Assembly (NCBI RefSeq): GCF_028561275.1
Contig: NZ_JAQQTF010000005.1
Span: forward strand, 62,001 to 126,000
Direction of reading: 5' to 3'
Source: Aureisphaera galaxeae
GTDB taxonomy: Bacteria > Bacteroidota > Bacteroidia > Flavobacteriales > Flavobacteriaceae
Length of the DNA: 64,000 nt
Of the stretch, positions 1-64,000 are shown piece by piece. The stretch's first letter is position 1. Each line of letters starts with the position of its first letter. Made by a program: the position numbers and the translations under genes. A model generated the notes under the pieces. It was not told the origin of the DNA, searched no databases, and saw nothing but the letters and a program-made list of their open reading frames with translations.

Positions 1-1
1 C

Positions 2-403
2 AAGCATTTGGATCGGTTGATGCAGGAATTGCATGATGAAGAGTTTCAACGAACCGATTGTTTAGAATGTGCCAATTGCTGTAAGACCACAGGGCCATTG
101 TTTACCGATAAGGATGTGCAGCGTATTGCCAAACACTTTCGGATGAAGGAACAGCAGTTCGTGGAAACCTATCTTAGGGTGGATGAAGAAGGCGATTATG
201 TGCTTCAACAAGTTCCTTGTGCGTTTTTGGGAGCCGACAATTATTGCAGTATTTATGAGGTTCGGCCCAAGGCATGCAGGGAGTATCCACACACCGATCG
301 GAAGAAATTTCAGCAGATTTCCAATCTTACGTTAAAGAATGTGGCCATTTGTCCGGCTGCTTTCAACATTGTGGAGGAAATGAAGAAGCGTATACCTCAT
401 TAA
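2..403 (+). CDS. YkgJ-type cysteine-cluster protein (5' truncated by window)
   Basis: The reading frame is open to the window edge, so the true start lies upstream; the in-frame TTG at 8 and ATG at 20 are not convincing starts because the family normally has about 30 more residues. The visible part carries the YkgJ/UPF0153 cysteine cluster: a CLECANCC motif near the beginning, a later Cys in QQVPCAFLG, then C-x6-C around NYCSIYEVRPKAC and a last Cys in VAICPAAF. In this family the cysteines are thought to bind a zinc or Fe-S centre; the biochemical function is unknown. The stop codon overlaps the stop of the convergent NamZ-like gene inside the same TTAA tetramer. Family assignment is firm; function is not. 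Confidence 0.85.
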   Translation, partial: KHLDRLMQELHDEEFQRTDCLECANCCKTTGPLFTDKDVQRIAKHFRMKEQQFVETYLRVDEEGDYVLQQVPCAFLGADNYCSIYEVRPKACREYPHTDRKKFQQISNLTLKNVAICPAAFNIVEEMKKRIPH

Positions 404-1695
404 TCGTACAACAAGTACTTGGATCGGATTTCTTTGAAGGCTTCTAAATCCTTCAACCAAGTCTTCCGAATCTCACGAAAGGTATACCCTTGCTCGATTT
501 GCTTTTGTAGTTCCTCAGTACCCGCATGCGCGGTAAAGTTCTTCGTGTTGAAAAACTTATCCTTATGGGCATGATTTCGATACGCATCCATAATCCAGGT
601 AAGATCAACACGATCCATTCGCGGCGTATCCCGCAAATCCAAACCATTGCATTCAGCATCCTTGTGTTTGGGATATTTGGCCCCAAAATTCGGTTGGGGC
701 GTGTAAGCATAGGGATATTTCTCTTTTGGAAGAAAGGGTGAACCGATCAACTGAAATTGCATTTCGGTACCACGACCTGCGTTGAGGTTGGTGCCTTCCA
801 GTAATCCTAGACTTGGATACAGATTAATGGATGTGTCATTAGGCAAATTAGGTGAGGGTCGTACCGGAACTGAATAGAAGGTATCGTGGGTATAGTTTTC
901 CATCGTAATGACCGTGAGATCGCATTTCAAACTGTCCGACAACCATCCTTCACCATTGATCATTTGAGCGTATTCCCCAATCGTCATCCCATGAACCAAG
1001 GGAATAGGATGCAATCCCAAAAAACTGGTATGCTCTTTTTTCATAGTGGGGCCATCTACATAATGGCCGTTGGGATTGGGACGATCCAATACGATAAATG
1101 GAATTCCTGCTTCCGCACAGGCCTCCATCATATAGTGCATGGTCGAAATGTAGGTATAGAAACGAACCCCCACGTCCTGAATATCGAATACCACTACATC
1201 CAACCCTTTCATTTGGGTAGGGGAAGGCTTTTTGTTTTTTCCGTAGAGGGAAATGATGGGGATTCCTGTTTTTTTATCGATACCATCTTGAACATATTCG
1301 CCAGCATCGGCCTTCCCACGAAATCCGTGTTCTGGAGCGAAGACTTTCTCTACAGAAATATCAAAACCATGTAAGTAATCTACCAAATGAATTGCATAAT
1401 AGACTGTTTCCAAATTTCCTTCTTCAAGAGGATCGGTTTTGTCCATTATAATAGAAGTCTGATTGGCTACAACTCCGACTCGTTTACCTTCGAGTAATTT
1501 AAAGTACTGATCTTGTCTATTGGCTCCCGTAACGATTTCCTTTTTCTCTTTCTTAATTTCGACGGTATCATGTATTATAACGTCTTCCTGTTTTTTGTCG
1601 GTCGCATCCCTATTCCCACTCCCACAAGAAAAACAAATGAATACCGTTAAGGGAAGAACAATTAATAGTGTATTTTTGAAAAAAGATAATCGCAT
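400..1695 (-). CDS. NamZ-like exo-beta-N-acetylmuramidase lipoprotein (DUF1343, GH171)
   Basis: 431 residues. The N-terminus is a lipoprotein signal (hydrophobic stretch ending in FSCG, lipobox Cys24), so the enzyme is probably membrane-anchored facing the periplasm. The DUF1343 core follows: KRVGVVANQTS (about 71-81), KVFAPEHGFRG (118-127), a GIPIISLYG segment, DVVVFDIQDVGVRFYTY and IPFIVLDRPNPNG. Glu122 in the APEHGFRG motif is the likely catalytic acid by comparison with Bacillus NamZ; this is inference. NamZ enzymes release N-acetylmuramic acid from non-reducing ends of peptidoglycan fragments during cell-wall turnover. The gene is convergent with the YkgJ-like gene (stops overlap) and divergent from the permease at 1705, with 9 bp between the two start codons, so each promoter must lie in the other's coding region. 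Confidence 0.88.
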   Translation of the reverse strand: MRLSFFKNTLLIVLPLTVFICFSCGSGNRDATDKKQEDVIIHDTVEIKKEKKEIVTGANRQDQYFKLLEGKRVGVVANQTSIIMDKTDPLEEGNLETVYYAIHLVDYLHGFDISVEKVFAPEHGFRGKADAGEYVQDGIDKKTGIPIISLYGKNKKPSPTQMKGLDVVVFDIQDVGVRFYTYISTMHYMMEACAEAGIPFIVLDRPNPNGHYVDGPTMKKEHTSFLGLHPIPLVHGMTIGEYAQMINGEGWLSDSLKCDLTVITMENYTHDTFYSVPVRPSPNLPNDTSINLYPSLGLLEGTNLNAGRGTEMQFQLIGSPFLPKEKYPYAYTPQPNFGAKYPKHKDAECNGLDLRDTPRMDRVDLTWIMDAYRNHAHKDKFFNTKNFTAHAGTEELQKQIEQGYTFREIRKTWLKDLEAFKEIRSKYLLYD

Positions 1696-1704
1696 AGTAA
1701 CTCC

Positions 1705-2940
1705 GTGAATTTCGAATATTTTGTCGCCCGTCGCATCGCTGCTTCGAAAGATTATAAAAGTAGTATTTCGGCCCCAATAATAAAAATAGCCATAACCGCT
1801 ATTGCCTTGGGGTTGGCTATCATGATGGTGTCTGTGGCTACGGGGGTTGGGCTTCAGAAAAAGATTCGGGAAAAGGTCTCTGCTTTTAACGGGGATATCG
1901 TCATTTCCAACTACGATACCAACTATTCCAACGATTCACAAACGCCTATTTTCACCGATCAGGATTTCTATCCCGAGTTTAATTTAACCGAAGGGGTAGA
2001 TCATATTCAGGCCATAGCCTTAAAAGGAGGTGTTATTAGAACGGAAACCGATTTCGAAGGCGTAGTGGTAAAAGGGGTGGGTTCCGATTTTAGATGGGAC
2101 TTTTTTGAAGAGTATCTGAAAGAAGGTCGTTTACCCGATTTCTCAGGAAACCTGAACGACGAAATACTGTTGTCTAAATACCATGCCGATCGTTTGGGCT
2201 TTACAGTTGGTGACCGCGTGAATACGTTTTTCCTTCAGGAAGGGAAAAAACAACGTGCCAGAAGTCGCGGCTTTACCATTGTGGGAATCTACAGTAGTGG
2301 TTTTCAGCAATTCGATGAACAATTTCTCATGGCCGATATCCGCCATGTGCAACGCCTTAATAATTGGGAAGAGGATTTCGTAGGGGCTTTCGAGCTTTTT
2401 GTAAGCGATTTCGATAATATCCAAGAAGTGGGTAATAAGGTGTACGAAGAGATTCCCAGTACGTTAGACTCCCAGACCATTCGTGATAAGTACTACACCA
2501 TTTTTGAATGGTTGGACCTTTTCGACTTCAATATTTTCCTAATTATCGGTATCATGATCGTCATTGCCGGCATTAATATGAGTACGGCATTACTGGTACT
2601 TATTTTGGAGCGAACACAAATGATTGGGATTCTAAAAGCCATTGGTACTACCGATTGGAGCGTTCGTAAAATCTTTCTGTACAATGCAGGGTATATCGTA
2701 TCGGTAGGATTGTTTTGGGGCAATTTAATTGGAATTGGTCTATTGCTCATTCAAAAATATGGCAAGGTCATCTCGTTGGATCCTGAAACCTATTATGTGA
2801 CCGAAGCTCCCATTCACTTCGATTTGGGGCATATCCTTTTATTAAATGTAGGCACCTTATTGCTTTGCCTGATCATGTTATTGGGGCCTTCCCGATTCAT
2901 TACCAAAATCTCTCCGGTGAAGGCAATTCGATTCGAATAA
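1705..2940 (+). CDS. LolC/E-type ABC transporter permease (FtsX/MacB fold)
   Basis: 411 residues with the LolC/LolE layout: a short cytoplasmic N-terminus (MNFEYFVARRIAASKDYKSS), TM1 at about 25-47, a large periplasmic domain to about 270, then three C-terminal TM segments (about 270-295, 325-350, 378-400) forming an FtsX domain, with a conserved LERTQMIGILKAIGTTDWSVRKIF coupling region. In Gram-negative bacteria such permeases work with a LolD-type ATPase to move lipoproteins from the inner membrane; no ATPase is adjacent, so the substrate is inferred. The start is GTG: an in-frame stop at 1687-1689 leaves no earlier ATG, and the N-terminus matches the family. Its start is only 9 bp from that of the divergent NamZ-like gene. 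Confidence 0.85.
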   Translation: MNFEYFVARRIAASKDYKSSISAPIIKIAITAIALGLAIMMVSVATGVGLQKKIREKVSAFNGDIVISNYDTNYSNDSQTPIFTDQDFYPEFNLTEGVDHIQAIALKGGVIRTETDFEGVVVKGVGSDFRWDFFEEYLKEGRLPDFSGNLNDEILLSKYHADRLGFTVGDRVNTFFLQEGKKQRARSRGFTIVGIYSSGFQQFDEQFLMADIRHVQRLNNWEEDFVGAFELFVSDFDNIQEVGNKVYEEIPSTLDSQTIRDKYYTIFEWLDLFDFNIFLIIGIMIVIAGINMSTALLVLILERTQMIGILKAIGTTDWSVRKIFLYNAGYIVSVGLFWGNLIGIGLLLIQKYGKVISLDPETYYVTEAPIHFDLGHILLLNVGTLLLCLIMLLGPSRFITKISPVKAIRFE

Positions 2941-2980
2941 ATTAGCGTTCACTTCCGCCTGAAAAAAGAATTGTGTTTTG

Positions 2981-2988
2981 TACTTTTG
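2981..2988 (+). promoter_or_regulatory. Bacteroidota -7 element (TACTTTTG) for the CBS-like gene
   Basis: TACTTTTG matches TAnnTTTG and is followed by GC, as at several other promoters here. A start about 3-7 bases downstream would give a leader of only about 15 nt before the ATG at 3007. No clear -33 TTTG is seen. Confidence 0.55.
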
Positions 2989-3006
2989 CGCCGCAAACAA
3001 AACACT

Positions 3007-3987
3007 ATGGAATACGCTAAAAATATTCTTGAAACTATTGGGAATACCCCCTTGGTGAAAATCAACAAATTGGCCGAAGAGCTACCTTGTATGGTATTGG
3101 CGAAATACGAGACCTTCAATCCAGGAAACTCGGTAAAGGATCGTATGGCGCTTAAGATGATCGAAGATGCCGAGGCAGATGGTCGATTACAACCGGGTGG
3201 TACCATCGTAGAAGGTACTAGTGGAAATACCGGGATGGGATTGGCACTGGCCGCGATTGTGAAAGGATATAAAATGGTGTGTGTTACTACCGATAAGCAG
3301 AGTAAGGAGAAAGTAGACATCCTTAAGGCGGTAGGTAGCGAAGTAGTGGTTTGCCCTACCGACGTGGAGCCAGAAGATCCAAGATCTTACTATTCTACTG
3401 CCGCCCGCCTGGCAAAGGAAACCCCGAATAGCTGGTATGTGAATCAGTATGACAATCCAAGTAATGCCAAAGCACATTATGAAAGTACTGGGCCCGAAAT
3501 CTGGAAGCAGACCGAAGGGAAAGTAACCCATTTTATTGTAGGGGTAGGAACCGGTGGAACTATCAGTGGAGTTGGAAAATACCTTAAAGAACAGAACCCA
3601 GATGTAAAGGTTTGGGGAATTGATACGTATGGTAGTGTATTCAAAAAATACCATGAAACAGGAATCTTCGACGAAAAGGAAATCTATCCATACGTTACCG
3701 AAGGAATTGGCGAGGACATCCTTCCGAAGAATGTAAACTTCGACATCATCGATGGGTTTACCAAAGTAACCGATAAGGACGCAGCCGTTTACACCCAACG
3801 CTTGGCAAAGGAGGAGGGAATGTTCCTAGGGAACTCCGCCGGAGCTGCCATGAAAGGGGTGCTTCAGTTAAAAGAACATTTCAACGAAGACGACGTGGTA
3901 GTGGTGTTGTTCCATGATCACGGAAGTCGTTATGTAGGTAAAATGTTCAATGACGACTGGATGCGCAAGATGGGTTATATAGAATAA
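3007..3987 (+). CDS. Cystathionine beta-synthase-like / cysteine synthase PLP enzyme
   Basis: 326 residues from the ATG at 3007; an upstream in-frame TTG at 2971 overlaps the promoter and is rejected. Fold-type II PLP enzyme: the PLP lysine is in FNPGNSVKDRM (about 35-45), the substrate-binding loop is EGTSGNTGMGLA (about 70), the phosphate-binding loop is GVGTGGTISGVG, and FLGNSAGA carries the serine near the PLP pyridine. The C-terminus (HDHGSRYVGKMFNDDWMRKMGY) resembles the end of the catalytic core of cystathionine beta-synthase more than CysK, and there is no Bateman (CBS-pair) regulatory domain. It therefore either condenses serine or O-acetylserine with homocysteine, or with sulfide; sequence alone does not decide. 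Single-gene unit with its own promoter and a terminator at 4008. Confidence 0.85.
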   Translation: MEYAKNILETIGNTPLVKINKLAEELPCMVLAKYETFNPGNSVKDRMALKMIEDAEADGRLQPGGTIVEGTSGNTGMGLALAAIVKGYKMVCVTTDKQSKEKVDILKAVGSEVVVCPTDVEPEDPRSYYSTAARLAKETPNSWYVNQYDNPSNAKAHYESTGPEIWKQTEGKVTHFIVGVGTGGTISGVGKYLKEQNPDVKVWGIDTYGSVFKKYHETGIFDEKEIYPYVTEGIGEDILPKNVNFDIIDGFTKVTDKDAAVYTQRLAKEEGMFLGNSAGAAMKGVLQLKEHFNEDDVVVVLFHDHGSRYVGKMFNDDWMRKMGYIE

Positions 3988-4007
3988 TTCTTACATTTTT
4001 TCGCTTG

Positions 4008-4026
4008 CAACCTTCTAAGGTTTTTT
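4008..4026 (+). terminator. Weak intrinsic terminator after the CBS-like gene
   Basis: A short stem (AACCT, loop TCTA, AGGTT) runs into a T tract, 20 bases after the stop codon. Confidence 0.5.
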
Positions 4027-4040
4027 CCTAAATTTAGGAA
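4025..4040. repeat. 16-bp perfect palindrome TTCCTAAATTTAGGAA
   Basis: TTCCTAAATTTAGGAA is its own reverse complement. It lies between the CBS-like terminator and the DUF2851 start (4079), so it may be an operator for the downstream cluster, or part of the preceding terminator since it overlaps the T tract. Confidence 0.5.
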
Positions 4041-4078
4041 TCAGAAATATACTCCCCACATAATTTTAATCTTTGCTT

Positions 4079-5353
4079 ATGCATGAAGATTTTCTTCACT
4101 ATGTGTGGAAATTTCAGAAGTATTCATCGCAAGAACTTACCACCTATGCTGGAGAGGTTTTGCAGATCCTTTCAGTAGGCACGCATAATTTCGACGCGGG
4201 ACCCGATTTTTTGGTGGCCAAGTTAAAAATCGGCCCCCAGCTCTGGATTGGAAACGTAGAGATTCATCTTTCTTCTTCCCATTGGTATCAGCACGGACAC
4301 GAACAAGATGCCCATTATGATAATGTCGTTTTACATGTGGTTTGGGATCACGATACCGAAGTATATCGCAATAATGGGGATGCTGTTCCGGTACTGGAAC
4401 TAAAGGAGCGTGTATGTCCCAAATTGATGAACAACTACAGCCGATTGCTGAAAAATCCACAACGATGGATTCCGTGCGAACCCGATTTTGGTGCTGTGGA
4501 AGAGGTGCTCATGCGCAATTGGATGGACCGTCTCTTTTTTGAACGATTGGAGGTTCGGGCTGCCTTGATAGAAAAAGAATTGGCGCTCTCTGCCAATCAT
4601 TGGGAGAAGGTATTCTTCCAGATGCTTTGCAAGAGTTTCGGTCTCAAGATAAACGGGGCTTCTTTTTACAGTTTGGCGCAGTCCATGGATTATGACATTG
4701 TCCGAAAATGCAGTGATGCCCCGGTTACTTTGGAAGCCTTGTTCATGGGGCAATTGCATCTATTGGAAGGAGAGGTGTATTGTGGGTATTACGAGCAGCT
4801 TCAGGATATGTATACTTATCTGAAGGTGAAGCACAATTTAGGGAATGAAGGTGTTGTAACCCCGAAGTTTTTCCGGTTGCGGCCGCCTAATTTTCCAACG
4901 ATTCGCCTTTCACAAATGGCTTCTTTGCTTTCAAGACATCCCCATTTGTTCTCTCAACTTATGGAAACGCATTCCTTGGAAGAAATGAGGGCTTTGTTTG
5001 CGGTATCGGCTACGCATTATTGGGATGGTCATTATAATTTCGGAGTGCCCTCGGCCATTCGGAAAAAAAGCTTGTCGAACCGCTTTATTGATCTGCTTAT
5101 TATTAATACCGTGATTCCTTTGAAGTATTGTTATGCTAAGTATTATGGTAAGGAAATTTCGGAAGAGCTTATCTCCTTGGCCTGTGCAATTCGAGCCGAA
5201 GAAAACTCCATTGTAAAGAAGTACAAAAGCCTTCGGAATATCGAGGACAATGCACTGCAAAGTCAAGCGCTTTTACAATTAAAAAGTAATTATTGCGATT
5301 TGCATAAGTGTTTGCAGTGCGAAGTGGGGAATACTTTACTGAAAAAGCAGTAA
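4079..5353 (+). CDS. DUF2851 family protein
   Basis: 424 residues from the ATG at 4079 (MHEDFLHYVWKFQKY); a TTG two codons earlier is less likely. It matches the Bacteroidota-specific DUF2851 family: an N-terminal segment with FDAGPDFLVAKLKIG and LWIGNVEIHLSSSHW, reminiscent of a nuclease-like fold (GPDF...VEIH), then a mostly helical C-terminal half ending in a Cys-rich DLHKCLQCEVGN tail. The function is not established; the acidic and histidine residues in the N-terminal motif could bind metal, which is inference. It leads a compact cluster with a PspC-like protein (8-bp gap) and a K+ channel. Confidence 0.85.
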   Translation: MHEDFLHYVWKFQKYSSQELTTYAGEVLQILSVGTHNFDAGPDFLVAKLKIGPQLWIGNVEIHLSSSHWYQHGHEQDAHYDNVVLHVVWDHDTEVYRNNGDAVPVLELKERVCPKLMNNYSRLLKNPQRWIPCEPDFGAVEEVLMRNWMDRLFFERLEVRAALIEKELALSANHWEKVFFQMLCKSFGLKINGASFYSLAQSMDYDIVRKCSDAPVTLEALFMGQLHLLEGEVYCGYYEQLQDMYTYLKVKHNLGNEGVVTPKFFRLRPPNFPTIRLSQMASLLSRHPHLFSQLMETHSLEEMRALFAVSATHYWDGHYNFGVPSAIRKKSLSNRFIDLLIINTVIPLKYCYAKYYGKEISEELISLACAIRAEENSIVKKYKSLRNIEDNALQSQALLQLKSNYCDLHKCLQCEVGNTLLKKQ

Positions 5354-5361
5354 TTTGCACC

Positions 5362-5592
5362 GTGCTTCAGTTCGTTTATAACATAAGGCATTTTTTCGAA
5401 AAGCATGGGTATTATGTGTGCTCCCGTTTGGCAGACCGATTGGGAATGCGGGCCAAGAGTGTACGCTTGTTTTTCATCTATGTATCCTTCGCCACTTTGG
5501 GAGCTGGATTTGCCATCTATTTGACCTTAGCGTTTTGGCTGAAGCTTAAAGACTTGGTATACACAAAGCGAACTTCAGTATTCGATCTATGA
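5362..5592 (+). CDS. PspC-domain membrane protein
   Basis: 76 residues from the GTG at 5362, chosen because it comes right after the DUF2851 stop and starts at the normal point of the domain; longer in-frame starts would overlap DUF2851. The PspC domain spans the whole protein: a helical segment (NIRHFFEKHGYYVCSRLADRLGMRAKSVRLFFIY) followed by one TM stretch (VSFATLGAGFAIYLTLAFWL). PspC proteins act at the inner membrane in envelope-stress sensing in other bacteria; no other psp gene is nearby, so the role here is unknown. Its last four bases overlap the start of the K+ channel gene (ATGA), which suggests translational coupling. Confidence 0.8.
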   Translation: MLQFVYNIRHFFEKHGYYVCSRLADRLGMRAKSVRLFFIYVSFATLGAGFAIYLTLAFWLKLKDLVYTKRTSVFDL

Positions 5593-6599
5593 ACAATTTC
5601 TTTCGATCTAGGATTTTGGGGGCGCTCTTGCTCCTATTATTTGTATTCTTGGCGGGGGTATTAGGTTTCGTTATTATTTACGATTTCACCTGGGTCGATG
5701 CTATTTACATGACCATTATTACTATCACCACCGTTGGGTTTGGTGAGGTACATCCCTTAAGTCCATCCGAAAAGATATTCACCTCCATTCTCATAGTTTC
5801 CAGTATATTTATTGTGGGGTATGCCATTAAGGAGGTTTCGGAATATATGCTAAGCAAAAACAACATTGGTAACCTAAGAAAGAAAAGAGTGCAGAGCAAG
5901 ATCAACAGTTTACAAAACCATATCATCGTTTGTGGATATGGAAGAAACGGAAGGCAAGCAGCCCAGAAATTGCAAGCCTATAATAAACCCTATGTGGTTA
6001 TTGAAAAGGACGAAGATGTTATAGAACGTTCCTTGGACGATAAGGTCCTTTTCGTACACGGCAATGCCGATGAAGATGAAACCTTATATAGAGCAGGTAT
6101 TGATCGAGCAGCAACCCTTATCTGTGCTTTGCCTAGCGACGCAGATAATCTTTTTGTGGTGCTATCGGCTCGACAAATTAAGAGTGACTTGCGCATTATA
6201 AGTCGGGCACATGAAGAAACCAGTTATAAAAAGCTGAAATTGGCTGGGGCCGATAATGTAATTATGCCCGATAGAATTGGGGGCGATCACATGGCTTCCT
6301 TAGTAGTTGTTCCTGACCTAGTGGAGTTTTTGGATAACCTTACGGTTTCGGGAGAACAAGATAGTATCAATGTAGAGCAAATTGCCTTCGAAAATGTGTG
6401 CGCCGATGGCAGGGAAATGGCTATTTCTGAATTAGATTTAAGAAAGAAGACAGGTTGTTCCATTATAGGGTATAAAAGTCCGGAAGGGGAGTATATTGTA
6501 AACCCGGAACCCACCACTGTGGTGAAGAAGGACTCTAAGCTTATTGTGATTGGCAGACCCAATCAAATAGAAGGGCTGAAACAACTTTACAATGTTTAG
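5589..6599 (+). CDS. RCK-gated potassium channel (TrkA-N/TrkA-C)
   Basis: 336 residues. A two-TM pore module (TM1 about 8-30, pore helix and selectivity filter TTVGFGE near 48-54, TM2 about 62-82) is followed by a TrkA-N/RCK Rossmann domain starting IIVCGYGRNGRQAA (about 112) and a TrkA-C domain in the last 90 residues. The filter is the TVGFG variant typical of prokaryotic K+ channels. Such channels conduct K+ across the inner membrane and are gated by nucleotide or Ca2+ binding to the RCK ring. The start overlaps the PspC stop by four bases. No terminator is visible after the stop. Confidence 0.88.
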   Translation: MNNFFRSRILGALLLLLFVFLAGVLGFVIIYDFTWVDAIYMTIITITTVGFGEVHPLSPSEKIFTSILIVSSIFIVGYAIKEVSEYMLSKNNIGNLRKKRVQSKINSLQNHIIVCGYGRNGRQAAQKLQAYNKPYVVIEKDEDVIERSLDDKVLFVHGNADEDETLYRAGIDRAATLICALPSDADNLFVVLSARQIKSDLRIISRAHEETSYKKLKLAGADNVIMPDRIGGDHMASLVVVPDLVEFLDNLTVSGEQDSINVEQIAFENVCADGREMAISELDLRKKTGCSIIGYKSPEGEYIVNPEPTTVVKKDSKLIVIGRPNQIEGLKQLYNV

Positions 6600-6697
6600 A
6601 AATGCTTAAGAAATTAAGAAGCAAAAATTTGAATTCGCCATTTTTTTTAGCATCTTGCCTGACGTTTGAATTCTAAGTATAACCAAATAATCCAAAT

Positions 6698-8311
6698 ATG
6701 AAGAAATATCTTCTCTCGCTTCTCGCAATCCTTTCCCCTTTTATAACATTTGCACAAGAATCTCAAGAAGCTGGCCTCGATCAAAAAATCGACGAAGCTT
6801 TTCAGCCCGTGGCTGATTTTTTTACCAATGTTATTTTCTTTCCAATATACTCAAGTGATACTATAACCATTCCTTTTGTTTTGGTGCTTTTAGTAGGTAG
6901 TGCTGCCTTCTTTACGTTCTATTTCGGATTCCCGAACGTTAGGTATTTCGGCAAAGCGATTAATACCGTACGAGGAAAGTATGATGAGTTGGAAGGGCAT
7001 GGTTTGGGAGATCCAGATGCCGCCGTAGATGGAGATATTAGAGATACCATTCGTGATGAAAGTAAGGAAGGGGAAGTAAGTCACTTCCAAGCCTTGGCCA
7101 CAGCGGTATCGGGAACGGTAGGAAACGGAAACATTGCGGGGGTTGCCTTGGCGATTGCCTTGGGTGGACCTGGAGCAACCTTTTGGATGATTGTTTGTGG
7201 ATTATTGGGAATGTCTACCAAGTTCGTAGAATGTACCCTAGGAGTGCAGTATCGTGATGTAGGTGAAGACGGAACCGTATATGGAGGTCCAATGTACTAT
7301 ATAAGTAAAGGACTTAAGGAAAGAGGTTTTAAAACCTTGGGTAAAATAGCCGCTGCCTTATTTGCTGTATTCTGTATCGGAGGTTCCTTTGGTGGAGGAA
7401 ATGCCGCCCAAAGTAACCAGGCAACGATTGTAATTAAAGAATTATTTAATTGGGAAAGTACTGCAGCTGGAGCCATTGTAGGTTTGGTATTGGCCATTTT
7501 GGTGGGTATCATCATTATTGGTGGAATTAAGCGTATTGCTTCGGTAACGGAAAAGGTAGTTCCTTTCATGGCCGTAATGTACATAGCTGCTTGTTTGTAT
7601 ATCATCTTCAGCAATTTCTCATTTATTGATGACGCTATTGGTCTTATCGTAAGAGAAGCCTTTAACCCAACAGCTTTTGGAGTTGGTTCTGTTATTGGAG
7701 TGCTATTGGTTGGGTTTCAACGAGCTGCTTTCTCCAATGAAGCGGGTGCCGGTTCGGCCTCTATTGCGCACTCTGCGGTAAAAACAAAATATTCTGCTTC
7801 CGAAGGTCTTGTGGCCTTATTGGAGCCTTTTATTGATACGGTAGTGATCTGTACGATGACTGCTTTGGTAATTATTATTTTCAACTTTGGAGGTTACTTC
7901 GAATATGGTGGTGACGGATCAGGAAGTGTGTTTATAGATGGTCTGCCTTTTGAAGGAGCTGGGATTACATCGAAAGCGTTTGCCGAATACATACCATACT
8001 CCAATGTATTCTTAACTATTGCGGTAGTGCTTTTCGCAGTATCCACCATGATTTCATGGTCGTATTATGGATTGCAGTCTTGGAAATTTCTTTTCGGTAG
8101 AGGAAAAACAGCAGATATGGTATATAAGCTTTTATTCTGCACATTTGTGGTTATTGGTGCCGCAGCAAGTATGAACTCCATCTGGGCCTTTTCGGATGCA
8201 ATGATCTTTGCCATGATCTTCCCGAACATGATCGGATTGTACTTCCTGTTCCCAGTAGTGAAGAAACAATTAAGGCGTTATCTGGATGCCATCAAGGTGG
8301 CCGCTCGATAA
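6698..8311 (+). CDS. Alanine/glycine:cation symporter (AGCS family)
   Basis: 537 residues, longer than the usual 440-490. It begins with a cleavable-looking signal sequence (MKKYLLSLLAILSPFITFAQ) and an extra soluble segment before the first core helix (about 55-75). Core AGCS signatures: HFQALATAVSGTVGNGNIAGVALAI, the GGPMYYISKGL loop, and FSNEAGAGSASIAHSAVKT, which is the family's substrate/Na+ site region. It imports alanine, glycine or a related small amino acid with Na+ or H+. It appears to be a single-gene unit, with an upstream 98-bp intergenic region and a strong terminator at 8342. A duplicated TTTGAATTC (6628 and 6665) in the leader could be a regulatory repeat. Confidence 0.87.
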   Translation: MKKYLLSLLAILSPFITFAQESQEAGLDQKIDEAFQPVADFFTNVIFFPIYSSDTITIPFVLVLLVGSAAFFTFYFGFPNVRYFGKAINTVRGKYDELEGHGLGDPDAAVDGDIRDTIRDESKEGEVSHFQALATAVSGTVGNGNIAGVALAIALGGPGATFWMIVCGLLGMSTKFVECTLGVQYRDVGEDGTVYGGPMYYISKGLKERGFKTLGKIAAALFAVFCIGGSFGGGNAAQSNQATIVIKELFNWESTAAGAIVGLVLAILVGIIIIGGIKRIASVTEKVVPFMAVMYIAACLYIIFSNFSFIDDAIGLIVREAFNPTAFGVGSVIGVLLVGFQRAAFSNEAGAGSASIAHSAVKTKYSASEGLVALLEPFIDTVVICTMTALVIIIFNFGGYFEYGGDGSGSVFIDGLPFEGAGITSKAFAEYIPYSNVFLTIAVVLFAVSTMISWSYYGLQSWKFLFGRGKTADMVYKLLFCTFVVIGAAASMNSIWAFSDAMIFAMIFPNMIGLYFLFPVVKKQLRRYLDAIKVAAR

Positions 8312-8341
8312 TGCGCTAAAAACATATATTTTAAAGAAATT

Positions 8342-8376
8342 AAAAACTCCCCTGTTTTTAACAAGGGAGTTTTTTT
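8342..8376 (+). terminator. Intrinsic terminator after AGCS gene
   Basis: AAAAACTCCC pairs with GGGAGTTTTT around a loop, followed by a T tract. The next ATG begins at 8377, directly after the T tract. Confidence 0.85.
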
Positions 8377-9255
8377 ATGTCCACATTTAAGCATCAACCG
8401 TTTTGGCACTTCAATAGGGGAGAGCGCCTAGGAATTTTATCGTTACTTTTTATCATCCTGCTATTGCTGGGGTTCATTTACTTCATTCCAATATCCAATA
8501 AGGATACCTTCGATGCTTCTTCTTCAGAAATCATGCAACGTCAAAGGGAACTGGACTCGTTGAGGTGTCTTGCCATAGAACAGCAAAAACCGAGGCGATA
8601 TCCTTTCAATCCAAATTATTTGAGCGATTATAAAGCATATACATTGGGAATCACGCCAGAACAGTACGATCGATTGAAATCCTTTAGAGAGCAGGGCAAA
8701 TGGGTGAATTCAACTGCCGATTTCCAAAAAGTAACTTTGGTGCCAGATTCCATTTTGAATGAAATAAGTCCCTATTTCAAATTTCCCGATTGGGTGCAAC
8801 GTTCCCGTAGCAATAAGAAAAGGACTTTTGCTGAGAGAAAACCATTTTCTGGAACAAAGACCGATCTTAATTCTGCCACCCAAGAACAGCTTCAGGAAGT
8901 GTATGGAATTGGCGAAGTGTTCAGCAAACGTATTATTGCGAAGCGAAAGGAATTGAATGGTTTTGCTCATGGAATGCAATTGTATGATGTGTGGGGACTA
9001 AGACCGGAAGTGATAGAACGCATTCTGGAGCGATTTGAAGTGAAGAACCCTGTGCCCATTGAGAAAATGAATATCAATAGGGCTTCGGCTTCGGATCTAT
9101 CTACCATTCCAGGTGTTTCGTTTGGCCTCGCCAAGAAAATATGGGAGTTTGTCTATGTGCGGGAAGGGATTTCAGATTTTGAAGAATTGGCAAAAATTGA
9201 AGAATTGACACCCCAGAAATTACAGTTAATTCAACTATATTTGCTCATAGAATAG
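8377..9255 (+). CDS. ComEA-like helix-hairpin-helix membrane protein
   Basis: 292 residues: an N-terminal cytoplasmic stretch (FWHFNRGERLGI), one TM helix (about 20-42), a linker, and at least two to three helix-hairpin-helix motifs, including TDLNSATQEQLQEVYGIGEVFSKRIIAKRKE (about 162-192) and MNINRASASDLSTIPGVSFGLAKKIW (about 230-256). HhH motifs bind DNA non-specifically; ComEA-type proteins bind incoming DNA during transformation, but this architecture (large, TM-anchored, several HhH) is a general flavobacterial family and competence is only a possibility. The ATG directly abuts the previous gene's terminator, so the leader must be that terminator or be absent. Confidence 0.8.
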   Translation: MSTFKHQPFWHFNRGERLGILSLLFIILLLLGFIYFIPISNKDTFDASSSEIMQRQRELDSLRCLAIEQQKPRRYPFNPNYLSDYKAYTLGITPEQYDRLKSFREQGKWVNSTADFQKVTLVPDSILNEISPYFKFPDWVQRSRSNKKRTFAERKPFSGTKTDLNSATQEQLQEVYGIGEVFSKRIIAKRKELNGFAHGMQLYDVWGLRPEVIERILERFEVKNPVPIEKMNINRASASDLSTIPGVSFGLAKKIWEFVYVREGISDFEELAKIEELTPQKLQLIQLYLLIE

Positions 9256-9356
9256 TATATGAAAAAGACGGGCGAACGCTACAGATCTTTATCGAATGTT
9301 TTTCCTAACTTGTCCTTGAGATCGATATTTCCCCAATCCATTAAACCAAATTGCGA

Positions 9357-10523
9357 ATGAGTAACATGTATTTTACCGAGGAACACGAATTCTTCAGAAA
9401 GAGCTTTAGGGATTTTTTACAGAAAGAAGTGGTCCCTCACATAGAGAAGTGGGAGAAGACCGGAACCATAGAGCGCTTTATCTGGGAGAAAATGGGAGAG
9501 ATGGGGTACTTCGGTATTTCTTATCCCGAAAAGTACGGAGGGCTTGATCTCGACGTGTTTTACCTCGTAATTTATTTGGAAGAACTACAGCGTATTAATA
9601 GTGGTGGGTTTGCTGCTGCCATGTGGGTGCACCCCTATTTGGCGATGACGCATGTGAAAGCAGAGGGAAGTGAAGAGATTAAGGAAAAATACTTGCCGCC
9701 TAGCATTAGCGGGGAAAAAATAGGATGTCTTTGTATCTCCGAGCCCTTTGGGGGAAGTGATGTGTCCGGCATGCGGACCACTGCTGTAAAAGAAGGAGAT
9801 CACTATATCATCAATGGATCCAAAACATTTATTACCAACGGAATCTACAGTGATTACTTGGTGGTTTCTGCCAAGACGCATCCCGAAGAAGGAGGGAAGG
9901 GAATTAGTATGTTTATCATGGATCGAGATACCCCAGGAATATCTGCTACCAAATTGGACAAATTGGGTTGGCGTGCCAGTGATACGGCAGAAATTGCCTT
10001 CGACAATGTGAAGATTCCGGCGAGCAATCTCTTGGGAGAAGAAAAGAAAGGGTTTAGTTACCTCATGCAACATTTGGCTCTGGAACGTTTGGTAATGGCT
10101 GTTAATGCTCATGCCCGTAGCGAATGGGCCATAGAATATACCCTCCAGTACATGAAGGACAGAATTGCCTTCGGAAAGTCATTGGACAAGTTCCAAGCCT
10201 TACGACACCGTGTGGCACAAATGGCCAGTGAAGTGGAAATGTGCAAAACCTTTAACTATGTTACCGCAAAGCGATTGGGTAACAAAGAATACGTAGTGAA
10301 GGAAGCCAGTATGGCCAAGTTGGTATCGACCAAGGTGGCCGATGAAGTGGCGTACGAATGCCTGCAGATGTTGGGAGGATACGGTTATATTGAAGAATAC
10401 CCCCTTGCCAGAAACCTAAGGGATAGTAGATTGGGCCCCATTGGAGGAGGAACCAGCGAAATCCTAAAGGAGATCATTGCCAAAATGGTGATCGACGGCA
10501 AAAGCTATAAACCAGCTACCTAG
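9357..10523 (+). CDS. Acyl-CoA dehydrogenase (LCAD-like)
   Basis: 388 residues from the ATG at 9357 (a TTG two codons earlier is less likely). Full three-domain ACAD: N-terminal helical domain, central beta domain with CLCISEPFGGSDV (about 124-136) and KTFITNGIYSDY, C-terminal helical domain ending RDSRLGPIGGGTSEILKEII. The position that holds the catalytic Glu in medium-chain enzymes (IYEGT) is Gly here (IGGGT), as in long-chain and isovaleryl-CoA dehydrogenases, where the base sits on another helix; Glu260 in SEWAIEYT is the likely equivalent. FAD-dependent alpha,beta-oxidation of an acyl-CoA in fatty-acid or branched-chain degradation; chain length is not decided. Confidence 0.88.
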   Translation: MSNMYFTEEHEFFRKSFRDFLQKEVVPHIEKWEKTGTIERFIWEKMGEMGYFGISYPEKYGGLDLDVFYLVIYLEELQRINSGGFAAAMWVHPYLAMTHVKAEGSEEIKEKYLPPSISGEKIGCLCISEPFGGSDVSGMRTTAVKEGDHYIINGSKTFITNGIYSDYLVVSAKTHPEEGGKGISMFIMDRDTPGISATKLDKLGWRASDTAEIAFDNVKIPASNLLGEEKKGFSYLMQHLALERLVMAVNAHARSEWAIEYTLQYMKDRIAFGKSLDKFQALRHRVAQMASEVEMCKTFNYVTAKRLGNKEYVVKEASMAKLVSTKVADEVAYECLQMLGGYGYIEEYPLARNLRDSRLGPIGGGTSEILKEIIAKMVIDGKSYKPAT

Positions 10524-10597
10524 CGTTTTTGTGAATAGTCCCATTGTGGTCTAATCCTTGTAGGGTGTACAGCTGTCATTAAATATTTCGACAAAAG

Positions 10598-12019
10598 ATG
10601 AAGCATTCCTATTTTAAATACCTACTTGGCTTATCCCTAAGCCTGCTATGTACAACAGTCTTTTCCCAAACTGAGGTAAGGAGTAAGATTGTAGATTTCA
10701 ACACCTTTATGCCTATTGAAAGTGCCAGTATCTATGTGGAGAATACCACCATTGGTACTGTGAGTAATTCCGATGGAAAGTTTGTGTTGTTAATTCCGAA
10801 GAAACATGCCAATGATACTATAGTGGTATCATCTATCGGTTACTCAAGTTTCAAAATTACTGTGGCCGAATTTGTAAATGACGAAGACATCTTTTTGGAA
10901 GAAGATATAGCTTCCTTGGATGAGGTAATCCTTGTGGCATCTACCCGCCCAAAAACCGGAAACGAAATTATGCAGCGCGTACTGGAAGAGTTAGAGGAGA
11001 ACCTCCCGGAAGAGCCCTATTTGCAAAAAGGATTCTTGCGTCACAAAGAACGTAACAAAAGAGAGTACAAATGGCTTATCGAGAGTGCGATAACACTCTA
11101 TGATTCCAGTTATGCATCTGGTGCAGAGGACAATCTAAGGATCAATGTAGATGAAACCCGAAAGAGTTACGATTTACGGGATGTAGATAGCCTATTTGCC
11201 TATGCTGCCTATCTTAAAAACAAGACCAACAACAAACGGTTACGAAAGAAGAATCTTAGGCGGGACACCATTAAAAAAGCATCGCTTGTCAATGCCATTA
11301 AATGGAATGATCGTCGCATTAATGGGCTAAGCAATCTGTTTAAGGGAAAATTGAACCTTATTCGTAATGCAGGGGATTCTAGGGCATTATTTGGTAGGGA
11401 TATGTTGGAGAGGCATCAATTCGAGTTGGATACCATTTTGGTAGAGAATGAGAAAAAGCTTTATAAGATCAAGATTGCAAAAGGGAAGGAGTTTGTAGGA
11501 TTGAATACAGTTGGCGTCTATAACGAAGGATTCGAGGCCGAGGGGTGGTTGTATGTAGATTGGGATAGTTATGCCATTAAGAAAATTGAATATATGTTGG
11601 TGGCGGCGTCCGATGTTCAGAAAAGAAGAAGTAGGTCCCTGTTCGATACCCTGGTGAACCATAAATTGACGATGAGCTTTATGGAATATCAGGAAAAGAT
11701 GTATCCCAAGTACATCTATTACGAAACACCTAAGTTGGTGAATGTGGGAAATCGTTCTTCGGACAAGAAAGAAGAGGAAGATGAGGAAGCCAAGGATGAG
11801 CAGTTCTATTATACCGTTCAGGAAATTCTGTTTACGGAGATTATACAAGACTCAACCGCCGTGAGCGATGCATTGAAGAAAGAATGGTCGGACGATATTT
11901 TTTCATCCAGGCCATACAACAAAAACTTCTGGAAAAAATACAATGTATTGTTGGAGAGTGAAGAGGAAGAGAAGCTCATTCGCGATTTAAGTAAGCGGGC
12001 TTCGTTATTCAAACAATAA
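10598..12019 (+). CDS. CarboxypepD_reg-like domain secreted/outer-membrane protein
   Basis: 473 residues. Signal peptide MKHSYFKYLLGLSLSLLCTTVFSQ, then a CarboxypepD_reg-like beta-sandwich (about 27-105: VDFNTFMPIESASIYVENTTIGTVSNSDGKF to SSIGY) followed by about 350 residues with no domain I recognise, rich in charged residues and beta-strand patterns, and an acidic run (KKEEEDEEAKDE). There is no plug or TonB barrel and no T9SS C-terminal signal. Such proteins are common in Bacteroidota and probably sit at the outer membrane; function is unknown. It ends 78 bases before rpsU, which has its own promoter. Confidence 0.75.
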   Translation: MKHSYFKYLLGLSLSLLCTTVFSQTEVRSKIVDFNTFMPIESASIYVENTTIGTVSNSDGKFVLLIPKKHANDTIVVSSIGYSSFKITVAEFVNDEDIFLEEDIASLDEVILVASTRPKTGNEIMQRVLEELEENLPEEPYLQKGFLRHKERNKREYKWLIESAITLYDSSYASGAEDNLRINVDETRKSYDLRDVDSLFAYAAYLKNKTNNKRLRKKNLRRDTIKKASLVNAIKWNDRRINGLSNLFKGKLNLIRNAGDSRALFGRDMLERHQFELDTILVENEKKLYKIKIAKGKEFVGLNTVGVYNEGFEAEGWLYVDWDSYAIKKIEYMLVAASDVQKRRSRSLFDTLVNHKLTMSFMEYQEKMYPKYIYYETPKLVNVGNRSSDKKEEEDEEAKDEQFYYTVQEILFTEIIQDSTAVSDALKKEWSDDIFSSRPYNKNFWKKYNVLLESEEEEKLIRDLSKRASLFKQ

Positions 12020-12034
12020 TTTTTTCATTTTCCC

Positions 12035-12066
12035 TTGCATCAATAATAAAAACCTTATTATCTTTG
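12035..12066 (+). promoter_or_regulatory. rpsU promoter (TTG ... TATCTTTG)
   Basis: A -7 element TATCTTTG (12059-12066) followed by GCCGTCC, with a TTG at 12035-12037 about 21 bases upstream. It fits the Bacteroidota consensus and gives a leader of about 30 nt containing the SD. Confidence 0.7.
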
Positions 12067-12081
12067 CCGTCCGAAAAAGAG

Positions 12082-12091
12082 AGGAGGTGAT
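12082..12091 (+). promoter_or_regulatory. Full-length Shine-Dalgarno sequence of rpsU (AGGAGGTGAT)
   Basis: AGGAGGTGAT is complementary over ten bases to the 16S rRNA 3' end, with AGGAGG ten bases from the ATG. Most genes here have no SD. In Flavobacterium johnsoniae, bS21 helps to hide the anti-SD on the ribosome, and the strong SD of rpsU allows autoregulation by bS21-lacking ribosomes; the same logic is inferred here. Confidence 0.85.
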
Positions 12092-12097
12092 GACACT

Positions 12098-12292
12098 ATG
12101 TTAATTATACCAGTTAAAGACGGAGAAAATATCGATAGAGCATTAAAGCGTTTCAAGCGTAAGTTTGACCGTACAGGAACGATGCGACAGCTGCGTGCAC
12201 GTCAGCAGTTTACTAAACCTTCAGTAAAGCGTAGAGCTGAGATTCAGAAAGCGCAATACATTCAAACTTTAAGAGACGCAGAAGAAATTTAA
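12098..12292 (+). CDS. rpsU: 30S ribosomal protein bS21
   Basis: 64 residues, full length, with the bS21 core (MLIIPVKDGENIDRALKRFKRK and the basic stretch RQLRARQQFTKPSVKRR). It is part of the small-subunit platform near the 16S rRNA 3' end; in Bacteroidota it contributes to the pocket that sequesters the anti-SD. It has its own promoter, an unusually perfect SD and its own terminator, so it is a stand-alone transcription unit, consistent with autogenous translational control. Confidence 0.97.
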   Translation: MLIIPVKDGENIDRALKRFKRKFDRTGTMRQLRARQQFTKPSVKRRAEIQKAQYIQTLRDAEEI

Positions 12293-12315
12293 CGATTTCC
12301 TTTCACGTAAATATG

Positions 12316-12354
12316 AAAATCCGCTTGGTAGTATTCCTACCAGCGGATTTTTTT
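12316..12354 (+). terminator. Intrinsic terminator of rpsU
   Basis: AAAATCCGCT-GGTAG pairs with CTACC-AGCGGATTTT (long stem, loop TATTC), followed by T residues. Confidence 0.9.
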
Positions 12355-12413
12355 ATGGGCACGTTTTTCCATTCCCAAAATAGTTGTCGTACCTTTCCTT
12401 TTCAATCCATACT

Positions 12414-13304
12414 ATGACATTTCAATCCTTTATAGATTACTTGTCCTTGGAGAAAAAATATTCTCCCCATACCATTAAGGCCTATGAGAAGGACTTGTCC
12501 GACTTTCTTGTTTTTGCGGAAGAAGGATATGGGTACAAGGGTATTTCGGAAGTGAATTACGCAGTCATCCGAAGCTGGATTGTTTCTTTGGTAGAGCAGG
12601 GCATTGCCAATCGGAGCATTAACCGGAAAATTTCCTCATTAAAATCCTACTACCGATTTTTACTGAAAACAGAACAGATTGAAGTAAATCCCCTGGCCAA
12701 GCATAAAGCGCTTAAGACTCCCAAAAAAGTGCAGGTTCCTTTTACCAAGGCGGAAATAGAAGAGGTCATAGAATTGCTGAAGTTGGAAGAGGGTTTTGAG
12801 GGGATCCGAAACCGTCTTATCGTGGAGTTGTTTTATGCAACGGGAATGCGAAGGGCAGAGTTGGTAAATTTAAAGATGGGGAGCTTTTCCTTTTCCGAAA
12901 ATATCGTGAAGGTGCTCGGTAAACGCAACAAGGAAAGGCGTATACCGCTTTTACCGTCCATTGAGGAGACCTTGACACTGTATTTGGAAGCCCGTAAGGG
13001 GTTGCCAGAGATCAAGGATGCCGATTTCCTATTGCTGTCGAAAAAAGGCGTTAAATTGTATGAAACGCTTGTGTACCGAGTTATAAATTCTTATTTTAGT
13101 AAAGCATCTGAAAAGGTTAAGAAAAGTCCTCACATCTTACGACATTCTTTTGCAACGCATCTACTTAATGAAGGTGCAGATTTAAATGCAGTAAAGGAAC
13201 TGCTTGGACATGCGAGTTTGGCTTCCACACAAGTGTACACCCATAATAATATGGCACAGCTAAAACAGGTGTATCGGGAGGCCCACCCGCGCAACACAAA
13301 ATAA
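12414..13304 (+). CDS. xerC: Tyrosine recombinase XerC/XerD type
   Basis: 296 residues from ATG 12414 (MTFQSFIDYLSLEKKYSPHT), the normal start for the family. An N-terminal SAM-like core-binding domain (about 1-90) and a C-terminal catalytic domain with the full set: Arg146 (ATGMRRAEL), Lys170 (VLGKRNKER), His240 and Arg243 (HILRHSFATHLL), His266 (LLGHASL) and the nucleophile Tyr275 (STQVYTH). Its location beside rpsU and hpf is typical of a housekeeping Xer that resolves chromosome dimers at dif, not of an integrative element. The xerC versus xerD name is by convention; flavobacteria usually have both. Confidence 0.9.
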   Translation: MTFQSFIDYLSLEKKYSPHTIKAYEKDLSDFLVFAEEGYGYKGISEVNYAVIRSWIVSLVEQGIANRSINRKISSLKSYYRFLLKTEQIEVNPLAKHKALKTPKKVQVPFTKAEIEEVIELLKLEEGFEGIRNRLIVELFYATGMRRAELVNLKMGSFSFSENIVKVLGKRNKERRIPLLPSIEETLTLYLEARKGLPEIKDADFLLLSKKGVKLYETLVYRVINSYFSKASEKVKKSPHILRHSFATHLLNEGADLNAVKELLGHASLASTQVYTHNNMAQLKQVYREAHPRNTK

Positions 13305-13327
13305 CACTAACTTAAAAATTTTTGCGT

Positions 13328-13630
13328 ATGAAGGTAAACGTGCAAACTCCCAACTTTGTAGCGGACGTTAAACTTATTGACTTCATAAATAAGAAACTCT
13401 CCAAACTAGAACTTTTTTACGATCGCATCATTTATGCCGATGTATTTTTGAAGGTGCAGAAGACCAGCGAAAAAGAAAACAAGAGCGTAGAAATATTATT
13501 GAGTATTCCCGGCGGGGATCTCATGGTAAAAAAAGAAGCCAAGACTTTCGAAGCGGGCACAGATGAGTGTGTTCAAACCTTGGAAAGACAGCTTAAGAAA
13601 AGAAAGCAAAAACAAAGGGCACATGCCTGA
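13328..13630 (+). CDS. hpf: Short ribosome hibernation-promoting factor (HPF/RaiA family)
   Basis: 100 residues from ATG 13328, two codons after a TTG that is less likely. The fold is the beta-alpha-beta-beta-beta-alpha HPF/YfiA core (MKVNVQTPNFVADVKLIDFINKK; RIIYADVFLKVQKT; SVEILLSIPGGDLMVKKEAKTF) with a short basic tail (LKKRKQKQRAHA) and no long-HPF dimerisation domain. It binds the decoding region of the 30S subunit during slow growth to silence ribosomes. It follows xerC by 23 bp and is probably co-transcribed with it. Confidence 0.88.
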   Translation: MKVNVQTPNFVADVKLIDFINKKLSKLELFYDRIIYADVFLKVQKTSEKENKSVEILLSIPGGDLMVKKEAKTFEAGTDECVQTLERQLKKRKQKQRAHA

Positions 13631-13650
13631 TGATTTTTTTTGAAAAAAGT

Positions 13651-13680
13651 TTTGTAGAAAAAATAAATTCTATACATTTG
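13651..13680 (+). promoter_or_regulatory. Promoter of the tRNA-tuf cluster (TTTG-N18-TACATTTG)
   Basis: A near-ideal Bacteroidota promoter: TTTG at 13651-13654, 18 bases, then TACATTTG at 13673-13680. The predicted start lies at about 13683-13687, inside the hairpin at 13682. Confidence 0.8.
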
Positions 13681-13681
13681 C

Positions 13682-13708
13682 AGTCCGTTAGAAATAGCGG
13701 ACTTTTTT
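13682..13708 (+). terminator. Terminator-like hairpin at the very start of the tRNA transcript
   Basis: AGTCCG (13682-13687) pairs with CGGACT (13698-13703) and is followed by six T. It sits directly after the promoter and before tRNA-Thr, so it may be an attenuator or an early-termination site, or form the 5' end of the primary transcript. Confidence 0.5.
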
Positions 13709-13742
13709 ATGCTGAAATTTAAGTGTAAGGAAGGGCTGAGAA

Positions 13743-13816
13743 GCCGATATAGCTCAGCTGGCTAGAGCAGCTGATTTGTAATCAGCAGGTCGTGGGTTCG
13801 AGTCCCTCTATCGGCT
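13743..13816 (+). tRNA. tRNA-Thr (anticodon TGT)
   Basis: 74 nt. The acceptor GCCGATA pairs with TATCGGC, discriminator T, anticodon loop TTTGTAA (TGT), T arm GTGGGTTCGAGTCCC. CCA is not encoded. First of four tRNAs upstream of tuf. Confidence 0.97.
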
Positions 13817-13875
13817 CTTAAATTTCTGAAAAATTAGTTCAGAATACGTTCTTAAAATAGTGTGCAAAACACCTT

Positions 13876-13958
13876 GGGGAGATACTCAAGCGGCCAACGA
13901 GGACAGACTGTAAATCTGTTGGTTTTTACCTTCGCAGGTTCGAATCCTGCTCTCCCCA
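13876..13958 (+). tRNA. tRNA-Tyr (anticodon GTA)
   Basis: 83 nt, a class II tRNA with a long variable arm. The acceptor GGGGAGA pairs with TCTCCCC, discriminator A, anticodon GTA in the loop CTGTAAA. CCA is not encoded. Confidence 0.97.
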
Positions 13959-13983
13959 CTTTTTATTAATTTTGCTCGATCTT

Positions 13984-14014
13984 TTTGAAAGCAAAAAAAT
14001 AATGATTATCTTTG
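13984..14014 (+). promoter_or_regulatory. Internal promoter before tRNA-Gly (TTTG-N19-TATCTTTG)
   Basis: TTTG at 13984-13987 and TATCTTTG at 14007-14014 with 19 bases between, followed by GCACGC. It would allow tRNA-Gly, tRNA-Thr(GGT) and tuf to be transcribed separately from the first two tRNAs. Confidence 0.7.
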
Positions 14015-14090
14015 CACGCATTTTCGAGGTACGCGACTCGAAATTTGAAATGATGAATACCTTTCCCTAAAGGTTTTTTGGGGATAAAAT

Positions 14091-14163
14091 GCGGGAGTAG
14101 CTCAGTTGGTAGAGCGTCAGCCTTCCAAGCTGAATGTCGCCGGTTCGAACCCGGTCTCCCGCT
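14091..14163 (+). tRNA. tRNA-Gly (anticodon TCC)
   Basis: 73 nt. The acceptor GCGGGAG pairs with CTCCCGC, discriminator T, anticodon TCC in the loop CTTCCAA. CCA is not encoded. Confidence 0.97.
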
Positions 14164-14253
14164 CTCAAAAAACTTCAAGGCCCTAGTTATGCGGAATTGG
14201 AGTTTTTGTCGTTGCAGAAAGCGACTTATAACGCTTCAGCCCGCAACCAAAAA

Positions 14254-14325
14254 GCCGGTGTAGCTCAGGGGTAGAGCGTTTCCTTGGTAAGGAAGAGGTC
14301 ACGGGTTCAAATCCCGTCATTGGCT
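14254..14325 (+). tRNA. tRNA-Thr (anticodon GGT)
   Basis: 72 nt. The acceptor GCCGGTG pairs with CATTGGC using two G-U pairs, discriminator T, anticodon GGT in the loop TTGGTAA. It lies 55 bases before tuf and is probably cut out of a tRNA-tuf transcript. Confidence 0.96.
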
Positions 14326-14380
14326 CAAAGTAGTTTTTAATTGAACACTAATATATAACTAAGATTTAAATTAATACAAG

Positions 14381-15568
14381 ATGGCAAAAGAAACATATGA
14401 TCGGTCGAAACCTCACTTAAACGTGGGTACTATTGGACACGTAGATCACGGTAAAACAACTCTTACTGCTGCTATTACTAAAGTATTGGCAGATGCAGGT
14501 TTTTCAGAAGCTTCTGCTTTTGATCAAATTGACAACGCTCCGGAAGAAAAGGAACGTGGTATTACCATTAACTCTTCTCACGTTGAGTATGCTACTGCAA
14601 ACCGTCACTACGCTCACGTTGACTGTCCAGGTCACGCCGATTACGTAAAGAACATGGTAACTGGTGCTGCTCAGATGGACGGTGCCATTCTTGTAGTTGC
14701 TGCTACAGATGGTCCTATGCCACAAACTCGTGAGCACATCCTTCTAGGACGTCAGGTAGGTATTCCTCGTATCGTTGTATTCATGAACAAAGTGGATATG
14801 GTTGATGATGATGAGCTTTTAGAGCTTGTTGAGATGGAAGTTCGTGACCTTCTAAGCTTCTACGAGTACGATGGTGACAATGGTCCAGTTATCGCTGGTT
14901 CTGCACTAGGTGCTCTTAATGGAGAAGAGAAGTGGGTGAAGACAGTTATCGAATTGATGGAAGCTGTTGATACTTGGATCGAAGAGCCACTTCGTGAAGT
15001 TGATAAAGACTTCTTGATGCCAATCGAAGACGTATTCTCTATTACAGGTCGTGGTACTGTTGCAACTGGACGTATCGAAACTGGTGTTGCTAACACTGGA
15101 GATCCTGTAGATATCATCGGAATGGGAGCTGAGAAATTGACTTCTACTATTACTGGAGTTGAGATGTTCCGTAAGATCCTTGATAGAGGAGAAGCTGGTG
15201 ATAACGTAGGTATCCTATTGAGAGGTATCGAGAAAACTGATATCCGTCGTGGAATGGTTATCTGTAAGCAAGGTTCTGTAACTCCTCACGCTAAGTTTAA
15301 GGCAGAGGTGTATATCCTTAAGAAAGAAGAAGGTGGTCGTCACACGCCTTTCCATAACAACTACCGTCCTCAGTTCTACGTACGTACAACTGACGTAACA
15401 GGAAACATTAACCTTCCTGATGGTGTTGAAATGGTGATGCCTGGTGATAACCTTACTATTACTGTAGATCTTATCCAGCCAATCGCAATGAACGTTGGAC
15501 TACGTTTCGCTATCCGTGAAGGTGGTAGAACTGTAGGTGCTGGACAGGTTACTGAAATTTTAGACTAA
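14381..15568 (+). CDS. tuf: Elongation factor Tu
   Basis: 395 residues, full length. G1 motif GHVDHGKTT (about 19-27), switch regions with [14 protein letters not shown]3 DCPGHADY, G4 NKVD, G5 SALG, then domains II and III ending [14 protein letters not shown]. It delivers aminoacyl-tRNA to the ribosome. Codon choice is clearly biased (many GGT, GTA, CGT, ATC codons), as expected of a very highly expressed gene. It is embedded in the classic tRNA-tuf-tRNA-secE order and followed by a terminator and then tRNA-Trp. Confidence 0.98.
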
Positions 15569-15583
15569 TTACAGTATATATAT

Positions 15584-15628
15584 AAAAGTCTTAAGGTGTC
15601 TTACAGAAGTGGGACGCCTTGACTTTTG
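15584..15628 (+). terminator. Intrinsic terminator after tuf
   Basis: AAAAGTC-AAGGTGTC pairs with GACGCCTT-GACTTTT, with a loop of about 12 bases. It follows the tuf stop by 16 bases. Complete termination would require a separate promoter for tRNA-Trp and secE. Confidence 0.75.
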
Positions 15629-15644
15629 TTTACGGGTTTACTTG

Positions 15645-15675
15645 CCTGCCAGCTGGCAGGGCTCAGGAACTGAGC
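15645..15675. repeat. Paired palindromes between tuf and tRNA-Trp (REP-like candidate)
   Basis: A 16-bp perfect palindrome CCTGCCAGCTGGCAGG (15645-15660) is directly followed by a second hairpin GCTCAG-GAA-CTGAGC (15661-15675). The G+C content is clearly above that of the surrounding spacer. It lacks a T tract, so it is not a simple terminator; it resembles a dispersed palindromic (REP-like) unit. Confidence 0.6.
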
Positions 15676-15741
15676 TTCGAAAGAAAAGGTAAACTAGTAG
15701 AAAAAACAAGAGAATGAAGCTTTGGCCAAGTTCTCTTACAT

Positions 15742-15814
15742 ACGGGTTTAGCTCAGTTGGTAGAGCACTGGTCTCCAAAACCAGGTGTCGGGAGTTCGAG
15801 TCTCTCAACCCGTG
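15742..15814 (+). tRNA. tRNA-Trp (anticodon CCA)
   Basis: 73 nt. The acceptor ACGGGTT pairs with AACCCGT, discriminator G, anticodon CCA in the loop CTCCAAA. The 3' CCA tail is not encoded. It sits directly upstream of secE, a common bacterial arrangement. Confidence 0.97.
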
Positions 15815-15864
15815 CGAAAGGCAATGAGTTTAAAAGCTCAAGTTTAAATTTTAAATTCAATAAA

Positions 15865-16053
15865 ATGATAAACTACATCAAAGAATCTTATAATGAGCTT
15901 AAGAATCACGTGACTTGGACCTCTTGGTCCGAAGCACAGCGCCTCACCGTTGTTGTAGCAGTATTCTCCGTTGTATTGGCATTGGCCATCTGGGGAGTAG
16001 ATACTGTATTCAGTGGAGTTGTTGGAAAGTATTTTGAATGGATCAAATCCTAA
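15865..16053 (+). CDS. secE: Preprotein translocase subunit SecE
   Basis: 62 residues from ATG 15865; longer in-frame starts would run through tRNA-Trp. It has the single-TM short SecE form: an amphipathic helix with ESYNELKNHVTWTSWSEAQRLT, then one TM segment (VVVAVFSVVLALAIWGVDTVF). SecE clamps SecY in the inner-membrane Sec channel. It is followed after 14 bases by nusG, as in almost all bacteria. Confidence 0.95.
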   Translation: MINYIKESYNELKNHVTWTSWSEAQRLTVVVAVFSVVLALAIWGVDTVFSGVVGKYFEWIKS

Positions 16054-16054
16054 G

Positions 16055-16060
16055 GGAGGT
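16055..16060 (+). promoter_or_regulatory. SD-like sequence of nusG (GGAGGT)
   Basis: GGAGGT starts directly after the secE stop codon, with seven bases to the nusG ATG at 16068. Together with rpsU it is one of the few clear SD sequences in the window, and it supports this start over an in-frame ATG at 16038 inside secE. Confidence 0.6.
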
Positions 16061-16067
16061 ATTGGTA

Positions 16068-16622
16068 ATGACGGAGACAAAAAATACAAAAAAGTGGTAT
16101 GTAGTTCGTTCGGTTAGCGGGCAAGAGAATAAGATCAAATCTTATATCGAAAACGAAATCGTACGTCTAGAACTTCAGGATTACATCGAGCAGGTGTTAG
16201 TGCCTACCGAAAAAGTAATCCAGATTCGCAATGGAAAGAAAATCAACAAAGAACGTGTTTACTTTCCAGGGTACATTATGATTCAAGCGAGTTTAGCTGG
16301 AGAAGTACCACACATTATAAAATCCATTAACGGAGTGATTGGTTTCTTGGGTGAAACCAAAGGGGGGGATCCTGTTCCATTGCGTCAGGCAGAAGTGAAC
16401 AGAATGTTAGGTAAGGTCGATGAACTAGCTGTTCAGGACGATAATATCAACATCCCTTATGTAATAGGAGAGACCGTTAAGGTAATCGATGGTCCTTTCA
16501 ACGGATTCAACGGAACTGTTGAGAAGATCAATGAAGAAAAACGTAAGCTTGAAGTAATGGTGAAGATTTTCGGAAGAAAGACACCATTAGAGTTGAGCTA
16601 CATGCAAGTTGAGAAAATTTAA
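16068..16622 (+). CDS. nusG: Transcription termination/antitermination factor NusG
   Basis: 184 residues. The NGN domain begins KKWYVVRSVSGQENKIKSYIENE and includes VYFPGYIMIQ; the C-terminal KOW domain has GETVKVIDGPFNGFNGTVEKIN. NusG binds the RNA polymerase clamp to increase processivity and can link to Rho or to ribosomal protein S10. The start was set at 16068 because of the SD and the family N-terminus. Confidence 0.96.
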   Translation: MTETKNTKKWYVVRSVSGQENKIKSYIENEIVRLELQDYIEQVLVPTEKVIQIRNGKKINKERVYFPGYIMIQASLAGEVPHIIKSINGVIGFLGETKGGDPVPLRQAEVNRMLGKVDELAVQDDNINIPYVIGETVKVIDGPFNGFNGTVEKINEEKRKLEVMVKIFGRKTPLELSYMQVEKI

Positions 16623-16640
16623 TTGTTACGCTATATAATA

Positions 16641-16674
16641 GATTTTTTCTTAAGCTTCCACACAAGAAAAAATC
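16641..16674 (+). promoter_or_regulatory. 11-bp perfect inverted repeat upstream of rplK
   Basis: GATTTTTTCTT (16641-16651) and AAGAAAAAATC (16664-16674) are exact complements with a 12-base loop. It lies 18 bases before the rplK ATG in the nusG-rplK spacer. In E. coli the L11-L1 leader is the target of L1 autoregulation; a role here is only inferred. There is no T tract after the stem. Confidence 0.5.
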
Positions 16675-16692
16675 ACATTTAAATTTTAAAAA

Positions 16693-17130
16693 ATGGCAAA
16701 AGAAGTAGATAAAGTAGTCAAATTGCAAGTTCGCGGAGGTGCTGCTAACCCATCACCACCGGTTGGACCCGCTTTAGGTGCTGCAGGTGTTAACATCATG
16801 GAGTTCTGTAAGCAGTTCAACGGTCGTACCCAGGACAAGCAAGGGAAAGTATTGCCAGTAGCAATTACGGTTTATAAGGACAAGTCTTTCGAGTTTGTTA
16901 TTAAAACCCCACCTGCTGCAGTACAAATCCTTGAAGCTGCCAAGATTAAAAAAGGTTCTGGAGAGCCTCATGCTAAGAAGGTAGCGAGCATTACTTGGGA
17001 TCAAGTAAAAGCGATTGCAGAAGACAAAATGCCCGATTTGAATGCGTTTACGATCGAGTCTGCCATGAAAATGGTAGCCGGTACGGCAAGATCAATGGGT
17101 GTGAAAGTAAAAGGTGCTGCACCTTTTTAA
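16693..17130 (+). CDS. rplK: 50S ribosomal protein uL11
   Basis: 145 residues, full length, with the proline-rich N-terminal signature [31 protein letters not shown] and the C-terminal rRNA-binding domain ([26 protein letters not shown]). uL11 forms the stalk base and takes part in factor binding. It begins the rplK-rplA-rplJ-rplL block and is followed by rplA after 20 bases. Confidence 0.97.
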
Positions 17131-17150
17131 TCTAGAAAAGAATCTATAAA

Positions 17151-17843
17151 ATGGCAAGATTAACAAAAAAGCAAAAAGAAGCTAAAGCTAAAGTAGACCC
17201 TAACAAGTCATACTCTATCGCTGAAGCCTCTGCTTTGGTAAAAGAAATAACCAACGTAAAATTCGATGCGTCTGTAGACCTTGCTGTACGTCTTAATGTA
17301 GACCCACGTAAAGCGAACCAAATGGTACGTGGTGTGGTAACCCTTCCTCACGGAACTGGTAAAGACGTAAAGGTATTGGCTTTGGTAACTCCAGATAAGG
17401 AGGCAGAAGCTAAAGAAGCAGGAGCGGATTATGTTGGATTGGACGAGTACCTCACTAAGATTAAGGGAGGTTGGACCGATGTTGACGTGATAGTAACCAT
17501 GCCAAGTGTGATGGGTAAATTGGGTCCTTTAGGACGTGTTTTAGGTCCTCGTGGACTTATGCCAAACCCAAAGACTGGTACAGTAACTATGGACGTTGCT
17601 AAGGCTGTTTCCGATGTGAAAGCTGGTAAGATCGACTTTAAAGTAGACAAAACCGGTATTGTACACGCTGCAATTGGAAAAGCATCTTTCGATGCCGAGA
17701 AAATTGCTGGAAACGCAAAAGAACTAATAACTACCCTAGTAAAAATGAAGCCTCAGGCTGCAAAAGGTGTTTATATCAAAAGTATCTTCATGTCCAGTAC
17801 GATGAGTCCTGGTATTGAGATCGATTCCAAAGACCTAAGCTAA
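17151..17843 (+). CDS. rplA: 50S ribosomal protein uL1
   Basis: 230 residues, full length, two-domain uL1 with the signature [25 protein letters not shown]. It binds the L1 stalk of 23S rRNA and, in many bacteria, represses its own operon by binding the mRNA leader. Eighteen bases separate it from rplJ, so there is no room for the usual structured L10 leader. Confidence 0.97.
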
Positions 17844-17861
17844 GCGGAAAAACTATAGATT

Positions 17862-18383
17862 ATGACAAGAGAAGAAAAATCACAAGTAATTGAACAGTTG
17901 ACTGCACAGCTATCTGAGAACGCTAATATTTATTTGGCGGACATTTCAGGTTTGGATGCAGGAACCACTTCTAACCTTCGTCGTGCTTGCTTTAAAGCAG
18001 GAGTGAAGTTGAACGTGGTAAAGAACACCTTGTTGGCTAAAGCTATGGAAAGTTCGGATAAGGATTTCGGTGAATTGACCGAAGTACTTAAAGGAAACAC
18101 TTCCTTAATGGTGGCCGAAACAGGGAACGCTCCAGCAAAAGTGATTAAGGAGTTCAGAAAAAAATCTGACAAGCCTTTACTTAAAGGAGCCTTTATAGAA
18201 GAAGCTATCTACGTAGGAGATGATCAATTGGATGCACTGGTTGATATCAAATCTAGAGAAGAGCTTATCGGAGAAATCGTTGGATTGCTCCAGTCGCCTG
18301 CTAAAAATGTTATCTCTGCTCTTAAGAGTGGCGGTGGAACCTTGGCAGGTATTGTTAAAACTCTTTCCGAGAAAGAGGGATAA
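17862..18383 (+). CDS. rplJ: 50S ribosomal protein uL10
   Basis: 173 residues, full length. N-terminal rRNA-binding domain (MTREEKSQVIEQLTAQLSENANIYLADISGLDAGTTSNLRR) and a C-terminal helix that binds bL12 dimers. uL10 and bL12 form the ribosomal stalk. It is followed by rplL after 56 bases. Confidence 0.97.
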   Translation: MTREEKSQVIEQLTAQLSENANIYLADISGLDAGTTSNLRRACFKAGVKLNVVKNTLLAKAMESSDKDFGELTEVLKGNTSLMVAETGNAPAKVIKEFRKKSDKPLLKGAFIEEAIYVGDDQLDALVDIKSREELIGEIVGLLQSPAKNVISALKSGGGTLAGIVKTLSEKEG

Positions 18384-18439
18384 CCTAATTTATTGCACTG
18401 ATTAAAACACAAATAAAAATTACATTAAAACGATAGAAA

Positions 18440-18817
18440 ATGGCAGATTTAAAAGATTTCGCAGAACAATTGGTTAACTTAACTGTAAAAGAAGTTAATG
18501 AGTTAGCTACTATATTAAAAGACGAGTACGGTATCGAGCCTGCTGCTGCTGCGGTAGCTGTTGCTGCTGGTGGTGGTGCTGGTGGTGGAGACGCTGCTGA
18601 TGAGCAAACTGAGTTCGACGTAATCCTTAAAGCAGCTGGTGGTTCTAAGCTTGCTGTTGTTAAGTTGGTTAAAGAACTTACTGGTGCTGGTCTTAAGGAT
18701 GCTAAAGAATTAGTAGACAACGCTCCTTCTCCAATCAAAGAAGGAATCGCTAAAGACGAAGCTGAAGCTCTTAAAGCTCAGTTAGAAGAAGCTGGAGCAG
18801 AGGTTGAGCTTAAATAA
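18440..18817 (+). CDS. rplL: 50S ribosomal protein bL12
   Basis: 125 residues: N-terminal dimerisation helices ([26 protein letters not shown]), an Ala/Gly-rich flexible hinge ([22 protein letters not shown], about 35-57), and the compact C-terminal domain that contacts elongation factors ([37 protein letters not shown]). It is followed by a strong hairpin before rpoB. Confidence 0.97.
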
Positions 18818-18839
18818 GCTCCTCTAATCCAAACCTTAA

Positions 18840-18882
18840 GGTTTAGGTCTTCTGCAGAAACGCAGAATGACCTAAACCCTTT
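18840..18882 (+). terminator. rplL-rpoB intergenic hairpin (partial terminator/attenuator)
   Basis: A long stem: GGTTTAGGT (18840-18848) pairs with ACCTAAACC (18870-18878), and inside it TTCTGC (18850-18855) pairs with GCAGAA (18862-18867). A short T run follows. This is the position of the classical attenuator that lowers rpoBC expression relative to the ribosomal proteins. Confidence 0.75.
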
Positions 18883-18952
18883 TGCGTATATAAAGGTTAC
18901 CATTTTTTGAGTATACGCATCACTGTTTTTTTAATTAAAATTCCGTCCATAG

Positions 18953-21900
18953 ATGTCAGCAACGCAAACTGAAAGATTGAATTTTTCCTCTGTACAAAAC
19001 AAGCCCAATTATCCGGACTTTTTGGACATCCAAATTAAATCCTTCCAGGATTTCTTCCAGTTGGAAACCAAGTCAGAAGAAAGAGGACAAGAAGGTCTTT
19101 ACAAGACTTTTTTAGAGAACTTCCCAATTACCGATACACGAAACCAGTTCGTACTGGAGTTTTTAGATTACTTCGTGGATCCACCAAGATATTCCATTCA
19201 GGAATGTATTGAGCGTGGATTAACCTACAGTGTTCCACTTAAAGCAAGATTGAAACTCTACTGTACCGACGAAGAGCATGAGGATTTTGAGACCATAGTA
19301 CAGGATGTTTATTTGGGTACCATCCCTTATATGACACCTTCCGGTACTTTCTGTATCAACGGTGCTGAGCGTGTTGTTGTTTCTCAGTTACACCGTTCAC
19401 CAGGTGTATTCTTTGGACAGTCGTTCCACGCCAACGGAACAAAGTTGTATTCTGCCCGTGTAATTCCTTTCAAAGGATCTTGGATAGAATTCGCTACCGA
19501 TATCAATAGCGTGATGTACGCTTATATCGATAGAAAGAAAAAATTACCGGTTACTACGCTTTTCCGTGCCATCGGATTCGAAAGGGATAAAGATATCCTT
19601 GAAATTTTCGACTTGGCAGAAGAAGTGAAGGCTTCCAAAACCGGACTTAAAAAATACCTAGGCCGCAAGCTGGCCGCTCGTGTACTTAAAACTTGGCACG
19701 AGGATTTCGTGGATGAAGATACTGGAGAGGTAGTATCTATTGAGCGTAACGAGATTATCTTAGATCGTGATACGGTATTGGAAAAAGAACACATTGAGGA
19801 AATCTTGGATTCCGGTTCTAAAACCATCCTATTGCACAAGGAGGATAATCAACTAGCCGATTACGCCATCATTCACAATACATTGCAAAAGGATCCTACC
19901 AACTCCGAAAAGGAAGCGGTAGAGCATATCTATAGACAATTACGTAACGCCGAACCACCCGATGAGGAAACCGCTCGTGGAATCATCAACAAGTTGTTCT
20001 TCTCAGACCAGCGATACAATTTAGGTGAGGTAGGACGTTACCGAATGAATAAAAAACTTGGTTTGGATATCGAAATGGATAAGCAAGTACTTACCAAAGA
20101 GGATATCATTACCATCGTAAAATACTTGATCGAGCTTATCAACTCTAAAGCGGAGATCGATGATATTGACCACCTTTCCAACCGTCGTGTACGTACCGTA
20201 GGTGAGCAGTTGTCTTCTCAGTTTGGAGTAGGTTTGGCACGTATGGCAAGAACCATTCGTGAGCGTATGAACGTTCGTGACAACGAGGTATTTACCCCGA
20301 TCGATTTGATCAACGCGAAGACCCTTTCTTCTGTGATCAACTCTTTCTTCGGTACGAACCAGTTGTCTCAGTTCATGGACCAGACCAATCCATTGGCCGA
20401 GATCACACACAAACGCCGTCTTTCCGCATTAGGACCTGGAGGTCTTTCCCGAGAAAGAGCAGGTTTCGAGGTTCGAGATGTTCACTACACCCACTACGGA
20501 AGATTGTGTCCTATCGAAACTCCTGAAGGACCAAACATTGGTTTGATCTCTTCCCTTTCGGTATACGCGAAGGTGAACAACCTTGGGTTTATCGAAACCC
20601 CTTACCGAAAGGTAGAAGATGGAAAGATCGATCTTAAGAATGAGCCAACCTATCTTTCTGCTGAAGAAGAAGAAGAGAAGTTGATCGCTCAGGCAAACAT
20701 TCCATTAAAAGATGATGGAACTATAAATAGCGACCGTGTAATTGCACGTATGGAGGGTGACTTCCCAGTAGTAGATCCGAAACAGGTTCACTATACGGAC
20801 GTAGCACCTAACCAGATTTCTTCTATCTCTGCTTCCTTGATTCCTTTCTTGGAGCACGATGATGCGAACCGTGCCTTGATGGGATCTAACATGATGCGTC
20901 AGGCAGTTCCATTGTTAATTGCCGATTCACCGATTGTAGGTACTGGACTTGAGCGTCAGGTAGCTTCCGATAGTCGTGTATTAATCAACGCAGAAGGAGA
21001 CGGAGTTGTAGAATACGTAGATGCAAACGAAATCGTAATTAAATACGATCGTAGCGAAGAAGAGCGTATGGTAAGTTTCGATGGCGACTCTAAGGCTTAT
21101 AACCTTATTAAGTTTAGAAAGACGAACCAGAGTACGTCCATCAACTTGAAACCTATTGTTAGTAAGGGTGATCGAGTTGCTAAGGGACAAGTACTTTGCC
21201 AAGGATATGCCACCGAAAAAGGAGAATTGGCACTTGGTCGTAACATGAAAGTAGCGTTCATGCCTTGGAAAGGGTATAACTTCGAGGATGCGATTGTAAT
21301 TTCAGAAAAAGTAGTACGTGAAGATATCTTTACGTCCATCCATATAGACGAGTATTCATTGGAAGTTCGAGATACCAAATTGGGTAACGAAGAATTGACC
21401 AACGATATTCCTAACGTTTCCGAAGAGGCCACTAAAGACCTCGACGAAAATGGTATGATCCGTGTAGGAGCCGAGGTGAAGCCTGGGGATATCCTTATCG
21501 GAAAGATTACTCCAAAAGGAGAAAGCGATCCTACTCCAGAAGAAAAACTGCTTCGTGCCATCTTTGGTGATAAAGCAGGAGATGTAAAAGATGCTTCTTT
21601 GAAAGCGTCTCCATCACTTCGCGGGGTAGTAATCGACAAGAAACTATTTGCTAGAGCCATTAAGGATAAGCGAAAGAGAGCCAAGGATAAAGAAGATATC
21701 GCAGAACTTGAATTGAAATACGAAAGCAAGTTCCAAGGTCTTAAGGATATTTTGGTTGAAAAATTATTCGCTATCGTAGGAGGTAAAACAGCACAGGGTG
21801 TAACTAATGACCTAGGTGAAGTAGTCTTCCCTAAAGGTAAGAAGTATACCTTGAAAATGTTGAACGCAGTTGAAGATTACACGCACTTGGTGGGTGGAAC

Positions 21901-22765
21901 TTGGACTACCGACGATGAGACCAACCTTATGGTTCGTGACCTAATGCACAACTACAAGATCAAGGAAAACGACCTTCAAGGAAACTTGCGTCGTGAGAAG
22001 TTTACTATCTCTGTAGGGGATGAACTTCCTTCCGGAATCTTGAAATTGGCGAAGGTATACATTGCTAAGAAACGTAAACTGAAAGTAGGGGATAAGATGG
22101 CAGGACGTCACGGTAACAAAGGTATCGTGGCCCGTATCGTTCGTGAGGAGGATATGCCATTCTTGGACGACGGAACACCAGTGGATATTGTATTGAATCC
22201 GCTTGGGGTACCATCCCGTATGAACATTGGACAGATCTACGAAACCGTATTGGGTTGGGCAGGTCAGAAATTAGGACGCAAGTTTGCTACCCCTATTTTC
22301 GATGGAGCTTCCTTAGATCAGATCAATGAATTGACCGACGAAGCTGGAATTCCACGATTCGGACACACCTATCTATTCGATGGTGGAACCGGAGAGCGTT
22401 TCGACCAGCCAGCAACTGTAGGGGTTATCTACATGTTGAAACTAGGTCACATGGTAGATGATAAGATGCACGCACGTTCCATTGGACCTTACTCCTTGAT
22501 TACGCAACAGCCACTTGGAGGTAAGGCACAGTTTGGTGGACAGCGATTTGGAGAGATGGAGGTTTGGGCACTCGAGGCCTATGGAGCTTCCAGCACACTC
22601 CGTGAGATATTGACGGTGAAGTCTGATGATGTTATTGGTAGGGCCAAAACGTACGAGAGTATCGTGAAGGGTGAATCCATGCCAGAACCAGGTCTTCCAG
22701 AATCTTTCAACGTATTGATGCACGAATTGAAAGGTCTAGGGCTTGACATTAGATTAGAAGAATAA
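18953..22765 (+). CDS. rpoB: DNA-directed RNA polymerase subunit beta
   Basis: 1,270 residues, full length for Bacteroidota. Visible landmarks: the rifampicin-binding cluster [41 protein letters not shown] (about 457-500) with the usual drug-sensitive residues, [12 protein letters not shown], the switch/active-centre region [18 protein letters not shown], and the C-terminal [26 protein letters not shown]. It forms the catalytic core with beta'. A hairpin precedes it (18840) and a second, without a T tract, lies in the rpoB-rpoC spacer. Confidence 0.98.
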
Positions 22766-22769
22766 TTCA

Positions 22770-22789
22770 TTCCCCGAGAAATCGGGGAA
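22770..22789 (+). promoter_or_regulatory. rpoB-rpoC intercistronic hairpin with GAAA loop
   Basis: TTCCCCGA and TCGGGGAA form an eight-base-pair stem closed by a GAAA (GNRA) tetraloop, starting five bases after the rpoB stop. There is no T tract, so it is more likely an mRNA processing or stability element than a terminator. Confidence 0.6.
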
Positions 22790-22859
22790 CTGACTATTCT
22801 CAATGAAACGGAACAAACGTTTCTACCAAACAAAATTTTAAAGTATTTTTTTCAGCATT

Positions 22860-25800
22860 ATGGCAAGAAATAAAGAAAACACAGTACAGAAATTCAACAA
22901 GATTTCTATCGGTTTAGCTTCTCCAGAGTCTATTTTGGCAGAGTCCAGAGGAGAAGTACTTAAGCCGGAAACGATCAACTACCGTACGCATAAGCCGGAG
23001 CGTGATGGTCTTTTCTGTGAGCGCATCTTTGGTCCTGTAAAGGATTACGAGTGTGCCTGTGGTAAATATAAAAGAATTCGCTACAAGGGTATCGTTTGTG
23101 ACCGTTGTGGTGTAGAGGTAACCGAAAAGAAGGTACGTCGTGATCGCGTAGGACACATTAACTTGGTAGTTCCTGTAGCTCACATCTGGTACTTCCGTTC
23201 GTTGCCAAATAAAATTGGATACTTACTTGGACTTCCATCCAAGAAGTTGGATATGATCATTTACTACGAAAGATATGTAGTAATTCAACCAGGTTTGGCG
23301 AAGAATGAAGAAGGAGAACCGTTACAAAAAATGGATTTCCTTACTGAGGAGGAATACTTGAATATCTTAGACAGCCTTCCACAGGAAAACCAGTACTTGG
23401 AAGACAACGATCCTAACAAGTTCATCGCTAAGATGGGAGCCGAGTGTTTGATCGAATTGCTACAGCGTATCGATTTGGATGCCCTGTCTTTCGAGTTGAG
23501 ACACAAAGCAAACAACGAAACTTCCAAACAACGTAAGACGGAAGCATTAAAGCGTCTTCAAGTTGTAGAAGCACTTCGTGAAGCCAACAACAACCGTGAG
23601 AACAAGCCAGAGTGGATGATCATGAAGGTGGTACCTGTAATTCCACCGGAATTACGTCCATTGGTGCCATTGGATGGTGGTCGTTTCGCGACTTCGGATT
23701 TGAACGACCTTTACCGTCGTGTAATTATCCGTAACAACCGTCTGAAGCGTCTTATGGAAATCAAAGCACCAGAGGTAATCTTACGTAACGAGAAGCGTAT
23801 GCTTCAGGAGTCTGTAGACTCTTTGTTCGATAACACGCGTAAGTCTTCTGCTGTGAAGACCGATAGCAACAGACCGTTGAAATCCCTATCCGATTCCCTT
23901 AAAGGTAAGCAAGGACGTTTCCGTCAGAACTTATTGGGGAAACGTGTGGATTACTCAGCACGTTCTGTAATTGTTGTTGGACCGGAATTGAAATTATTTG
24001 AATGTGGTCTTCCAAAGGACATGGCTGCCGAACTTTACAAACCTTTCGTAATTCGTAAGTTGATCGAAAGAGGAATTGTAAAAACGGTAAAGTCTGCTAA
24101 GAAGATTATCGATAAGAAAGAACCTGTGGTGTGGGATATCCTTGAAAACGTATTGAAAGGACACCCGGTACTATTGAACCGTGCCCCCACATTGCACCGA
24201 TTGGGAATCCAAGCCTTCCAACCTAAGTTGATCGAGGGTAAGGCGATCCAGTTACACCCATTGGTATGTACGGCGTTTAACGCGGATTTCGATGGTGACC
24301 AGATGGCAGTGCACTTACCACTAGGTCCTGAGGCTATTTTGGAAGCCCAATTATTAATGTTGGCTTCTCACAATATCTTGAACCCTGCGAATGGTTCGCC
24401 AGTAGCGGTACCATCTCAGGATATGGTATTGGGTCTGTACTACATGACCAAATTGAGAAAGACAGACGACGAATACACCGTAAAAGGAGAAGGTCTTACT
24501 TTCTACTCTCCAGAAGAGGTAACCATTGCTTATAATGAAGGGAAAGTAGATCTGAATGCCGAAATTAAAGTAAGAACCAAAGACTTTAACGAGGAAGGTG
24601 AATTAGCGACTCAGTTGATTACGACTACTGTAGGTAGGGTAATCTTTAACGATAAAGTGCCAGAGCGCGCAGGTTACATTAATGAAGTATTGACCAAGAA
24701 ATCCCTAAGGGATATTATCGGGGGAATCCTTCAAGTAACTTCTGTTCCTGAAACGGCTGCTTTCTTGGACGAAATCAAGCACTTAGGATATAAATTCGCA
24801 TTCGAAGGTGGATTGTCCTTTAGTTTGGGAGATATCATTATCCCTGCCGAAAAGCAAGGAATGATCGATTCTGCCAACTCTCAGGTAGATGGTATTATTG
24901 CCAACTATAACATGGGATTAATCACCAACAACGAGCGATACAATCAGGTAATTGATATTTGGACGGCGACAAACGCACAGCTTACCGAGCTTTCCATGAA
25001 ACGTATCCGTGAGGATCAGCAAGGATTTAACTCGGTGTATATGATGCTTGATTCTGGAGCGCGTGGTTCTAAGGAGCAGATTCGTCAGTTAACCGGGATG
25101 CGTGGTCTGATGGCCAAGCCGAAGAAATCGAACTTTGGTGGAGGTGAAATTATTGAAAACCCAATTCTTTCTAACTTTAAGGAAGGACTTTCCATTCTTG
25201 AGTACTTTATCTCTACGCACGGTGCACGTAAGGGTCTTGCAGATACCGCTTTGAAAACGGCAGATGCTGGATACCTAACCCGTCGTTTGGTAGATGTATC
25301 TCAGGATGTGATCATTAATATTGAGGATTGTGGTACACTGAGAGGAATCGAGGTGACTGCATTGAAGAAGAACGAAGAAGTAGTAGAAACCCTAGGTGAT
25401 AGAATTAAAGGACGTACTTCGTTGAACGATGTAATAAATCCTTTGACCAAGGAAGTGATGGTAGAAGCTGGAGGTCATATTACCGATGAGATTGCGAAGG
25501 TAATCAATGCTTCTCCTGTTGAAACCGTAGAAGTACGATCTGCACTTACTTGTGAAGCCAGAAAAGGAATCTGTGCTGCTTGTTACGGAAGAAACCTTGC
25601 GACCAACAAAATGGTACAGCGCGGTGAAGCGGTGGGTGTAGTTGCAGCTCAGTCTATTGGAGAGCCTGGTACACAGCTTACACTTCGTACGTTCCACGTA
25701 GGGGGTATTGCCGGTAACATTTCTGAAGAGAACAAATTGGCCGTTAAATTCGACGGTAGAGCAGAGATCGAAGATCTTAAAACTGTAAAAGGAGAAGATG

Positions 25801-27158
25801 CAGAAGGAAATACAGTAGATATCGTAATCTCCCGTACTTCTGAAATCAAATTGATTGATGAGAAAACAGGAATTACCCTAAGTACGAATAACATTCCTTA
25901 TGGTTCTTACATCTTTATCAAGGATGGACAGAAATTGAAGGAAGGCGATGTAGTGTGTCAGTGGGATCCATATAACGGTGTGATCATTTCCGAATTTGCC
26001 GGAAAGATTAAATACGAGAACATCGAGCAAGGGGTTACCTACCAAGTTGAGATCGACGAACAAACTGGATTCCAGGAGAAGGTAATTTCCGAATCTAGGG
26101 ATAAGAAAAAGATTCCTACGCTTCAAATTTTAGGAGCTAAAGACGAATTGATCCGTTCGTACAACTTACCAGTGGGAGCACACCTTATGGTAGATGATAA
26201 CGAGAAGATCAAGGTTGGTAAGATCTTGGTGAAGATACCACGTAAGTCTGCGAAAGCAGGGGATATTACAGGGGGGCTTCCACGAGTTACCGAGTTGTTC
26301 GAAGCACGTAACCCATCGAACCCCGCAGTAGTAAGTGAGATCGATGGTGTTGTATCCTTCGGAAAGATTAAGAGAGGTAACCGTGAGATCATCGTAGAGT
26401 CCAAGTTAGGAGAGATCAAGAAATACTTGGTGAAGCTTTCTAACCAGATCTTGGTACAGGAGAATGACTATGTAAGAGCAGGAATGCCTTTATCCGATGG
26501 AGCGATTACACCAGTTGACATCTTGAAAATTAAAGGGCCATCTGCCGTACAGCAGTACTTGGTAAACGAAGTACAGGAAGTATACCGTTTGCAAGGGGTG
26601 AAGATTAATGACAAGCACTTCGAGGTGGTAGTTCGCCAGATGATGCGTAAAGTACAAATTGTAGATCCGGGAGATACTACGTTCTTGGAGAACCAATTGG
26701 TACACAAATATGACTTTATCGAGGAGAATGACAAGATCTTCGGAATGAAGGTGGTTGAAGAAGCTGGAGACTCTGAGAACTTGAAAGAAGGACAGATCGT
26801 AACTGCCCGTGAACTTCGCGATGAGAATTCCATCTTAAGAAGAGAAGACAAGGCCTTGGTTGAAGGGCGTGATGCAGTACCAGCGACAGCTACTCCTGTA
26901 TTGCAAGGTATTACCAGAGCGTCGCTACAGACCAAGTCGTTCATCTCTGCGGCATCCTTCCAGGAGACAACTAAAGTATTGAACGAAGCTGCAGTAAGCG
27001 GTAAGGTAGATACCTTAGAAGGTCTTAAGGAGAATGTAATCGTTGGACACAGAATTCCAGCTGGAACCGGAATGAGAAACTACGATACGATCATCGTAGG
27101 ATCCAAGGAGGAACTGGAAGATATGACCCGCGAGAAGCAAGAAGTGAATTATAACTAA
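22860..27158 (+). CDS. rpoC: DNA-directed RNA polymerase subunit beta'
   Basis: 1,432 residues, full length. The N-terminal zinc-binding cysteines are in [20 protein letters not shown] (about 66-85); the catalytic Mg2+ motif NADFDGD is at about 474-480; the trigger-loop region and the second Zn site ([16 protein letters not shown]) follow. Completes the RNA polymerase core. A terminator separates it from the DUF3467 gene. Confidence 0.98.
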
Positions 27159-27172
27159 TAGTAGAAAACCAG

Positions 27173-27199
27173 GCGCTCCGTAAGGGGCGCTTGTTATTT
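27173..27199 (+). terminator. Terminator after rpoC
   Basis: GCGCTCC pairs with GGGGCGC around a GTAA loop, followed by TTGTTATTT. It ends the rplK-rpoC unit; the next gene begins only 14 bases later, so some read-through is likely. Confidence 0.7.
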
Positions 27200-27212
27200 A
27201 AAACCCATACTA

Positions 27213-27527
27213 ATGGCAGAAGAAAAGAAGCCCAAACAAGGGCAGATCAATATAGAGTTGGATGCCGATGTGGCACAAGGGATTTATAGTAACCTAGCGA
27301 TCATTAACCATTCACAATCTGAATTTGTACTGGATTTTGTAACCATCATGCCAGGCGTTCCCAAGAGCAAGGTAAAGTCCAGAATTGTATTGACACCACA
27401 ACACGCCAAGCGTTTTTTGAAAGCGTTAAACGATAACATACAACGTTTTGAAGGCGCCCATGGCGAAATAAAGGACTATCAGCAACCTCCCATACCGATC
27501 AATTTCGGCCCAACGGGAGAAGCATAA
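27213..27527 (+). CDS. DUF3467 family protein
   Basis: 104 residues matching DUF3467 from end to end (INIELDADVAQGIYSNLAIINHSQSEFVLDFVTIMPG and AKVKSRIVLTPQHAKRFLKALNDNI-type motifs). The family is small, cytoplasmic and widespread in Bacteroidota; function is unknown. Constant placement directly after rpoC hints at a role linked to transcription or translation, which is inference. It is bounded by terminators on both sides and shows no promoter of its own. Confidence 0.85.
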   Translation: MAEEKKPKQGQINIELDADVAQGIYSNLAIINHSQSEFVLDFVTIMPGVPKSKVKSRIVLTPQHAKRFLKALNDNIQRFEGAHGEIKDYQQPPIPINFGPTGEA

Positions 27528-27535
27528 AAAAATCG

Positions 27536-27563
27536 AAGCCTCACTTTAAAGTGGGGCTTTTTT
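27536..27563 (+). terminator. Intrinsic terminator after DUF3467 gene
   Basis: AAGCCTCAC pairs with GTGGGGCTT (one T-G pair) and is followed by a T tract. Confidence 0.88.
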
Positions 27564-27860
27564 CTGCGCTATAATTATAAACCCCTATGGGTTTGGTAGG
27601 GTAATATTACGGTAAAAACGCATATTTTATTGATATTTAAACTTTTAACAGAAAAAAACGGCGTTTTGTCGATGAAATTTGTATGTTCATCGTGTTATTG
27701 TAAGTAAGTCCTACTTATTTTCAACCAGAACCTGGCGGCATTGCCTTTCCCCAAAGGAAGCCATTTAAATCCCCTTTTATTTCCCCATTTGCTCCAGAGA
27801 AGAATGAGACTTAGTGTCTCATGGCACACTAATGCTTTGTTTTAACTAAAACGTTGGCTT
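27564..27860 (+). other. Long leader region with two small hairpins
   Basis: About 300 bases without a gene. I see TAAGTA-AGTCC-TACTTA (27711-27727) and ATGAGAC-TTAGT-GTCTCAT (27804-27822), the latter 38 bases before the ATG at 27861. No convincing TAnnTTTG promoter and no recognisable RNA family. It probably holds the promoter and 5' leader of the paralogue trio. Confidence 0.4.
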
Positions 27861-28610
27861 ATGAAGTTGATATATTCTCTCATTATTATTTGTTCTTTGG
27901 TATATGGAACACAAGCTCAGAATGTCGGGATTAACACGACCAATCCACAACAGGCGTTGCATATGGCAGGTACATCCGCTACAATTAGGGTAGAAGGCCT
28001 GGATGCTACCAATAATAGTTATAATGGGGGCGACACGGAACCTGACGGAGATTTAACCAATAATACGTATCCACTTTATGTAGATGATGCGGGGGATTTT
28101 ACCTTAGAGCTTAAGACTATTTATGGGTCTGAGGAAGTAGATGCCTTTGATGATACGTCACTTCCGACCAGTACGGCGACCTTATTGGCAACTAGTTCAA
28201 CGGGTGAAGTTACCGTAGATGTGTTTACCTATTCCATTACTGTTCCTAGAGCCACTGTTTTGGAAGTAAAATACGGAATGAGCTATGATATCTTCCTAGA
28301 CAACACCTATGCTATTATTACTGATAACTTGGCCAGAAGGATTCAAACACATGTTGTCGTAACTGGTGATACCCGAGAATATGCTACGGCATCGAAATCC
28401 TATAGCAGCGGAACATCGAATAGTGTGGCGGGTCCGTTTTACAATAGTGGAACCGCCTACATTTCTCTGCCCTCAGCAGGGGCATATGATATTACCATAC
28501 AAGGAAGGGTGTCTTCCAACACCAAAGCTTCGGGAGGAGGAACAACTTCCAAAGCTACCTATGTTGAATTTGCAACGCATAACGATTTCTTGTTTATGCG
28601 ATTGTACTAA
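27861..28610 (+). CDS. Secreted protein, VGINTT-type paralogue 1
   Basis: 249 residues. Signal peptide MKLIYSLIIICSLVYGTQAQ, then the motif NVGINTTNPQQALHMAGTSA and RVEGLD, a Thr/Ser/Asp-rich middle, a TVLEVKYGMSYDIFLDN strand pair and a C-terminal beta-rich stretch ending FLFMRLY. The VGI.TT.PQ..LH.AG motif is shared with the two downstream genes and recalls the start of tail-fibre-like or surface proteins of Bacteroidota; no chaperone, peptidase or T9SS C-terminal domain follows. Secretion is likely; function is unknown. First gene of a three-gene tandem array with 11-bp spacers. Confidence 0.75.
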   Translation: MKLIYSLIIICSLVYGTQAQNVGINTTNPQQALHMAGTSATIRVEGLDATNNSYNGGDTEPDGDLTNNTYPLYVDDAGDFTLELKTIYGSEEVDAFDDTSLPTSTATLLATSSTGEVTVDVFTYSITVPRATVLEVKYGMSYDIFLDNTYAIITDNLARRIQTHVVVTGDTREYATASKSYSSGTSNSVAGPFYNSGTAYISLPSAGAYDITIQGRVSSNTKASGGGTTSKATYVEFATHNDFLFMRLY

Positions 28611-28621
28611 ATGGATGGACC

Positions 28622-29395
28622 ATGAAGCGAACACTACTTTTTACAATTGGAATTTTAATAATAGGACCTATGTATGCACAGGTAGGAATTGGAACTACAG
28701 CTCCACAAGAAGATCTACATATTGCAGGATCAACTTCTACCATGCGTATTGAAAGCTTGGACTCTGCAAACAATCCTACCTATAATAACGGGGTAGACTT
28801 AGCTCCCGTCTTTGTGGATGGTAACGGAGACATTGTACTGGGTAATGGCACCGGAGCCAGTGGACAAGAACCCTTTAACTTTCTCATAGACGTTCCGGAT
28901 TTTGTCGCCGATGACCCCTATGGTTTAGGGTATGGATCTGGTAGTGTAGTAAATAGCGATGACTTGGGACAAACACAGGTAGAAGGGCAAATAACCACAG
29001 TAACCTTTACCGTGCCCCAAGATGCCATGGTAGAAGTGAAGTATGGCATTACACTGCTTATAGCAGGTAACGATTTGTCGGCAGGTGTTCCCACCACTTA
29101 TGTGGATTTCGATCAGGCAGTGTCCATGATGACGTTTTTTAAAATCGATTTAAACAACGATGGATTGGATGCCACGGAAGCTGGAAAGGAATACGGGCAC
29201 AAGGGGCAATATTATGCTACTTCCAATCAAGGAATTATAGGGTATCCCTATATGAATGGCCAAGCTTACTTTACCATTTCGCAGGGTACGCATACTTTGT
29301 ATTTCTACGGAAGAATAAACGATAATGCGGCTTCTTATACCAGTGTTGGGTTTGGTGGTGCGCAGGATTTTCTGAAAATAAGAGTGTACAATTAA
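28622..29395 (+). CDS. Secreted protein, VGINTT-type paralogue 2
   Basis: 257 residues. Signal peptide MKRTLLFTIGILIIGPMYAQ, then VGIGTTAPQEDLHIAGSTST and RIESLD. It shares with its neighbours a NGDIVLG-type strand after the head, the MVEVKYGITLLI strand and a C-terminal GQAYFTISQGTHTLYFYGRIND segment ending DFLKIRVYN. The alternating hydrophobic pattern suggests a beta-sandwich (jelly-roll) domain; this is inference. It is separated from paralogue 1 by 11 bp carrying a four-codon mini-ORF whose stop overlaps this ATG. Function unknown. Confidence 0.75.
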   Translation: MKRTLLFTIGILIIGPMYAQVGIGTTAPQEDLHIAGSTSTMRIESLDSANNPTYNNGVDLAPVFVDGNGDIVLGNGTGASGQEPFNFLIDVPDFVADDPYGLGYGSGSVVNSDDLGQTQVEGQITTVTFTVPQDAMVEVKYGITLLIAGNDLSAGVPTTYVDFDQAVSMMTFFKIDLNNDGLDATEAGKEYGHKGQYYATSNQGIIGYPYMNGQAYFTISQGTHTLYFYGRINDNAASYTSVGFGGAQDFLKIRVYN

Positions 29396-29406
29396 ATGCA
29401 AGGAAT

Positions 29407-30255
29407 ATGAAGAGTTTAGAATTGTTTACGATGCTTCTTTTGGGATCAACAATGGTAGCGCAGGTAGGTATAAATACGACCACTCCACAGAAGGATTTAC
29501 ATGTAGCAGGGGCTGCGTCCAATGTGAGAATCGAAGGGTTGGACGGTAAGAACAACATTAATAATTTAGGAACTGGATCTACCACTCGGGTATATGCCGA
29601 CACCAATGGAGATCTTACTTTAGGATTGCCTACCGATAAAACCATAGAAATTTTGGTCGATTCGGAAAATTACTTGGATGATGCAGAAACATCTTCAACC
29701 AGAATTGTGCAAACAGGAAATGCCTTTGGGTATAACATAGCAGGTAATTTAGCTAATTTCCCTGCCGAAGCTTTCACGCTGACACAAAACGCTATTCTGG
29801 AAGTGAATTATTCACTTTCTTATTCCTTATATAAATCCAATGATCGTATTTCGGACCAGCATGCCCGTGTGATCCAAACGGCTGTATACTTTCGTCAGGT
29901 AACAGACCCGACGGATGAATATGATGGAGCCGCGATAATAAATGATGTGGATGGAAATCCCATTAATGGAGGGCCATGGTGTATTGATTTGAATTCTTCA
30001 GGGACCACCTGTCGGGAAACCGGAGGTTTAATAGCTCTAAATGGTCAGTTTTATGCGAATTCGGATCGAGATAATGGGGACTATCAAGAATACAAAAATA
30101 CCGGTACTGATTATGTGAAGTTAGGTCCAGGAACCTACGTAGCCCTATTTGCGGCCCAGATAGCCGTTGGTAATACCTCAGGAACGGGATCTGTATTTAT
30201 TTATTTAGGTTCAGGGAAGGATGACCTACAGATCATTGCACATTATTATAATTAA
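29407..30255 (+). CDS. Secreted protein, VGINTT-type paralogue 3
   Basis: 282 residues, the longest of the three. Signal peptide MKSLELFTMLLLGSTMVAQ, then VGINTTTPQKDLHVAGAASN and RIEGLDGKNN, NGDLTLGLP, AILEVNYSLSYSLYKSNDR and a C-terminus ending DDLQIIAHYYN. A short insert holds two Cys (GPWCIDLNSSGTTCRE) that could form a disulfide. It is preceded by an 11-bp spacer with the same mini-ORF layout as the previous junction. Secreted; function unknown; no terminator seen directly after it. Confidence 0.75.
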   Translation: MKSLELFTMLLLGSTMVAQVGINTTTPQKDLHVAGAASNVRIEGLDGKNNINNLGTGSTTRVYADTNGDLTLGLPTDKTIEILVDSENYLDDAETSSTRIVQTGNAFGYNIAGNLANFPAEAFTLTQNAILEVNYSLSYSLYKSNDRISDQHARVIQTAVYFRQVTDPTDEYDGAAIINDVDGNPINGGPWCIDLNSSGTTCRETGGLIALNGQFYANSDRDNGDYQEYKNTGTDYVKLGPGTYVALFAAQIAVGNTSGTGSVFIYLGSGKDDLQIIAHYYN

Positions 30256-30564
30256 TCTTCGTTATTAAGTTCCGAATTCCAGGTGCAGGGCTGAAGCGTT
30301 TAACTGTTTAATCGAAGTGTGATTCTACTTGCTACTTACTTTTTATTCAAAGCACAGTTTTACATTCTCAATTTTACATTTTGAATTTTTCCGTTTGCGA
30401 GTTTTAGGGTTCTGGGTTCAAGGTTGACAGTTTCAGTGCGCAGGGAACAATCAATGACAAAAATATTTACACATGTAAAAATTATTGCCAATACCTTGAC
30501 TCAACATCTAAGCGATTCAACAATTAAACACCTAACACTAAGTACTTAAAATTTAAAACTTCTA
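30256..30564. other. Non-coding spacer between paralogue 3 and prfC
   Basis: About 310 bases, A+T-rich, between two convergent genes. It holds a short repeated TTTTACATT (near 30359 and 30375) and a dyad TTTACA-CA-TGTAAA (30466-30479). I see no gene, no clear terminator and no known RNA. Confidence 0.4.
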
Positions 30565-32166
30565 CTAAGCGTGCACGCTTTCGAACTCACTAATAAAGTG
30601 CAGCTTCACGTTCGGGTATTTGCTCTGTGTCATTTGTAAGGTGAAAGCAGAATCGGCAAAGAATACCAATTGGCCTTGCTTGTCTTTTGCCAAGAATTTT
30701 GATTTAACCCGTTTAAAATCAGTGAATTCTTCGCTTTTCGGGTCGGCGGGATCTACCCAACAAGCCTTATGAACATTCAGGTTTTCGTAACTACATTTCG
30801 CGCCGTATTCATGTTCCAATCGGTATTGGATGACTTCAAACTGAAGGGCGCCAACCGTTCCAATTACCTTTCTACCGTTCAATTCCAAACGGAATAACTG
30901 AGCTACCCCTTCATCCATTAACTGATCGATTCCCTTTTCCAATTGCTTGCTTTTCATGGGATCGGCATTATTGATGTATTTGAAATGCTCTGGCGAAAAA
31001 CTGGGTATACCTTTATATTGCATTTGTTCCCCTTCGGTAAGGGTATCTCCAATTTTGAAGTTCCCCGTATCGTGTAACCCCACAATATCGCCAGGATAGG
31101 AGATATCTACTACCTGCTTCTTTTCAGCAAAGAAGGCATTGGGCGAGGAGAACTTCATTTTCTTTCCATTTCGAACATGAAGGTAAGGCGTATTCCTTTC
31201 GAAGGTTCCTGAAACGATCTTTATAAAGGCCAAGCGGTCTCTGTGTTTGGGATCCATATTGGCGTGTATCTTGAAAACAAATCCGGAAAAAGCCTTTTCA
31301 TCGGGTTGTACCAAACGGGTATCACTTTCCTTGGGTCTGGGTTTTGGGGCAATGCTAATGAAGCAATCCAATAGCTCCCTCACTCCAAAATTATTCAATG
31401 CCGAACCAAAGAATACGGGTTGCAACGTACCGTTCAAATAGGCTTCGCGGTCAAAATCGGGATATACTTCATACACCAATTCCAATTCTTCACGAAGGGT
31501 TTCGGCGGCTTCATCCCCGATAAGATCATCGAGTTCCTGTGAAGCGATGTCCTCTACTTCAATGGTTTCCTCTATATTTTTTCTATTATCACCACTAAAT
31601 AGGTTTACATTCTTTTCCCATATATTATAGATACCCTTAAAATCGTACCCCATTCCGATAGGGAAGGAGAGTGGGGTTACCTTTAAATGAAGTTTCTGTT
31701 CTATTTCATCCAACAATTCGAAAGCATCCTTTCCCTCTCGGTCCAGTTTGTTGATGAAAACAATCATAGGAATGTTTCGCATGCGACATACTTCCACCAA
31801 TTTTTCGGTCTGTTCCTCCACCCCTTTGGCAACATCGATGACTACAATAACACTATCTACCGCCGTCAAGGTTCTGAAGGTGTCTTCGGCAAAGTCCTTG
31901 TGACCTGGAGTATCAAGGATATTAATCTTTATTCCCTCGTATTCAAAAGCAAGCACAGAAGTCGCTACAGAGATTCCCCTTTGCCTTTCAATTTCCATAA
32001 AATCACTAGTGGCCCCCTTCTTTATTTTATTGCTTTTTACGGCACCCGCTTCTTGAATGGCGCCCCCGAAAAGAAGGAGTTTTTCGGTAAGTGTGGTTTT
32101 TCCGGCATCTGGGTGAGATACAATTCCAAAAGTCTTTCTACGACCAATTTCTATTTCCAAGGACAT
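30565..32166 (-). CDS. prfC: Peptide chain release factor 3
   Basis: 533 residues, full length. GTPase domain with HPDAGKTTLTEK (P-loop, about 18-29), the switch region with RQRGISVATSV, G3 DTPGHKDF and G4 NKLD, followed by the RF3-specific domains II and III (GTVGALQFEVIQYRLEHEYGAKCSYE). RF3 removes RF1/RF2 from the ribosome after peptide release. It is transcribed from its own -7 element at 32188 and lies divergent from the adhesin locus. Confidence 0.95.
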   Translation of the reverse strand: MSLEIEIGRRKTFGIVSHPDAGKTTLTEKLLLFGGAIQEAGAVKSNKIKKGATSDFMEIERQRGISVATSVLAFEYEGIKINILDTPGHKDFAEDTFRTLTAVDSVIVVIDVAKGVEEQTEKLVEVCRMRNIPMIVFINKLDREGKDAFELLDEIEQKLHLKVTPLSFPIGMGYDFKGIYNIWEKNVNLFSGDNRKNIEETIEVEDIASQELDDLIGDEAAETLREELELVYEVYPDFDREAYLNGTLQPVFFGSALNNFGVRELLDCFISIAPKPRPKESDTRLVQPDEKAFSGFVFKIHANMDPKHRDRLAFIKIVSGTFERNTPYLHVRNGKKMKFSSPNAFFAEKKQVVDISYPGDIVGLHDTGNFKIGDTLTEGEQMQYKGIPSFSPEHFKYINNADPMKSKQLEKGIDQLMDEGVAQLFRLELNGRKVIGTVGALQFEVIQYRLEHEYGAKCSYENLNVHKACWVDPADPKSEEFTDFKRVKSKFLAKDKQGQLVFFADSAFTLQMTQSKYPNVKLHFISEFESVHA

Positions 32167-32187
32167 TTCCTACAATTAAAATTTGGG

Positions 32188-32195
32188 CAAAGATA
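32188..32195 (-). promoter_or_regulatory. prfC promoter -7 element (TATCTTTG, minus strand)
   Basis: Read on the minus strand, TATCTTTG is followed by GCCC, 21 bases before the prfC ATG. The match to the Bacteroidota consensus is complete; no clear -33 is seen. Confidence 0.6.
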
Positions 32196-32286
32196 CGGGT
32201 AGTTTTAGTGTTATAAAAGCTTGATTAGTAGTAAAAAACCCCGCATTAGTTCTGACAAAATAAAACGCTCTGACCGCCAATAAAAT

Positions 32287-32341
32287 AAGGTATATACGTA
32301 TAAGTACGTATGCCTTTTTCCTACAATAAATTGTGGAAAAA
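32287..32341. promoter_or_regulatory. Two adjacent inverted repeats in the prfC / adhesin-locus divergent region
   Basis: The first, within AAGG...CCTT, is ATACGTA-TAAG-TACGTAT (32294-32311). The second is TTTTTCC..CAAT-AA-ATTG.GGAAAAA (32315-32341). They lie between the divergent prfC and 32499 genes, so operators or RNA hairpins of a leader are both possible. Confidence 0.45.
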
Positions 32342-32427
32342 CCGTACTTTTTATGCATTTCAACGAATATTTATAACAGTTTGGCTAATAGTTCCTTGTT
32401 GTAAATAATTTAACATTTTTTCCTACG

Positions 32428-32435
32428 TATATTTG
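32428..32435 (+). promoter_or_regulatory. Candidate -7 element (TATATTTG) for the adhesin locus
   Basis: TATATTTG fits TAnnTTTG and is followed by GG, about 64 bases before the first start codon at 32499. No well-spaced -33 TTG is visible. Confidence 0.45.
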
Positions 32436-32498
32436 GGTATCAAAAAGCAGTTGGGGCTTTTTAATTATCGACATCTAACTAATTAAATTTTAGAACCT

Positions 32499-32987
32499 AT
32501 GTACCTCACATATGCTACTAGGCTATGCGCTATGCGTAACCTTCTCACCTTCGCACTTTTGTTTGTGTTTACAGCATCATCCTTTGCTCAGAATTGTGGA
32601 GCTACTCTTACTGTAGAAAAAGATAGGAATAGCAAAGCGGTATATGAGAACGGTGCGTTCTTCACGTTGGAGTTAACGAACACTTCATCCAGTACCAAGA
32701 CTTTTACACTTTCTACTGCGCTTATGCAGGAGGGATGTGAACGAGGACAGAAATCGTTACAGTCTGCTGCTGTGGCAGATTTGTCCTTTGTGAATTCCCA
32801 ATCCAAGAAAAGTCTTTCCAATATCACATTACGTGGTAAAGAAACCTATAAGTTCTATGTAAAGGCCATGGCTTCGGGCAAATCAGCTTCCAAACAATGG
32901 GGTTGTTACGAAGTGATCGCCGATCAAGACGGTTGTACCACGAGTACTGTAGTGAAAGTATATGTTCCAAATCCAACAGAACAATAA
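32499..32987 (+). CDS. Small secreted protein upstream of the giant adhesin
   Basis: 162 residues from the ATG at 32499, or 151 from the ATG at 32532 (MRNLLTFALLFVFTASSFAQ), which gives a more usual signal peptide; the choice is open. The mature part is about 130 residues of beta-strand-like pattern (ATLTVEKDRNSKAVYENGAFFTLELTNTSSSTKTFTL) with five cysteines (NCGA, GCER, GCYE, DGCT). No known domain recognised. It ends 51 bases before the giant gene with no terminator between, so co-transcription with the SprB-like adhesin is likely and a role in its secretion, assembly or regulation is possible. Confidence 0.65.
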   Translation: MYLTYATRLCAMRNLLTFALLFVFTASSFAQNCGATLTVEKDRNSKAVYENGAFFTLELTNTSSSTKTFTLSTALMQEGCERGQKSLQSAAVADLSFVNSQSKKSLSNITLRGKETYKFYVKAMASGKSASKQWGCYEVIADQDGCTTSTVVKVYVPNPTEQ

Positions 32988-33038
32988 TATCGATATAAGG
33001 CTTAAATCAATTGTAGGTAATCACCTAAAATTATTTTT

Positions 33039-36000
33039 ATGAAAAGATTATTACGATTTACAGATACAAACAATGCGAAGCTTTTTTGGCTTTCAATTTG
33101 TGTATTGCTGTTTTCATTTGGTTCTGTTTTTGCACAGGACATTACAGTAAATAAGATTGCTGTAGAAAACGCAACCGAGTGTAATCAGTTTGACGTCACT
33201 CTTGAAATAATTGGAAATCCACCTCCTAAGCCGCAGGAGGTTGTTTTGGTGATAGACCGATCTGGAAGTATGGGCTTCGACGATGGGGACCCTTCTACCT
33301 TACTTCCATTAGAATATGCGCAGGATGCGGCTATCGAGTTTGTTAATAACCTGTTTTTACCAGCCAATAACCCTACCGGTTTAAATAAAATTGCCTTGGT
33401 AACCTTTGGGACCGATGTTACCACAGAGGTTAATTTGGTGGGGAGTTCAGGGCAAAGCGATATTATCGATGAAATAAATGATATTGTTGCCAGTGGATGG
33501 ACAAATTCTGAAGGAGGATTAGTAGCAGCAGATAATGAGTTAATAAATAATGGTACGTTCGACTGTGCCACATCAAGAAGCATTATTTTCCTAACGGATG
33601 GTATTCCTACTTGGGAAATTGGAGCTTCAGATAATTGTGACGAAAGTGCAACAAGTAGCTGTACCTTAAATGCAATTCAGGCAGGGGTCAATGCCCAAAC
33701 AACTACCGTAGGTGGTGAAGTATACGATCAGAAAGTATTTTCGGTGGGTCTTATTGGTGCTTTGAACCAAGGACAAACCGCCATTGCAACTTCATTCTTG
33801 AACGATGTTCAGAATGCAGGTGCTTTCCTAACTACAAACAATGCCGATCTATCTGGAATCTATTCACAGATTCTGGGTCAGTTGGTATTTGCTGCCAAGC
33901 AATTGCCTGGACAGGCTTTAGTAACCGATGATATTGAAACGGGATTCTCTGTTGTAGGAGGTACGTTGAATCCAAGTAAAGGGACCACCAGTCTTTCTGG
34001 AAACACCATTTCTTGGTTTGTAGATGAAATTTTCGACGAAACCATTACCCTAACCTATACGATTGAAGCGATCTCTACGGATGTTTGTGGAGTTCAAGTT
34101 CCCGGTACGACGGTAATTAATTATGAAAACTCAAGTTGTCAAACCACTTCCGAAGTGTTTGATAATCCAGATATCTGTGTGCCTTGTCCGGAGCTAACAC
34201 CAACCGTAGCACGACAAGGTTGTACAAGTTTTGTAGACTATGCAGTCGCTGTAGATCAGATGGGATGTAATTCCCTTTCCGATTCTTATAGCTGGGAATT
34301 CTTCCTTAACGGAACTTCCGTAGGAACCGCTACCGGATCTAACGGAACTTTCGAATATACAGGAGGAGGTTCATTTACAGGGCAGTTCGTTGCAGAAGTT
34401 AGTTATACCGGTTCTTATGGAAGCGGTTGTGTGCTTCCTGCGGTAACCCAAACTACCAATGTACCATTAACTTGTTTCATTGCCGATTGGGATTATAGCT
34501 GTTCCGATAATAGAACAGTGGATGAATATCCGAACAATGCCAATTGCAACTCTAATACGACGATCAACATTCCGGATTCCAGTAATGTGTTCCAATATGT
34601 AGTAGAGATTGTATATGACGATGCCAATCCAGGAGCCACTATCGATTTCACCGATGGTGCTGGAGTAGTGCATACGTTACAAAGAACCTTGGTGAATGGA
34701 AGTACGAATGAGTGGTTCTACCGAGGATTGATTATTGGAAGTACAGATTCTGTAACCTACGTAGACAACTCGCTGCAGTGCGACTTACAGTCTATTGTAG
34801 TATATGCCTTCAGAAATTTCAACAGTAATACATCCAGTGCAGGAACCTTTACCAACCTAAGTGGTGTAAATAACATTCAGACGGTTTCAGTTACCATTCC
34901 ATCGTTCCCAACCTCAAGAGACGTGAGCGTTGAGGTGCCAATTTCAGAATTGACACCAGATGGGCGTTACCTATTATTACGTGCTGAAGCAGGAGGTATT
35001 TCTGATGAGGTGATCATTTACGGACCCGATGCTTCCTTGCCAGGAGGCACTTGTTGTATGGCCATTCCAATGTTGACGTTGGATAATGTACCGGGCACCG
35101 TGACTCAGGTAGACATTACTATCGATACTAGAAACGGACAAAATGGACAGACCGTAAATGGACAGTCTTGGGTATTGACCAGTGCCGTAAATGCCGATGT
35201 AGATTGTTACGCAGAATTAGATGTGACCGCTACTCCTACAGATGCGCTTTGTTTTGGTGATGACAGTGGTTCTATTGAAGCTGTTGCTACGGGAGGTATC
35301 GCACCTTATACCTATTCATTAAATAGTGGAACACCGCAAAGTAGTGGAACTTTTACGGGTCTAGTGGCTGGTGTATATACTATCGAAGTTGAAGACTCTA
35401 TTGGAAATACAGATTCCATTAGTGTGACCGTAGATGAGCCAGAACCAATTAGTGTAATCATTACAAAAGACAATGCATCTGCTTCTGGAGGTTGTGCCAA
35501 TGGTGAAGCTACCGCTACACCTAGCGGAGGAACAGCGCCTTATACCTATCTGTGGAGTGCTAGTGCAGGAAACCAAACAACGCAAACCGCGACCAACCTT
35601 CCTACGGGAACCCACACTGTTACCATTACCGATGCTAATGGGTGTATCCTTGAGCAAGGAGTCGTTATCGATTGTTTCAACGATTGTGATGCCGTAATCT
35701 CTGTAGACGATGTAGTAAATGTACTTTGTTCTGGAGAAGCAACAGGTAGTGCTACGGTAAGTGCCAGCTCTGCTGCCAATCCAACCGCATTGTTTACGTT
35801 CACTTGGAATACAACACCACCGCAAGTTGACAGTGGTGCTACTTCTAGTACTGTAACTGGACTAGCTGCAGGTGTTTATACGGTAAGTGTAACCATTGAC
35901 GGAACTGTGTGTTTGCCTGTTGAGCAAAGCGTTACCATTACCGAACCTTCTACGCCACTTTCAGTAACTGCTACAGCTACCGACGAAAATGGACCGACCA

Positions 36001-39000
36001 CGGGAGATGGAACAGCAACCGCTAACCCATCTGGAGGAACGCCGCCTTATACCTATTCTTGGAGCCCAGGAGGGGAAACGACACAAACAATCACTGGATT
36101 AAGTGCAGGAGATTATACCGTAACGGTAACCGATGCCAATGGTTGTGTCGCTACCGCTACCGCAACCGTAAACCCAGGTACTTGTCAAGGATTGAGTGTT
36201 ACCGCAACTTCCACTCCAGTAAGTTGTAATGGAGGAAATGATGGTACTGCATCCGCTTCTGTTAGCGGAGGAGTAGGAGCCTTTAGTTACCTATGGAGCC
36301 CAGGAGGGCAAACAACTCAGGATATTTCTGGATTAACTGCTGGATCATACACCGTAACGGTAACCGATGCTACTACGCAGTGTACTGCGGACTTTACAGT
36401 AACAGTAAATGAGCCTTCTGTATTGAGTTCTGGAATTGCCGTGAACAATGTTCCTTGTTTTGGGGATGCAACGGGATCCTTAGACCTTACCGTAACAGGA
36501 GGAACTTTTCCATATACTTTCCTATGGAGTAATGGTGAAACCACCGAAGATATTAACAACTTGGTTGCCGGAAGCTATTCCGTAACTATTACCGATGCCA
36601 ATGGATGTCAGACAACCAACAGCGCTACGGTTTCTCAACCAGCTGCTCCATTATCTGCATCCTCTACTTTCGTAGATGTATTGTGTAATGGCGATAGCAC
36701 TGGATCTATAGATGTAACCGTTAGTGGAGGAACCCCTCCATACTCTTACTCTTGGAATACTGGAGCAACGACTCAAGATTTAACCGACATTCCTGCGGGA
36801 ACCTATACAGTTGTGATCACAGATGCGAACAACTGTACGCTTACTGAAGGACCTATCAATATTTCTGAACCTTCTACTCCTATTAGTATCGTAATTACAA
36901 AGGAGAATGCTACTACTGCGCAAGCTTGTAACGATGGTGAAGCCACAGCCAATACGAGCGGTGGGACGCCACCATATACCTATCAGTGGAGTGCTAGTGC
37001 AGGAAGTCAGACAACAGAAACGGCTACCAACCTTCCACAAGGGACACACTCTGTAGTGGTAACCGATGCTAACGGTTGTACCTTAGAACAAAGTGTAGTA
37101 ATCGATTGTACCAATACCTGCGATGCTGTAATTACTATAGATGATGTAGTGGACGTACTTTGTACGGGAGATGCAACAGGTAGTGCTACTGTAAGTGCCA
37201 GTTCTGTGGCCAATCCGGGAGCTACCTTCACCTTCACTTGGAATACGACGCCTCCACAAGTGGATACGGGCGTAACCTCAAGTACGATCAGTAGCTTATT
37301 AGCAGGAACCTATACCGTAAGTGTAACCATAGACGGTACGGTATGTCTTCCAGTAGAAGAAACCATTATCATCACTGAACCTCAGAACCCACTTTCCGTG
37401 TCGGCTTCTGCAACGGACGAAAGCGGTCCAACCACTGGTGATGGTACTGCCACCGCAAGTCCATCGGGAGGAACACCGCCATACACCTATGTATGGAGCC
37501 CAGGAGGAGAAACGACTCAAACCATTACAGGATTGAGCGCTGGAGATTATACCGTAACTGTGACCGATGCCAACGGATGTACCGCTATGGCAACCACCAC
37601 AGTGAATCCAGGTACCTGTAGAAACCTATTGGCTTTTGCTTCGGCTACGCCAGTAACCTGTAATGGAGATAGTGACGGTACTGCTACCGTATCTGTTACA
37701 GGTGGATCGGGTAACTTCACGTATTTGTGGAGCCCTGGTGGACAAACCACGCAGAGTATTTCTGGACTTCCAGGAGGCGTGTACACAGTAACTGTGTTTG
37801 ATACAGTAACGCAATGTGACGTTACTGCCAATGCTACCGTAAATGAGCCTTCAGCATTGAGCTCCGGAATTGCGGTAAATAACGTATTATGTTTTGGTGA
37901 GGCTACGGGATCCCTAGACCTTACCGTTACAGGTGGAACTGCACCTTATACCTTCTTATGGAGCAATGGAGCGACCACAGAAGATATCGATAACCTCACT
38001 GCTGGGACGTATTCAGTGACCATTACCGATGCCAACGGTTGTGTATTAACGGACAGTGCTACTGTTCAGCAACCGCCATCAGGTCTTACAATAAGCATTA
38101 CAGCACAAACCGATATTTTATGTGGTGCTCCGAGTTCTGTTACTGCCACTGCAGCAGGGGGAACTGCACCGTATACCTATAACTTAGATGGTGGAACGCC
38201 ACAAGCTTCGGGTACCTTTACCGACCTAGCGGCTGGAAACTATACCATCAATGTATTAGATGCCAACGGCTGTACAGCTTCTGTTGCAGTGACCATTCTG
38301 GAAAATTGTACCGAAGCGATTGACGACATCAATGATACCTTTGTAAATGTACCAGTAGCTGGAAACGTATTGACCAACGATATCGACATCGAAGGCGATA
38401 CACAAACCGTGACTACAACGACTGTTACTTCTAACCAAGGAGTAAGTGTAACAATTGATGCAAGCACAGGGGCTTATACCTATACGCCACCAACCGACTA
38501 TGTAGGGGAGGACTTCTTCTCGTACAGTATTGAGGATGATGGAAATCCACAGGCTACCGATACGGCTACGGTTTATATTGAAGTGCTACCATTGAGTGGT
38601 CCAGAGAATGAAGCACCTATTGCTAACGAGGACACGAATACTACGCTAGTAGACACACCGATTTCCGGAAATGTATTGGTGAACGACTACGATCCAGACG
38701 GAGATCCAATCACCGTAACTGGAAATACCGATCCTGCTAATGGAACCGTTGTTGTTAATCCTGATGGAAGCTATACCTATACGCCGAATCCAGGTTTTGA
38801 AGGGGTAGATACCTTCGAATACACCATTTGCGATGACGGAACTCCAGCACTATGCGATACTGCCTTGGTAATTATCACCGTGATTCCAAACCACGGAAAC
38901 ATTACCGTTGCTAACGACGATGCCTACAACACCACTCCAGGTATGGCGGTTTCTGGTAATGTACTGGATAACGATTCCGATCCTGAAGGAGATAACCAAA

Positions 39001-42000
39001 CTGTAGATGCTGCCATTTCACCACTAAGTGGACCTACCAACGGAACACTTACGTTGAACGCAGACGGAACCTTCACCTATACACCAAATGCAGGATTTGG
39101 AGGAACCGATCAGTTTGTATATGAAATTTTTGACGATGGTAGCCCAGTAGCAAGAGATAGAGCTACAGTTTATGTAACTGTAGGTGGAATCTTGAACACT
39201 ACCGATGCCATTGATGACATTAACGATACCTTCGTGAATGTACCAGTTCCTGGAAACGTATTGACCAATGATATTGATTTCGAAGGAGACACCCAGACAG
39301 TTACTACGACTACTGTAACTACCACTTTGGGAATAACAGTAACTATAGATGCCAACACAGGAGCTTATATCTATACGCCGCTACCAGATTACATTGGGGA
39401 AGATTCCTTCCAATACACGATTGTAGACGATGGAAATCCACAGGCTACCGACACAGCGACGGTATACATTGAGGTTTCTCCACTAGGTGATCCAGACAAT
39501 GATCCACCAGTGGCTAATGCAGATACCAATACTACCGAAGTTGATACTCCAGTAAGTGGAAATGTACTAGTAAATGACTACGATCCCGATGGAGACCCAA
39601 TTACCGTAACCGGTAACACCGATCCTTCTAACGGAAGTGTGGTAGTGAACCCTGATGGAAGTTATACTTACACTCCGAGTCCAGGTTTCATAGGAGTGGA
39701 TATCTTCACATACACTATTTGTGATGATGGCACACCTGCCTTGTGCGATACTGCCGTAGTAACCATTACGGTAATTGCAGATCATCAAAACATCACCGTG
39801 GCGAACGACGATTCTTACTTCAGTTTCGTAAATGAGCCCATCAACGGAAATGTGTTGGATAACGATTCAGACCCAGAAGGAGATAATCAGTCAGTAGATA
39901 CTGCCTTAACTCCAATAGTTGGACCATCTAATGGTACGCTATCCATAAATGCAGACGGAACCTTTACCTATACACCGAATACCGACTATGTAGGTCCTGA
40001 TTTCTTTGTGTACTCCATTTTCGATGATGGAACACCAGTCGCTACCGATGTGGCAACGGTATACCTTCTTGTTGGATTGGATGGTAACACTACCTTAGCT
40101 GTAGATGACATTAACGATACTTACGTAAACCTTCCAGTGAGCGGAAATGTATTGACGAATGATTATGATGAGCAAGGTCACACACAAACCGTCACTACGA
40201 CTACTGTGACAACTGCTCAAGGAGTAACCGTAACGATCGACGCTAACACAGGGGCTTATACGTATACTCCTCCAACGGATTATGTTGGCGAGGATACCTT
40301 CGTATATAGCATTACCGATGACGGAAACCCATTGGCGACCGATTCAGCTACCGTTTATATCGAAGTATTGCCAATCGGTACTCCAGATAATGAGCCACCA
40401 GTGGCAAATGCCGATACCAATACTACTGAAGTGGATACGCCTGTAAGTGGAAATGTATTGGTAAACGACTTCGATCCAGATGGTGATCCAATTACCGTAA
40501 CCGGTAATACCGATCCATCCAACGGAACTGTGGTAGTAAACCCTGACGGAAGCTACACCTACACTCCAAACCTAGGATTCGAAGGTGAAGATACCTTTAC
40601 CTATACGATCTGTGATGATGGAACGCCTGCACTTTGTGATACAGCAACTGTAACCATTCAGGTAATCCCGAACAATGGAAACATTACTGTAGCGAATGAC
40701 GATGCCTACAATACCTTCATCGATACGCCAGTAAGTGGGAACGTATTGGACAACGACAATGATCCAGAAGGAGATACCCAGACGGTAACTTCAGCTACGG
40801 TAACAACGCAACAAGGAGTAACTGTAGCTATTGCCGCCGATGGTAGCTTTACGTACACACCAATTGCGGGATACACAGGAACGGATCAGTTCGTATATAC
40901 TATTGAAGATAACGGAACACTAACGGCAACAGCTCAAGCAACCGTTTACCTAACGATTGGTGATCCTGGCAATGACATCCTAGCAGTAGACGACATTAAT
41001 AATACATATGTAAACCTTCCAGTAAGTGGAGACGTTGGAACCAATGATGAGAATGCAGACGGTCCTGCGGGAACTGAAACGTTCACTCTAGTAACTGATG
41101 TTACCAACGGTATCCTAGTATTAAATTCTGATGGAACCTATACATATACTCCAGGTCCTGACTTCGTAGGAGAAGATACCTTCACCTACCAGATCTGTGA
41201 CGCTGGAAACCCAATAGCATGTGATACGGCTACGGTATACATCGAAGTATTGCCGATCGGTACTCCGGACAACGAGCCGCCAGTGGCAAACGCAGATACC
41301 AATACTACTGAAGTAGATACGCCTGTAAGTGGAAATGTACTCGTAAATGACTACGATCCCGATGGAGACCCAATTACCGTAACCGGTAACACTGATCCAT
41401 CCAACGGAACGGTAGTAGTGAATCCTGACGGAAGCTACACCTATACACCAAACCCAGGATTCGAAGGGGAGGATACCTTCATGTATACGATCTGTGATAA
41501 TGGAACGCCTGCGCTTTGCGATACGGCTACCGTAACCATTCAGGTAATCCCGAACAACGGAAACATTACTGTAGCGAATGATGATGCTTACAACACCTTC
41601 ATCGATACGCCGGTGAGTGGAAACGTATTGGATAACGATAACGATCCTGAAGGAGACACTCAGAGTGTGACTTCAACAACCGTGACTACCTTGCAAGGGG
41701 TAACTGTGAATATCGCTGCCGATGGTAGCTTCACCTATACACCAGCAAGCGGATTTACGGGAACGGATCAGTTTGTATACACTATTGAAGATAACGGTAC
41801 ACCAACGGCAACGGATCAAGCTACTGTGTACTTGACCATTGGTGGTCAAGGAAACGACATCCTTGCGGTAGACGATATTAATGATACGTATGTAAACCTT
41901 CCAGTAGATGGAAGCGTGGCGACCAATGATGAGAATGCAGACGGTCCTGTAGGAACTGAAGTGTTTACTCTAGTAACCGATGTAACCAACGGTACCTTGG

Positions 42001-45000
42001 TGTTCAATGCCGACGGAACATACACCTATACACCGGCTACAGACTTTGTAGGAGAAGATACCTTCACTTACCAGATCTGTGATGCTGGAACTCCTGTTGC
42101 TTGTGATACGGCTACGGTATACATCGAAGTATTGCCAATCGGTACTCCAGACAATGAGCCGCCAGTGGCCAATGCAGATACCAATACTACGGAAGTAGAT
42201 ACACCAGTTTCAGGAAATGTATTAGTAAATGACTTCGATCCAGATGGAGACCCAATTACCGTAACCGGTAATACCGATCCATCCAATGGAACGGTAGTTG
42301 TGAATCCTGACGGGACTTACACTTACACACCAAACCCAGGATTTGAAGGTGAGGATACTTTCACCTATACAATCTGTGATGATGGTACACCTGCACTTTG
42401 TGATACAGCAACTGTAACTATTCAGGTAATCCCGAATGGTGGAAACATTACAGTAGCTAACGATGATGCCTACAATACCTTCATCGACACTCCTGTGAGT
42501 GGAAATGTATTGGACAACGATAACGATCCAGAAGGTGATACGCAGACAGTAACTTCAGCAACTGTAACTACGCAGCAAGGAATAACGGTAAACATCGCTG
42601 CCAATGGTAGCTTTACGTATACGCCAGCGGCTGGATATACAGGAACGGATCAGTTTGTGTACACTATTGAAGATAGTGGTGCGCCAACGGCCACCGACCA
42701 AGCTACGGTTTACTTGACCATTGGAGACCCAGGAAACTATATCCTTGCGGTAGACGATATCAACGATACCTATGTAAATCTTCCAGTAAGTGGAAACGTT
42801 GGAACCAATGATGAGAATGCGGATGGTCCTGCGGGAACTGAGACATTCACTCTAGTGACCGATGTTACCAACGGAACCTTGGTGTTCAACACAGACGGAA
42901 CGTATACCTATACGCCAGGTACGGACTTCGTGGGAGAAGATACTTTCACCTACCAGATCTGTGATGCTGGAAACCCAATAGCATGTGATACGGCTATAGT
43001 ATACATTGAAGTATTGCCAATTGGTACTCCGGATAACGAGCCGCCAGTGGCCAATGCAGATACGAATACAACGGAAGTAGATACGCCAGTAAGTGGAAAC
43101 GTATTGGTAAATGACTTCGATCCTGATGGAGATCCAATTACCGTAACTGGCAATACAGATCCATCCAACGGAACAGTGGTAGTGAACCCAGACGGAAGCT
43201 ACACTTATACTCCGAACCCAGGATTTGAAGGAGAAGATACCTTCACATACACAATCTGTGATGATGGTACACCAGCCCTATGTGATACGGCTACCGTAAC
43301 CATTCAGGTAATTCCGAATAACGGAAACATCACTGTAGCGAACGATGATGCATACAATACCTTTGTTGATACTCCAGTAGATGGAAACGTATTGGATAAC
43401 GATAACGATCCCGAAGGAGATACTCAAACAGTAACTTCAACTACAGTGACCACGCAACAAGGTGTTACGGTATCAATTGATACTGATGGTAGCTTCACGT
43501 ATACACCAGCTGCTGGATACACAGGAACGGATCAGTTTGTATATACAATTGCAGACAATGGAAGTCCTGTAGCCACGGATCAAGCGACCGTATACCTTAC
43601 GATTGGTGACCCAGGAAATACAATCTTGGCCAAAGATGATATCAACGATACATTCGTAAACCTTCCAGTAAGCGGAGATGTTGGTACGAATGATGATAAT
43701 AGCGACGGACCAGCGAATACCGAAATCTTCACATTGATTACCGATGTGACTAACGGAACCTTGGTGTTCAACGCTGACGGAACGTACACATATACACCTG
43801 CTACGGACTTCGTAGGAGAGGATACCTTCACCTACCAAATCTGTGATGGTGGAAACCCTGTAGCATGCGATACGGCAGTGGTAACCATCGAAGTGGTGGC
43901 CGATCCTATCATCGATAACGATCCACCGATTGCTAATAACGATACTGCAGTAACCGAAGTGGATACTCCAGTAGACGGAAATGTATTGGTGAACGATTAC
44001 GATATGGATGGTGATCCAATTACCATCACAGGGAATACCGATCCTTCTAATGGAACCGTGGTATTGAATCCTGACGGAAGCTATACCTATACTCCAAACC
44101 CAGGATTCGAAGGTGAGGATACCTTTATGTACACCATCTGTGACAACGGTACACCGGCACTTTGCGATACTGCTACCGTAACCATATTGGTAATTCCGAA
44201 CAACGGAAACATCACTGTGGCTAATGACGATGCCTATTCTGGTGAAGTGGATACGCCAATTACAGGAAATGTGTTGGATAACGATTCCGATCCTGAAGGG
44301 GATAACCAAACATTGGATACAGGGGTAACTCCTGTAAGCGGACCAGCTAATGGTACTGTAGTATTCAACGCCGATGGTAGCTTCACCTATACTCCTAATG
44401 CTGGATTTATAGGAACAGATCAAATGGTATACAGCGTAAATGACGATGGAACACCACAAGCTTCAGATCAAGCGACTGTATATATCTTGATCAGACAAAC
44501 ACCTGCGCCAGCCATTGCTATCGTGAAGACCGGTACCTATGTGGATACCGATCAAGATCAGTGTGCCGATGCCGGTGAAACGATCGACTACATTTTTGCA
44601 GTAAGCAACCAAGGAAACGTGCCGTTAGGAAACATTACAGTGACCGATCCATTATTGGAGGCGCCGAACCCAGTAGTACCTATCGTATTTGAATCTGGTG
44701 ATACCAATAACGATGGTATGCTAGATGTGGACGAAACTTGGTTCTACATAGCAACATATGTGGTAACTCAAGATGATATCGATGCTGGAAATGTGACCAA
44801 CCAAGCTACTGCTGAAGGTACCGATGCCGACGGAACTACGGTAAGTGATCTTTCCGATGATGAAGTAGTAACTGAAGACGATCCAACCGTACTTACGTTG
44901 TGTCAGAGTTCGGTAATCGCTATCGTGAAAGATTCTATCCTAAATGATGAAAACGTAGATAACTGTACCGATCCAGGTGAAACAATCGACTATACTTTCA

Positions 45001-48000
45001 CTGTAACCAATGAAGGAAATACAAGTCTGTCTAACATCACGGTAACCGACCCATTATTGGAGGCTCCAAACCCAGTAGTACCTATCGTATTCGATTCTGG
45101 TGATACCGATGGAGATGGTGAGTTAGATGTAACTGAAACTTGGGTCTATACTGCCAGCTATGCAGTAACTCAAGATGATATAGATGCCGGACAGGTAACT
45201 AACCAAGCAACTGCTACAGGAACAACACCTAGTGGAGCTACTGTAAGTGACCTATCCGATGATGAATTAGTAACCGAAGACGATCCTACTGTGACCGAGC
45301 TTTGTCAGCAGCCTGTAATTGCGATTGTAAAAACAGGAGTATTTGTAGATGGCAACGGAGATCAGTGTTCCGACCCAGGTGAAATGATCGATTACACCTT
45401 CACCGTGACCAACGAAGGAAATGTAAGTCTTTCAAATATTACGGTAACCGATCCATTGTTAGAGGCTCCAAACCCAGTAGTACCTATCGTATTCGCATCA
45501 GGTGATACCGACGGTGACGGAGAATTGGATGTAACCGAAACATGGACGTACACTGCGAGTTACGCAATTACACAAATTGACATCGATGCTGGACAAGTAG
45601 AAAACCAAGCTACGGCTACTGGTACAGCTCCTGATACTTCAACAGTAAGTGATCTTTCTGATGATGAATTAGTGACTGAAGATGATCCGACTGTAACTGA
45701 CCTTTGTCAGAATCCAGTAATTGCGATTGTGAAGACCGGAGTATTTGTAGATACAGATCAAGATAATTGTGCAGACCCAGGCGAAACCATAGACTACACC
45801 TTCACTGTAACTAATGAAGGAAATGTAAGTCTTGGATTCATCACCGTGACCGATCCATTGTTGGAAGCGCCAAATCCAATTGTACCTATCGTATATGTGT
45901 CAGGTGATACCGATGGAGACGATGAATTGGATGTAGATGAAACTTGGATCTATACTGCTAGTTATGCAGTGACACAAGACGATATAGATGCCGGACAAGT
46001 AACCAACCAAGCAAGTGTGCTAGGTACTTCTCCAGCGAATGTAGGTGTTACCGACCTTTCTGATGATGAGGTAGTAACCGAAGACGATCCAACAGTGGTT
46101 ACCTTATGCCAGGCCCCAGCCATTGCTATCGTGAAAACGGCTAGCTATGACGACGGAGGCGACTGTAGCCAACCAGGTGAAATGATCGACTATACCTTCG
46201 AAGTAAGCAACCAAGGAAATGTAAGCTTAACTAATATTTCTGTAGATGACCCACTATTGGGAGGACCTGTTGCAGGACCAGATAGTGGTGATACCGATGG
46301 TGACGGAGAATTGGATGTAGATGAGGTTTGGGTATACACTGGAAGTTACACGATTACTCAGGTAGACATAGACAATGGTGAGGTATTGAACCAGGCCACT
46401 GCTGAAGGCACCGCTCCTGATGGAACTGTAGTAAGCGACTTATCCGGTGCTACTGTAGATACCGATGAGACAACAACGACTACATTATGTCAGTCTCCAG
46501 ATATTGCTATTGTTAAGACAGCTAGTTATGACGATGGAGGTGACTGTAGTCAGCCAGGTGAAGTGATTAACTACACTTTCGAGGTGAGCAACCAAGGAAA
46601 TGTAAGTTTAGCGAACATTGTAGTAGATGATCCATTATTGGGTGGACCTGTAGCAGGACCGGACAGTGGTGATACAGATGGTGACGGAGAATTGGATGTG
46701 ACTGAAGTTTGGGTATACACCGGAAGTTATACGATTACCCAGGTAGACATTGACAATGGTGAGGTATTGAACCAAGCTACTGCCGAAGGAACTGCTCCTG
46801 ACGGATCTATCGTAAGCGACCTATCTGGTGCTACCGTAGATACCGATGAGACTACGACAACCACATTGTGTCAGTCTCCAGCCATTGCTATCGTGAAAAC
46901 GGCTAGCTATGACGACGGAGGTGACTGTAGCCAGCCTGGTGAAATGATCAATTACACCTTCGAGGTGAGCAACCAAGGAAATGTAAGTCTAGCTAATATC
47001 TCTGTAGACGATCCATTATTAGGTGGACCTGTTGCTGGACCAGACAGTGGTGATACCGATGGTGACGGAGAATTGGATGTGACTGAAGTTTGGGTATACA
47101 CAGGAAGCTATACCATTACTCAGGCGGACATCGACAATGGTGAGGTATTGAACCAAGCTACTGCCGAAGGTACCGCTCCTAATGGAACCGTGGTAAGCGA
47201 CCTATCCGGTGCTACCGTAGATACCGATGAAACTACGACTACCACATTGTGTCAATCCCCAGCCATCGCAATAGTGAAGACCTCAAGTTATGATGACGGA
47301 GGCGACTGTAGCCAGCCGGGTGAGACGATCGACTATACTTTCGAGGTAAGCAACCAAGGAAATGTAAGTTTAGCGAACATTGTAGTAGATGATCCATTAT
47401 TGGGTGGACCTGTTGCTGGACCGGATAGTGGTGACACCGATGGTGACGGAGAATTGGATGTAGACGAAGTATGGGTGTACACAGGAAGTTATACCATTAC
47501 TCAGGGTGATATCGACAACGGAGAGGTATTGAACCAAGCTACGGCTGAAGGTACCGCTCCAGATGGAACCGTAGTAAGTGACCTTTCCGGTGCTACTGTA
47601 GATACGGATGAGACCACAACCACTGAGCTTTGCCAGGATGCTTCGATTGCCATAGTGAAGACCTCAAGTTATGATGACGGAGGTGATTGTAGCCAGCCAG
47701 GTGAAACCATCGACTATACTTTCGAGGTAAGCAACCAAGGAAATGTAAGCTTAGCGAACATCGTAGTAGACGACCCATTATTGGGTGGACCCATTGCTGG
47801 ACCAGACAGTGGTGATACCGATGGAGATGGAGAATTGGATGTAGATGAAGTATGGGTATATACTGGAAGTTATACTATCACTCAAGTTGATATCGACAAT
47901 GGAGAGGTAGTGAACCAAGCTACTGCCGAAGGTACTGCTCCAGATGGAACCGTAGTAAGCGACCTTTCTGGATCTACAGTGGATACAGACGATACAACCA

Positions 48001-49859
48001 CTACCGATCTTTGTCAGGAAGCTGCCATTGCAATTGTGAAAACGTCCAGTTATGACGATGGCGGTGACTGTAGCGAACCTGGAGAGGTGATCGACTATAC
48101 TTTCGAGGTGAGTAACCTTGGAAATGTAAGCTTAGCGAACATTGTAGTAGACGATCCATTATTGGGTGGACCTGTAGCAGGACCAGATAGTGGTGATACC
48201 GATGGTGACGGAGAACTGGATACAGATGAAGTATGGGTATACACAGGAAGCTATACGATCACGCAAGGTGATATCGACAATGGTGAGGTGTTGAACCAAG
48301 CTACAGCCGAAGGAACCGCTCCTGATGGCACTGTGGTAAGCGACCTTTCTGGTGCTACAGTGGATACAGACGATACAACCACTACCGATCTTTGTCAGGA
48401 TGCAAGCATTGCCTTGATCAAGACTGGAGTAGTGACTGATAGTGACGGTGACAAGTGTGCTGATACCAAGGAAACCATCGAGTACAGCTTTGAAGTGATC
48501 AACACTGGTAATGTTACTGTGACCAATATAGATGTAGACGATCCATTGGTGAATGTACTAGGAGGACCTATTACATTAGAGCCAGGAGAATCTGACAGTA
48601 CAACATTCACAGCCACTTATGTAATAACGCAAGCGGATATAGATGCAGGGCAAGTAGAGAACCAAGCAACAGCTACGGGTGTTACCGTAACTGGTGAAAC
48701 CGTTACCGACTTGAGTGATGACGACAGCCCTGTTGAGGATGATCCAACGATCACCGAACTATGTCAGGATGCGGTAATCGCATTGATCAAGGTAGGTACG
48801 CCAACCGATGAGGATGGTGACGGATGTATCGATCTTGGAGAGACGATTGTGTACGACTTCGTAGTGACCAACCTTGGTAATGTAGAATTGACCAATGTTA
48901 TCGTTACCGATCCGTTAGTAGATGTTGTAGGGGGACCTGTAACTATTGCTGCTGGTGAGTCTGATACTGAAACCTTCACTGCAATTTACACCGTAACACA
49001 AGAAGATGTAGACAATGGCGAAGTAGTGAATCAGGCAACTGCTGAAGGAACCGCTCCGGACGGAACGATAGTGTCCGACTTGAGTGACGATGATAGCGTA
49101 TTCGAAAATGATCCAACCATTAGTTCATTGTGTCAGAATCCAAAAATGTCTCTAGAGAAGACAGGAGTATTTAACGATGACAATGGAGATCAGATTCCGC
49201 AAGTAGGAGAGACCATTACTTATACCTTCAGTGTAACCAATACAGGAGATGTTACACTTTACAACATCACCATTACCGATCCGCTTCCAGGAGTAGTGAT
49301 CGAAGGTGGACCGATTGAAGTATTGGAGGTAGGTGAAACCGATAGTACGACCTTTACCGGTACGTACCAGATTACACAAGAAGACATCGAAGCAGGTGAG
49401 GTAATTAACCAAGCCCTTGCTACAGGTCAAGACGGTGATGGTAATGAAGTGGATGATGATAGTGATGACCCAACCGATATTACCAATACCGATAACGACG
49501 GTGATGGTGATCCGGACGATCCAACAGTAACCGATATACCAAACGTTGGAGGAGCTATATTCGAAATATTCAACGGTATTACACCAAACGGAGATGGATT
49601 GAATGACTTCTTCGAAATCCGAGGAATTACAGACTTCCCGAACAACAACGTGAAGATATTCAACAGATGGGGTGTATTGATATTCGAGACCGATGGATAT
49701 AATGAAACAACCAACGTATTTACGGGTAGATCCAATGCGAGAGCGACCATTAGTGAAGACGAAGAGCTTCCAACAGGAACTTACTTCTACGTGTTAACGT
49801 TCTCAGGAGAAAATCCAGGGCAAAACACCTATAACGGATATTTATACATAAACAGATAG
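33039..49859 (+). CDS. Giant SprB-like T9SS surface adhesin (5,606 residues)
   Basis: Signal peptide about 1-33. A von Willebrand A domain (about 66-285) keeps the MIDAS residues Asp73-x-Ser75-x-Ser77, a conserved Thr (SGWTNSEGG) and Asp (LTDGIPT). A Cys-containing linker follows to about 726. Then 13 SprB-type modules (about 727-1757, GG(T)xPYTYxW...VTDANGC), 21 cadherin/Big-like modules (about 1760-3819, GNVLxNDxDPxGD) and 13 DUF11/DUF7507-like modules (about 3825-5490; xIAIVKTG...GETIDYTFxVxNxGN...DxDGDGELDV, likely Ca2+-binding). The last 100 residues (ITPNGDGLNDFF...FNRWG...GTYFYVL...YNGYLYINR) are the gliding-type CHU_C sorting domain that marks T9SS type-B cargo. The predicted product is a very large, acidic cell-surface filament for adhesion or gliding. 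The downstream PorP/SprF gene fits the sprB-sprF pairing. Confidence 0.9.
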   Translation: MKRLLRFTDTNNAKLFWLSICVLLFSFGSVFAQDITVNKIAVENATECNQFDVTLEIIGNPPPKPQEVVLVIDRSGSMGFDDGDPSTLLPLEYAQDAAIEFVNNLFLPANNPTGLNKIALVTFGTDVTTEVNLVGSSGQSDIIDEINDIVASGWTNSEGGLVAADNELINNGTFDCATSRSIIFLTDGIPTWEIGASDNCDESATSSCTLNAIQAGVNAQTTTVGGEVYDQKVFSVGLIGALNQGQTAIATSFLNDVQNAGAFLTTNNADLSGIYSQILGQLVFAAKQLPGQALVTDDIETGFSVVGGTLNPSKGTTSLSGNTISWFVDEIFDETITLTYTIEAISTDVCGVQVPGTTVINYENSSCQTTSEVFDNPDICVPCPELTPTVARQGCTSFVDYAVAVDQMGCNSLSDSYSWEFFLNGTSVGTATGSNGTFEYTGGGSFTGQFVAEVSYTGSYGSGCVLPAVTQTTNVPLTCFIADWDYSCSDNRTVDEYPNNANCNSNTTINIPDSSNVFQYVVEIVYDDANPGATIDFTDGAGVVHTLQRTLVNGSTNEWFYRGLIIGSTDSVTYVDNSLQCDLQSIVVYAFRNFNSNTSSAGTFTNLSGVNNIQTVSVTIPSFPTSRDVSVEVPISELTPDGRYLLLRAEAGGISDEVIIYGPDASLPGGTCCMAIPMLTLDNVPGTVTQVDITIDTRNGQNGQTVNGQSWVLTSAVNADVDCYAELDVTATPTDALCFGDDSGSIEAVATGGIAPYTYSLNSGTPQSSGTFTGLVAGVYTIEVEDSIGNTDSISVTVDEPEPISVIITKDNASASGGCANGEATATPSGGTAPYTYLWSASAGNQTTQTATNLPTGTHTVTITDANGCILEQGVVIDCFNDCDAVISVDDVVNVLCSGEATGSATVSASSAANPTALFTFTWNTTPPQVDSGATSSTVTGLAAGVYTVSVTIDGTVCLPVEQSVTITEPSTPLSVTATATDENGPTTGDGTATANPSGGTPPYTYSWSPGGETTQTITGLSAGDYTVTVTDANGCVATATATVNPGTCQGLSVTATSTPVSCNGGNDGTASASVSGGVGAFSYLWSPGGQTTQDISGLTAGSYTVTVTDATTQCTADFTVTVNEPSVLSSGIAVNNVPCFGDATGSLDLTVTGGTFPYTFLWSNGETTEDINNLVAGSYSVTITDANGCQTTNSATVSQPAAPLSASSTFVDVLCNGDSTGSIDVTVSGGTPPYSYSWNTGATTQDLTDIPAGTYTVVITDANNCTLTEGPINISEPSTPISIVITKENATTAQACNDGEATANTSGGTPPYTYQWSASAGSQTTETATNLPQGTHSVVVTDANGCTLEQSVVIDCTNTCDAVITIDDVVDVLCTGDATGSATVSASSVANPGATFTFTWNTTPPQVDTGVTSSTISSLLAGTYTVSVTIDGTVCLPVEETIIITEPQNPLSVSASATDESGPTTGDGTATASPSGGTPPYTYVWSPGGETTQTITGLSAGDYTVTVTDANGCTAMATTTVNPGTCRNLLAFASATPVTCNGDSDGTATVSVTGGSGNFTYLWSPGGQTTQSISGLPGGVYTVTVFDTVTQCDVTANATVNEPSALSSGIAVNNVLCFGEATGSLDLTVTGGTAPYTFLWSNGATTEDIDNLTAGTYSVTITDANGCVLTDSATVQQPPSGLTISITAQTDILCGAPSSVTATAAGGTAPYTYNLDGGTPQASGTFTDLAAGNYTINVLDANGCTASVAVTILENCTEAIDDINDTFVNVPVAGNVLTNDIDIEGDTQTVTTTTVTSNQGVSVTIDASTGAYTYTPPTDYVGEDFFSYSIEDDGNPQATDTATVYIEVLPLSGPENEAPIANEDTNTTLVDTPISGNVLVNDYDPDGDPITVTGNTDPANGTVVVNPDGSYTYTPNPGFEGVDTFEYTICDDGTPALCDTALVIITVIPNHGNITVANDDAYNTTPGMAVSGNVLDNDSDPEGDNQTVDAAISPLSGPTNGTLTLNADGTFTYTPNAGFGGTDQFVYEIFDDGSPVARDRATVYVTVGGILNTTDAIDDINDTFVNVPVPGNVLTNDIDFEGDTQTVTTTTVTTTLGITVTIDANTGAYIYTPLPDYIGEDSFQYTIVDDGNPQATDTATVYIEVSPLGDPDNDPPVANADTNTTEVDTPVSGNVLVNDYDPDGDPITVTGNTDPSNGSVVVNPDGSYTYTPSPGFIGVDIFTYTICDDGTPALCDTAVVTITVIADHQNITVANDDSYFSFVNEPINGNVLDNDSDPEGDNQSVDTALTPIVGPSNGTLSINADGTFTYTPNTDYVGPDFFVYSIFDDGTPVATDVATVYLLVGLDGNTTLAVDDINDTYVNLPVSGNVLTNDYDEQGHTQTVTTTTVTTAQGVTVTIDANTGAYTYTPPTDYVGEDTFVYSITDDGNPLATDSATVYIEVLPIGTPDNEPPVANADTNTTEVDTPVSGNVLVNDFDPDGDPITVTGNTDPSNGTVVVNPDGSYTYTPNLGFEGEDTFTYTICDDGTPALCDTATVTIQVIPNNGNITVANDDAYNTFIDTPVSGNVLDNDNDPEGDTQTVTSATVTTQQGVTVAIAADGSFTYTPIAGYTGTDQFVYTIEDNGTLTATAQATVYLTIGDPGNDILAVDDINNTYVNLPVSGDVGTNDENADGPAGTETFTLVTDVTNGILVLNSDGTYTYTPGPDFVGEDTFTYQICDAGNPIACDTATVYIEVLPIGTPDNEPPVANADTNTTEVDTPVSGNVLVNDYDPDGDPITVTGNTDPSNGTVVVNPDGSYTYTPNPGFEGEDTFMYTICDNGTPALCDTATVTIQVIPNNGNITVANDDAYNTFIDTPVSGNVLDNDNDPEGDTQSVTSTTVTTLQGVTVNIAADGSFTYTPASGFTGTDQFVYTIEDNGTPTATDQATVYLTIGGQGNDILAVDDINDTYVNLPVDGSVATNDENADGPVGTEVFTLVTDVTNGTLVFNADGTYTYTPATDFVGEDTFTYQICDAGTPVACDTATVYIEVLPIGTPDNEPPVANADTNTTEVDTPVSGNVLVNDFDPDGDPITVTGNTDPSNGTVVVNPDGTYTYTPNPGFEGEDTFTYTICDDGTPALCDTATVTIQVIPNGGNITVANDDAYNTFIDTPVSGNVLDNDNDPEGDTQTVTSATVTTQQGITVNIAANGSFTYTPAAGYTGTDQFVYTIEDSGAPTATDQATVYLTIGDPGNYILAVDDINDTYVNLPVSGNVGTNDENADGPAGTETFTLVTDVTNGTLVFNTDGTYTYTPGTDFVGEDTFTYQICDAGNPIACDTAIVYIEVLPIGTPDNEPPVANADTNTTEVDTPVSGNVLVNDFDPDGDPITVTGNTDPSNGTVVVNPDGSYTYTPNPGFEGEDTFTYTICDDGTPALCDTATVTIQVIPNNGNITVANDDAYNTFVDTPVDGNVLDNDNDPEGDTQTVTSTTVTTQQGVTVSIDTDGSFTYTPAAGYTGTDQFVYTIADNGSPVATDQATVYLTIGDPGNTILAKDDINDTFVNLPVSGDVGTNDDNSDGPANTEIFTLITDVTNGTLVFNADGTYTYTPATDFVGEDTFTYQICDGGNPVACDTAVVTIEVVADPIIDNDPPIANNDTAVTEVDTPVDGNVLVNDYDMDGDPITITGNTDPSNGTVVLNPDGSYTYTPNPGFEGEDTFMYTICDNGTPALCDTATVTILVIPNNGNITVANDDAYSGEVDTPITGNVLDNDSDPEGDNQTLDTGVTPVSGPANGTVVFNADGSFTYTPNAGFIGTDQMVYSVNDDGTPQASDQATVYILIRQTPAPAIAIVKTGTYVDTDQDQCADAGETIDYIFAVSNQGNVPLGNITVTDPLLEAPNPVVPIVFESGDTNNDGMLDVDETWFYIATYVVTQDDIDAGNVTNQATAEGTDADGTTVSDLSDDEVVTEDDPTVLTLCQSSVIAIVKDSILNDENVDNCTDPGETIDYTFTVTNEGNTSLSNITVTDPLLEAPNPVVPIVFDSGDTDGDGELDVTETWVYTASYAVTQDDIDAGQVTNQATATGTTPSGATVSDLSDDELVTEDDPTVTELCQQPVIAIVKTGVFVDGNGDQCSDPGEMIDYTFTVTNEGNVSLSNITVTDPLLEAPNPVVPIVFASGDTDGDGELDVTETWTYTASYAITQIDIDAGQVENQATATGTAPDTSTVSDLSDDELVTEDDPTVTDLCQNPVIAIVKTGVFVDTDQDNCADPGETIDYTFTVTNEGNVSLGFITVTDPLLEAPNPIVPIVYVSGDTDGDDELDVDETWIYTASYAVTQDDIDAGQVTNQASVLGTSPANVGVTDLSDDEVVTEDDPTVVTLCQAPAIAIVKTASYDDGGDCSQPGEMIDYTFEVSNQGNVSLTNISVDDPLLGGPVAGPDSGDTDGDGELDVDEVWVYTGSYTITQVDIDNGEVLNQATAEGTAPDGTVVSDLSGATVDTDETTTTTLCQSPDIAIVKTASYDDGGDCSQPGEVINYTFEVSNQGNVSLANIVVDDPLLGGPVAGPDSGDTDGDGELDVTEVWVYTGSYTITQVDIDNGEVLNQATAEGTAPDGSIVSDLSGATVDTDETTTTTLCQSPAIAIVKTASYDDGGDCSQPGEMINYTFEVSNQGNVSLANISVDDPLLGGPVAGPDSGDTDGDGELDVTEVWVYTGSYTITQADIDNGEVLNQATAEGTAPNGTVVSDLSGATVDTDETTTTTLCQSPAIAIVKTSSYDDGGDCSQPGETIDYTFEVSNQGNVSLANIVVDDPLLGGPVAGPDSGDTDGDGELDVDEVWVYTGSYTITQGDIDNGEVLNQATAEGTAPDGTVVSDLSGATVDTDETTTTELCQDASIAIVKTSSYDDGGDCSQPGETIDYTFEVSNQGNVSLANIVVDDPLLGGPIAGPDSGDTDGDGELDVDEVWVYTGSYTITQVDIDNGEVVNQATAEGTAPDGTVVSDLSGSTVDTDDTTTTDLCQEAAIAIVKTSSYDDGGDCSEPGEVIDYTFEVSNLGNVSLANIVVDDPLLGGPVAGPDSGDTDGDGELDTDEVWVYTGSYTITQGDIDNGEVLNQATAEGTAPDGTVVSDLSGATVDTDDTTTTDLCQDASIALIKTGVVTDSDGDKCADTKETIEYSFEVINTGNVTVTNIDVDDPLVNVLGGPITLEPGESDSTTFTATYVITQADIDAGQVENQATATGVTVTGETVTDLSDDDSPVEDDPTITELCQDAVIALIKVGTPTDEDGDGCIDLGETIVYDFVVTNLGNVELTNVIVTDPLVDVVGGPVTIAAGESDTETFTAIYTVTQEDVDNGEVVNQATAEGTAPDGTIVSDLSDDDSVFENDPTISSLCQNPKMSLEKTGVFNDDNGDQIPQVGETITYTFSVTNTGDVTLYNITITDPLPGVVIEGGPIEVLEVGETDSTTFTGTYQITQEDIEAGEVINQALATGQDGDGNEVDDDSDDPTDITNTDNDGDGDPDDPTVTDIPNVGGAIFEIFNGITPNGDGLNDFFEIRGITDFPNNNVKIFNRWGVLIFETDGYNETTNVFTGRSNARATISEDEELPTGTYFYVLTFSGENPGQNTYNGYLYINR
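35217..38309 (+). repeat. SprB-type module array with a five-module block duplication
   Basis: Thirteen modules of about 75-95 residues. Modules 2-6 (from 35448) recur in the same order as modules 8-12 (from 36882), an offset of 1,434 bp. Module 7 separates the two copies, and modules 1 and 13, which flank the whole set, resemble each other (xPYTYxLxxGTPQxSGTFT). Confidence 0.85.
38316..44496 (+). repeat. Higher-order cadherin/Big-like repeat array (7 units of 3 modules)
   Basis: Each unit is (DDINDT...) + (ADTNTTEVDTPVSGN...) + (ANDDAYNT...). The start of the third module falls at 38910, 39801, 40692, 41574, 42456, 43338 and 44220: spacings of 891, 891, 882, 882, 882 and 882 bp. The change of period matches a change in the first module from an EGDTQTV type to an ENADGPAGTE type. 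Confidence 0.9.
44511..49511 (+). repeat. DUF11/DUF7507-like module array (402, 381 and 369 bp periods)
   Basis: Thirteen modules begin at 44511, 44913, 45315, 45717, 46119, 46500, 46881, 47262, 47643, 48024, 48405, 48774 and 49143. Spacings are 402 (four times), 381 (six times) and 369 (twice), so units of equal length are grouped. Confidence 0.9.
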
Positions 49860-49910
49860 ACAGTAAAACCCTAAATGGCTAGACCTTTTATGGATACAAA
49901 ATTGATAAAC

Positions 49911-50870
49911 ATGAAAAATAATTACCTAGCAATCTTAGTTCTGATTTTACTCGGCACCTTTTCGAGTAAGGCGCAGCAGGATCCACAGTATACACAATAC
50001 ATGTATAATACTCAGGTAGTGAACCCCGCCTATGTGGGATCCAAGGAAACGCTTAATTTCGGTTTATTGGGCCGTACACAGTGGGTGAACTTCGAGGGAG
50101 CTCCTAAAACGGGAACCTTCACCGCGGGGACCCCAATTGGTGCCCTTCAAAATATGGGGTTGGGGCTGTCCATCGTGCATGACGAGTTGGGACCTGCCAT
50201 AGAATCCAATATAAATATCGACTATGCCTATGTGATCAACGCATCCGAAAACGCAAAAGTTTCTTTCGGAGTGAAGGCAGGGATCGATTTATTGGATGTG
50301 GATTTCACCAAGCTGAATATTGCTGATGCCGGAGATGTTTTCGAAAATCCCGTGGATAGAAGGCTACAACCTCAAATTGGGGCAGGAGCTTACTATTTTA
50401 CAGATAAGTTCTATGCCGGACTTTCGGTGCCGAACTTCTTGACCACGAGTCACTTCGATGAGTCTCAGATAGATGCCATTGTAGATGATCCTTCAAGTTT
50501 TGCAGGAGAAACTACCGCTGCAGAAAGATTGCATTATTTCTTGATTGCGGGATACGTATTCGACATTAGTGATAACCTTAAGTTTAAGCCTGCTACTCTT
50601 ATTAAAGCAGTGAGCGGCTCCCCATTGCAGTGGGATGCGTCTGGTACGTTCCTAATTAACGAGAAATTTACCTTGGGAGCATCCTACAGATGGAGTGCTG
50701 CATTGAGTGCCATTGCAGGTTTCCAGGTAAGTGACGAGATATTTATTGGGGTAGGATATGATTATCAAACCACCGATATCGAAACCTACAGTGACGGTTC
50801 GTACGAAGTGTTCCTTAAGTTCGATATCTTTAATAAACCAGAGCGTGTATTGTCTCCAAGATTCTTTTAA
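49911..50870 (+). CDS. PorP/SprF family T9SS-associated outer-membrane protein
   Basis: 319 residues from ATG 49911 (MKNNYLAILVLILLGTFSSKAQ signal peptide, A-rich upstream context); an earlier in-frame ATG at 49875 would add a non-signal-like stretch. The mature start QQDPQYTQYMYNTQVVNPAYVGSKETLNFGLLGRTQW is the PorP/SprF signature, followed by an OmpA-like or beta-barrel type body ending RVLSPRFF. In Flavobacterium johnsoniae, SprF is needed for surface display of the neighbouring SprB. It starts 51 bases after the giant adhesin gene, and the gene order strongly suggests that it is its dedicated partner. Confidence 0.92.
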   Translation: MKNNYLAILVLILLGTFSSKAQQDPQYTQYMYNTQVVNPAYVGSKETLNFGLLGRTQWVNFEGAPKTGTFTAGTPIGALQNMGLGLSIVHDELGPAIESNINIDYAYVINASENAKVSFGVKAGIDLLDVDFTKLNIADAGDVFENPVDRRLQPQIGAGAYYFTDKFYAGLSVPNFLTTSHFDESQIDAIVDDPSSFAGETTAAERLHYFLIAGYVFDISDNLKFKPATLIKAVSGSPLQWDASGTFLINEKFTLGASYRWSAALSAIAGFQVSDEIFIGVGYDYQTTDIETYSDGSYEVFLKFDIFNKPERVLSPRFF

Positions 50871-50880
50871 AATATAAAGT

Positions 50881-52821
50881 ATGTACAAAAGTTCCTTATG
50901 TAAAAAAATACTTATGTCCCTGCTAGTAATTTCGGTTACTAGCATTTCCTTTGCCCAAAAAAATAGAATCGAAAAAGCGAACAAAGAGTTCGATAAATAT
51001 TCTTACATCGATGCCCGTGAGATATACCTAAAGGTAGTTGAAGACGGATACGCATCGGCTCAGGTGTTTCAGAAATTAGGAGACACCTATTATTTCAACA
51101 GTGAATACGGACAGGCTGCCGAGTGGTACCAGCGATCCATTAATGAATTTACTTCAGAAACGGATGCTATTTACTACTACCGAGCGGCTCAAGCCCTTAA
51201 ATCATTGGGGAAATACGACGAGTCCGATAAATTGATGGCAGCCTATGAAAAGGTGGGAGGAGATAATATCATTATACGGAACTTTAACGAAGATCCCAAT
51301 TACCTGAAGAGTATTGCCTTTCAGGCCAAAGGATATGAAGTAGAAAAAGTTAGTATTAATACCGATAGCTCAGACTTTGGCCCTTCCTTTTACTTAGATA
51401 AATTGGTTTTTGCCAAGTCGGCAAAAGCAAACAAGGGAGAGAAGGTATTCGAGTGGAATCAATTGCCCTTTCTAGACTTGTATGTGGCCGACATGGATGC
51501 CGAAGGACGACTTTCTAATGTAACTCCTTTAGATGGCGAAATAAACACCAAGTATCACGAATCATCTTCTGTCTTCACCAAAGACGGCCGCACTGTGTAT
51601 TTTACACGAAACAACTTTACCGATGGTAAAAAAGGACGTGATAAGAACAAAACCATTCGACTGAAGCTTTATAAAGCTATTAAGAGTGGGGACAACTATT
51701 GGACCAATATCGAAGAGTTGCCTTTCAATAGCGACGACTATTCGGTAGCACACCCGGCTTTAAGTGTCGATGAGAAACGACTATACTTCGCTTCAGATAG
51801 ACCAGGTTCCCTAGGGATGTCCGACCTGTGGTATGTAGACATTAATGAAGATGGAACCTATGGAGATCCCATCAACCTAGGACCTACGGTAAATACAGAA
51901 GCCCGAGAGAGCTTCCCATTTATAAGTGAGAATAGCAACCTTTACTTTTCGAGTGATGGACGTTCTGGATTGGGAGGATTGGATATTTATGTAACCCAAT
52001 TGGATAACGGAGGTACTTCTGGTAAAGTGACCAACTTAGGAGAGCCCGCCAATAGTAATCAGGATGATTTCGGATTCATCATTAATGAAAGTGCACGTTT
52101 AGGTTACCTTTCCTCCAATAGGGATGGAGATCGTGGAAGCCTTTCCGATGATATCTATCGCGTTCAGGAGAAATGTGAAATTACCATCGTAGGAGCCATT
52201 ACCAATAAAGTAACAGGCGATGCCGTACCAGGTGCTATTGTTACTTTACTGGACTCAAACAATACAGCGCTGGAAACAGTAACGGCCAAAGAGAATGGAA
52301 GCTATGAATTCAAAACTTTGGTAGAGTGCGATACGACGTACCTAATCCGAGCCAACAGCGACGGTTGTGAGTATAACGAAGAAATTGTGGAGACTCCTAA
52401 TGTAACCGGTAAGATTGAAGTGCCTGTTAAGTTAGAGTGCGATCCTTGTCCTCCAGACGATTTAGGATGTCGTTTGAGCCTTCAGCCAATTTATTTCGAT
52501 TTCGACCGTTATAACATCCGTCCGGATGCTGCGATAGAGTTGGCAAAGATTTTGGCAGCAATGCGGGAATACCCACAATTGATAATTCACATAGAATCAC
52601 ATACAGACTCAAGAGGAAACGATGCTTATAATGAAGCCTTGTCCGAAAAGCGAGCCCAATCCACTTTAAATTGGTTGGTGGACAACGGAATTGATAAGAA
52701 TCGTTTAACAGCAAAGGGGTATGGCGAGTACCAATTACAGAACGAATGCTCTAATGGGGTTGAGTGTACTGAGGAGGCACATCAGCTTAACAGGAGATCA
52801 ATGTTCTTAATCCAGAATTGA
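50881..52821 (+). CDS. PorE-like TPR/PD40/CRD/OmpA peptidoglycan-binding protein
   Basis: 646 residues. Signal peptide (MYKSSLCKKILMSLLVISVTSISFAQ); TPR-like helices (about 27-125, with AAEWYQRSINEF); a PD40/WD40-type propeller (about 160-430, repeated ...RLYFASDRPGSLGMSDLWYV and NLYFSSDGRSGLGGLDIYV); a carboxypeptidase-regulatory-like domain (about 437-515); and an OmpA_C domain (about 530-646) with YFDFDRYNIRPDA and the meso-DAP-binding region SHTDSRGNDAYNEALSEKRA. This is the domain order of PorE, which anchors the type IX machinery to peptidoglycan. Ten bases separate it from the PorP/SprF gene, so one transcript is likely. A terminator follows at 52849. Confidence 0.88.
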   Translation: MYKSSLCKKILMSLLVISVTSISFAQKNRIEKANKEFDKYSYIDAREIYLKVVEDGYASAQVFQKLGDTYYFNSEYGQAAEWYQRSINEFTSETDAIYYYRAAQALKSLGKYDESDKLMAAYEKVGGDNIIIRNFNEDPNYLKSIAFQAKGYEVEKVSINTDSSDFGPSFYLDKLVFAKSAKANKGEKVFEWNQLPFLDLYVADMDAEGRLSNVTPLDGEINTKYHESSSVFTKDGRTVYFTRNNFTDGKKGRDKNKTIRLKLYKAIKSGDNYWTNIEELPFNSDDYSVAHPALSVDEKRLYFASDRPGSLGMSDLWYVDINEDGTYGDPINLGPTVNTEARESFPFISENSNLYFSSDGRSGLGGLDIYVTQLDNGGTSGKVTNLGEPANSNQDDFGFIINESARLGYLSSNRDGDRGSLSDDIYRVQEKCEITIVGAITNKVTGDAVPGAIVTLLDSNNTALETVTAKENGSYEFKTLVECDTTYLIRANSDGCEYNEEIVETPNVTGKIEVPVKLECDPCPPDDLGCRLSLQPIYFDFDRYNIRPDAAIELAKILAAMREYPQLIIHIESHTDSRGNDAYNEALSEKRAQSTLNWLVDNGIDKNRLTAKGYGEYQLQNECSNGVECTEEAHQLNRRSMFLIQN

Positions 52822-52848
52822 TGTAAACTTACCAAGATTATGACCCCT

Positions 52849-52877
52849 AAGCGCCCGACGAAAGTTGGGCGCTTTTT
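52849..52877 (+). terminator. Strong intrinsic terminator closing the adhesin operon
   Basis: AAGCGCCCGAC and GTTGGGCGCTT form an 11-bp stem around a GAAA loop, followed by a T tract. Confidence 0.92.
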
Positions 52878-52900
52878 GTTTTCCTTAACATCGCATTTCG

Positions 52901-52908
52901 TATTTTTG
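52901..52908 (+). promoter_or_regulatory. idi promoter -7 element (TATTTTTG)
   Basis: TATTTTTG lies 21 bases before the idi ATG; TTTG at 52875-52878 is 22 bases upstream as a possible -33 element. Confidence 0.55.
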
Positions 52909-52929
52909 GGTCAAAATTGCTGGATATTC

Positions 52930-53445
52930 ATGGAAGAACAAGTTATTCTTGTCAATGAAAAAGACGAAAAAATAGGGTTGATGCCCAAACAGGAAGCTCA
53001 CGAAAAAGGGGTTTTGCATCGCGCATTTTCTGTATTTGTATTTAATGATGATAATGAGCTCATGCTTCAGCAAAGAGCACTGGACAAATACCATTCACCT
53101 GGATTGTGGACCAATACCTGTTGTAGCCATCAGCGTGACGGAGAATCTTCCCTAGAAGCAGGGATACGAAGATTGGAAGAGGAAATGGGATTCACTACAG
53201 AGCTTAAGGAAACCACCTCTTTTATCTATAAAGCTCCTTTCGATAATGGTCTCACAGAACACGAGCTGGATCATATTTTGGTAGGGCACTACAATGGGGA
53301 GCCTTCCATTAATAAGGAAGAAGTAGCGGCTTGGAAATGGATGCCTCTAGAAGAGGTAAAGGAAGACATTGTTCAAAATCCGGCCGAATACACCGCTTGG
53401 TTCAAAATAATATTCGAAAAATTCTACGAACATCTTAGTGTATGA
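52930..53445 (+). CDS. idi: Isopentenyl-diphosphate delta-isomerase (type 1)
   Basis: 171 residues from ATG 52930; upstream in-frame codons run through the terminator and promoter. Nudix-fold type 1 Idi: TNTCCSH with the catalytic Cys, SSLEAGIRRLEEEMGF (Nudix-like helix) and the second active-site region TEHELDHILVG. It interconverts isopentenyl and dimethylallyl diphosphate in isoprenoid synthesis. It leads a compact operon with a QueD/PTPS homologue (4-bp overlap), a peroxiredoxin and manA. Confidence 0.93.
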   Translation: MEEQVILVNEKDEKIGLMPKQEAHEKGVLHRAFSVFVFNDDNELMLQQRALDKYHSPGLWTNTCCSHQRDGESSLEAGIRRLEEEMGFTTELKETTSFIYKAPFDNGLTEHELDHILVGHYNGEPSINKEEVAAWKWMPLEEVKEDIVQNPAEYTAWFKIIFEKFYEHLSV

Positions 53446-53849
53446 GTGCAACGGTATATAGAAAGGCACATTTTAACGCCGCGCACCGACTCTTCAAAAA
53501 AGAGTGGAGCGATGAAAAGAACCTAGAGGTGTTCGGGAAATGTAGTAATCCTAACTACCACGGGCATAATTACGAATTGGAAGTGGGCATTACAGGGCCC
53601 ATCGATGCCGAAACTGGGTTTGTGATCGATTTGGGATACCTAAAGAGGATCATTTACGAAGAGGTAGAATTACCCTTCGATCATAAAAACCTGAATTTGG
53701 AAGTGCCCGAATTTAAGGAACTGAATCCAACGGTAGAAAACATTGCCAAAGTCATTTGGGAAAAACTTCATGCAAAGTTGGATACGTCGTATAAAATTTC
53801 AGTAAAACTTTACGAAACACCACGTAACTTTGTGGTATACTCTGGCTAG
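53442..53849 (+). CDS. QueD / 6-pyruvoyl-tetrahydropterin synthase family protein
   Basis: 135 residues. Zinc ligands His15 (FNAAH), His40 and His42 (NYHGHNY), and the nucleophile Cys34 in FGKCSNPNYHGHNY. This last motif is closer to 6-pyruvoyl-tetrahydropterin synthases than to E. coli QueD, so the product could be used for queuosine/7-deazaguanine (6-carboxytetrahydropterin) or for pterin synthesis; no other que gene is in the window to decide. The start overlaps the idi stop by four bases, suggesting coupled translation. Confidence 0.88.
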   Translation: MSATVYRKAHFNAAHRLFKKEWSDEKNLEVFGKCSNPNYHGHNYELEVGITGPIDAETGFVIDLGYLKRIIYEEVELPFDHKNLNLEVPEFKELNPTVENIAKVIWEKLHAKLDTSYKISVKLYETPRNFVVYSG

Positions 53850-53855
53850 GATCGT

Positions 53856-54305
53856 ATGGAATTAGGAGATAAGTTACCCGAATTTACACTCAATGATCAA
53901 GAAGGGAATAGTGTTTCCAGTTCTGATTTTGAGGGAAACTCCGTCGTTATTTTTTTCTATCCCAAAAATTTCACTCCGGGCTGCGTTCGCGAGGCCTGTA
54001 GTTTTAGGGACAGTTTCGAAGATTTTTCCGATTTAGGGGCTACGGTTTTCGGTATCAGTGCCGATAGCGAGTCTTCGCACAAACGATTTGCCAAACATTA
54101 TCGCCTGCCCTTTACCTTATTGGCAGATACCAAGAACAAGGTACGTAGACAATTTGGCGTAAAGAAAGGCCTTTTGGGAATTCTTCCCGGTCGTGAAACG
54201 TTCATTTTCAATAAAGAAGGTAAATTAGTCTATAAATTTGCAGCCATGGGGGCAGATCCCCACATTAAAAATGCATTGACTTATTTACAGAAGGAGCATT
54301 CATGA
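53856..54305 (+). CDS. PrxQ/BCP-type peroxiredoxin
   Basis: 149 residues, AhpC/TSA thioredoxin fold. Peroxidatic Cys43 in FTPGCVREACSF with the resolving Cys48 five residues later, the classic PrxQ spacing. It reduces hydrogen peroxide and organic hydroperoxides using thioredoxin. Seven bases after the previous gene, and overlapping manA by four bases (ATGA). Confidence 0.92.
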   Translation: MELGDKLPEFTLNDQEGNSVSSSDFEGNSVVIFFYPKNFTPGCVREACSFRDSFEDFSDLGATVFGISADSESSHKRFAKHYRLPFTLLADTKNKVRRQFGVKKGLLGILPGRETFIFNKEGKLVYKFAAMGADPHIKNALTYLQKEHS

Positions 54306-55270
54306 AACAATTATATCCACTTAAATTTCGACCATTACTCAAGGAAAAGGTCTGGGGAGGACATAAATTGGCTTCCCGTTTTGGAAAGAATGGAGCAGGC
54401 CTTCTAGGGGAGAGTTGGGAAATTTCTGGAGTAAAAGGTGATATTTCTGAAGTCAGCAACGGACCTTTACAAGGAACTTCCTTGGTACAATTAATCGAAG
54501 ACTATGGAGCCGCTTTACTGGGCAAGAAAGTAATGCAGGACTACCACGGGGAGTTTCCGCTGCTTTTTAAATTTATAGATGCAAGCCAAGACCTTTCCGT
54601 ACAACTGCATCCCGATGATGAGGTAGCCAAGGAACGTCATGATAGTTTCGGTAAAACCGAAATGTGGTACATCATGGATGCCGATGAAGGTGCCCGACTT
54701 ATTTTGGGATTCAATGGCGAAATGGACAAATCCCGTTATGTGGAGCATCTTTCCAAGGGAGAAATTACACAAATATTGCATGAAGAACCGGTAAGAGCAG
54801 GAGATGCTTTTTTTATTGCTTCTGGTACAGTGCATGCCATTGGTGCGGGTGTCGTATTGGCCGAAATTCAGCAGACGTCCAATATCACCTATCGCATTTA
54901 CGATTGGGACCGACCGGATATCGATGGAAATATGCGCGAATTGCATACCGATTTGGCATTGGACGTTATCAATTTTGAAGATACCAAAGCCAAGCTTCAT
55001 TTTTCTGAAGACGAAGACACAGTGAACGAAGTTTGTACTTCTCCCTATTTTAAAACCAGTGTGTTACCACTTACCAAAGCGACTTCCCGTACTATGGAAA
55101 CGGTAGATTCCTTCGTTGTATATATGTGTACAGAAGGAAAAGCCGCTATTGAGGCGTTGGGGGTAACGGAGGAACTCACAAAGGGTGAAACCATACTAAT
55201 ACCAGCAGAAGCTACCCAAATTCATATAAAGACTTCTAAGGCAACACTTTTGGAGGTTACCGTGCCTTAG
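54302..55270 (+). CDS. manA: Class I mannose-6-phosphate isomerase
   Basis: 322 residues, cupin fold, with the Zn2+ and substrate motifs QLHPDDEVA, KTEMWYI and GTVHAIGAGVVLAEIQQTSNITYRIYDWDR. It interconverts fructose-6-phosphate and mannose-6-phosphate and feeds GDP-mannose and surface polysaccharide synthesis. Short type (about 320 residues), as in Bacteroidota and Firmicutes. Its start overlaps the peroxiredoxin stop; it is the last gene of the idi operon. Confidence 0.92.
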   Translation: MKQLYPLKFRPLLKEKVWGGHKLASRFGKNGAGLLGESWEISGVKGDISEVSNGPLQGTSLVQLIEDYGAALLGKKVMQDYHGEFPLLFKFIDASQDLSVQLHPDDEVAKERHDSFGKTEMWYIMDADEGARLILGFNGEMDKSRYVEHLSKGEITQILHEEPVRAGDAFFIASGTVHAIGAGVVLAEIQQTSNITYRIYDWDRPDIDGNMRELHTDLALDVINFEDTKAKLHFSEDEDTVNEVCTSPYFKTSVLPLTKATSRTMETVDSFVVYMCTEGKAAIEALGVTEELTKGETILIPAEATQIHIKTSKATLLEVTVP

Positions 55271-55286
55271 AAAGTATTTAAAATGG

Positions 55287-55294
55287 TATTTTTG
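55287..55294 (+). promoter_or_regulatory. -7 element (TATTTTTG) upstream of the 88-residue gene
   Basis: TATTTTTG, 17 bases before the ATG at 55312; the leader would be very short. No clear -33. Confidence 0.45.
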
Positions 55295-55311
55295 CTGAAA
55301 ATTTTTTTACC

Positions 55312-55578
55312 ATGGCAAATAGACGCGATTTAAAGAAAGACATAAACTACGTATTGGGAGATATTATCGAGGCTGTATACATTTGGGAATTAACCAATCC
55401 TGATAAGGATACCAAGAAATCGGAAAAGATCATTGACGATGCCATTGAAACCTTCGATGTCCTGATTGCAAAAATGAACGATAAAACCGCAGAGGACAAA
55501 AAGAAGCACTTCAATTCCATTCGTGCCGAACTGGAAGAAAAAGGAAGAAAATTAATCGATCAGATCAACGCCCTATAA
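55312..55578 (+). CDS. Conserved small helical protein, unknown
   Basis: 88 residues, rich in Lys, Asp and Glu, with heptad-like helices throughout (MANRRDLKKDINYVLGDIIEAVYIWELTNPDKDTKKSEKIIDDAIETFDVLI; ending LEEKGRKLIDQINAL). No signal peptide or TM segment, so it is cytoplasmic. I recognise no domain; it looks like a conserved flavobacterial small protein. It follows manA by 41 bases but has its own -7 element and terminator. Confidence 0.7.
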   Translation: MANRRDLKKDINYVLGDIIEAVYIWELTNPDKDTKKSEKIIDDAIETFDVLIAKMNDKTAEDKKKHFNSIRAELEEKGRKLIDQINAL

Positions 55579-55602
55579 AGGTAGTTTCAGTATAGTATTA
55601 AG

Positions 55603-55634
55603 GGCTCCAATACCTCAGGTGTTGGAGTCTTTTT
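55603..55634 (+). terminator. Intrinsic terminator after the 88-residue gene
   Basis: A 12-bp stem, GGCTCCAATACC pairing with GGTGTTGGAGTC (two wobble pairs), loop TCA, then a T tract. Confidence 0.85.
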
Positions 55635-55644
55635 ATTGGAAGGC

Positions 55645-56358
55645 TTATTTGTTTTCCTGTTGCTTACGATCTTGTATAAAGGACTCCAATTCTTTACCGT
55701 ATTTGGAGTCTTTTATTTTTGGGGACAATGCCCCGTAAATAGTATCTAGGTATTTTATATTGGCGTCATAAGCCTCTGTAAGCATTAAGTAAGGAGCCAC
55801 TTCGTATTCTGCCTGATTCAGGGCGTAGTTCACCGTGGCCAAATAACGGCTCATTAACAGTTTTTCTTGCTGGGTCTGGATGACATTTACCAAAGAATCA
55901 TTCCCTTCCTTAAGTGCATTCAATCCCTGTTCTATTAAATCCAACTTTTTGTTTTGGTAGCGTTCAAGAAGGGTTAGATATTGCTCTAGCTTTTCATGAT
56001 TGGTAGATCCATTTACCGAGGCTTCGATTTCATACTGATTCAAATCGGTAGCGACTGTCATCGCCTTAGCTTCCGCGAAAAAGGGAATACGCTTTACAGT
56101 ATTAGAGCTATCGGCAAAGGTTAGGGTAAGGTAATGGATTTCGGGACTGTCTACTTGAGCAGAAAATTCGAATTGAGAGTTGCCATCTACTTCCATAGAA
56201 TCCAAAGAAATGAAAAGGGTGTCCTCCAATTTCTGAAGGTATAAAGAACCTTTCTTTAGCCCTTTTATTTCGCCTGTTAAGGTCATTTGGTTTTCGACAG
56301 TGCCGCCGCAACTACTCAATAGTAGACAAAGAAGGGGGATAGAAAGGAAATACTTCAT
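55645..56358 (-). CDS. DUF4369 domain lipoprotein
   Basis: 237 residues from the ATG whose complement ends at 56358 (MKYFLSIPLLCLLLSSCGG), chosen because it gives a proper lipobox (LSSC, Cys17); a start ten codons upstream would spoil the signal. The N-terminal DUF4369 beta domain (about 25-110: LTGEIKGLKKGSLYLQKLEDTLFISLDSMEVDGNSQFEFS) is followed by a helical region; the usual thioredoxin-like domain of the larger members is absent. It is probably an outer-membrane or periplasmic lipoprotein of unknown function. Confidence 0.8.
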   Translation of the reverse strand: MKYFLSIPLLCLLLSSCGGTVENQMTLTGEIKGLKKGSLYLQKLEDTLFISLDSMEVDGNSQFEFSAQVDSPEIHYLTLTFADSSNTVKRIPFFAEAKAMTVATDLNQYEIEASVNGSTNHEKLEQYLTLLERYQNKKLDLIEQGLNALKEGNDSLVNVIQTQQEKLLMSRYLATVNYALNQAEYEVAPYLMLTEAYDANIKYLDTIYGALSPKIKDSKYGKELESFIQDRKQQENK

Positions 56359-56377
56359 GGAATTTGTTTGTTGGCCG

Positions 56378-56385
56378 CAAATATG
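56378..56385 (-). promoter_or_regulatory. Candidate -7 element for the DUF4369 gene (CATATTTG)
   Basis: On the minus strand CATATTTG differs from TAnnTTTG at the first base and is followed by CGGCC, 19 bases before the ATG. Confidence 0.35.
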
Positions 56386-56410
56386 CAAAATTAAACGTTA
56401 CCCAAAAAGT

Positions 56411-57754
56411 TTATCCACCCGAAACTACCTGCATCATAAATGTGCAAAGCACGGCTCCAAGTGTTCCAATGGCATATCCAAATACAGCTAGAAGTACTCC
56501 TACAGTTGCTAAAGATGGATGAAAGGCAGAAGCCACAATAGGAGCAGAGGCAGCCCCTCCCACATTAGCTTGACTTCCTACGGCCAGAAAGAAATAAGGT
56601 GCTCTTATAAGTTTAGCCATTATTATGAGTAAAATTGCATGAATGGACATCCATACTAAGCCAACAGTAATTAATCCGGGGTTTTTGAAAATATCCATAA
56701 TGTCAATTTTCATACCAATTGAGGCTACTAGAATATAAATAAACACACTTCCTATTTTACTCGCACCAGCTCCTTCCAACGTTCTTGCCTTGGTGTACGA
56801 TAATGTGACTCCAATAATAGTGGTCAAGGATACCATCCAAAAGAACTTAGAGCTTAAGAATGTCAAGGAGTTTTGCCAAAGGCCGGGAGACATGCGGCCT
56901 ACAATACCATCGAAGGCAGTACTTACATAACTGGCTACAAAATGGGCTACACTCACGGTTCCGAAGGCAATCCCCGCTAATAAGATATAATCCCTTAAAG
57001 TAGGATTCCGTTCTGTTTTTTTTGCAAATGTCGAAACTTTTTCTTTCAAGCTTTCAATTGCTGAGGTATCCGATTTCAACCAGCGATCGATACGCGTTGC
57101 TTTTCCTATTCCTATAAGAAGTAAAGCCATCCAAATGTTGGCAACTACAATATCAACCAATACCATTTGACCATAAGATTTTTGGTTATAACCATATATC
57201 TCCAACATAGCGGCTTGATTAGCACCTCCACCAATCCAACTTCCGGATAATGTAGAAAGTCCACGCCATACTGCGTCGGCTCCTTCACCCCCCACAGTTT
57301 CAGGGGATACCAAACCAATCAAAATAACCGCAATGGGTCCGCCCAAAATAATACCCACAGTCCCAGTTACAAACATAATTAGAGCTTTAGGCCCTAAATT
57401 GAATACTGCCTTTAGATCCATGCTTAGCGTCATTAACACTAACGCTGCTGGAAGCAGGTACCTACTGGACATAAAATATATTCTTGTACTACCTTCAACG
57501 GGATCTGATCCTTCTGCGACCGTGACCCAATTAGGGGCAATAAGTCCCACAGAGGTAAAAATGGCAGGTATTAAATATGCCATGAACAGGGCAGGAACAA
57601 TTTTGTAAAATTGATACCAGAACCCTTCTTTCTTACCTGAGGTATAAAAAATGAGGCCCAAAGCAATCATCAACAGGCCGAAAACTATGGTGTCATCGGT
57701 TAATAAGGGAGTGGTGTCTTTAATAGCCTCTACAGCTTCGACTGGATTTTGCAT
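56411..57754 (-). CDS. DUF819 family multi-pass membrane protein
   Basis: 447 residues from the ATG at 57754 (a TTG two codons upstream is less likely). About 11-12 TM segments with the DUF819 pattern, including GGPIAVILIGLVSP, the glycine-rich GSWIGGGANQAAMLE and QANVGGAASAPIVASAFHPSLATVGVLLAV segments, which form the conserved core of the two halves. The family resembles secondary transporters (CPA/AT- or bile-acid-transporter-like fold), but no substrate is known. It lies upstream of the DUF4369 gene on the same strand, 52 bases apart. Confidence 0.85.
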   Translation of the reverse strand: MQNPVEAVEAIKDTTPLLTDDTIVFGLLMIALGLIFYTSGKKEGFWYQFYKIVPALFMAYLIPAIFTSVGLIAPNWVTVAEGSDPVEGSTRIYFMSSRYLLPAALVLMTLSMDLKAVFNLGPKALIMFVTGTVGIILGGPIAVILIGLVSPETVGGEGADAVWRGLSTLSGSWIGGGANQAAMLEIYGYNQKSYGQMVLVDIVVANIWMALLLIGIGKATRIDRWLKSDTSAIESLKEKVSTFAKKTERNPTLRDYILLAGIAFGTVSVAHFVASYVSTAFDGIVGRMSPGLWQNSLTFLSSKFFWMVSLTTIIGVTLSYTKARTLEGAGASKIGSVFIYILVASIGMKIDIMDIFKNPGLITVGLVWMSIHAILLIIMAKLIRAPYFFLAVGSQANVGGAASAPIVASAFHPSLATVGVLLAVFGYAIGTLGAVLCTFMMQVVSGG

Positions 57755-57802
57755 GGTCAATTAGTTTGAAAAACGCAAAATACAATTAATTCTGAAAACA
57801 CC

Positions 57803-58732
57803 TTAGCCTTGAATGAAATCGGATATAAGATTTACCAATTCGGGCATTACGGGAAGATCTGGCCTGTTGTAGGATTTACTGTTGTCAATATCATTGCCTG
57901 TTATTTCCTTGAGGATATGGTTCATGTTTTTTACGATGGAATACTTTGCATCTGGACGGGCCTCTTTCAACATTTCAGCTTCAGAAACCTGAACCTGTAG
58001 GTCCTTGTCACCGTTAATGATGAAAATAGGAACCTCCAGTTTTTTGATCTCTACATTCGGATTGTACTGCATCCATGTGAGCATAAAAGGCTGGATTTGA
58101 GGTCTAAATATGGACGACAATCCGGGACTGTAGTTTTGGGCCACACCATTGGCGCGCATATCGTCGAAGGATTGACGGGCATTATCTTTAAGACCTGGCG
58201 CTTGTTTCGCTATCTGATCTACAACGACATCATCTATCTCTTGACCAGCCCCAGCTATGGAGATAAAACCATCGGCACCATCCTGGGCAGCTACCATACC
58301 TACCAAGGAACCCTGACTATGACCGACCACATATATTTTTGAAAAGGAATTTGCCTTTTTGAAATAGGAAATGATCTCTTTGGCATCTACAATAAAATCA
58401 TCGAAACGGATGCTTTCCTCATTCAAGGTTCTGTCCTTCATCTGCTTTATGATACGCTTGTCATACCGAAAGGAGGCAATCCCCTTTTCCGAAAGTCCCT
58501 GTGCAAGATATTTTAGACAATTCGTACGCTGCATTTGTTGGTTCCCATCACGATCTGTGGGACCCGATCCACCTACTAGGATGGCAAGCGGCGGATTTTC
58601 ATTTCCATTGGGGAGCAATAAGGTACCATCTATAAATGGAGATACGCTTAAATCCCGTTCAACTGCTTTAGAATTTTGAGCGTACGTACTGGTAAAAAAA
58701 CAGATAGCAAGAAAAGAGAGGAAGGTTTTCAT
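57803..58732 (-). CDS. Secreted alpha/beta hydrolase
   Basis: 309 residues from the ATG at 58732 (MKTFLSFLAICFFTSTYAQ signal peptide). Alpha/beta-hydrolase fold: the oxyanion region GGSGPTDRDGN, the nucleophile elbow GHSQGS (Ser), acid candidates in NGDKDLQV and the catalytic His in NMNHILKEITG. The GSGPTDRDGN motif is typical of a broad group of secreted esterase/dienelactone-hydrolase-like enzymes with unknown natural substrates. Divergent from the S1/P1 nuclease gene. Confidence 0.83.
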   Translation of the reverse strand: MKTFLSFLAICFFTSTYAQNSKAVERDLSVSPFIDGTLLLPNGNENPPLAILVGGSGPTDRDGNQQMQRTNCLKYLAQGLSEKGIASFRYDKRIIKQMKDRTLNEESIRFDDFIVDAKEIISYFKKANSFSKIYVVGHSQGSLVGMVAAQDGADGFISIAGAGQEIDDVVVDQIAKQAPGLKDNARQSFDDMRANGVAQNYSPGLSSIFRPQIQPFMLTWMQYNPNVEIKKLEVPIFIINGDKDLQVQVSEAEMLKEARPDAKYSIVKNMNHILKEITGNDIDNSKSYNRPDLPVMPELVNLISDFIQG

Positions 58733-58818
58733 ACAGGTTCGTTTTAGGGATTGTCTAAGATAGAACGAATCTTTCATTCAATTCGTGTTAAAACGGGGAT
58801 AAATTAGGTAAAATAACA

Positions 58819-58847
58819 TTGCGGTGACGGTGATGTCGGTATATTTG
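58819..58847 (+). promoter_or_regulatory. Promoter of the S1/P1 nuclease gene (TTG-N18-TATATTTG)
   Basis: TTG at 58819-58821 and TATATTTG at 58840-58847 are 18 bases apart, in good agreement with the Bacteroidota consensus. The ATG follows at 58867. Confidence 0.7.
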
Positions 58848-58866
58848 TAGGTAAACGAGGTAACAT

Positions 58867-59646
58867 ATGAAAGCGATCTATTTATGCATTGTAATGGTAT
58901 TCTTAAATACAGGCTGGGGTACAGCGGCTGAATTTTGGGGGAGAACAGGGCACAGGGCTACCGGCGAAATTGCAGAGAAACATCTATCCAATAAGGCACA
59001 GAAAAAAATCAAGGAATTACTGGACGGAGCTTCCTTGGCTTTTGTATCTACTTTCGCCGATGAAATTAAGAGCGATGAAAAATACCGTCCTTATAGCCCA
59101 TGGCACTATGTAAACTTTCCTTTCGATTCCACCTACGAAGACCATCCCAAAAGTGATCGTGGGGATATCGTTCAGGCCATAGATACCTGTATTAAAGTGC
59201 TGAAAGATGCTTCTTCAAGCAAAGAAGACAAGGCGTTTCACCTAAAGTTGTTAGTACATTTCATGGGAGATTTACACCAACCATTGCACGTAGGGAAGGC
59301 AGAGGACAAGGGAGCCAATACCTTTCAGGTACGTTGGTTCGATGATGGTACCAATCTGCACACGGTATGGGACACTAAAATGATAGAAAGTTATAATATG
59401 TCCTACTCGGAATTGGCTTCGAATGCCGATATGCTGTCCAAAGAGGAGATTGAAGCCTTAGAAAGTGGGACGGTTACCGATTGGATGTACGAGAGCCGGG
59501 AATTGTGTTTGGATATCTACAAGAACACCGATATCGGTGAAAAGTTAGGGTATCGATATATGTATCGATATATGAATGTAATGCGCGGTCAACTTCAGAA
59601 GGGAGGAATCCGTTTAGCGCATGTTTTGAACGATATTTTTGGTTAA
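58867..59646 (+). CDS. S1/P1-type zinc nuclease
   Basis: 259 residues with a signal peptide (MKAIYLCIVMVFLNTGWGTAAEF). In this family the first residue of the mature enzyme is a Zn-binding Trp; WGRTGHRATGEIAEKHL fits that start. Other Zn ligands are in AFVSTFADEIK, SPWHYVNFPF, LLVHFMGDLHQPLHVG and NLHTVWDT (His and Asp residues). The enzyme degrades single-stranded DNA or RNA in the periplasm or outside the cell and probably supports nucleotide or phosphate scavenging. It has its own promoter. Confidence 0.92.
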   Translation: MKAIYLCIVMVFLNTGWGTAAEFWGRTGHRATGEIAEKHLSNKAQKKIKELLDGASLAFVSTFADEIKSDEKYRPYSPWHYVNFPFDSTYEDHPKSDRGDIVQAIDTCIKVLKDASSSKEDKAFHLKLLVHFMGDLHQPLHVGKAEDKGANTFQVRWFDDGTNLHTVWDTKMIESYNMSYSELASNADMLSKEEIEALESGTVTDWMYESRELCLDIYKNTDIGEKLGYRYMYRYMNVMRGQLQKGGIRLAHVLNDIFG

Positions 59647-59647
59647 T

Positions 59648-59659
59648 ATTCTTAAGAAT
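59648..59659. terminator. 12-bp palindrome ATTCTTAAGAAT after the nuclease gene
   Basis: A perfect 12-bp palindrome two bases after the stop codon. It lacks a T tract, so it may be a weak terminator or a binding site. Confidence 0.35.
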
Positions 59660-59686
59660 TAGTTAAGGCTGGTATGTCGTTCATCT

Positions 59687-59704
59687 TATTATGCATGCAT
59701 AATA
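59687..59704. promoter_or_regulatory. 18-bp perfect palindrome TATTATGCATGCATAATA
   Basis: Self-complementary over 18 bases with the core ATGCATGCAT; in the spacer before the DoxX-like gene. A likely operator; the regulator is unknown. Confidence 0.5.
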
Positions 59705-59730
59705 TCGAAAACTTCTAAAATTTTGCTTTT

Positions 59731-59744
59731 CGCAAACGTTTGCG
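59731..59744. promoter_or_regulatory. LacI/PurR-type operator candidate CGCAAACGTTTGCG
   Basis: A perfect 14-bp palindrome matching the core of the E. coli PurR site and other LacI-family operators (CG centre). It lies about 36 bases upstream of the -7 element at 59780, near the -33/upstream region. Confidence 0.55.
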
Positions 59745-59779
59745 TTGTCTTTTTGCTTTTCTAACTCACTAGAATAGAG

Positions 59780-59787
59780 TACTTTTG
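59780..59787 (+). promoter_or_regulatory. -7 element (TACTTTTG) of the DoxX-like gene
   Basis: TACTTTTG followed by CCCTCC, 22 bases before the ATG at 59809. Identical to the -7 element of the CBS-like gene. Confidence 0.6.
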
Positions 59788-59808
59788 CCCTCCATTTGCG
59801 AGTAGGTT

Positions 59809-60201
59809 ATGTTAGAGTACAGAAAGTTCTATTATTTGATTAGGTTAGTTGTTGGGTCGATCATTGCGATACATGGATTGATTCGAATTGTGGATATAGG
59901 GGGCTATACAGACTTCATTTTATCCAATTTCAAAGGGACACTTCCCTTTGATACACTTTTGGTCATTGGCGGAGCGCTTTTCCCCTTTCTGGAATTCTTT
60001 ACGGGACTGCTTATATGTTTCAATATCACTTTGAAGAAGTCGATTATGGTGGGATTTTTTATATCCGTGGTGATGTCCATCTTCATTTTGGTGGGAAACA
60101 TGTACGAGCGGCTTATCTATCACACAATTGTGTTGATAGGTTTAACATTCCTGTTGTTTAAGGATTCCAGAAGCTTCGCTAATAGAAAGCATTTTATTTA
60201 A
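59809..60201 (+). CDS. DoxX-like small membrane protein
   Basis: 130 residues with four TM segments (about 10-28, 45-68, 72-95 and 98-118) and a DoxX-like opening (IRLVVGSIIAIHGLIRI). DoxX-family proteins are small inner-membrane proteins with roles suggested in redox or membrane integrity; function here is unknown. It is preceded by two palindromes and a -7 element, and its 3' end overlaps the convergent AlkB gene by eight bases. Confidence 0.7.
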   Translation: MLEYRKFYYLIRLVVGSIIAIHGLIRIVDIGGYTDFILSNFKGTLPFDTLLVIGGALFPFLEFFTGLLICFNITLKKSIMVGFFISVVMSIFILVGNMYERLIYHTIVLIGLTFLLFKDSRSFANRKHFI

Positions 60202-60799
60202 GGGCCCTAAATGTTAGGTTGATTCGCGGCACGTTAATTTTTTTGGTTTTTGGTAATTGGTGTTTCCAATGGTGCTGCGTTTCACCTGACATTAGTAATA
60301 GGCTTCCGTGATTTAAAAAGAGTTTATATTTCAATTTTTTATCCCTCTTGTGCTTTAATTGAAAGCACCTTTTCGCCCCAAGACTCACGGAAGCTATTAC
60401 AGGGTTCGTTCCCAATTCCTTTTCATCATCACTATGCCAACCGTTACTATCGTTACCATCCCGGTATAAATTCAATAGTACAGCGTTAAAGTGATTTCCC
60501 GTTTCCTTTTCCACCCGGTCCTTGATTTCTAAAAGGGTAGGGGTAAATAATTTGGGATACATGGTAAGTCCAGAATACCTATAGGTCTTCTCTTCGCTTC
60601 CGTACAAGGCAGTTAATCGGGGTTGGGCATAGACTTTTCCAAAGATCTTTATATCATCTTGTTGCCATGGGGTTTCCCGATAGAGTTCTTCATATAATGC
60701 ATCTGCCTCTTCAGGACCGAAGAAAGTCGGATAATAGGAAATGGAGGCATCGGGAAGGGGAATTTCGATGGTGCTATGTTCTTTAGAAAACAAATCCAT
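60194..60799 (-). CDS. AlkB-family 2OG/Fe(II) dioxygenase
   Basis: 201 residues resembling AlkB/ALKBH2-3 proteins: QPRLTALYGSEEKTYRYSGL, NAVLLNLYRDGNDSNGWHSDDEKELG with the Fe(II) ligands His and Asp (HSD), then SLGAKRCFQLKHK, the third ligand His in SGETQHHWKHQLPKT, and RINLTFR with the 2-oxoglutarate-binding Arg. Such enzymes remove methyl groups from alkylated bases in DNA or RNA. It lies one base after the upstream DoxX gene on the same strand, so the two are co-transcribed. Confidence 0.9.
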   Translation of the reverse strand: MDLFSKEHSTIEIPLPDASISYYPTFFGPEEADALYEELYRETPWQQDDIKIFGKVYAQPRLTALYGSEEKTYRYSGLTMYPKLFTPTLLEIKDRVEKETGNHFNAVLLNLYRDGNDSNGWHSDDEKELGTNPVIASVSLGAKRCFQLKHKRDKKLKYKLFLNHGSLLLMSGETQHHWKHQLPKTKKINVPRINLTFRALK

Positions 60800-60800
60800 C

Positions 60801-61151
60801 TTATACGTATTGATAGGCCCAATAGATCAATCCAAATTGAATGGGAATCCTCAAAATGAGTAACCATTTGGGAAGGTTCAAAGATGCCTTCTCATTGCGT
60901 AGCATATGAATATGAACAGGGAAGAATAGAATGAGCAATCCCATAATGGCATAAGCAGCCATTTGTTGGGTATCGGCATTCAACAGCATAAATCCAACAA
61001 TCATTTCGGCAATGCCGCTTACAGCTACCACTTCTTTATGTGCTGGAATATAAGGAGGGATGATTCGTTCATACCAATGGGATTTGGTAAAATGGGTAAC
61101 TCCCGCTATGAGGAATATAAGGCCTAATACATATTGATGCCATGGAAACAT
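60801..61151 (-). CDS. DoxX family membrane protein
   Basis: 116 residues from the ATG at 61151 (MFPWHQYVLGLIFLIAGVTHFTKSHWYERIIPPYIPAHKE); an upstream extension would run over the promoter. Four TM helices with the DoxX motif GVTHF...PPYIPAHK typical of the MauE/DoxX group. It forms an operon with the AlkB gene; the pairing has no obvious functional reason. Confidence 0.78.
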   Translation of the reverse strand: MFPWHQYVLGLIFLIAGVTHFTKSHWYERIIPPYIPAHKEVVAVSGIAEMIVGFMLLNADTQQMAAYAIMGLLILFFPVHIHMLRNEKASLNLPKWLLILRIPIQFGLIYWAYQYV

Positions 61152-61165
61152 AGAAAGTGTTTTTT

Positions 61166-61173
61166 CAAAAATA
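61166..61173 (-). promoter_or_regulatory. -7 element (TATTTTTG, minus strand) of the DoxX-alkB operon
   Basis: TATTTTTG on the minus strand lies 14 bases before the DoxX ATG, with a TTTC about 19 bases upstream as a weak -33 element. Confidence 0.45.
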
Positions 61174-61204
61174 ATTGTTTTGAAAGGTATTCGAAACTTT
61201 CCCA

Positions 61205-61241
61205 TAAAAAAACCCTCCCTAGCCAAAGGCGAAGGAGGGTT
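61205..61241 (-). terminator. Intrinsic terminator of the DNRLRE/HYR gene
   Basis: On the minus strand AACCCTCC pairs with GGAGGGTT (with an inner GCC/GGC stem), followed by seven T. Confidence 0.9.
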
Positions 61242-61263
61242 ACTTATTAACTAAAACTGACCC

Positions 61264-64000
61264 CTATTCTTTAATAAGTCGTTTATTTAACTGTCCACCA
61301 CTGCCTTCAATGACCATAGTATAGCTGGCCGTGGCAAGGTTCGAAATATCAAGCGATGTCTCTATTCCTGAATTTCTCAGATCATAAGTTGCCACCTTTC
61401 TTCCCACCAGGTCGAACAATGTCACCTTCTCAAGTGCAATGTTTTGTGGGTTGCTAATGAACACCACGTCTGTAGCTGGGTTCGGGTATACAACGATGGT
61501 CGATAGATCCACAGGAAGGTCATCCAATCCAAGTACACTTTCTACGGTCAACTCGAAGGTACAAGTAGCGGTATTTCCGCTGTCGTCCGTTGCCGTCAAC
61601 GTAATCGTGTACACACCGTCTGGAACTAGGGTTCCTGGTGCTGGATCTTGAGTAACGTCTGTCACTGGATCGGTACAGTTGTCTACTGCTGTAGCTTCAC
61701 CTGTAGCGAAGTAATCTGGGATTTCGTAGAACAGCATACCTGGTCCTGGATCAACAGTCTGGTCTGCAGGACACGTAAGTTCTGGTGCCAGTGCATCCAC
61801 AACAGTTACTTCGGCTGTACAAGTGGCAAGGTTACCATTGTTGTCCTGAGCGAACACCTGAACAGTGATCGGAGTACCTATGTCGTCACAAGTGAACTCG
61901 AAGATGTCGATGGCCGTAGTGAAGATGCCACAAGCATCGTCTAAGGTATCGATCACGTCTTCTGGCTCAATCACAGCCATCCCGTTTTCGTCAAGTTCCA
62001 CGGTGATATCCATACAGGTAAGTACTGGATCGGTCACATCCTGAACAGTAACCGTAGCAGTACAGCTTGCGCTGTTACCATTCACGTCGGTCACAGTCAA
62101 TGTTACGATGTTATCGCCTACATTGCTACAATCGAAGGTATCGATATCCAATTCGTAGGTAGCGATGCCACAGGCATCTGTACTTCCATTGTCAACATCG
62201 GTTGGTAAGATAGTTACCGTACCCGTTGCGTCAAGGTCTACGATGATATCTTGACAGAATACCTCTGGTGCGGTCACGTCCTCTACCGTTACGATAGCTG
62301 TACAGGTAGATGTGTTTCCGTTGTCATCAGTTACTGTTAGCACCACTGGGTTGTCCCCGACGTTGCTACAGTCGAAAGTATCTATGTCTATATCTAAACT
62401 TGCGATTCCACAGTTGTCCGTAGATCCTCCGTCCACATCGGAAGCGGTGATCGTGGCGATACCCGTATCGTCAAGTTGTATGGTAATGTCCTGACAAACG
62501 GCCATCGCTGGCTCATCGTCGTTCACTGTGATAGTGAAGGAACAAACTGTCGTATTTCCGTTTACATCGGTAGCAGTGAACTCGATCGTGCTTACACCTA
62601 CTGGGAAGTCACTTCCAGATGGCAATCCGGCCGTCTGTACAACAGAAGCGATACCACACTCGTCGCTGGCAATAGCATCACTAAATACTACCTGAGCAGA
62701 ACATAATCCTGGATCGGTACCCGTAACTACATCAGCAGGGCAGGAGATCACAGGTGGTGTATTATCTATCACAGTCACTACAGCGATACAGCTGCTCACG
62801 TTTCCGTTCACATCCGTAACAGTTAAGGTAACATCGTTTGGTCCTACATCGGCACAAGTGAAGTCTGTAATGTCTATCGCTAGACTCACAATACCACAGG
62901 CATCAGAGCTTCCTCCATCCACATCGGCTGGTGTTATAGAAGCGTTACCGGTTGCATCCAAGAACAGATCGATGTCCATACATACGGCATCAGGTGCCAC
63001 GTTGTCTTCCACAGTTACCGTAGCAGTACAGGTAGAAGAATTTCCGTTTACATCCGTTACCGTAAGTGTTACCGTATTTGGTCCCACATTGCTACAATCG
63101 AAACTACTTGGAGAAACCGCTAGGCTCGCAATTCCACAGTTATCGCTAGATCCATTGTCTATATCGGCCGCGGTAATAGAAGCCATTCCGTTGGCATCCA
63201 ACTGAACCGTGATGTCCTGACAAACAGCGATTGGCGGTTCTGTATCGTTCACGGTAACATTGAAACTACACGTATCTGTATTTCCGGCCGTATCCGTTAC
63301 TACAAAAGTATTGGTAGTAGTTCCTACAGGGAACGTGCTTCCAGAAGGCAATCCTGCTGTTTGAGTAATGGTTACACCAGCTACGATTTCGTAAGAAATC
63401 TCCAGTACCGGTGCTATTGGAGATTCACGCGTTCCAAATCGTTTAGTAGTTGAAGCAGTTGTTTCATTTCCTATAACAATCCAACCGAAATTAGTGCCTG
63501 GATTATCTAGCATATCCTGAACATCTGCCATTAATGCAGCCGATGTCCATGTATAAGGACCATTGGCATCCACATTTTGAACGGCACTGGAAGCTGGATT
63601 AAAGTTTCCTCCAGGACCACTGGCCCATGCCGTACCAAGCATTGCATCATTCCAAGTTGCATCTGGTGCTACAGCGGTATCTCCAAATCCACCTCCACCA
63701 GATCCTGGTGCTACACCGTTATCTGAAGCACCTTCGCCCCAATCTTCCAATAATCTGTGAAGATTGAAATCATGTGCTCCATTAGTAGCAGTTGGATGAT
63801 CGGCTGTCATGGTAAGGTTTACACCTGTAATGGTGGCCCCTGCAGGGACACTTCCCGCAACATCGAATGTGAGAACTCCTCGGTGATTTTCACTTACACC
63901 GTTTTGTCCTACATACATTAATTGCCCAGCTCCGTTACTATTTCCTGGAATCTCTTGGAATAGAGAATTATCCTTAAGTGGATTTATACTTACGGTTCCA
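61264..64000 (-). CDS. DNRLRE/HYR-repeat secreted protein with T9SS type-A tail (5' end outside window)
   Basis: Partial: the frame stays open from the ATG at 63918 to the window edge (...GTVSINPLKDNSLFQEIPGN...), so the start is upstream. Order seen: a DNRLRE/CBM96-like domain (HRGVLTFDVAGSVPAGATI...), a shortened HYR-like module (TITQTAGLPSGSTFPVG), then an alternation of HYR modules (ISCPADVVTGTDPG, LTCPADQTVDPGPG) and related Ig-like repeats (CQDITVQLDANG, DNCGIASL), about six in all, and a C-terminal T9SS type-A sorting domain (VYPNPATDVVFISN...LDISNLATASYTMVI...LIKE). It is a predicted surface or secreted adhesin/glycan-binding protein, exported by the same T9SS as the giant adhesin but through the type-A route. 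Terminator at 61205. Confidence 0.85.
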   Translation of the reverse strand, partial: GTVSINPLKDNSLFQEIPGNSNGAGQLMYVGQNGVSENHRGVLTFDVAGSVPAGATITGVNLTMTADHPTATNGAHDFNLHRLLEDWGEGASDNGVAPGSGGGGFGDTAVAPDATWNDAMLGTAWASGPGGNFNPASSAVQNVDANGPYTWTSAALMADVQDMLDNPGTNFGWIVIGNETTASTTKRFGTRESPIAPVLEISYEIVAGVTITQTAGLPSGSTFPVGTTTNTFVVTDTAGNTDTCSFNVTVNDTEPPIAVCQDITVQLDANGMASITAADIDNGSSDNCGIASLAVSPSSFDCSNVGPNTVTLTVTDVNGNSSTCTATVTVEDNVAPDAVCMDIDLFLDATGNASITPADVDGGSSDACGIVSLAIDITDFTCADVGPNDVTLTVTDVNGNVSSCIAVVTVIDNTPPVISCPADVVTGTDPGLCSAQVVFSDAIASDECGIASVVQTAGLPSGSDFPVGVSTIEFTATDVNGNTTVCSFTITVNDDEPAMAVCQDITIQLDDTGIATITASDVDGGSTDNCGIASLDIDIDTFDCSNVGDNPVVLTVTDDNGNTSTCTAIVTVEDVTAPEVFCQDIIVDLDATGTVTILPTDVDNGSTDACGIATYELDIDTFDCSNVGDNIVTLTVTDVNGNSASCTATVTVQDVTDPVLTCMDITVELDENGMAVIEPEDVIDTLDDACGIFTTAIDIFEFTCDDIGTPITVQVFAQDNNGNLATCTAEVTVVDALAPELTCPADQTVDPGPGMLFYEIPDYFATGEATAVDNCTDPVTDVTQDPAPGTLVPDGVYTITLTATDDSGNTATCTFELTVESVLGLDDLPVDLSTIVVYPNPATDVVFISNPQNIALEKVTLFDLVGRKVATYDLRNSGIETSLDISNLATASYTMVIEGSGGQLNKRLIKE

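Follow-up and report, generated by a model that had tools for sequence, protein, structure and literature searches.

Among described systems, one counterpart in gene layout of the locus analyzed here is the Fjoh_3952-Fjoh_3951-Fjoh_3950 operon of Flavobacterium johnsoniae, in which a substrate with a Type B C-terminal domain (CTD) is encoded together with a SprF-like shuttle gene directly downstream and then a PorE-like gene, and Fjoh_3952 forms only static foci (PMC12618676). The gliding adhesin SprB of F. johnsoniae, as described in the same source, has SprB repeats, a T9SS type B signal and a PorP/SprF gene downstream (PMC12618676). Periscope Proteins use tandem folded domains as a stalk projecting an N-terminal domain, and their repeats are highly identical and strain-variable; the super-repeats of titin are ordered blocks of different domains in which conservation follows block position (PMC10665226). 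A prior account of arrays such as the one reported here in Flavobacteriaceae was not found in one open-access library, although a description elsewhere is possible.

The window (the whole stretch of DNA analyzed, 64,000 nucleotides of Aureisphaera galaxeae) encodes a giant adhesin that contains a VWA domain, SprB repeats (PF13573), a Big_9/Cadherin_5 array, DUF7507 repeats, DUF11 and a T9SS type B signal (Table 1). Its first 33 residues resemble an N-terminal signal peptide (putative, as read from the sequence), and its C-terminus matches the TIGR04131 type B signal at 44.7 bits (cut-off 35) and PF13585 CHU_C at 95.2 (cut-off 27). The C-terminal type B sorting domain and the PorP/SprF gene directly downstream mark it as a probable T9SS Type B substrate; such a gene is common, although not universal, downstream of these substrates. 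The PorP/SprF gene itself scores 273.8 bits against PF11751 (cut-off 22.3) and 263 against TIGR03519 (90.55). The PorE-like gene that follows falls below the cut-offs of the PorE model NF052230 (334 bits, cut-off 600) and of CHU_0125_OmpA (396, cut-off 620), with OmpA and PD40 above the Pfam cut-offs and CarboxypepD_reg and TPR_12 below. The likeness to the Fjoh_3952 operon is one of gene layout, and a static location of the protein here is a prediction (PMC12618676). The adhesin also shares the SprB features listed above but, unlike SprB, it has the PorE-like gene (scoring below the PorE cut-off) in its operon and carries Big_9/Cadherin_5 and DUF7507 arrays. Of 302 matching stretches the best 80, from 73 loci, were retained. 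Among 46 related loci a CTD was detected at or after the array in 36 (several of the other ten are at contig ends), and of these 36 a PorP gene lies within 120 bp in 35 and a PorE gene within 2500 bp in 34. One locus with no detected CTD, L063, has both PorP and PorE.

Table 1. Features of the adhesin locus, in window coordinates.
Feature	Coordinates	Strand	Remarks
Giant adhesin ORF	33039..49859	+	5606 aa; one open frame throughout
Unit 1	38316..39206	+	A1 38316, B1 38613, C1 38901; 891 bp
Unit 2	39207..40097	+	A2 39207, B2 39504, C2 39792; 891 bp
Unit 3	40098..40982	+	A3 40098, B3 40395, C3 40683; 885 bp; first unit with shortened C module bearing an A-like core
Unit 4	40983..41864	+	A4 40983, B4 41277, C4 41565; 882 bp; first unit with type-2 A module
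Unit 5	41865..42746	+	A5 41865, B5 42159, C5 42447; 882 bp
Unit 6	42747..43628	+	A6 42747, B6 43041, C6 43329; 882 bp
Unit 7 (last)	43629..44495	+	A7 43629, B7 43923, C7 44211; end is that of the C7 profile match
DUF7507/DUF11 repeats after the array	44511..49500	+	13 repeats, the first starting at 44511 and the last at 49143; approximate end
PorP/SprF family gene	49875..50870	+	starts 15 bp past the adhesin stop
PorE-like OmpA/PD40 gene	50881..52821	+	next after the PorP/SprF gene

A module map resolves the array into seven A-B-C triplets of Ig/cadherin-like modules, all inside the one ORF. Pfam Big_9 matches 21 stretches over the two pieces holding the array (5 + 16), which excludes chance as the source of the repeat pattern, and the piece at 39801-44700 scores 880.2 bits for Big_9 (gathering cut-off 23.6) and 604.3 for Cadherin_5 (26.5). 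Four distinct sequences among solved structures match at E ≤0.01, the best being the RTX protein 36gk_A (E 3.7e-8). A first-pass annotation had reported an exact repeat whose period switches once, from 891 to 882 bp. Counted from ANDD, the third modules do start at 38910, 39801, 40692, 41574, 42456, 43338 and 44220, with spacings of 891, 891 and then 882 four times, but only in the B and C registers does this amount to one switch. It is not a single event, since two length changes fall within one C-to-C interval: the C modules shorten from 306 to 300 bp (102 to 100 aa) at unit 3 and the A modules from 297 to 294 bp (99 to 98 aa) at unit 4, and together these yield the change of period. The B module is 288 bp in every unit, and the A-register spacings are 891, 891, 885, 882, 882 and 882. 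The change in first-module wording from EGDTQTV to ENADGPAGTE that was also described is borne out by the A modules, which read EGDTQTV in A1 and A2, QGHTQTV in A3, ENADGPAGTE in A4 and A6, ENADGPVGTE in A5 and DNSDGPANTE in A7.

The repeat is exact in period but not in sequence. Whole-unit DNA identity among the seven units is 63-84% (pairwise), the best same-type module pair reaches 88.9%, the longest exact match inside the array is 50 bp, and adjacent modules are about 49% identical. The array is thus unlike the highly identical repeats of Periscope Proteins. Unit 3 shares 77% identity with units 4-6 and 68-70% with units 1-2; unit 7, at 67-73% to units 3-6, is set off from the others. This gives a grouping of unit 3 with 4-6, and of units 1, 2 and 7 apart. 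The earlier division into tracts of units 1-3 and 4-7 is followed by the A modules alone and not by whole units; the B and C modules show their greatest likeness within units 3-6, and a tract boundary between units 3 and 4 for all modules is ruled out, since unit 3 is closer to 4-6 than to 1-2.

The C modules of units 3-6 carry an A-like core at alignment columns 31-52, a likeness matched in 0 of 5000 permutations at the amino acid level and 1 of 5000 at the nucleotide level; the control C7 gave 2430 and 457 of 5000 in the same test. By a rough text pattern applied to 28 loci, four of the 92 C modules, all of them in the window, have an A-like core, as do 8 of the 88 B modules and 20 of the 88 A modules. 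Outside the window the pattern left 4 of the 85 C modules, 10 of the 81 B modules and 5 of the 81 A modules without a call, and scored two A modules as both types. The change in the C module looks like the acquisition of an A-module core segment, with conversion and convergence inseparable at synonymous sites because dS is saturated for many module pairs.

Among the best 80 of 302 matches, relatives have A-B-C arrays of 1 to 6 units, some of them nearly identical, and unit number varies between species and genera (one genome per species compared). Repetition of the three modules as a block, also part of the first-pass annotation, is well supported in the family by near-identical units, as in A. 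lentus units 3 and 4 (881/888 bp identical), Altibacter HG106 units 4 and 5 (865/888) and G004 units 1 and 2 (874/894); seven Aquimarina loci carry one triplet only. Unit 5 of the window had no match to plasmids by blastn. Module trees were built from 29 loci including the window, with one array run per locus (88 A, 90 B and 91 C rows, modules under 80 aa or containing N excluded; 7 of a set of 36 loci, L049, L056, L069, L072, L077, L078 and L088, lie outside them); these trees, built quickly from about 100 columns with SH-aLRT support, leave many forks open. In the A tree the type-2 A modules come together in a single 46-row clade (support 99), window A4-6 form their own clade (97), and a 13-row clade (96) joins window A7 with 11 other last-unit A modules and SAT49 A4; the last A modules of Cochleicola and Leeuwenhoekiella fall outside this clade, and window A1 and A2 pair with no same-position module with support. 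In the C tree window C1 joins C1 (89), and C2 joins C2 (92), of Altibacter HG106 and SAT49, C3-6 are one clade (99), and C7 does not group with other last-unit C modules. The B tree pairs window B1 with B2 (94) and B4 with B7 (91). Same-position counterparts in other genera thus tend to be found, with exceptions, for units 1 and 2 through their C modules and for unit 7 through its A module, and A4-6 and C3-6 are, by their placement in these trees, specific to the window lineage. Conservation by block position is shared with the ordered blocks of titin, although the adhesin is an unrelated protein with an unrelated function (PMC10665226). The A-type switch is present also in Altibacter and SAT49 and is therefore older than this genome.

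We propose that an A-B-C triplet of Ig/cadherin-like modules was amplified as a block, with the single triplet of the Aquimarina loci as the probable older state (loss being the alternative). The outer units would tend to stay recognizable from genus to genus, with the interior units expanding separately in each lineage. On the branch leading to the window, a C module would have gained an A-like core of about 20 residues before or during the expansion of units 3-6, taking it from 102 to 100 aa, and the A-module switch from 99 to 98 aa, common to other genera, would be the older change. Interior copies would afterwards have diverged at synonymous sites while the protein remained constrained, and block duplication, by holding neighbouring modules at about 49% identity, would limit misfolding between neighbours. 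The array looks old, diverged and long established, not like a repeat that was copied recently and changes fast, and we give the account as a whole (a block-amplified T9SS Type B adhesin stalk, with core transfer into C, an old A switch and a probably static role) a probability of about 0.65.

The first-pass annotation took its two tracts to have been homogenised separately, through gene conversion or unequal recombination, and copy number to vary between strains. The A-module division, the near-identical adjacent units of relatives and the 15 of 44 relatives' loci whose array is interrupted by the end of a contig fit such an origin (the 44 were picked for the A-B-C pattern from the 73 loci among the best 80 of 302 matches; a cut is an array run starting ≤400 bp, or ending ≤60 bp, from a contig end). 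We nevertheless consider it improbable: unit 3 sides with 4-6 and not 1-2, the B and C modules are most similar in units 3-6, and other genera have the same A switch. Units 4-6 moreover differ by dS of 0.75-1.01, and recent homogenisation is therefore ruled out; the window units would be too diverged for easy unequal recombination. Those contig ends could also suggest an assembly artefact behind the copy number or the change of period. This is most unlikely, judged from the repeat lengths and identities of the array, since with exact repeats of at most 50 bp and module identity of at most 88.9% ordinary reads should tell the copies apart, and the frame is open throughout.

A further explanation is that the interior units are alike through selection and not descent, a rod needing one protein sequence, with synonymous differences kept since they suppress recombination. 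At the protein level B3 and B6 share 99% identity despite a dS of 0.96 (dN 0.005), as this would predict, but the separate clades of A4-6 and C3-6 fit duplication followed by purifying selection, and we think selection without shared descent unlikely. Somewhat more likely is that both changes, the A-type switch and that in C, were events of one kind, an exchange of core segments between module types; a type-2 A module may then consist of A-type ends around a B- or C-like core. The core of A4-7 is nearer to that of B (23 of 5000 permutations for amino acids, 0 of 5000 for nucleotides) and to that of C1/C2/C7 (0 of 5000 for both) than to that of A1-3, and B modules of relatives also bear both core types; set against this, the core of type-2 A modules contains a DGP stretch that is absent from the window B and C modules, and the event is too old for testing at synonymous sites. 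We regard such a common origin as possible but doubtful. Equally tentative is the joint idea of a 'triplet periscope', in which recombination of blocks of about 0.88 kb would alter stalk length while neighbours always stay about half identical, escaping the misfolding cost of single-domain periscopes, with outer units fixed and the interior turning over, and with the core of about 20 residues a cassette exchangeable among A, B and C whose transfer can change the repeat length by one to three codons.

On our preferred account of old block amplification, the family and operon suggest a giant surface adhesin of T9SS Type B, with the array forming the middle of its stalk. The protein would be secreted with its PorP/SprF partner and kept at the surface with the PorE-like protein, the stalk projecting the N-terminal VWA domain outward, much as in Periscope Proteins, whose tandem-domain design and, among relatives, differing unit number it shares. 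By analogy with one F. johnsoniae example, Fjoh_3952, the adhesin is probably static, with a role in attachment to surfaces or between cells and not in gliding. It looks like an ordinary member of an adhesin family, and it shows that a precise repeat period need not signal recent or unstable copies. The triplet idea, if true, would explain how a stalk changes length without identical, misfolding-prone neighbours. More generally the locus offers a worked example of how giant bacterial stalks evolve, with ends that tend to conservation, a lineage-specific interior and apparent segment exchange within modules.

The assembly around the window comprises 4.59 Mb in 19 contigs, with the window on contig C15, and by Pfam assignment the giant adhesin combines a VWA domain, SprB repeats, Big_9/Cadherin_5 modules, DUF7507 repeats, DUF11 and a CHU_C type IX secretion signal. 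The VWA domain carries, at residue 73, a DRSGS motif that fits the DxSxS metal-binding pattern. The Big_9/Cadherin_5 stretch is made up of seven A-B-C units, or 21 modules (A4 being the A module of unit 4); modules of this sort are about 4 nm long, so that the array could contribute some 80 nm to a stalk. Its 22 cysteines, read by module, fall as pairs in B1–B7 and in A4–A7, and the latter raise the possibility of an added disulfide from these type-2 (DGP) A modules, in the part of the array closest to the C-terminal anchor. The pairs are not universal, as the array of one relative (G004) has no cysteine. There are 4 Lys+Arg in the 2060 residues of the array versus 15.9% Asp+Glu, and Lys+Arg make up 0–0.7% in eight of nine other arrays measured and 3.5% in one (L065); this low content possibly gives protease resistance.

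Features of the adhesin locus in the window
Feature	Coordinates	Strand	Size or position	Basis
Giant adhesin ORF	33039-49859	+	5606 aa	
Seven-unit array	38316-44495			
DUF7507/DUF11 repeats	44511-49500			
PorP/SprF gene			15 bp past adhesin stop	profile match
PorE-like OmpA/PD40 gene			next after PorP/SprF	profile match
Isopentenyl-diphosphate isomerase	52840-53445		after PorE-like gene	

The first-pass annotation described an exact repeat whose period switches once from 891 to 882 bp. The module map returns exactly its spacings between third modules, but the sequence is not exact: units share 63–84% DNA identity, the best same-type module pair reaches 88.9%, and the longest exact match is 50 bp. 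The 891 to 882 step is present in the third-module register, but it comprises two length changes and not one event. C modules are 306 bp in units 1–2 and 300 bp in units 3–6, A modules are 297 bp in units 1–3 and 294 bp in units 4–7, and B modules are 288 bp throughout; the interval from C3 to C4 contains both changes, which thus appear as a single switch, and in the A register the spacings are 891, 891, 885, 882, 882 and 882. The DUF7507/DUF11 repeats also change period stepwise (spacings of 134 residues in four cases, 127 in six and 123 in two), so this behavior is not peculiar to the seven-unit array.

The proposal of two separately homogenised tracts holds in part. Average-linkage clustering joins units 4 and 5, then 6, 3 and 7, with units 1 and 2 joined separately, and the core of A3 is of type 1 (the EGDTQTV/QGHTQTV wording of A1–A3); unit 3, however, clusters with units 4–6 (77% DNA identity, versus 68–70% to units 1–2), and the final stretch of A3 is nearer to A4–A6 (79–81%) than to units 1–2 (73–74%). 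These identities point to an interior group of units 3–6, with an older core retained in A3. Quick SH-aLRT trees (about 100 columns each) suggest positional kinship of the outer units, through the C modules for units 1 and 2 and the A module for unit 7. In the C tree, window C1 and C2 group with C1 (89) and C2 (92) of Altibacter HG106 and SAT49, C3–C6 form a group alone (99), and C7 is not joined to other last C modules. In the A tree, type-2 modules of many genera come together as a single 46-row group (99), A4–A6 are grouped (97), and a 13-row group (96) holds A7 with 11 further last-unit A modules, and also SAT49 A4, but not the last A modules of Cochleicola or Leeuwenhoekiella. The B tree joins B1 with B2 (94) and B4 with B7 (91), and therefore gives no positional signal.

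C3–C6 are mostly like C1, C2 and C7, but their core is instead like that of A1–A3 (permutation test, 0/5000 protein and 1/5000 DNA; C7 control, 2430/5000 and 457/5000). By a rough text pattern across 28 loci, an A-like core occurs in 4/92 C modules, all in the window, 20/88 A modules and 8/88 B modules, although outside the window the pattern made no call for 4/85 C, 10/81 B and 5/81 A modules and gave both types for two A modules. The eight B modules, all in relatives (HG106 B1–3, A. lentus B1, SAT49 B1–3 and SS63 B1), are 98–100 aa long, versus 96 aa for window B modules. The A4–A7 core is nearer to B and to C1, C2 and C7 than to A1–A3, and the A-type switch may thus be an exchange similar to the C change. 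Together this suggests, without proving, that a core segment moves among module positions and shifts the period; conversion and convergence are beyond separation by such over-diverged synonymous sites.

Whole units 4–6 differ by dS 0.75 to 1.01 and dN about 0.06 (B3 versus B6, 0.96 and 0.005), and for comparison dS is 0.02 (A. lentus 3–4), 0.09 (HG106 4–5) and 0.08 (G004 1–2) between the near-identical units of relatives. Because dS between PorP of the window and of the same-genus G001 could not be assigned, which we read as saturation, the interior expansion probably postdates the split from G001, yet is far from recent. Same-position modules in two Tenacibaculum genomes share 84–92% DNA identity and different-position modules a mean of 78–82% (maxima 83% for A, 90% for B and 86% for C), so the units there, too, have for the most part retained their identity since the two species separated.

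Matches, many of them weak, were found in 29/60 related genomes searched, and the best 80 of 302 matching stretches represent 73 loci. Among the matches listed, relatives have at most six units (HG106) versus seven in the window, and seven of eight Aquimarina loci have one unit, the eighth (L076) adding a separate A-like module. The best same-phase module pair is at least 95% identical in 12/28 comparable loci and below the window's 88.9% in 10/28, so the window is extreme in neither direction. A contig end lies inside the array in 15/44 loci examined, which fits near-identical copies breaking assemblies. The adhesin gene is two ORFs in L041:5789-15460 and L038:5170-13729, through error or a real break.

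Adjoining modules are 40–58% identical (mean 49, 20 pairs), and same-type modules of adjoining units average 81%. According to PMC8201768, adjacent domains in large multidomain proteins are usually <50% identical, which is proposed to keep misfolding down, and Periscope Proteins run counter to this rule. Duplication of the A-B-C triplet as a block would meet both demands, a stalk that can change in length and dissimilar neighbors, an explanation that we regard as rather doubtful; non-neighboring modules of different type are equally dissimilar (mean 50%), so neighbor dissimilarity alone is no proof of selection.

A C-terminal secretion signal (CTD) was detected at or beyond the array in 36/46 relative loci, and of these 36, 35 have PorP within 120 bp, 34 have PorE within 2500 bp and 14 have an isomerase match; the one without PorP is L030, where the locus ends. 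In G001 (L074) PorP is followed by another SprB-repeat ORF. Altibacter lentus has two CTD-PorP-PorE copies (L035:1-3519 and 15099-18617), identical for 3519 bp plus 63 bp beyond; at least the end of its adhesin operon has been duplicated in tandem. PMC12618676 reports that two Type B substrates depend on shuttles of the PorP/SprF kind and that Fjoh_3952, with a PorE-like gene in its operon, forms static foci only, while no PorE-like gene shares an operon with SprB or two further dynamic substrates. The PorE-like gene that follows here scores below the NCBIfam PorE cut-off (334 versus 600 bits); subject to that score, the adhesin operon would resemble that of Fjoh_3952 and differ from that of the dynamic SprB. 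By analogy with Fjoh_3952, the likeliest role of the window protein is that of a static adhesin.
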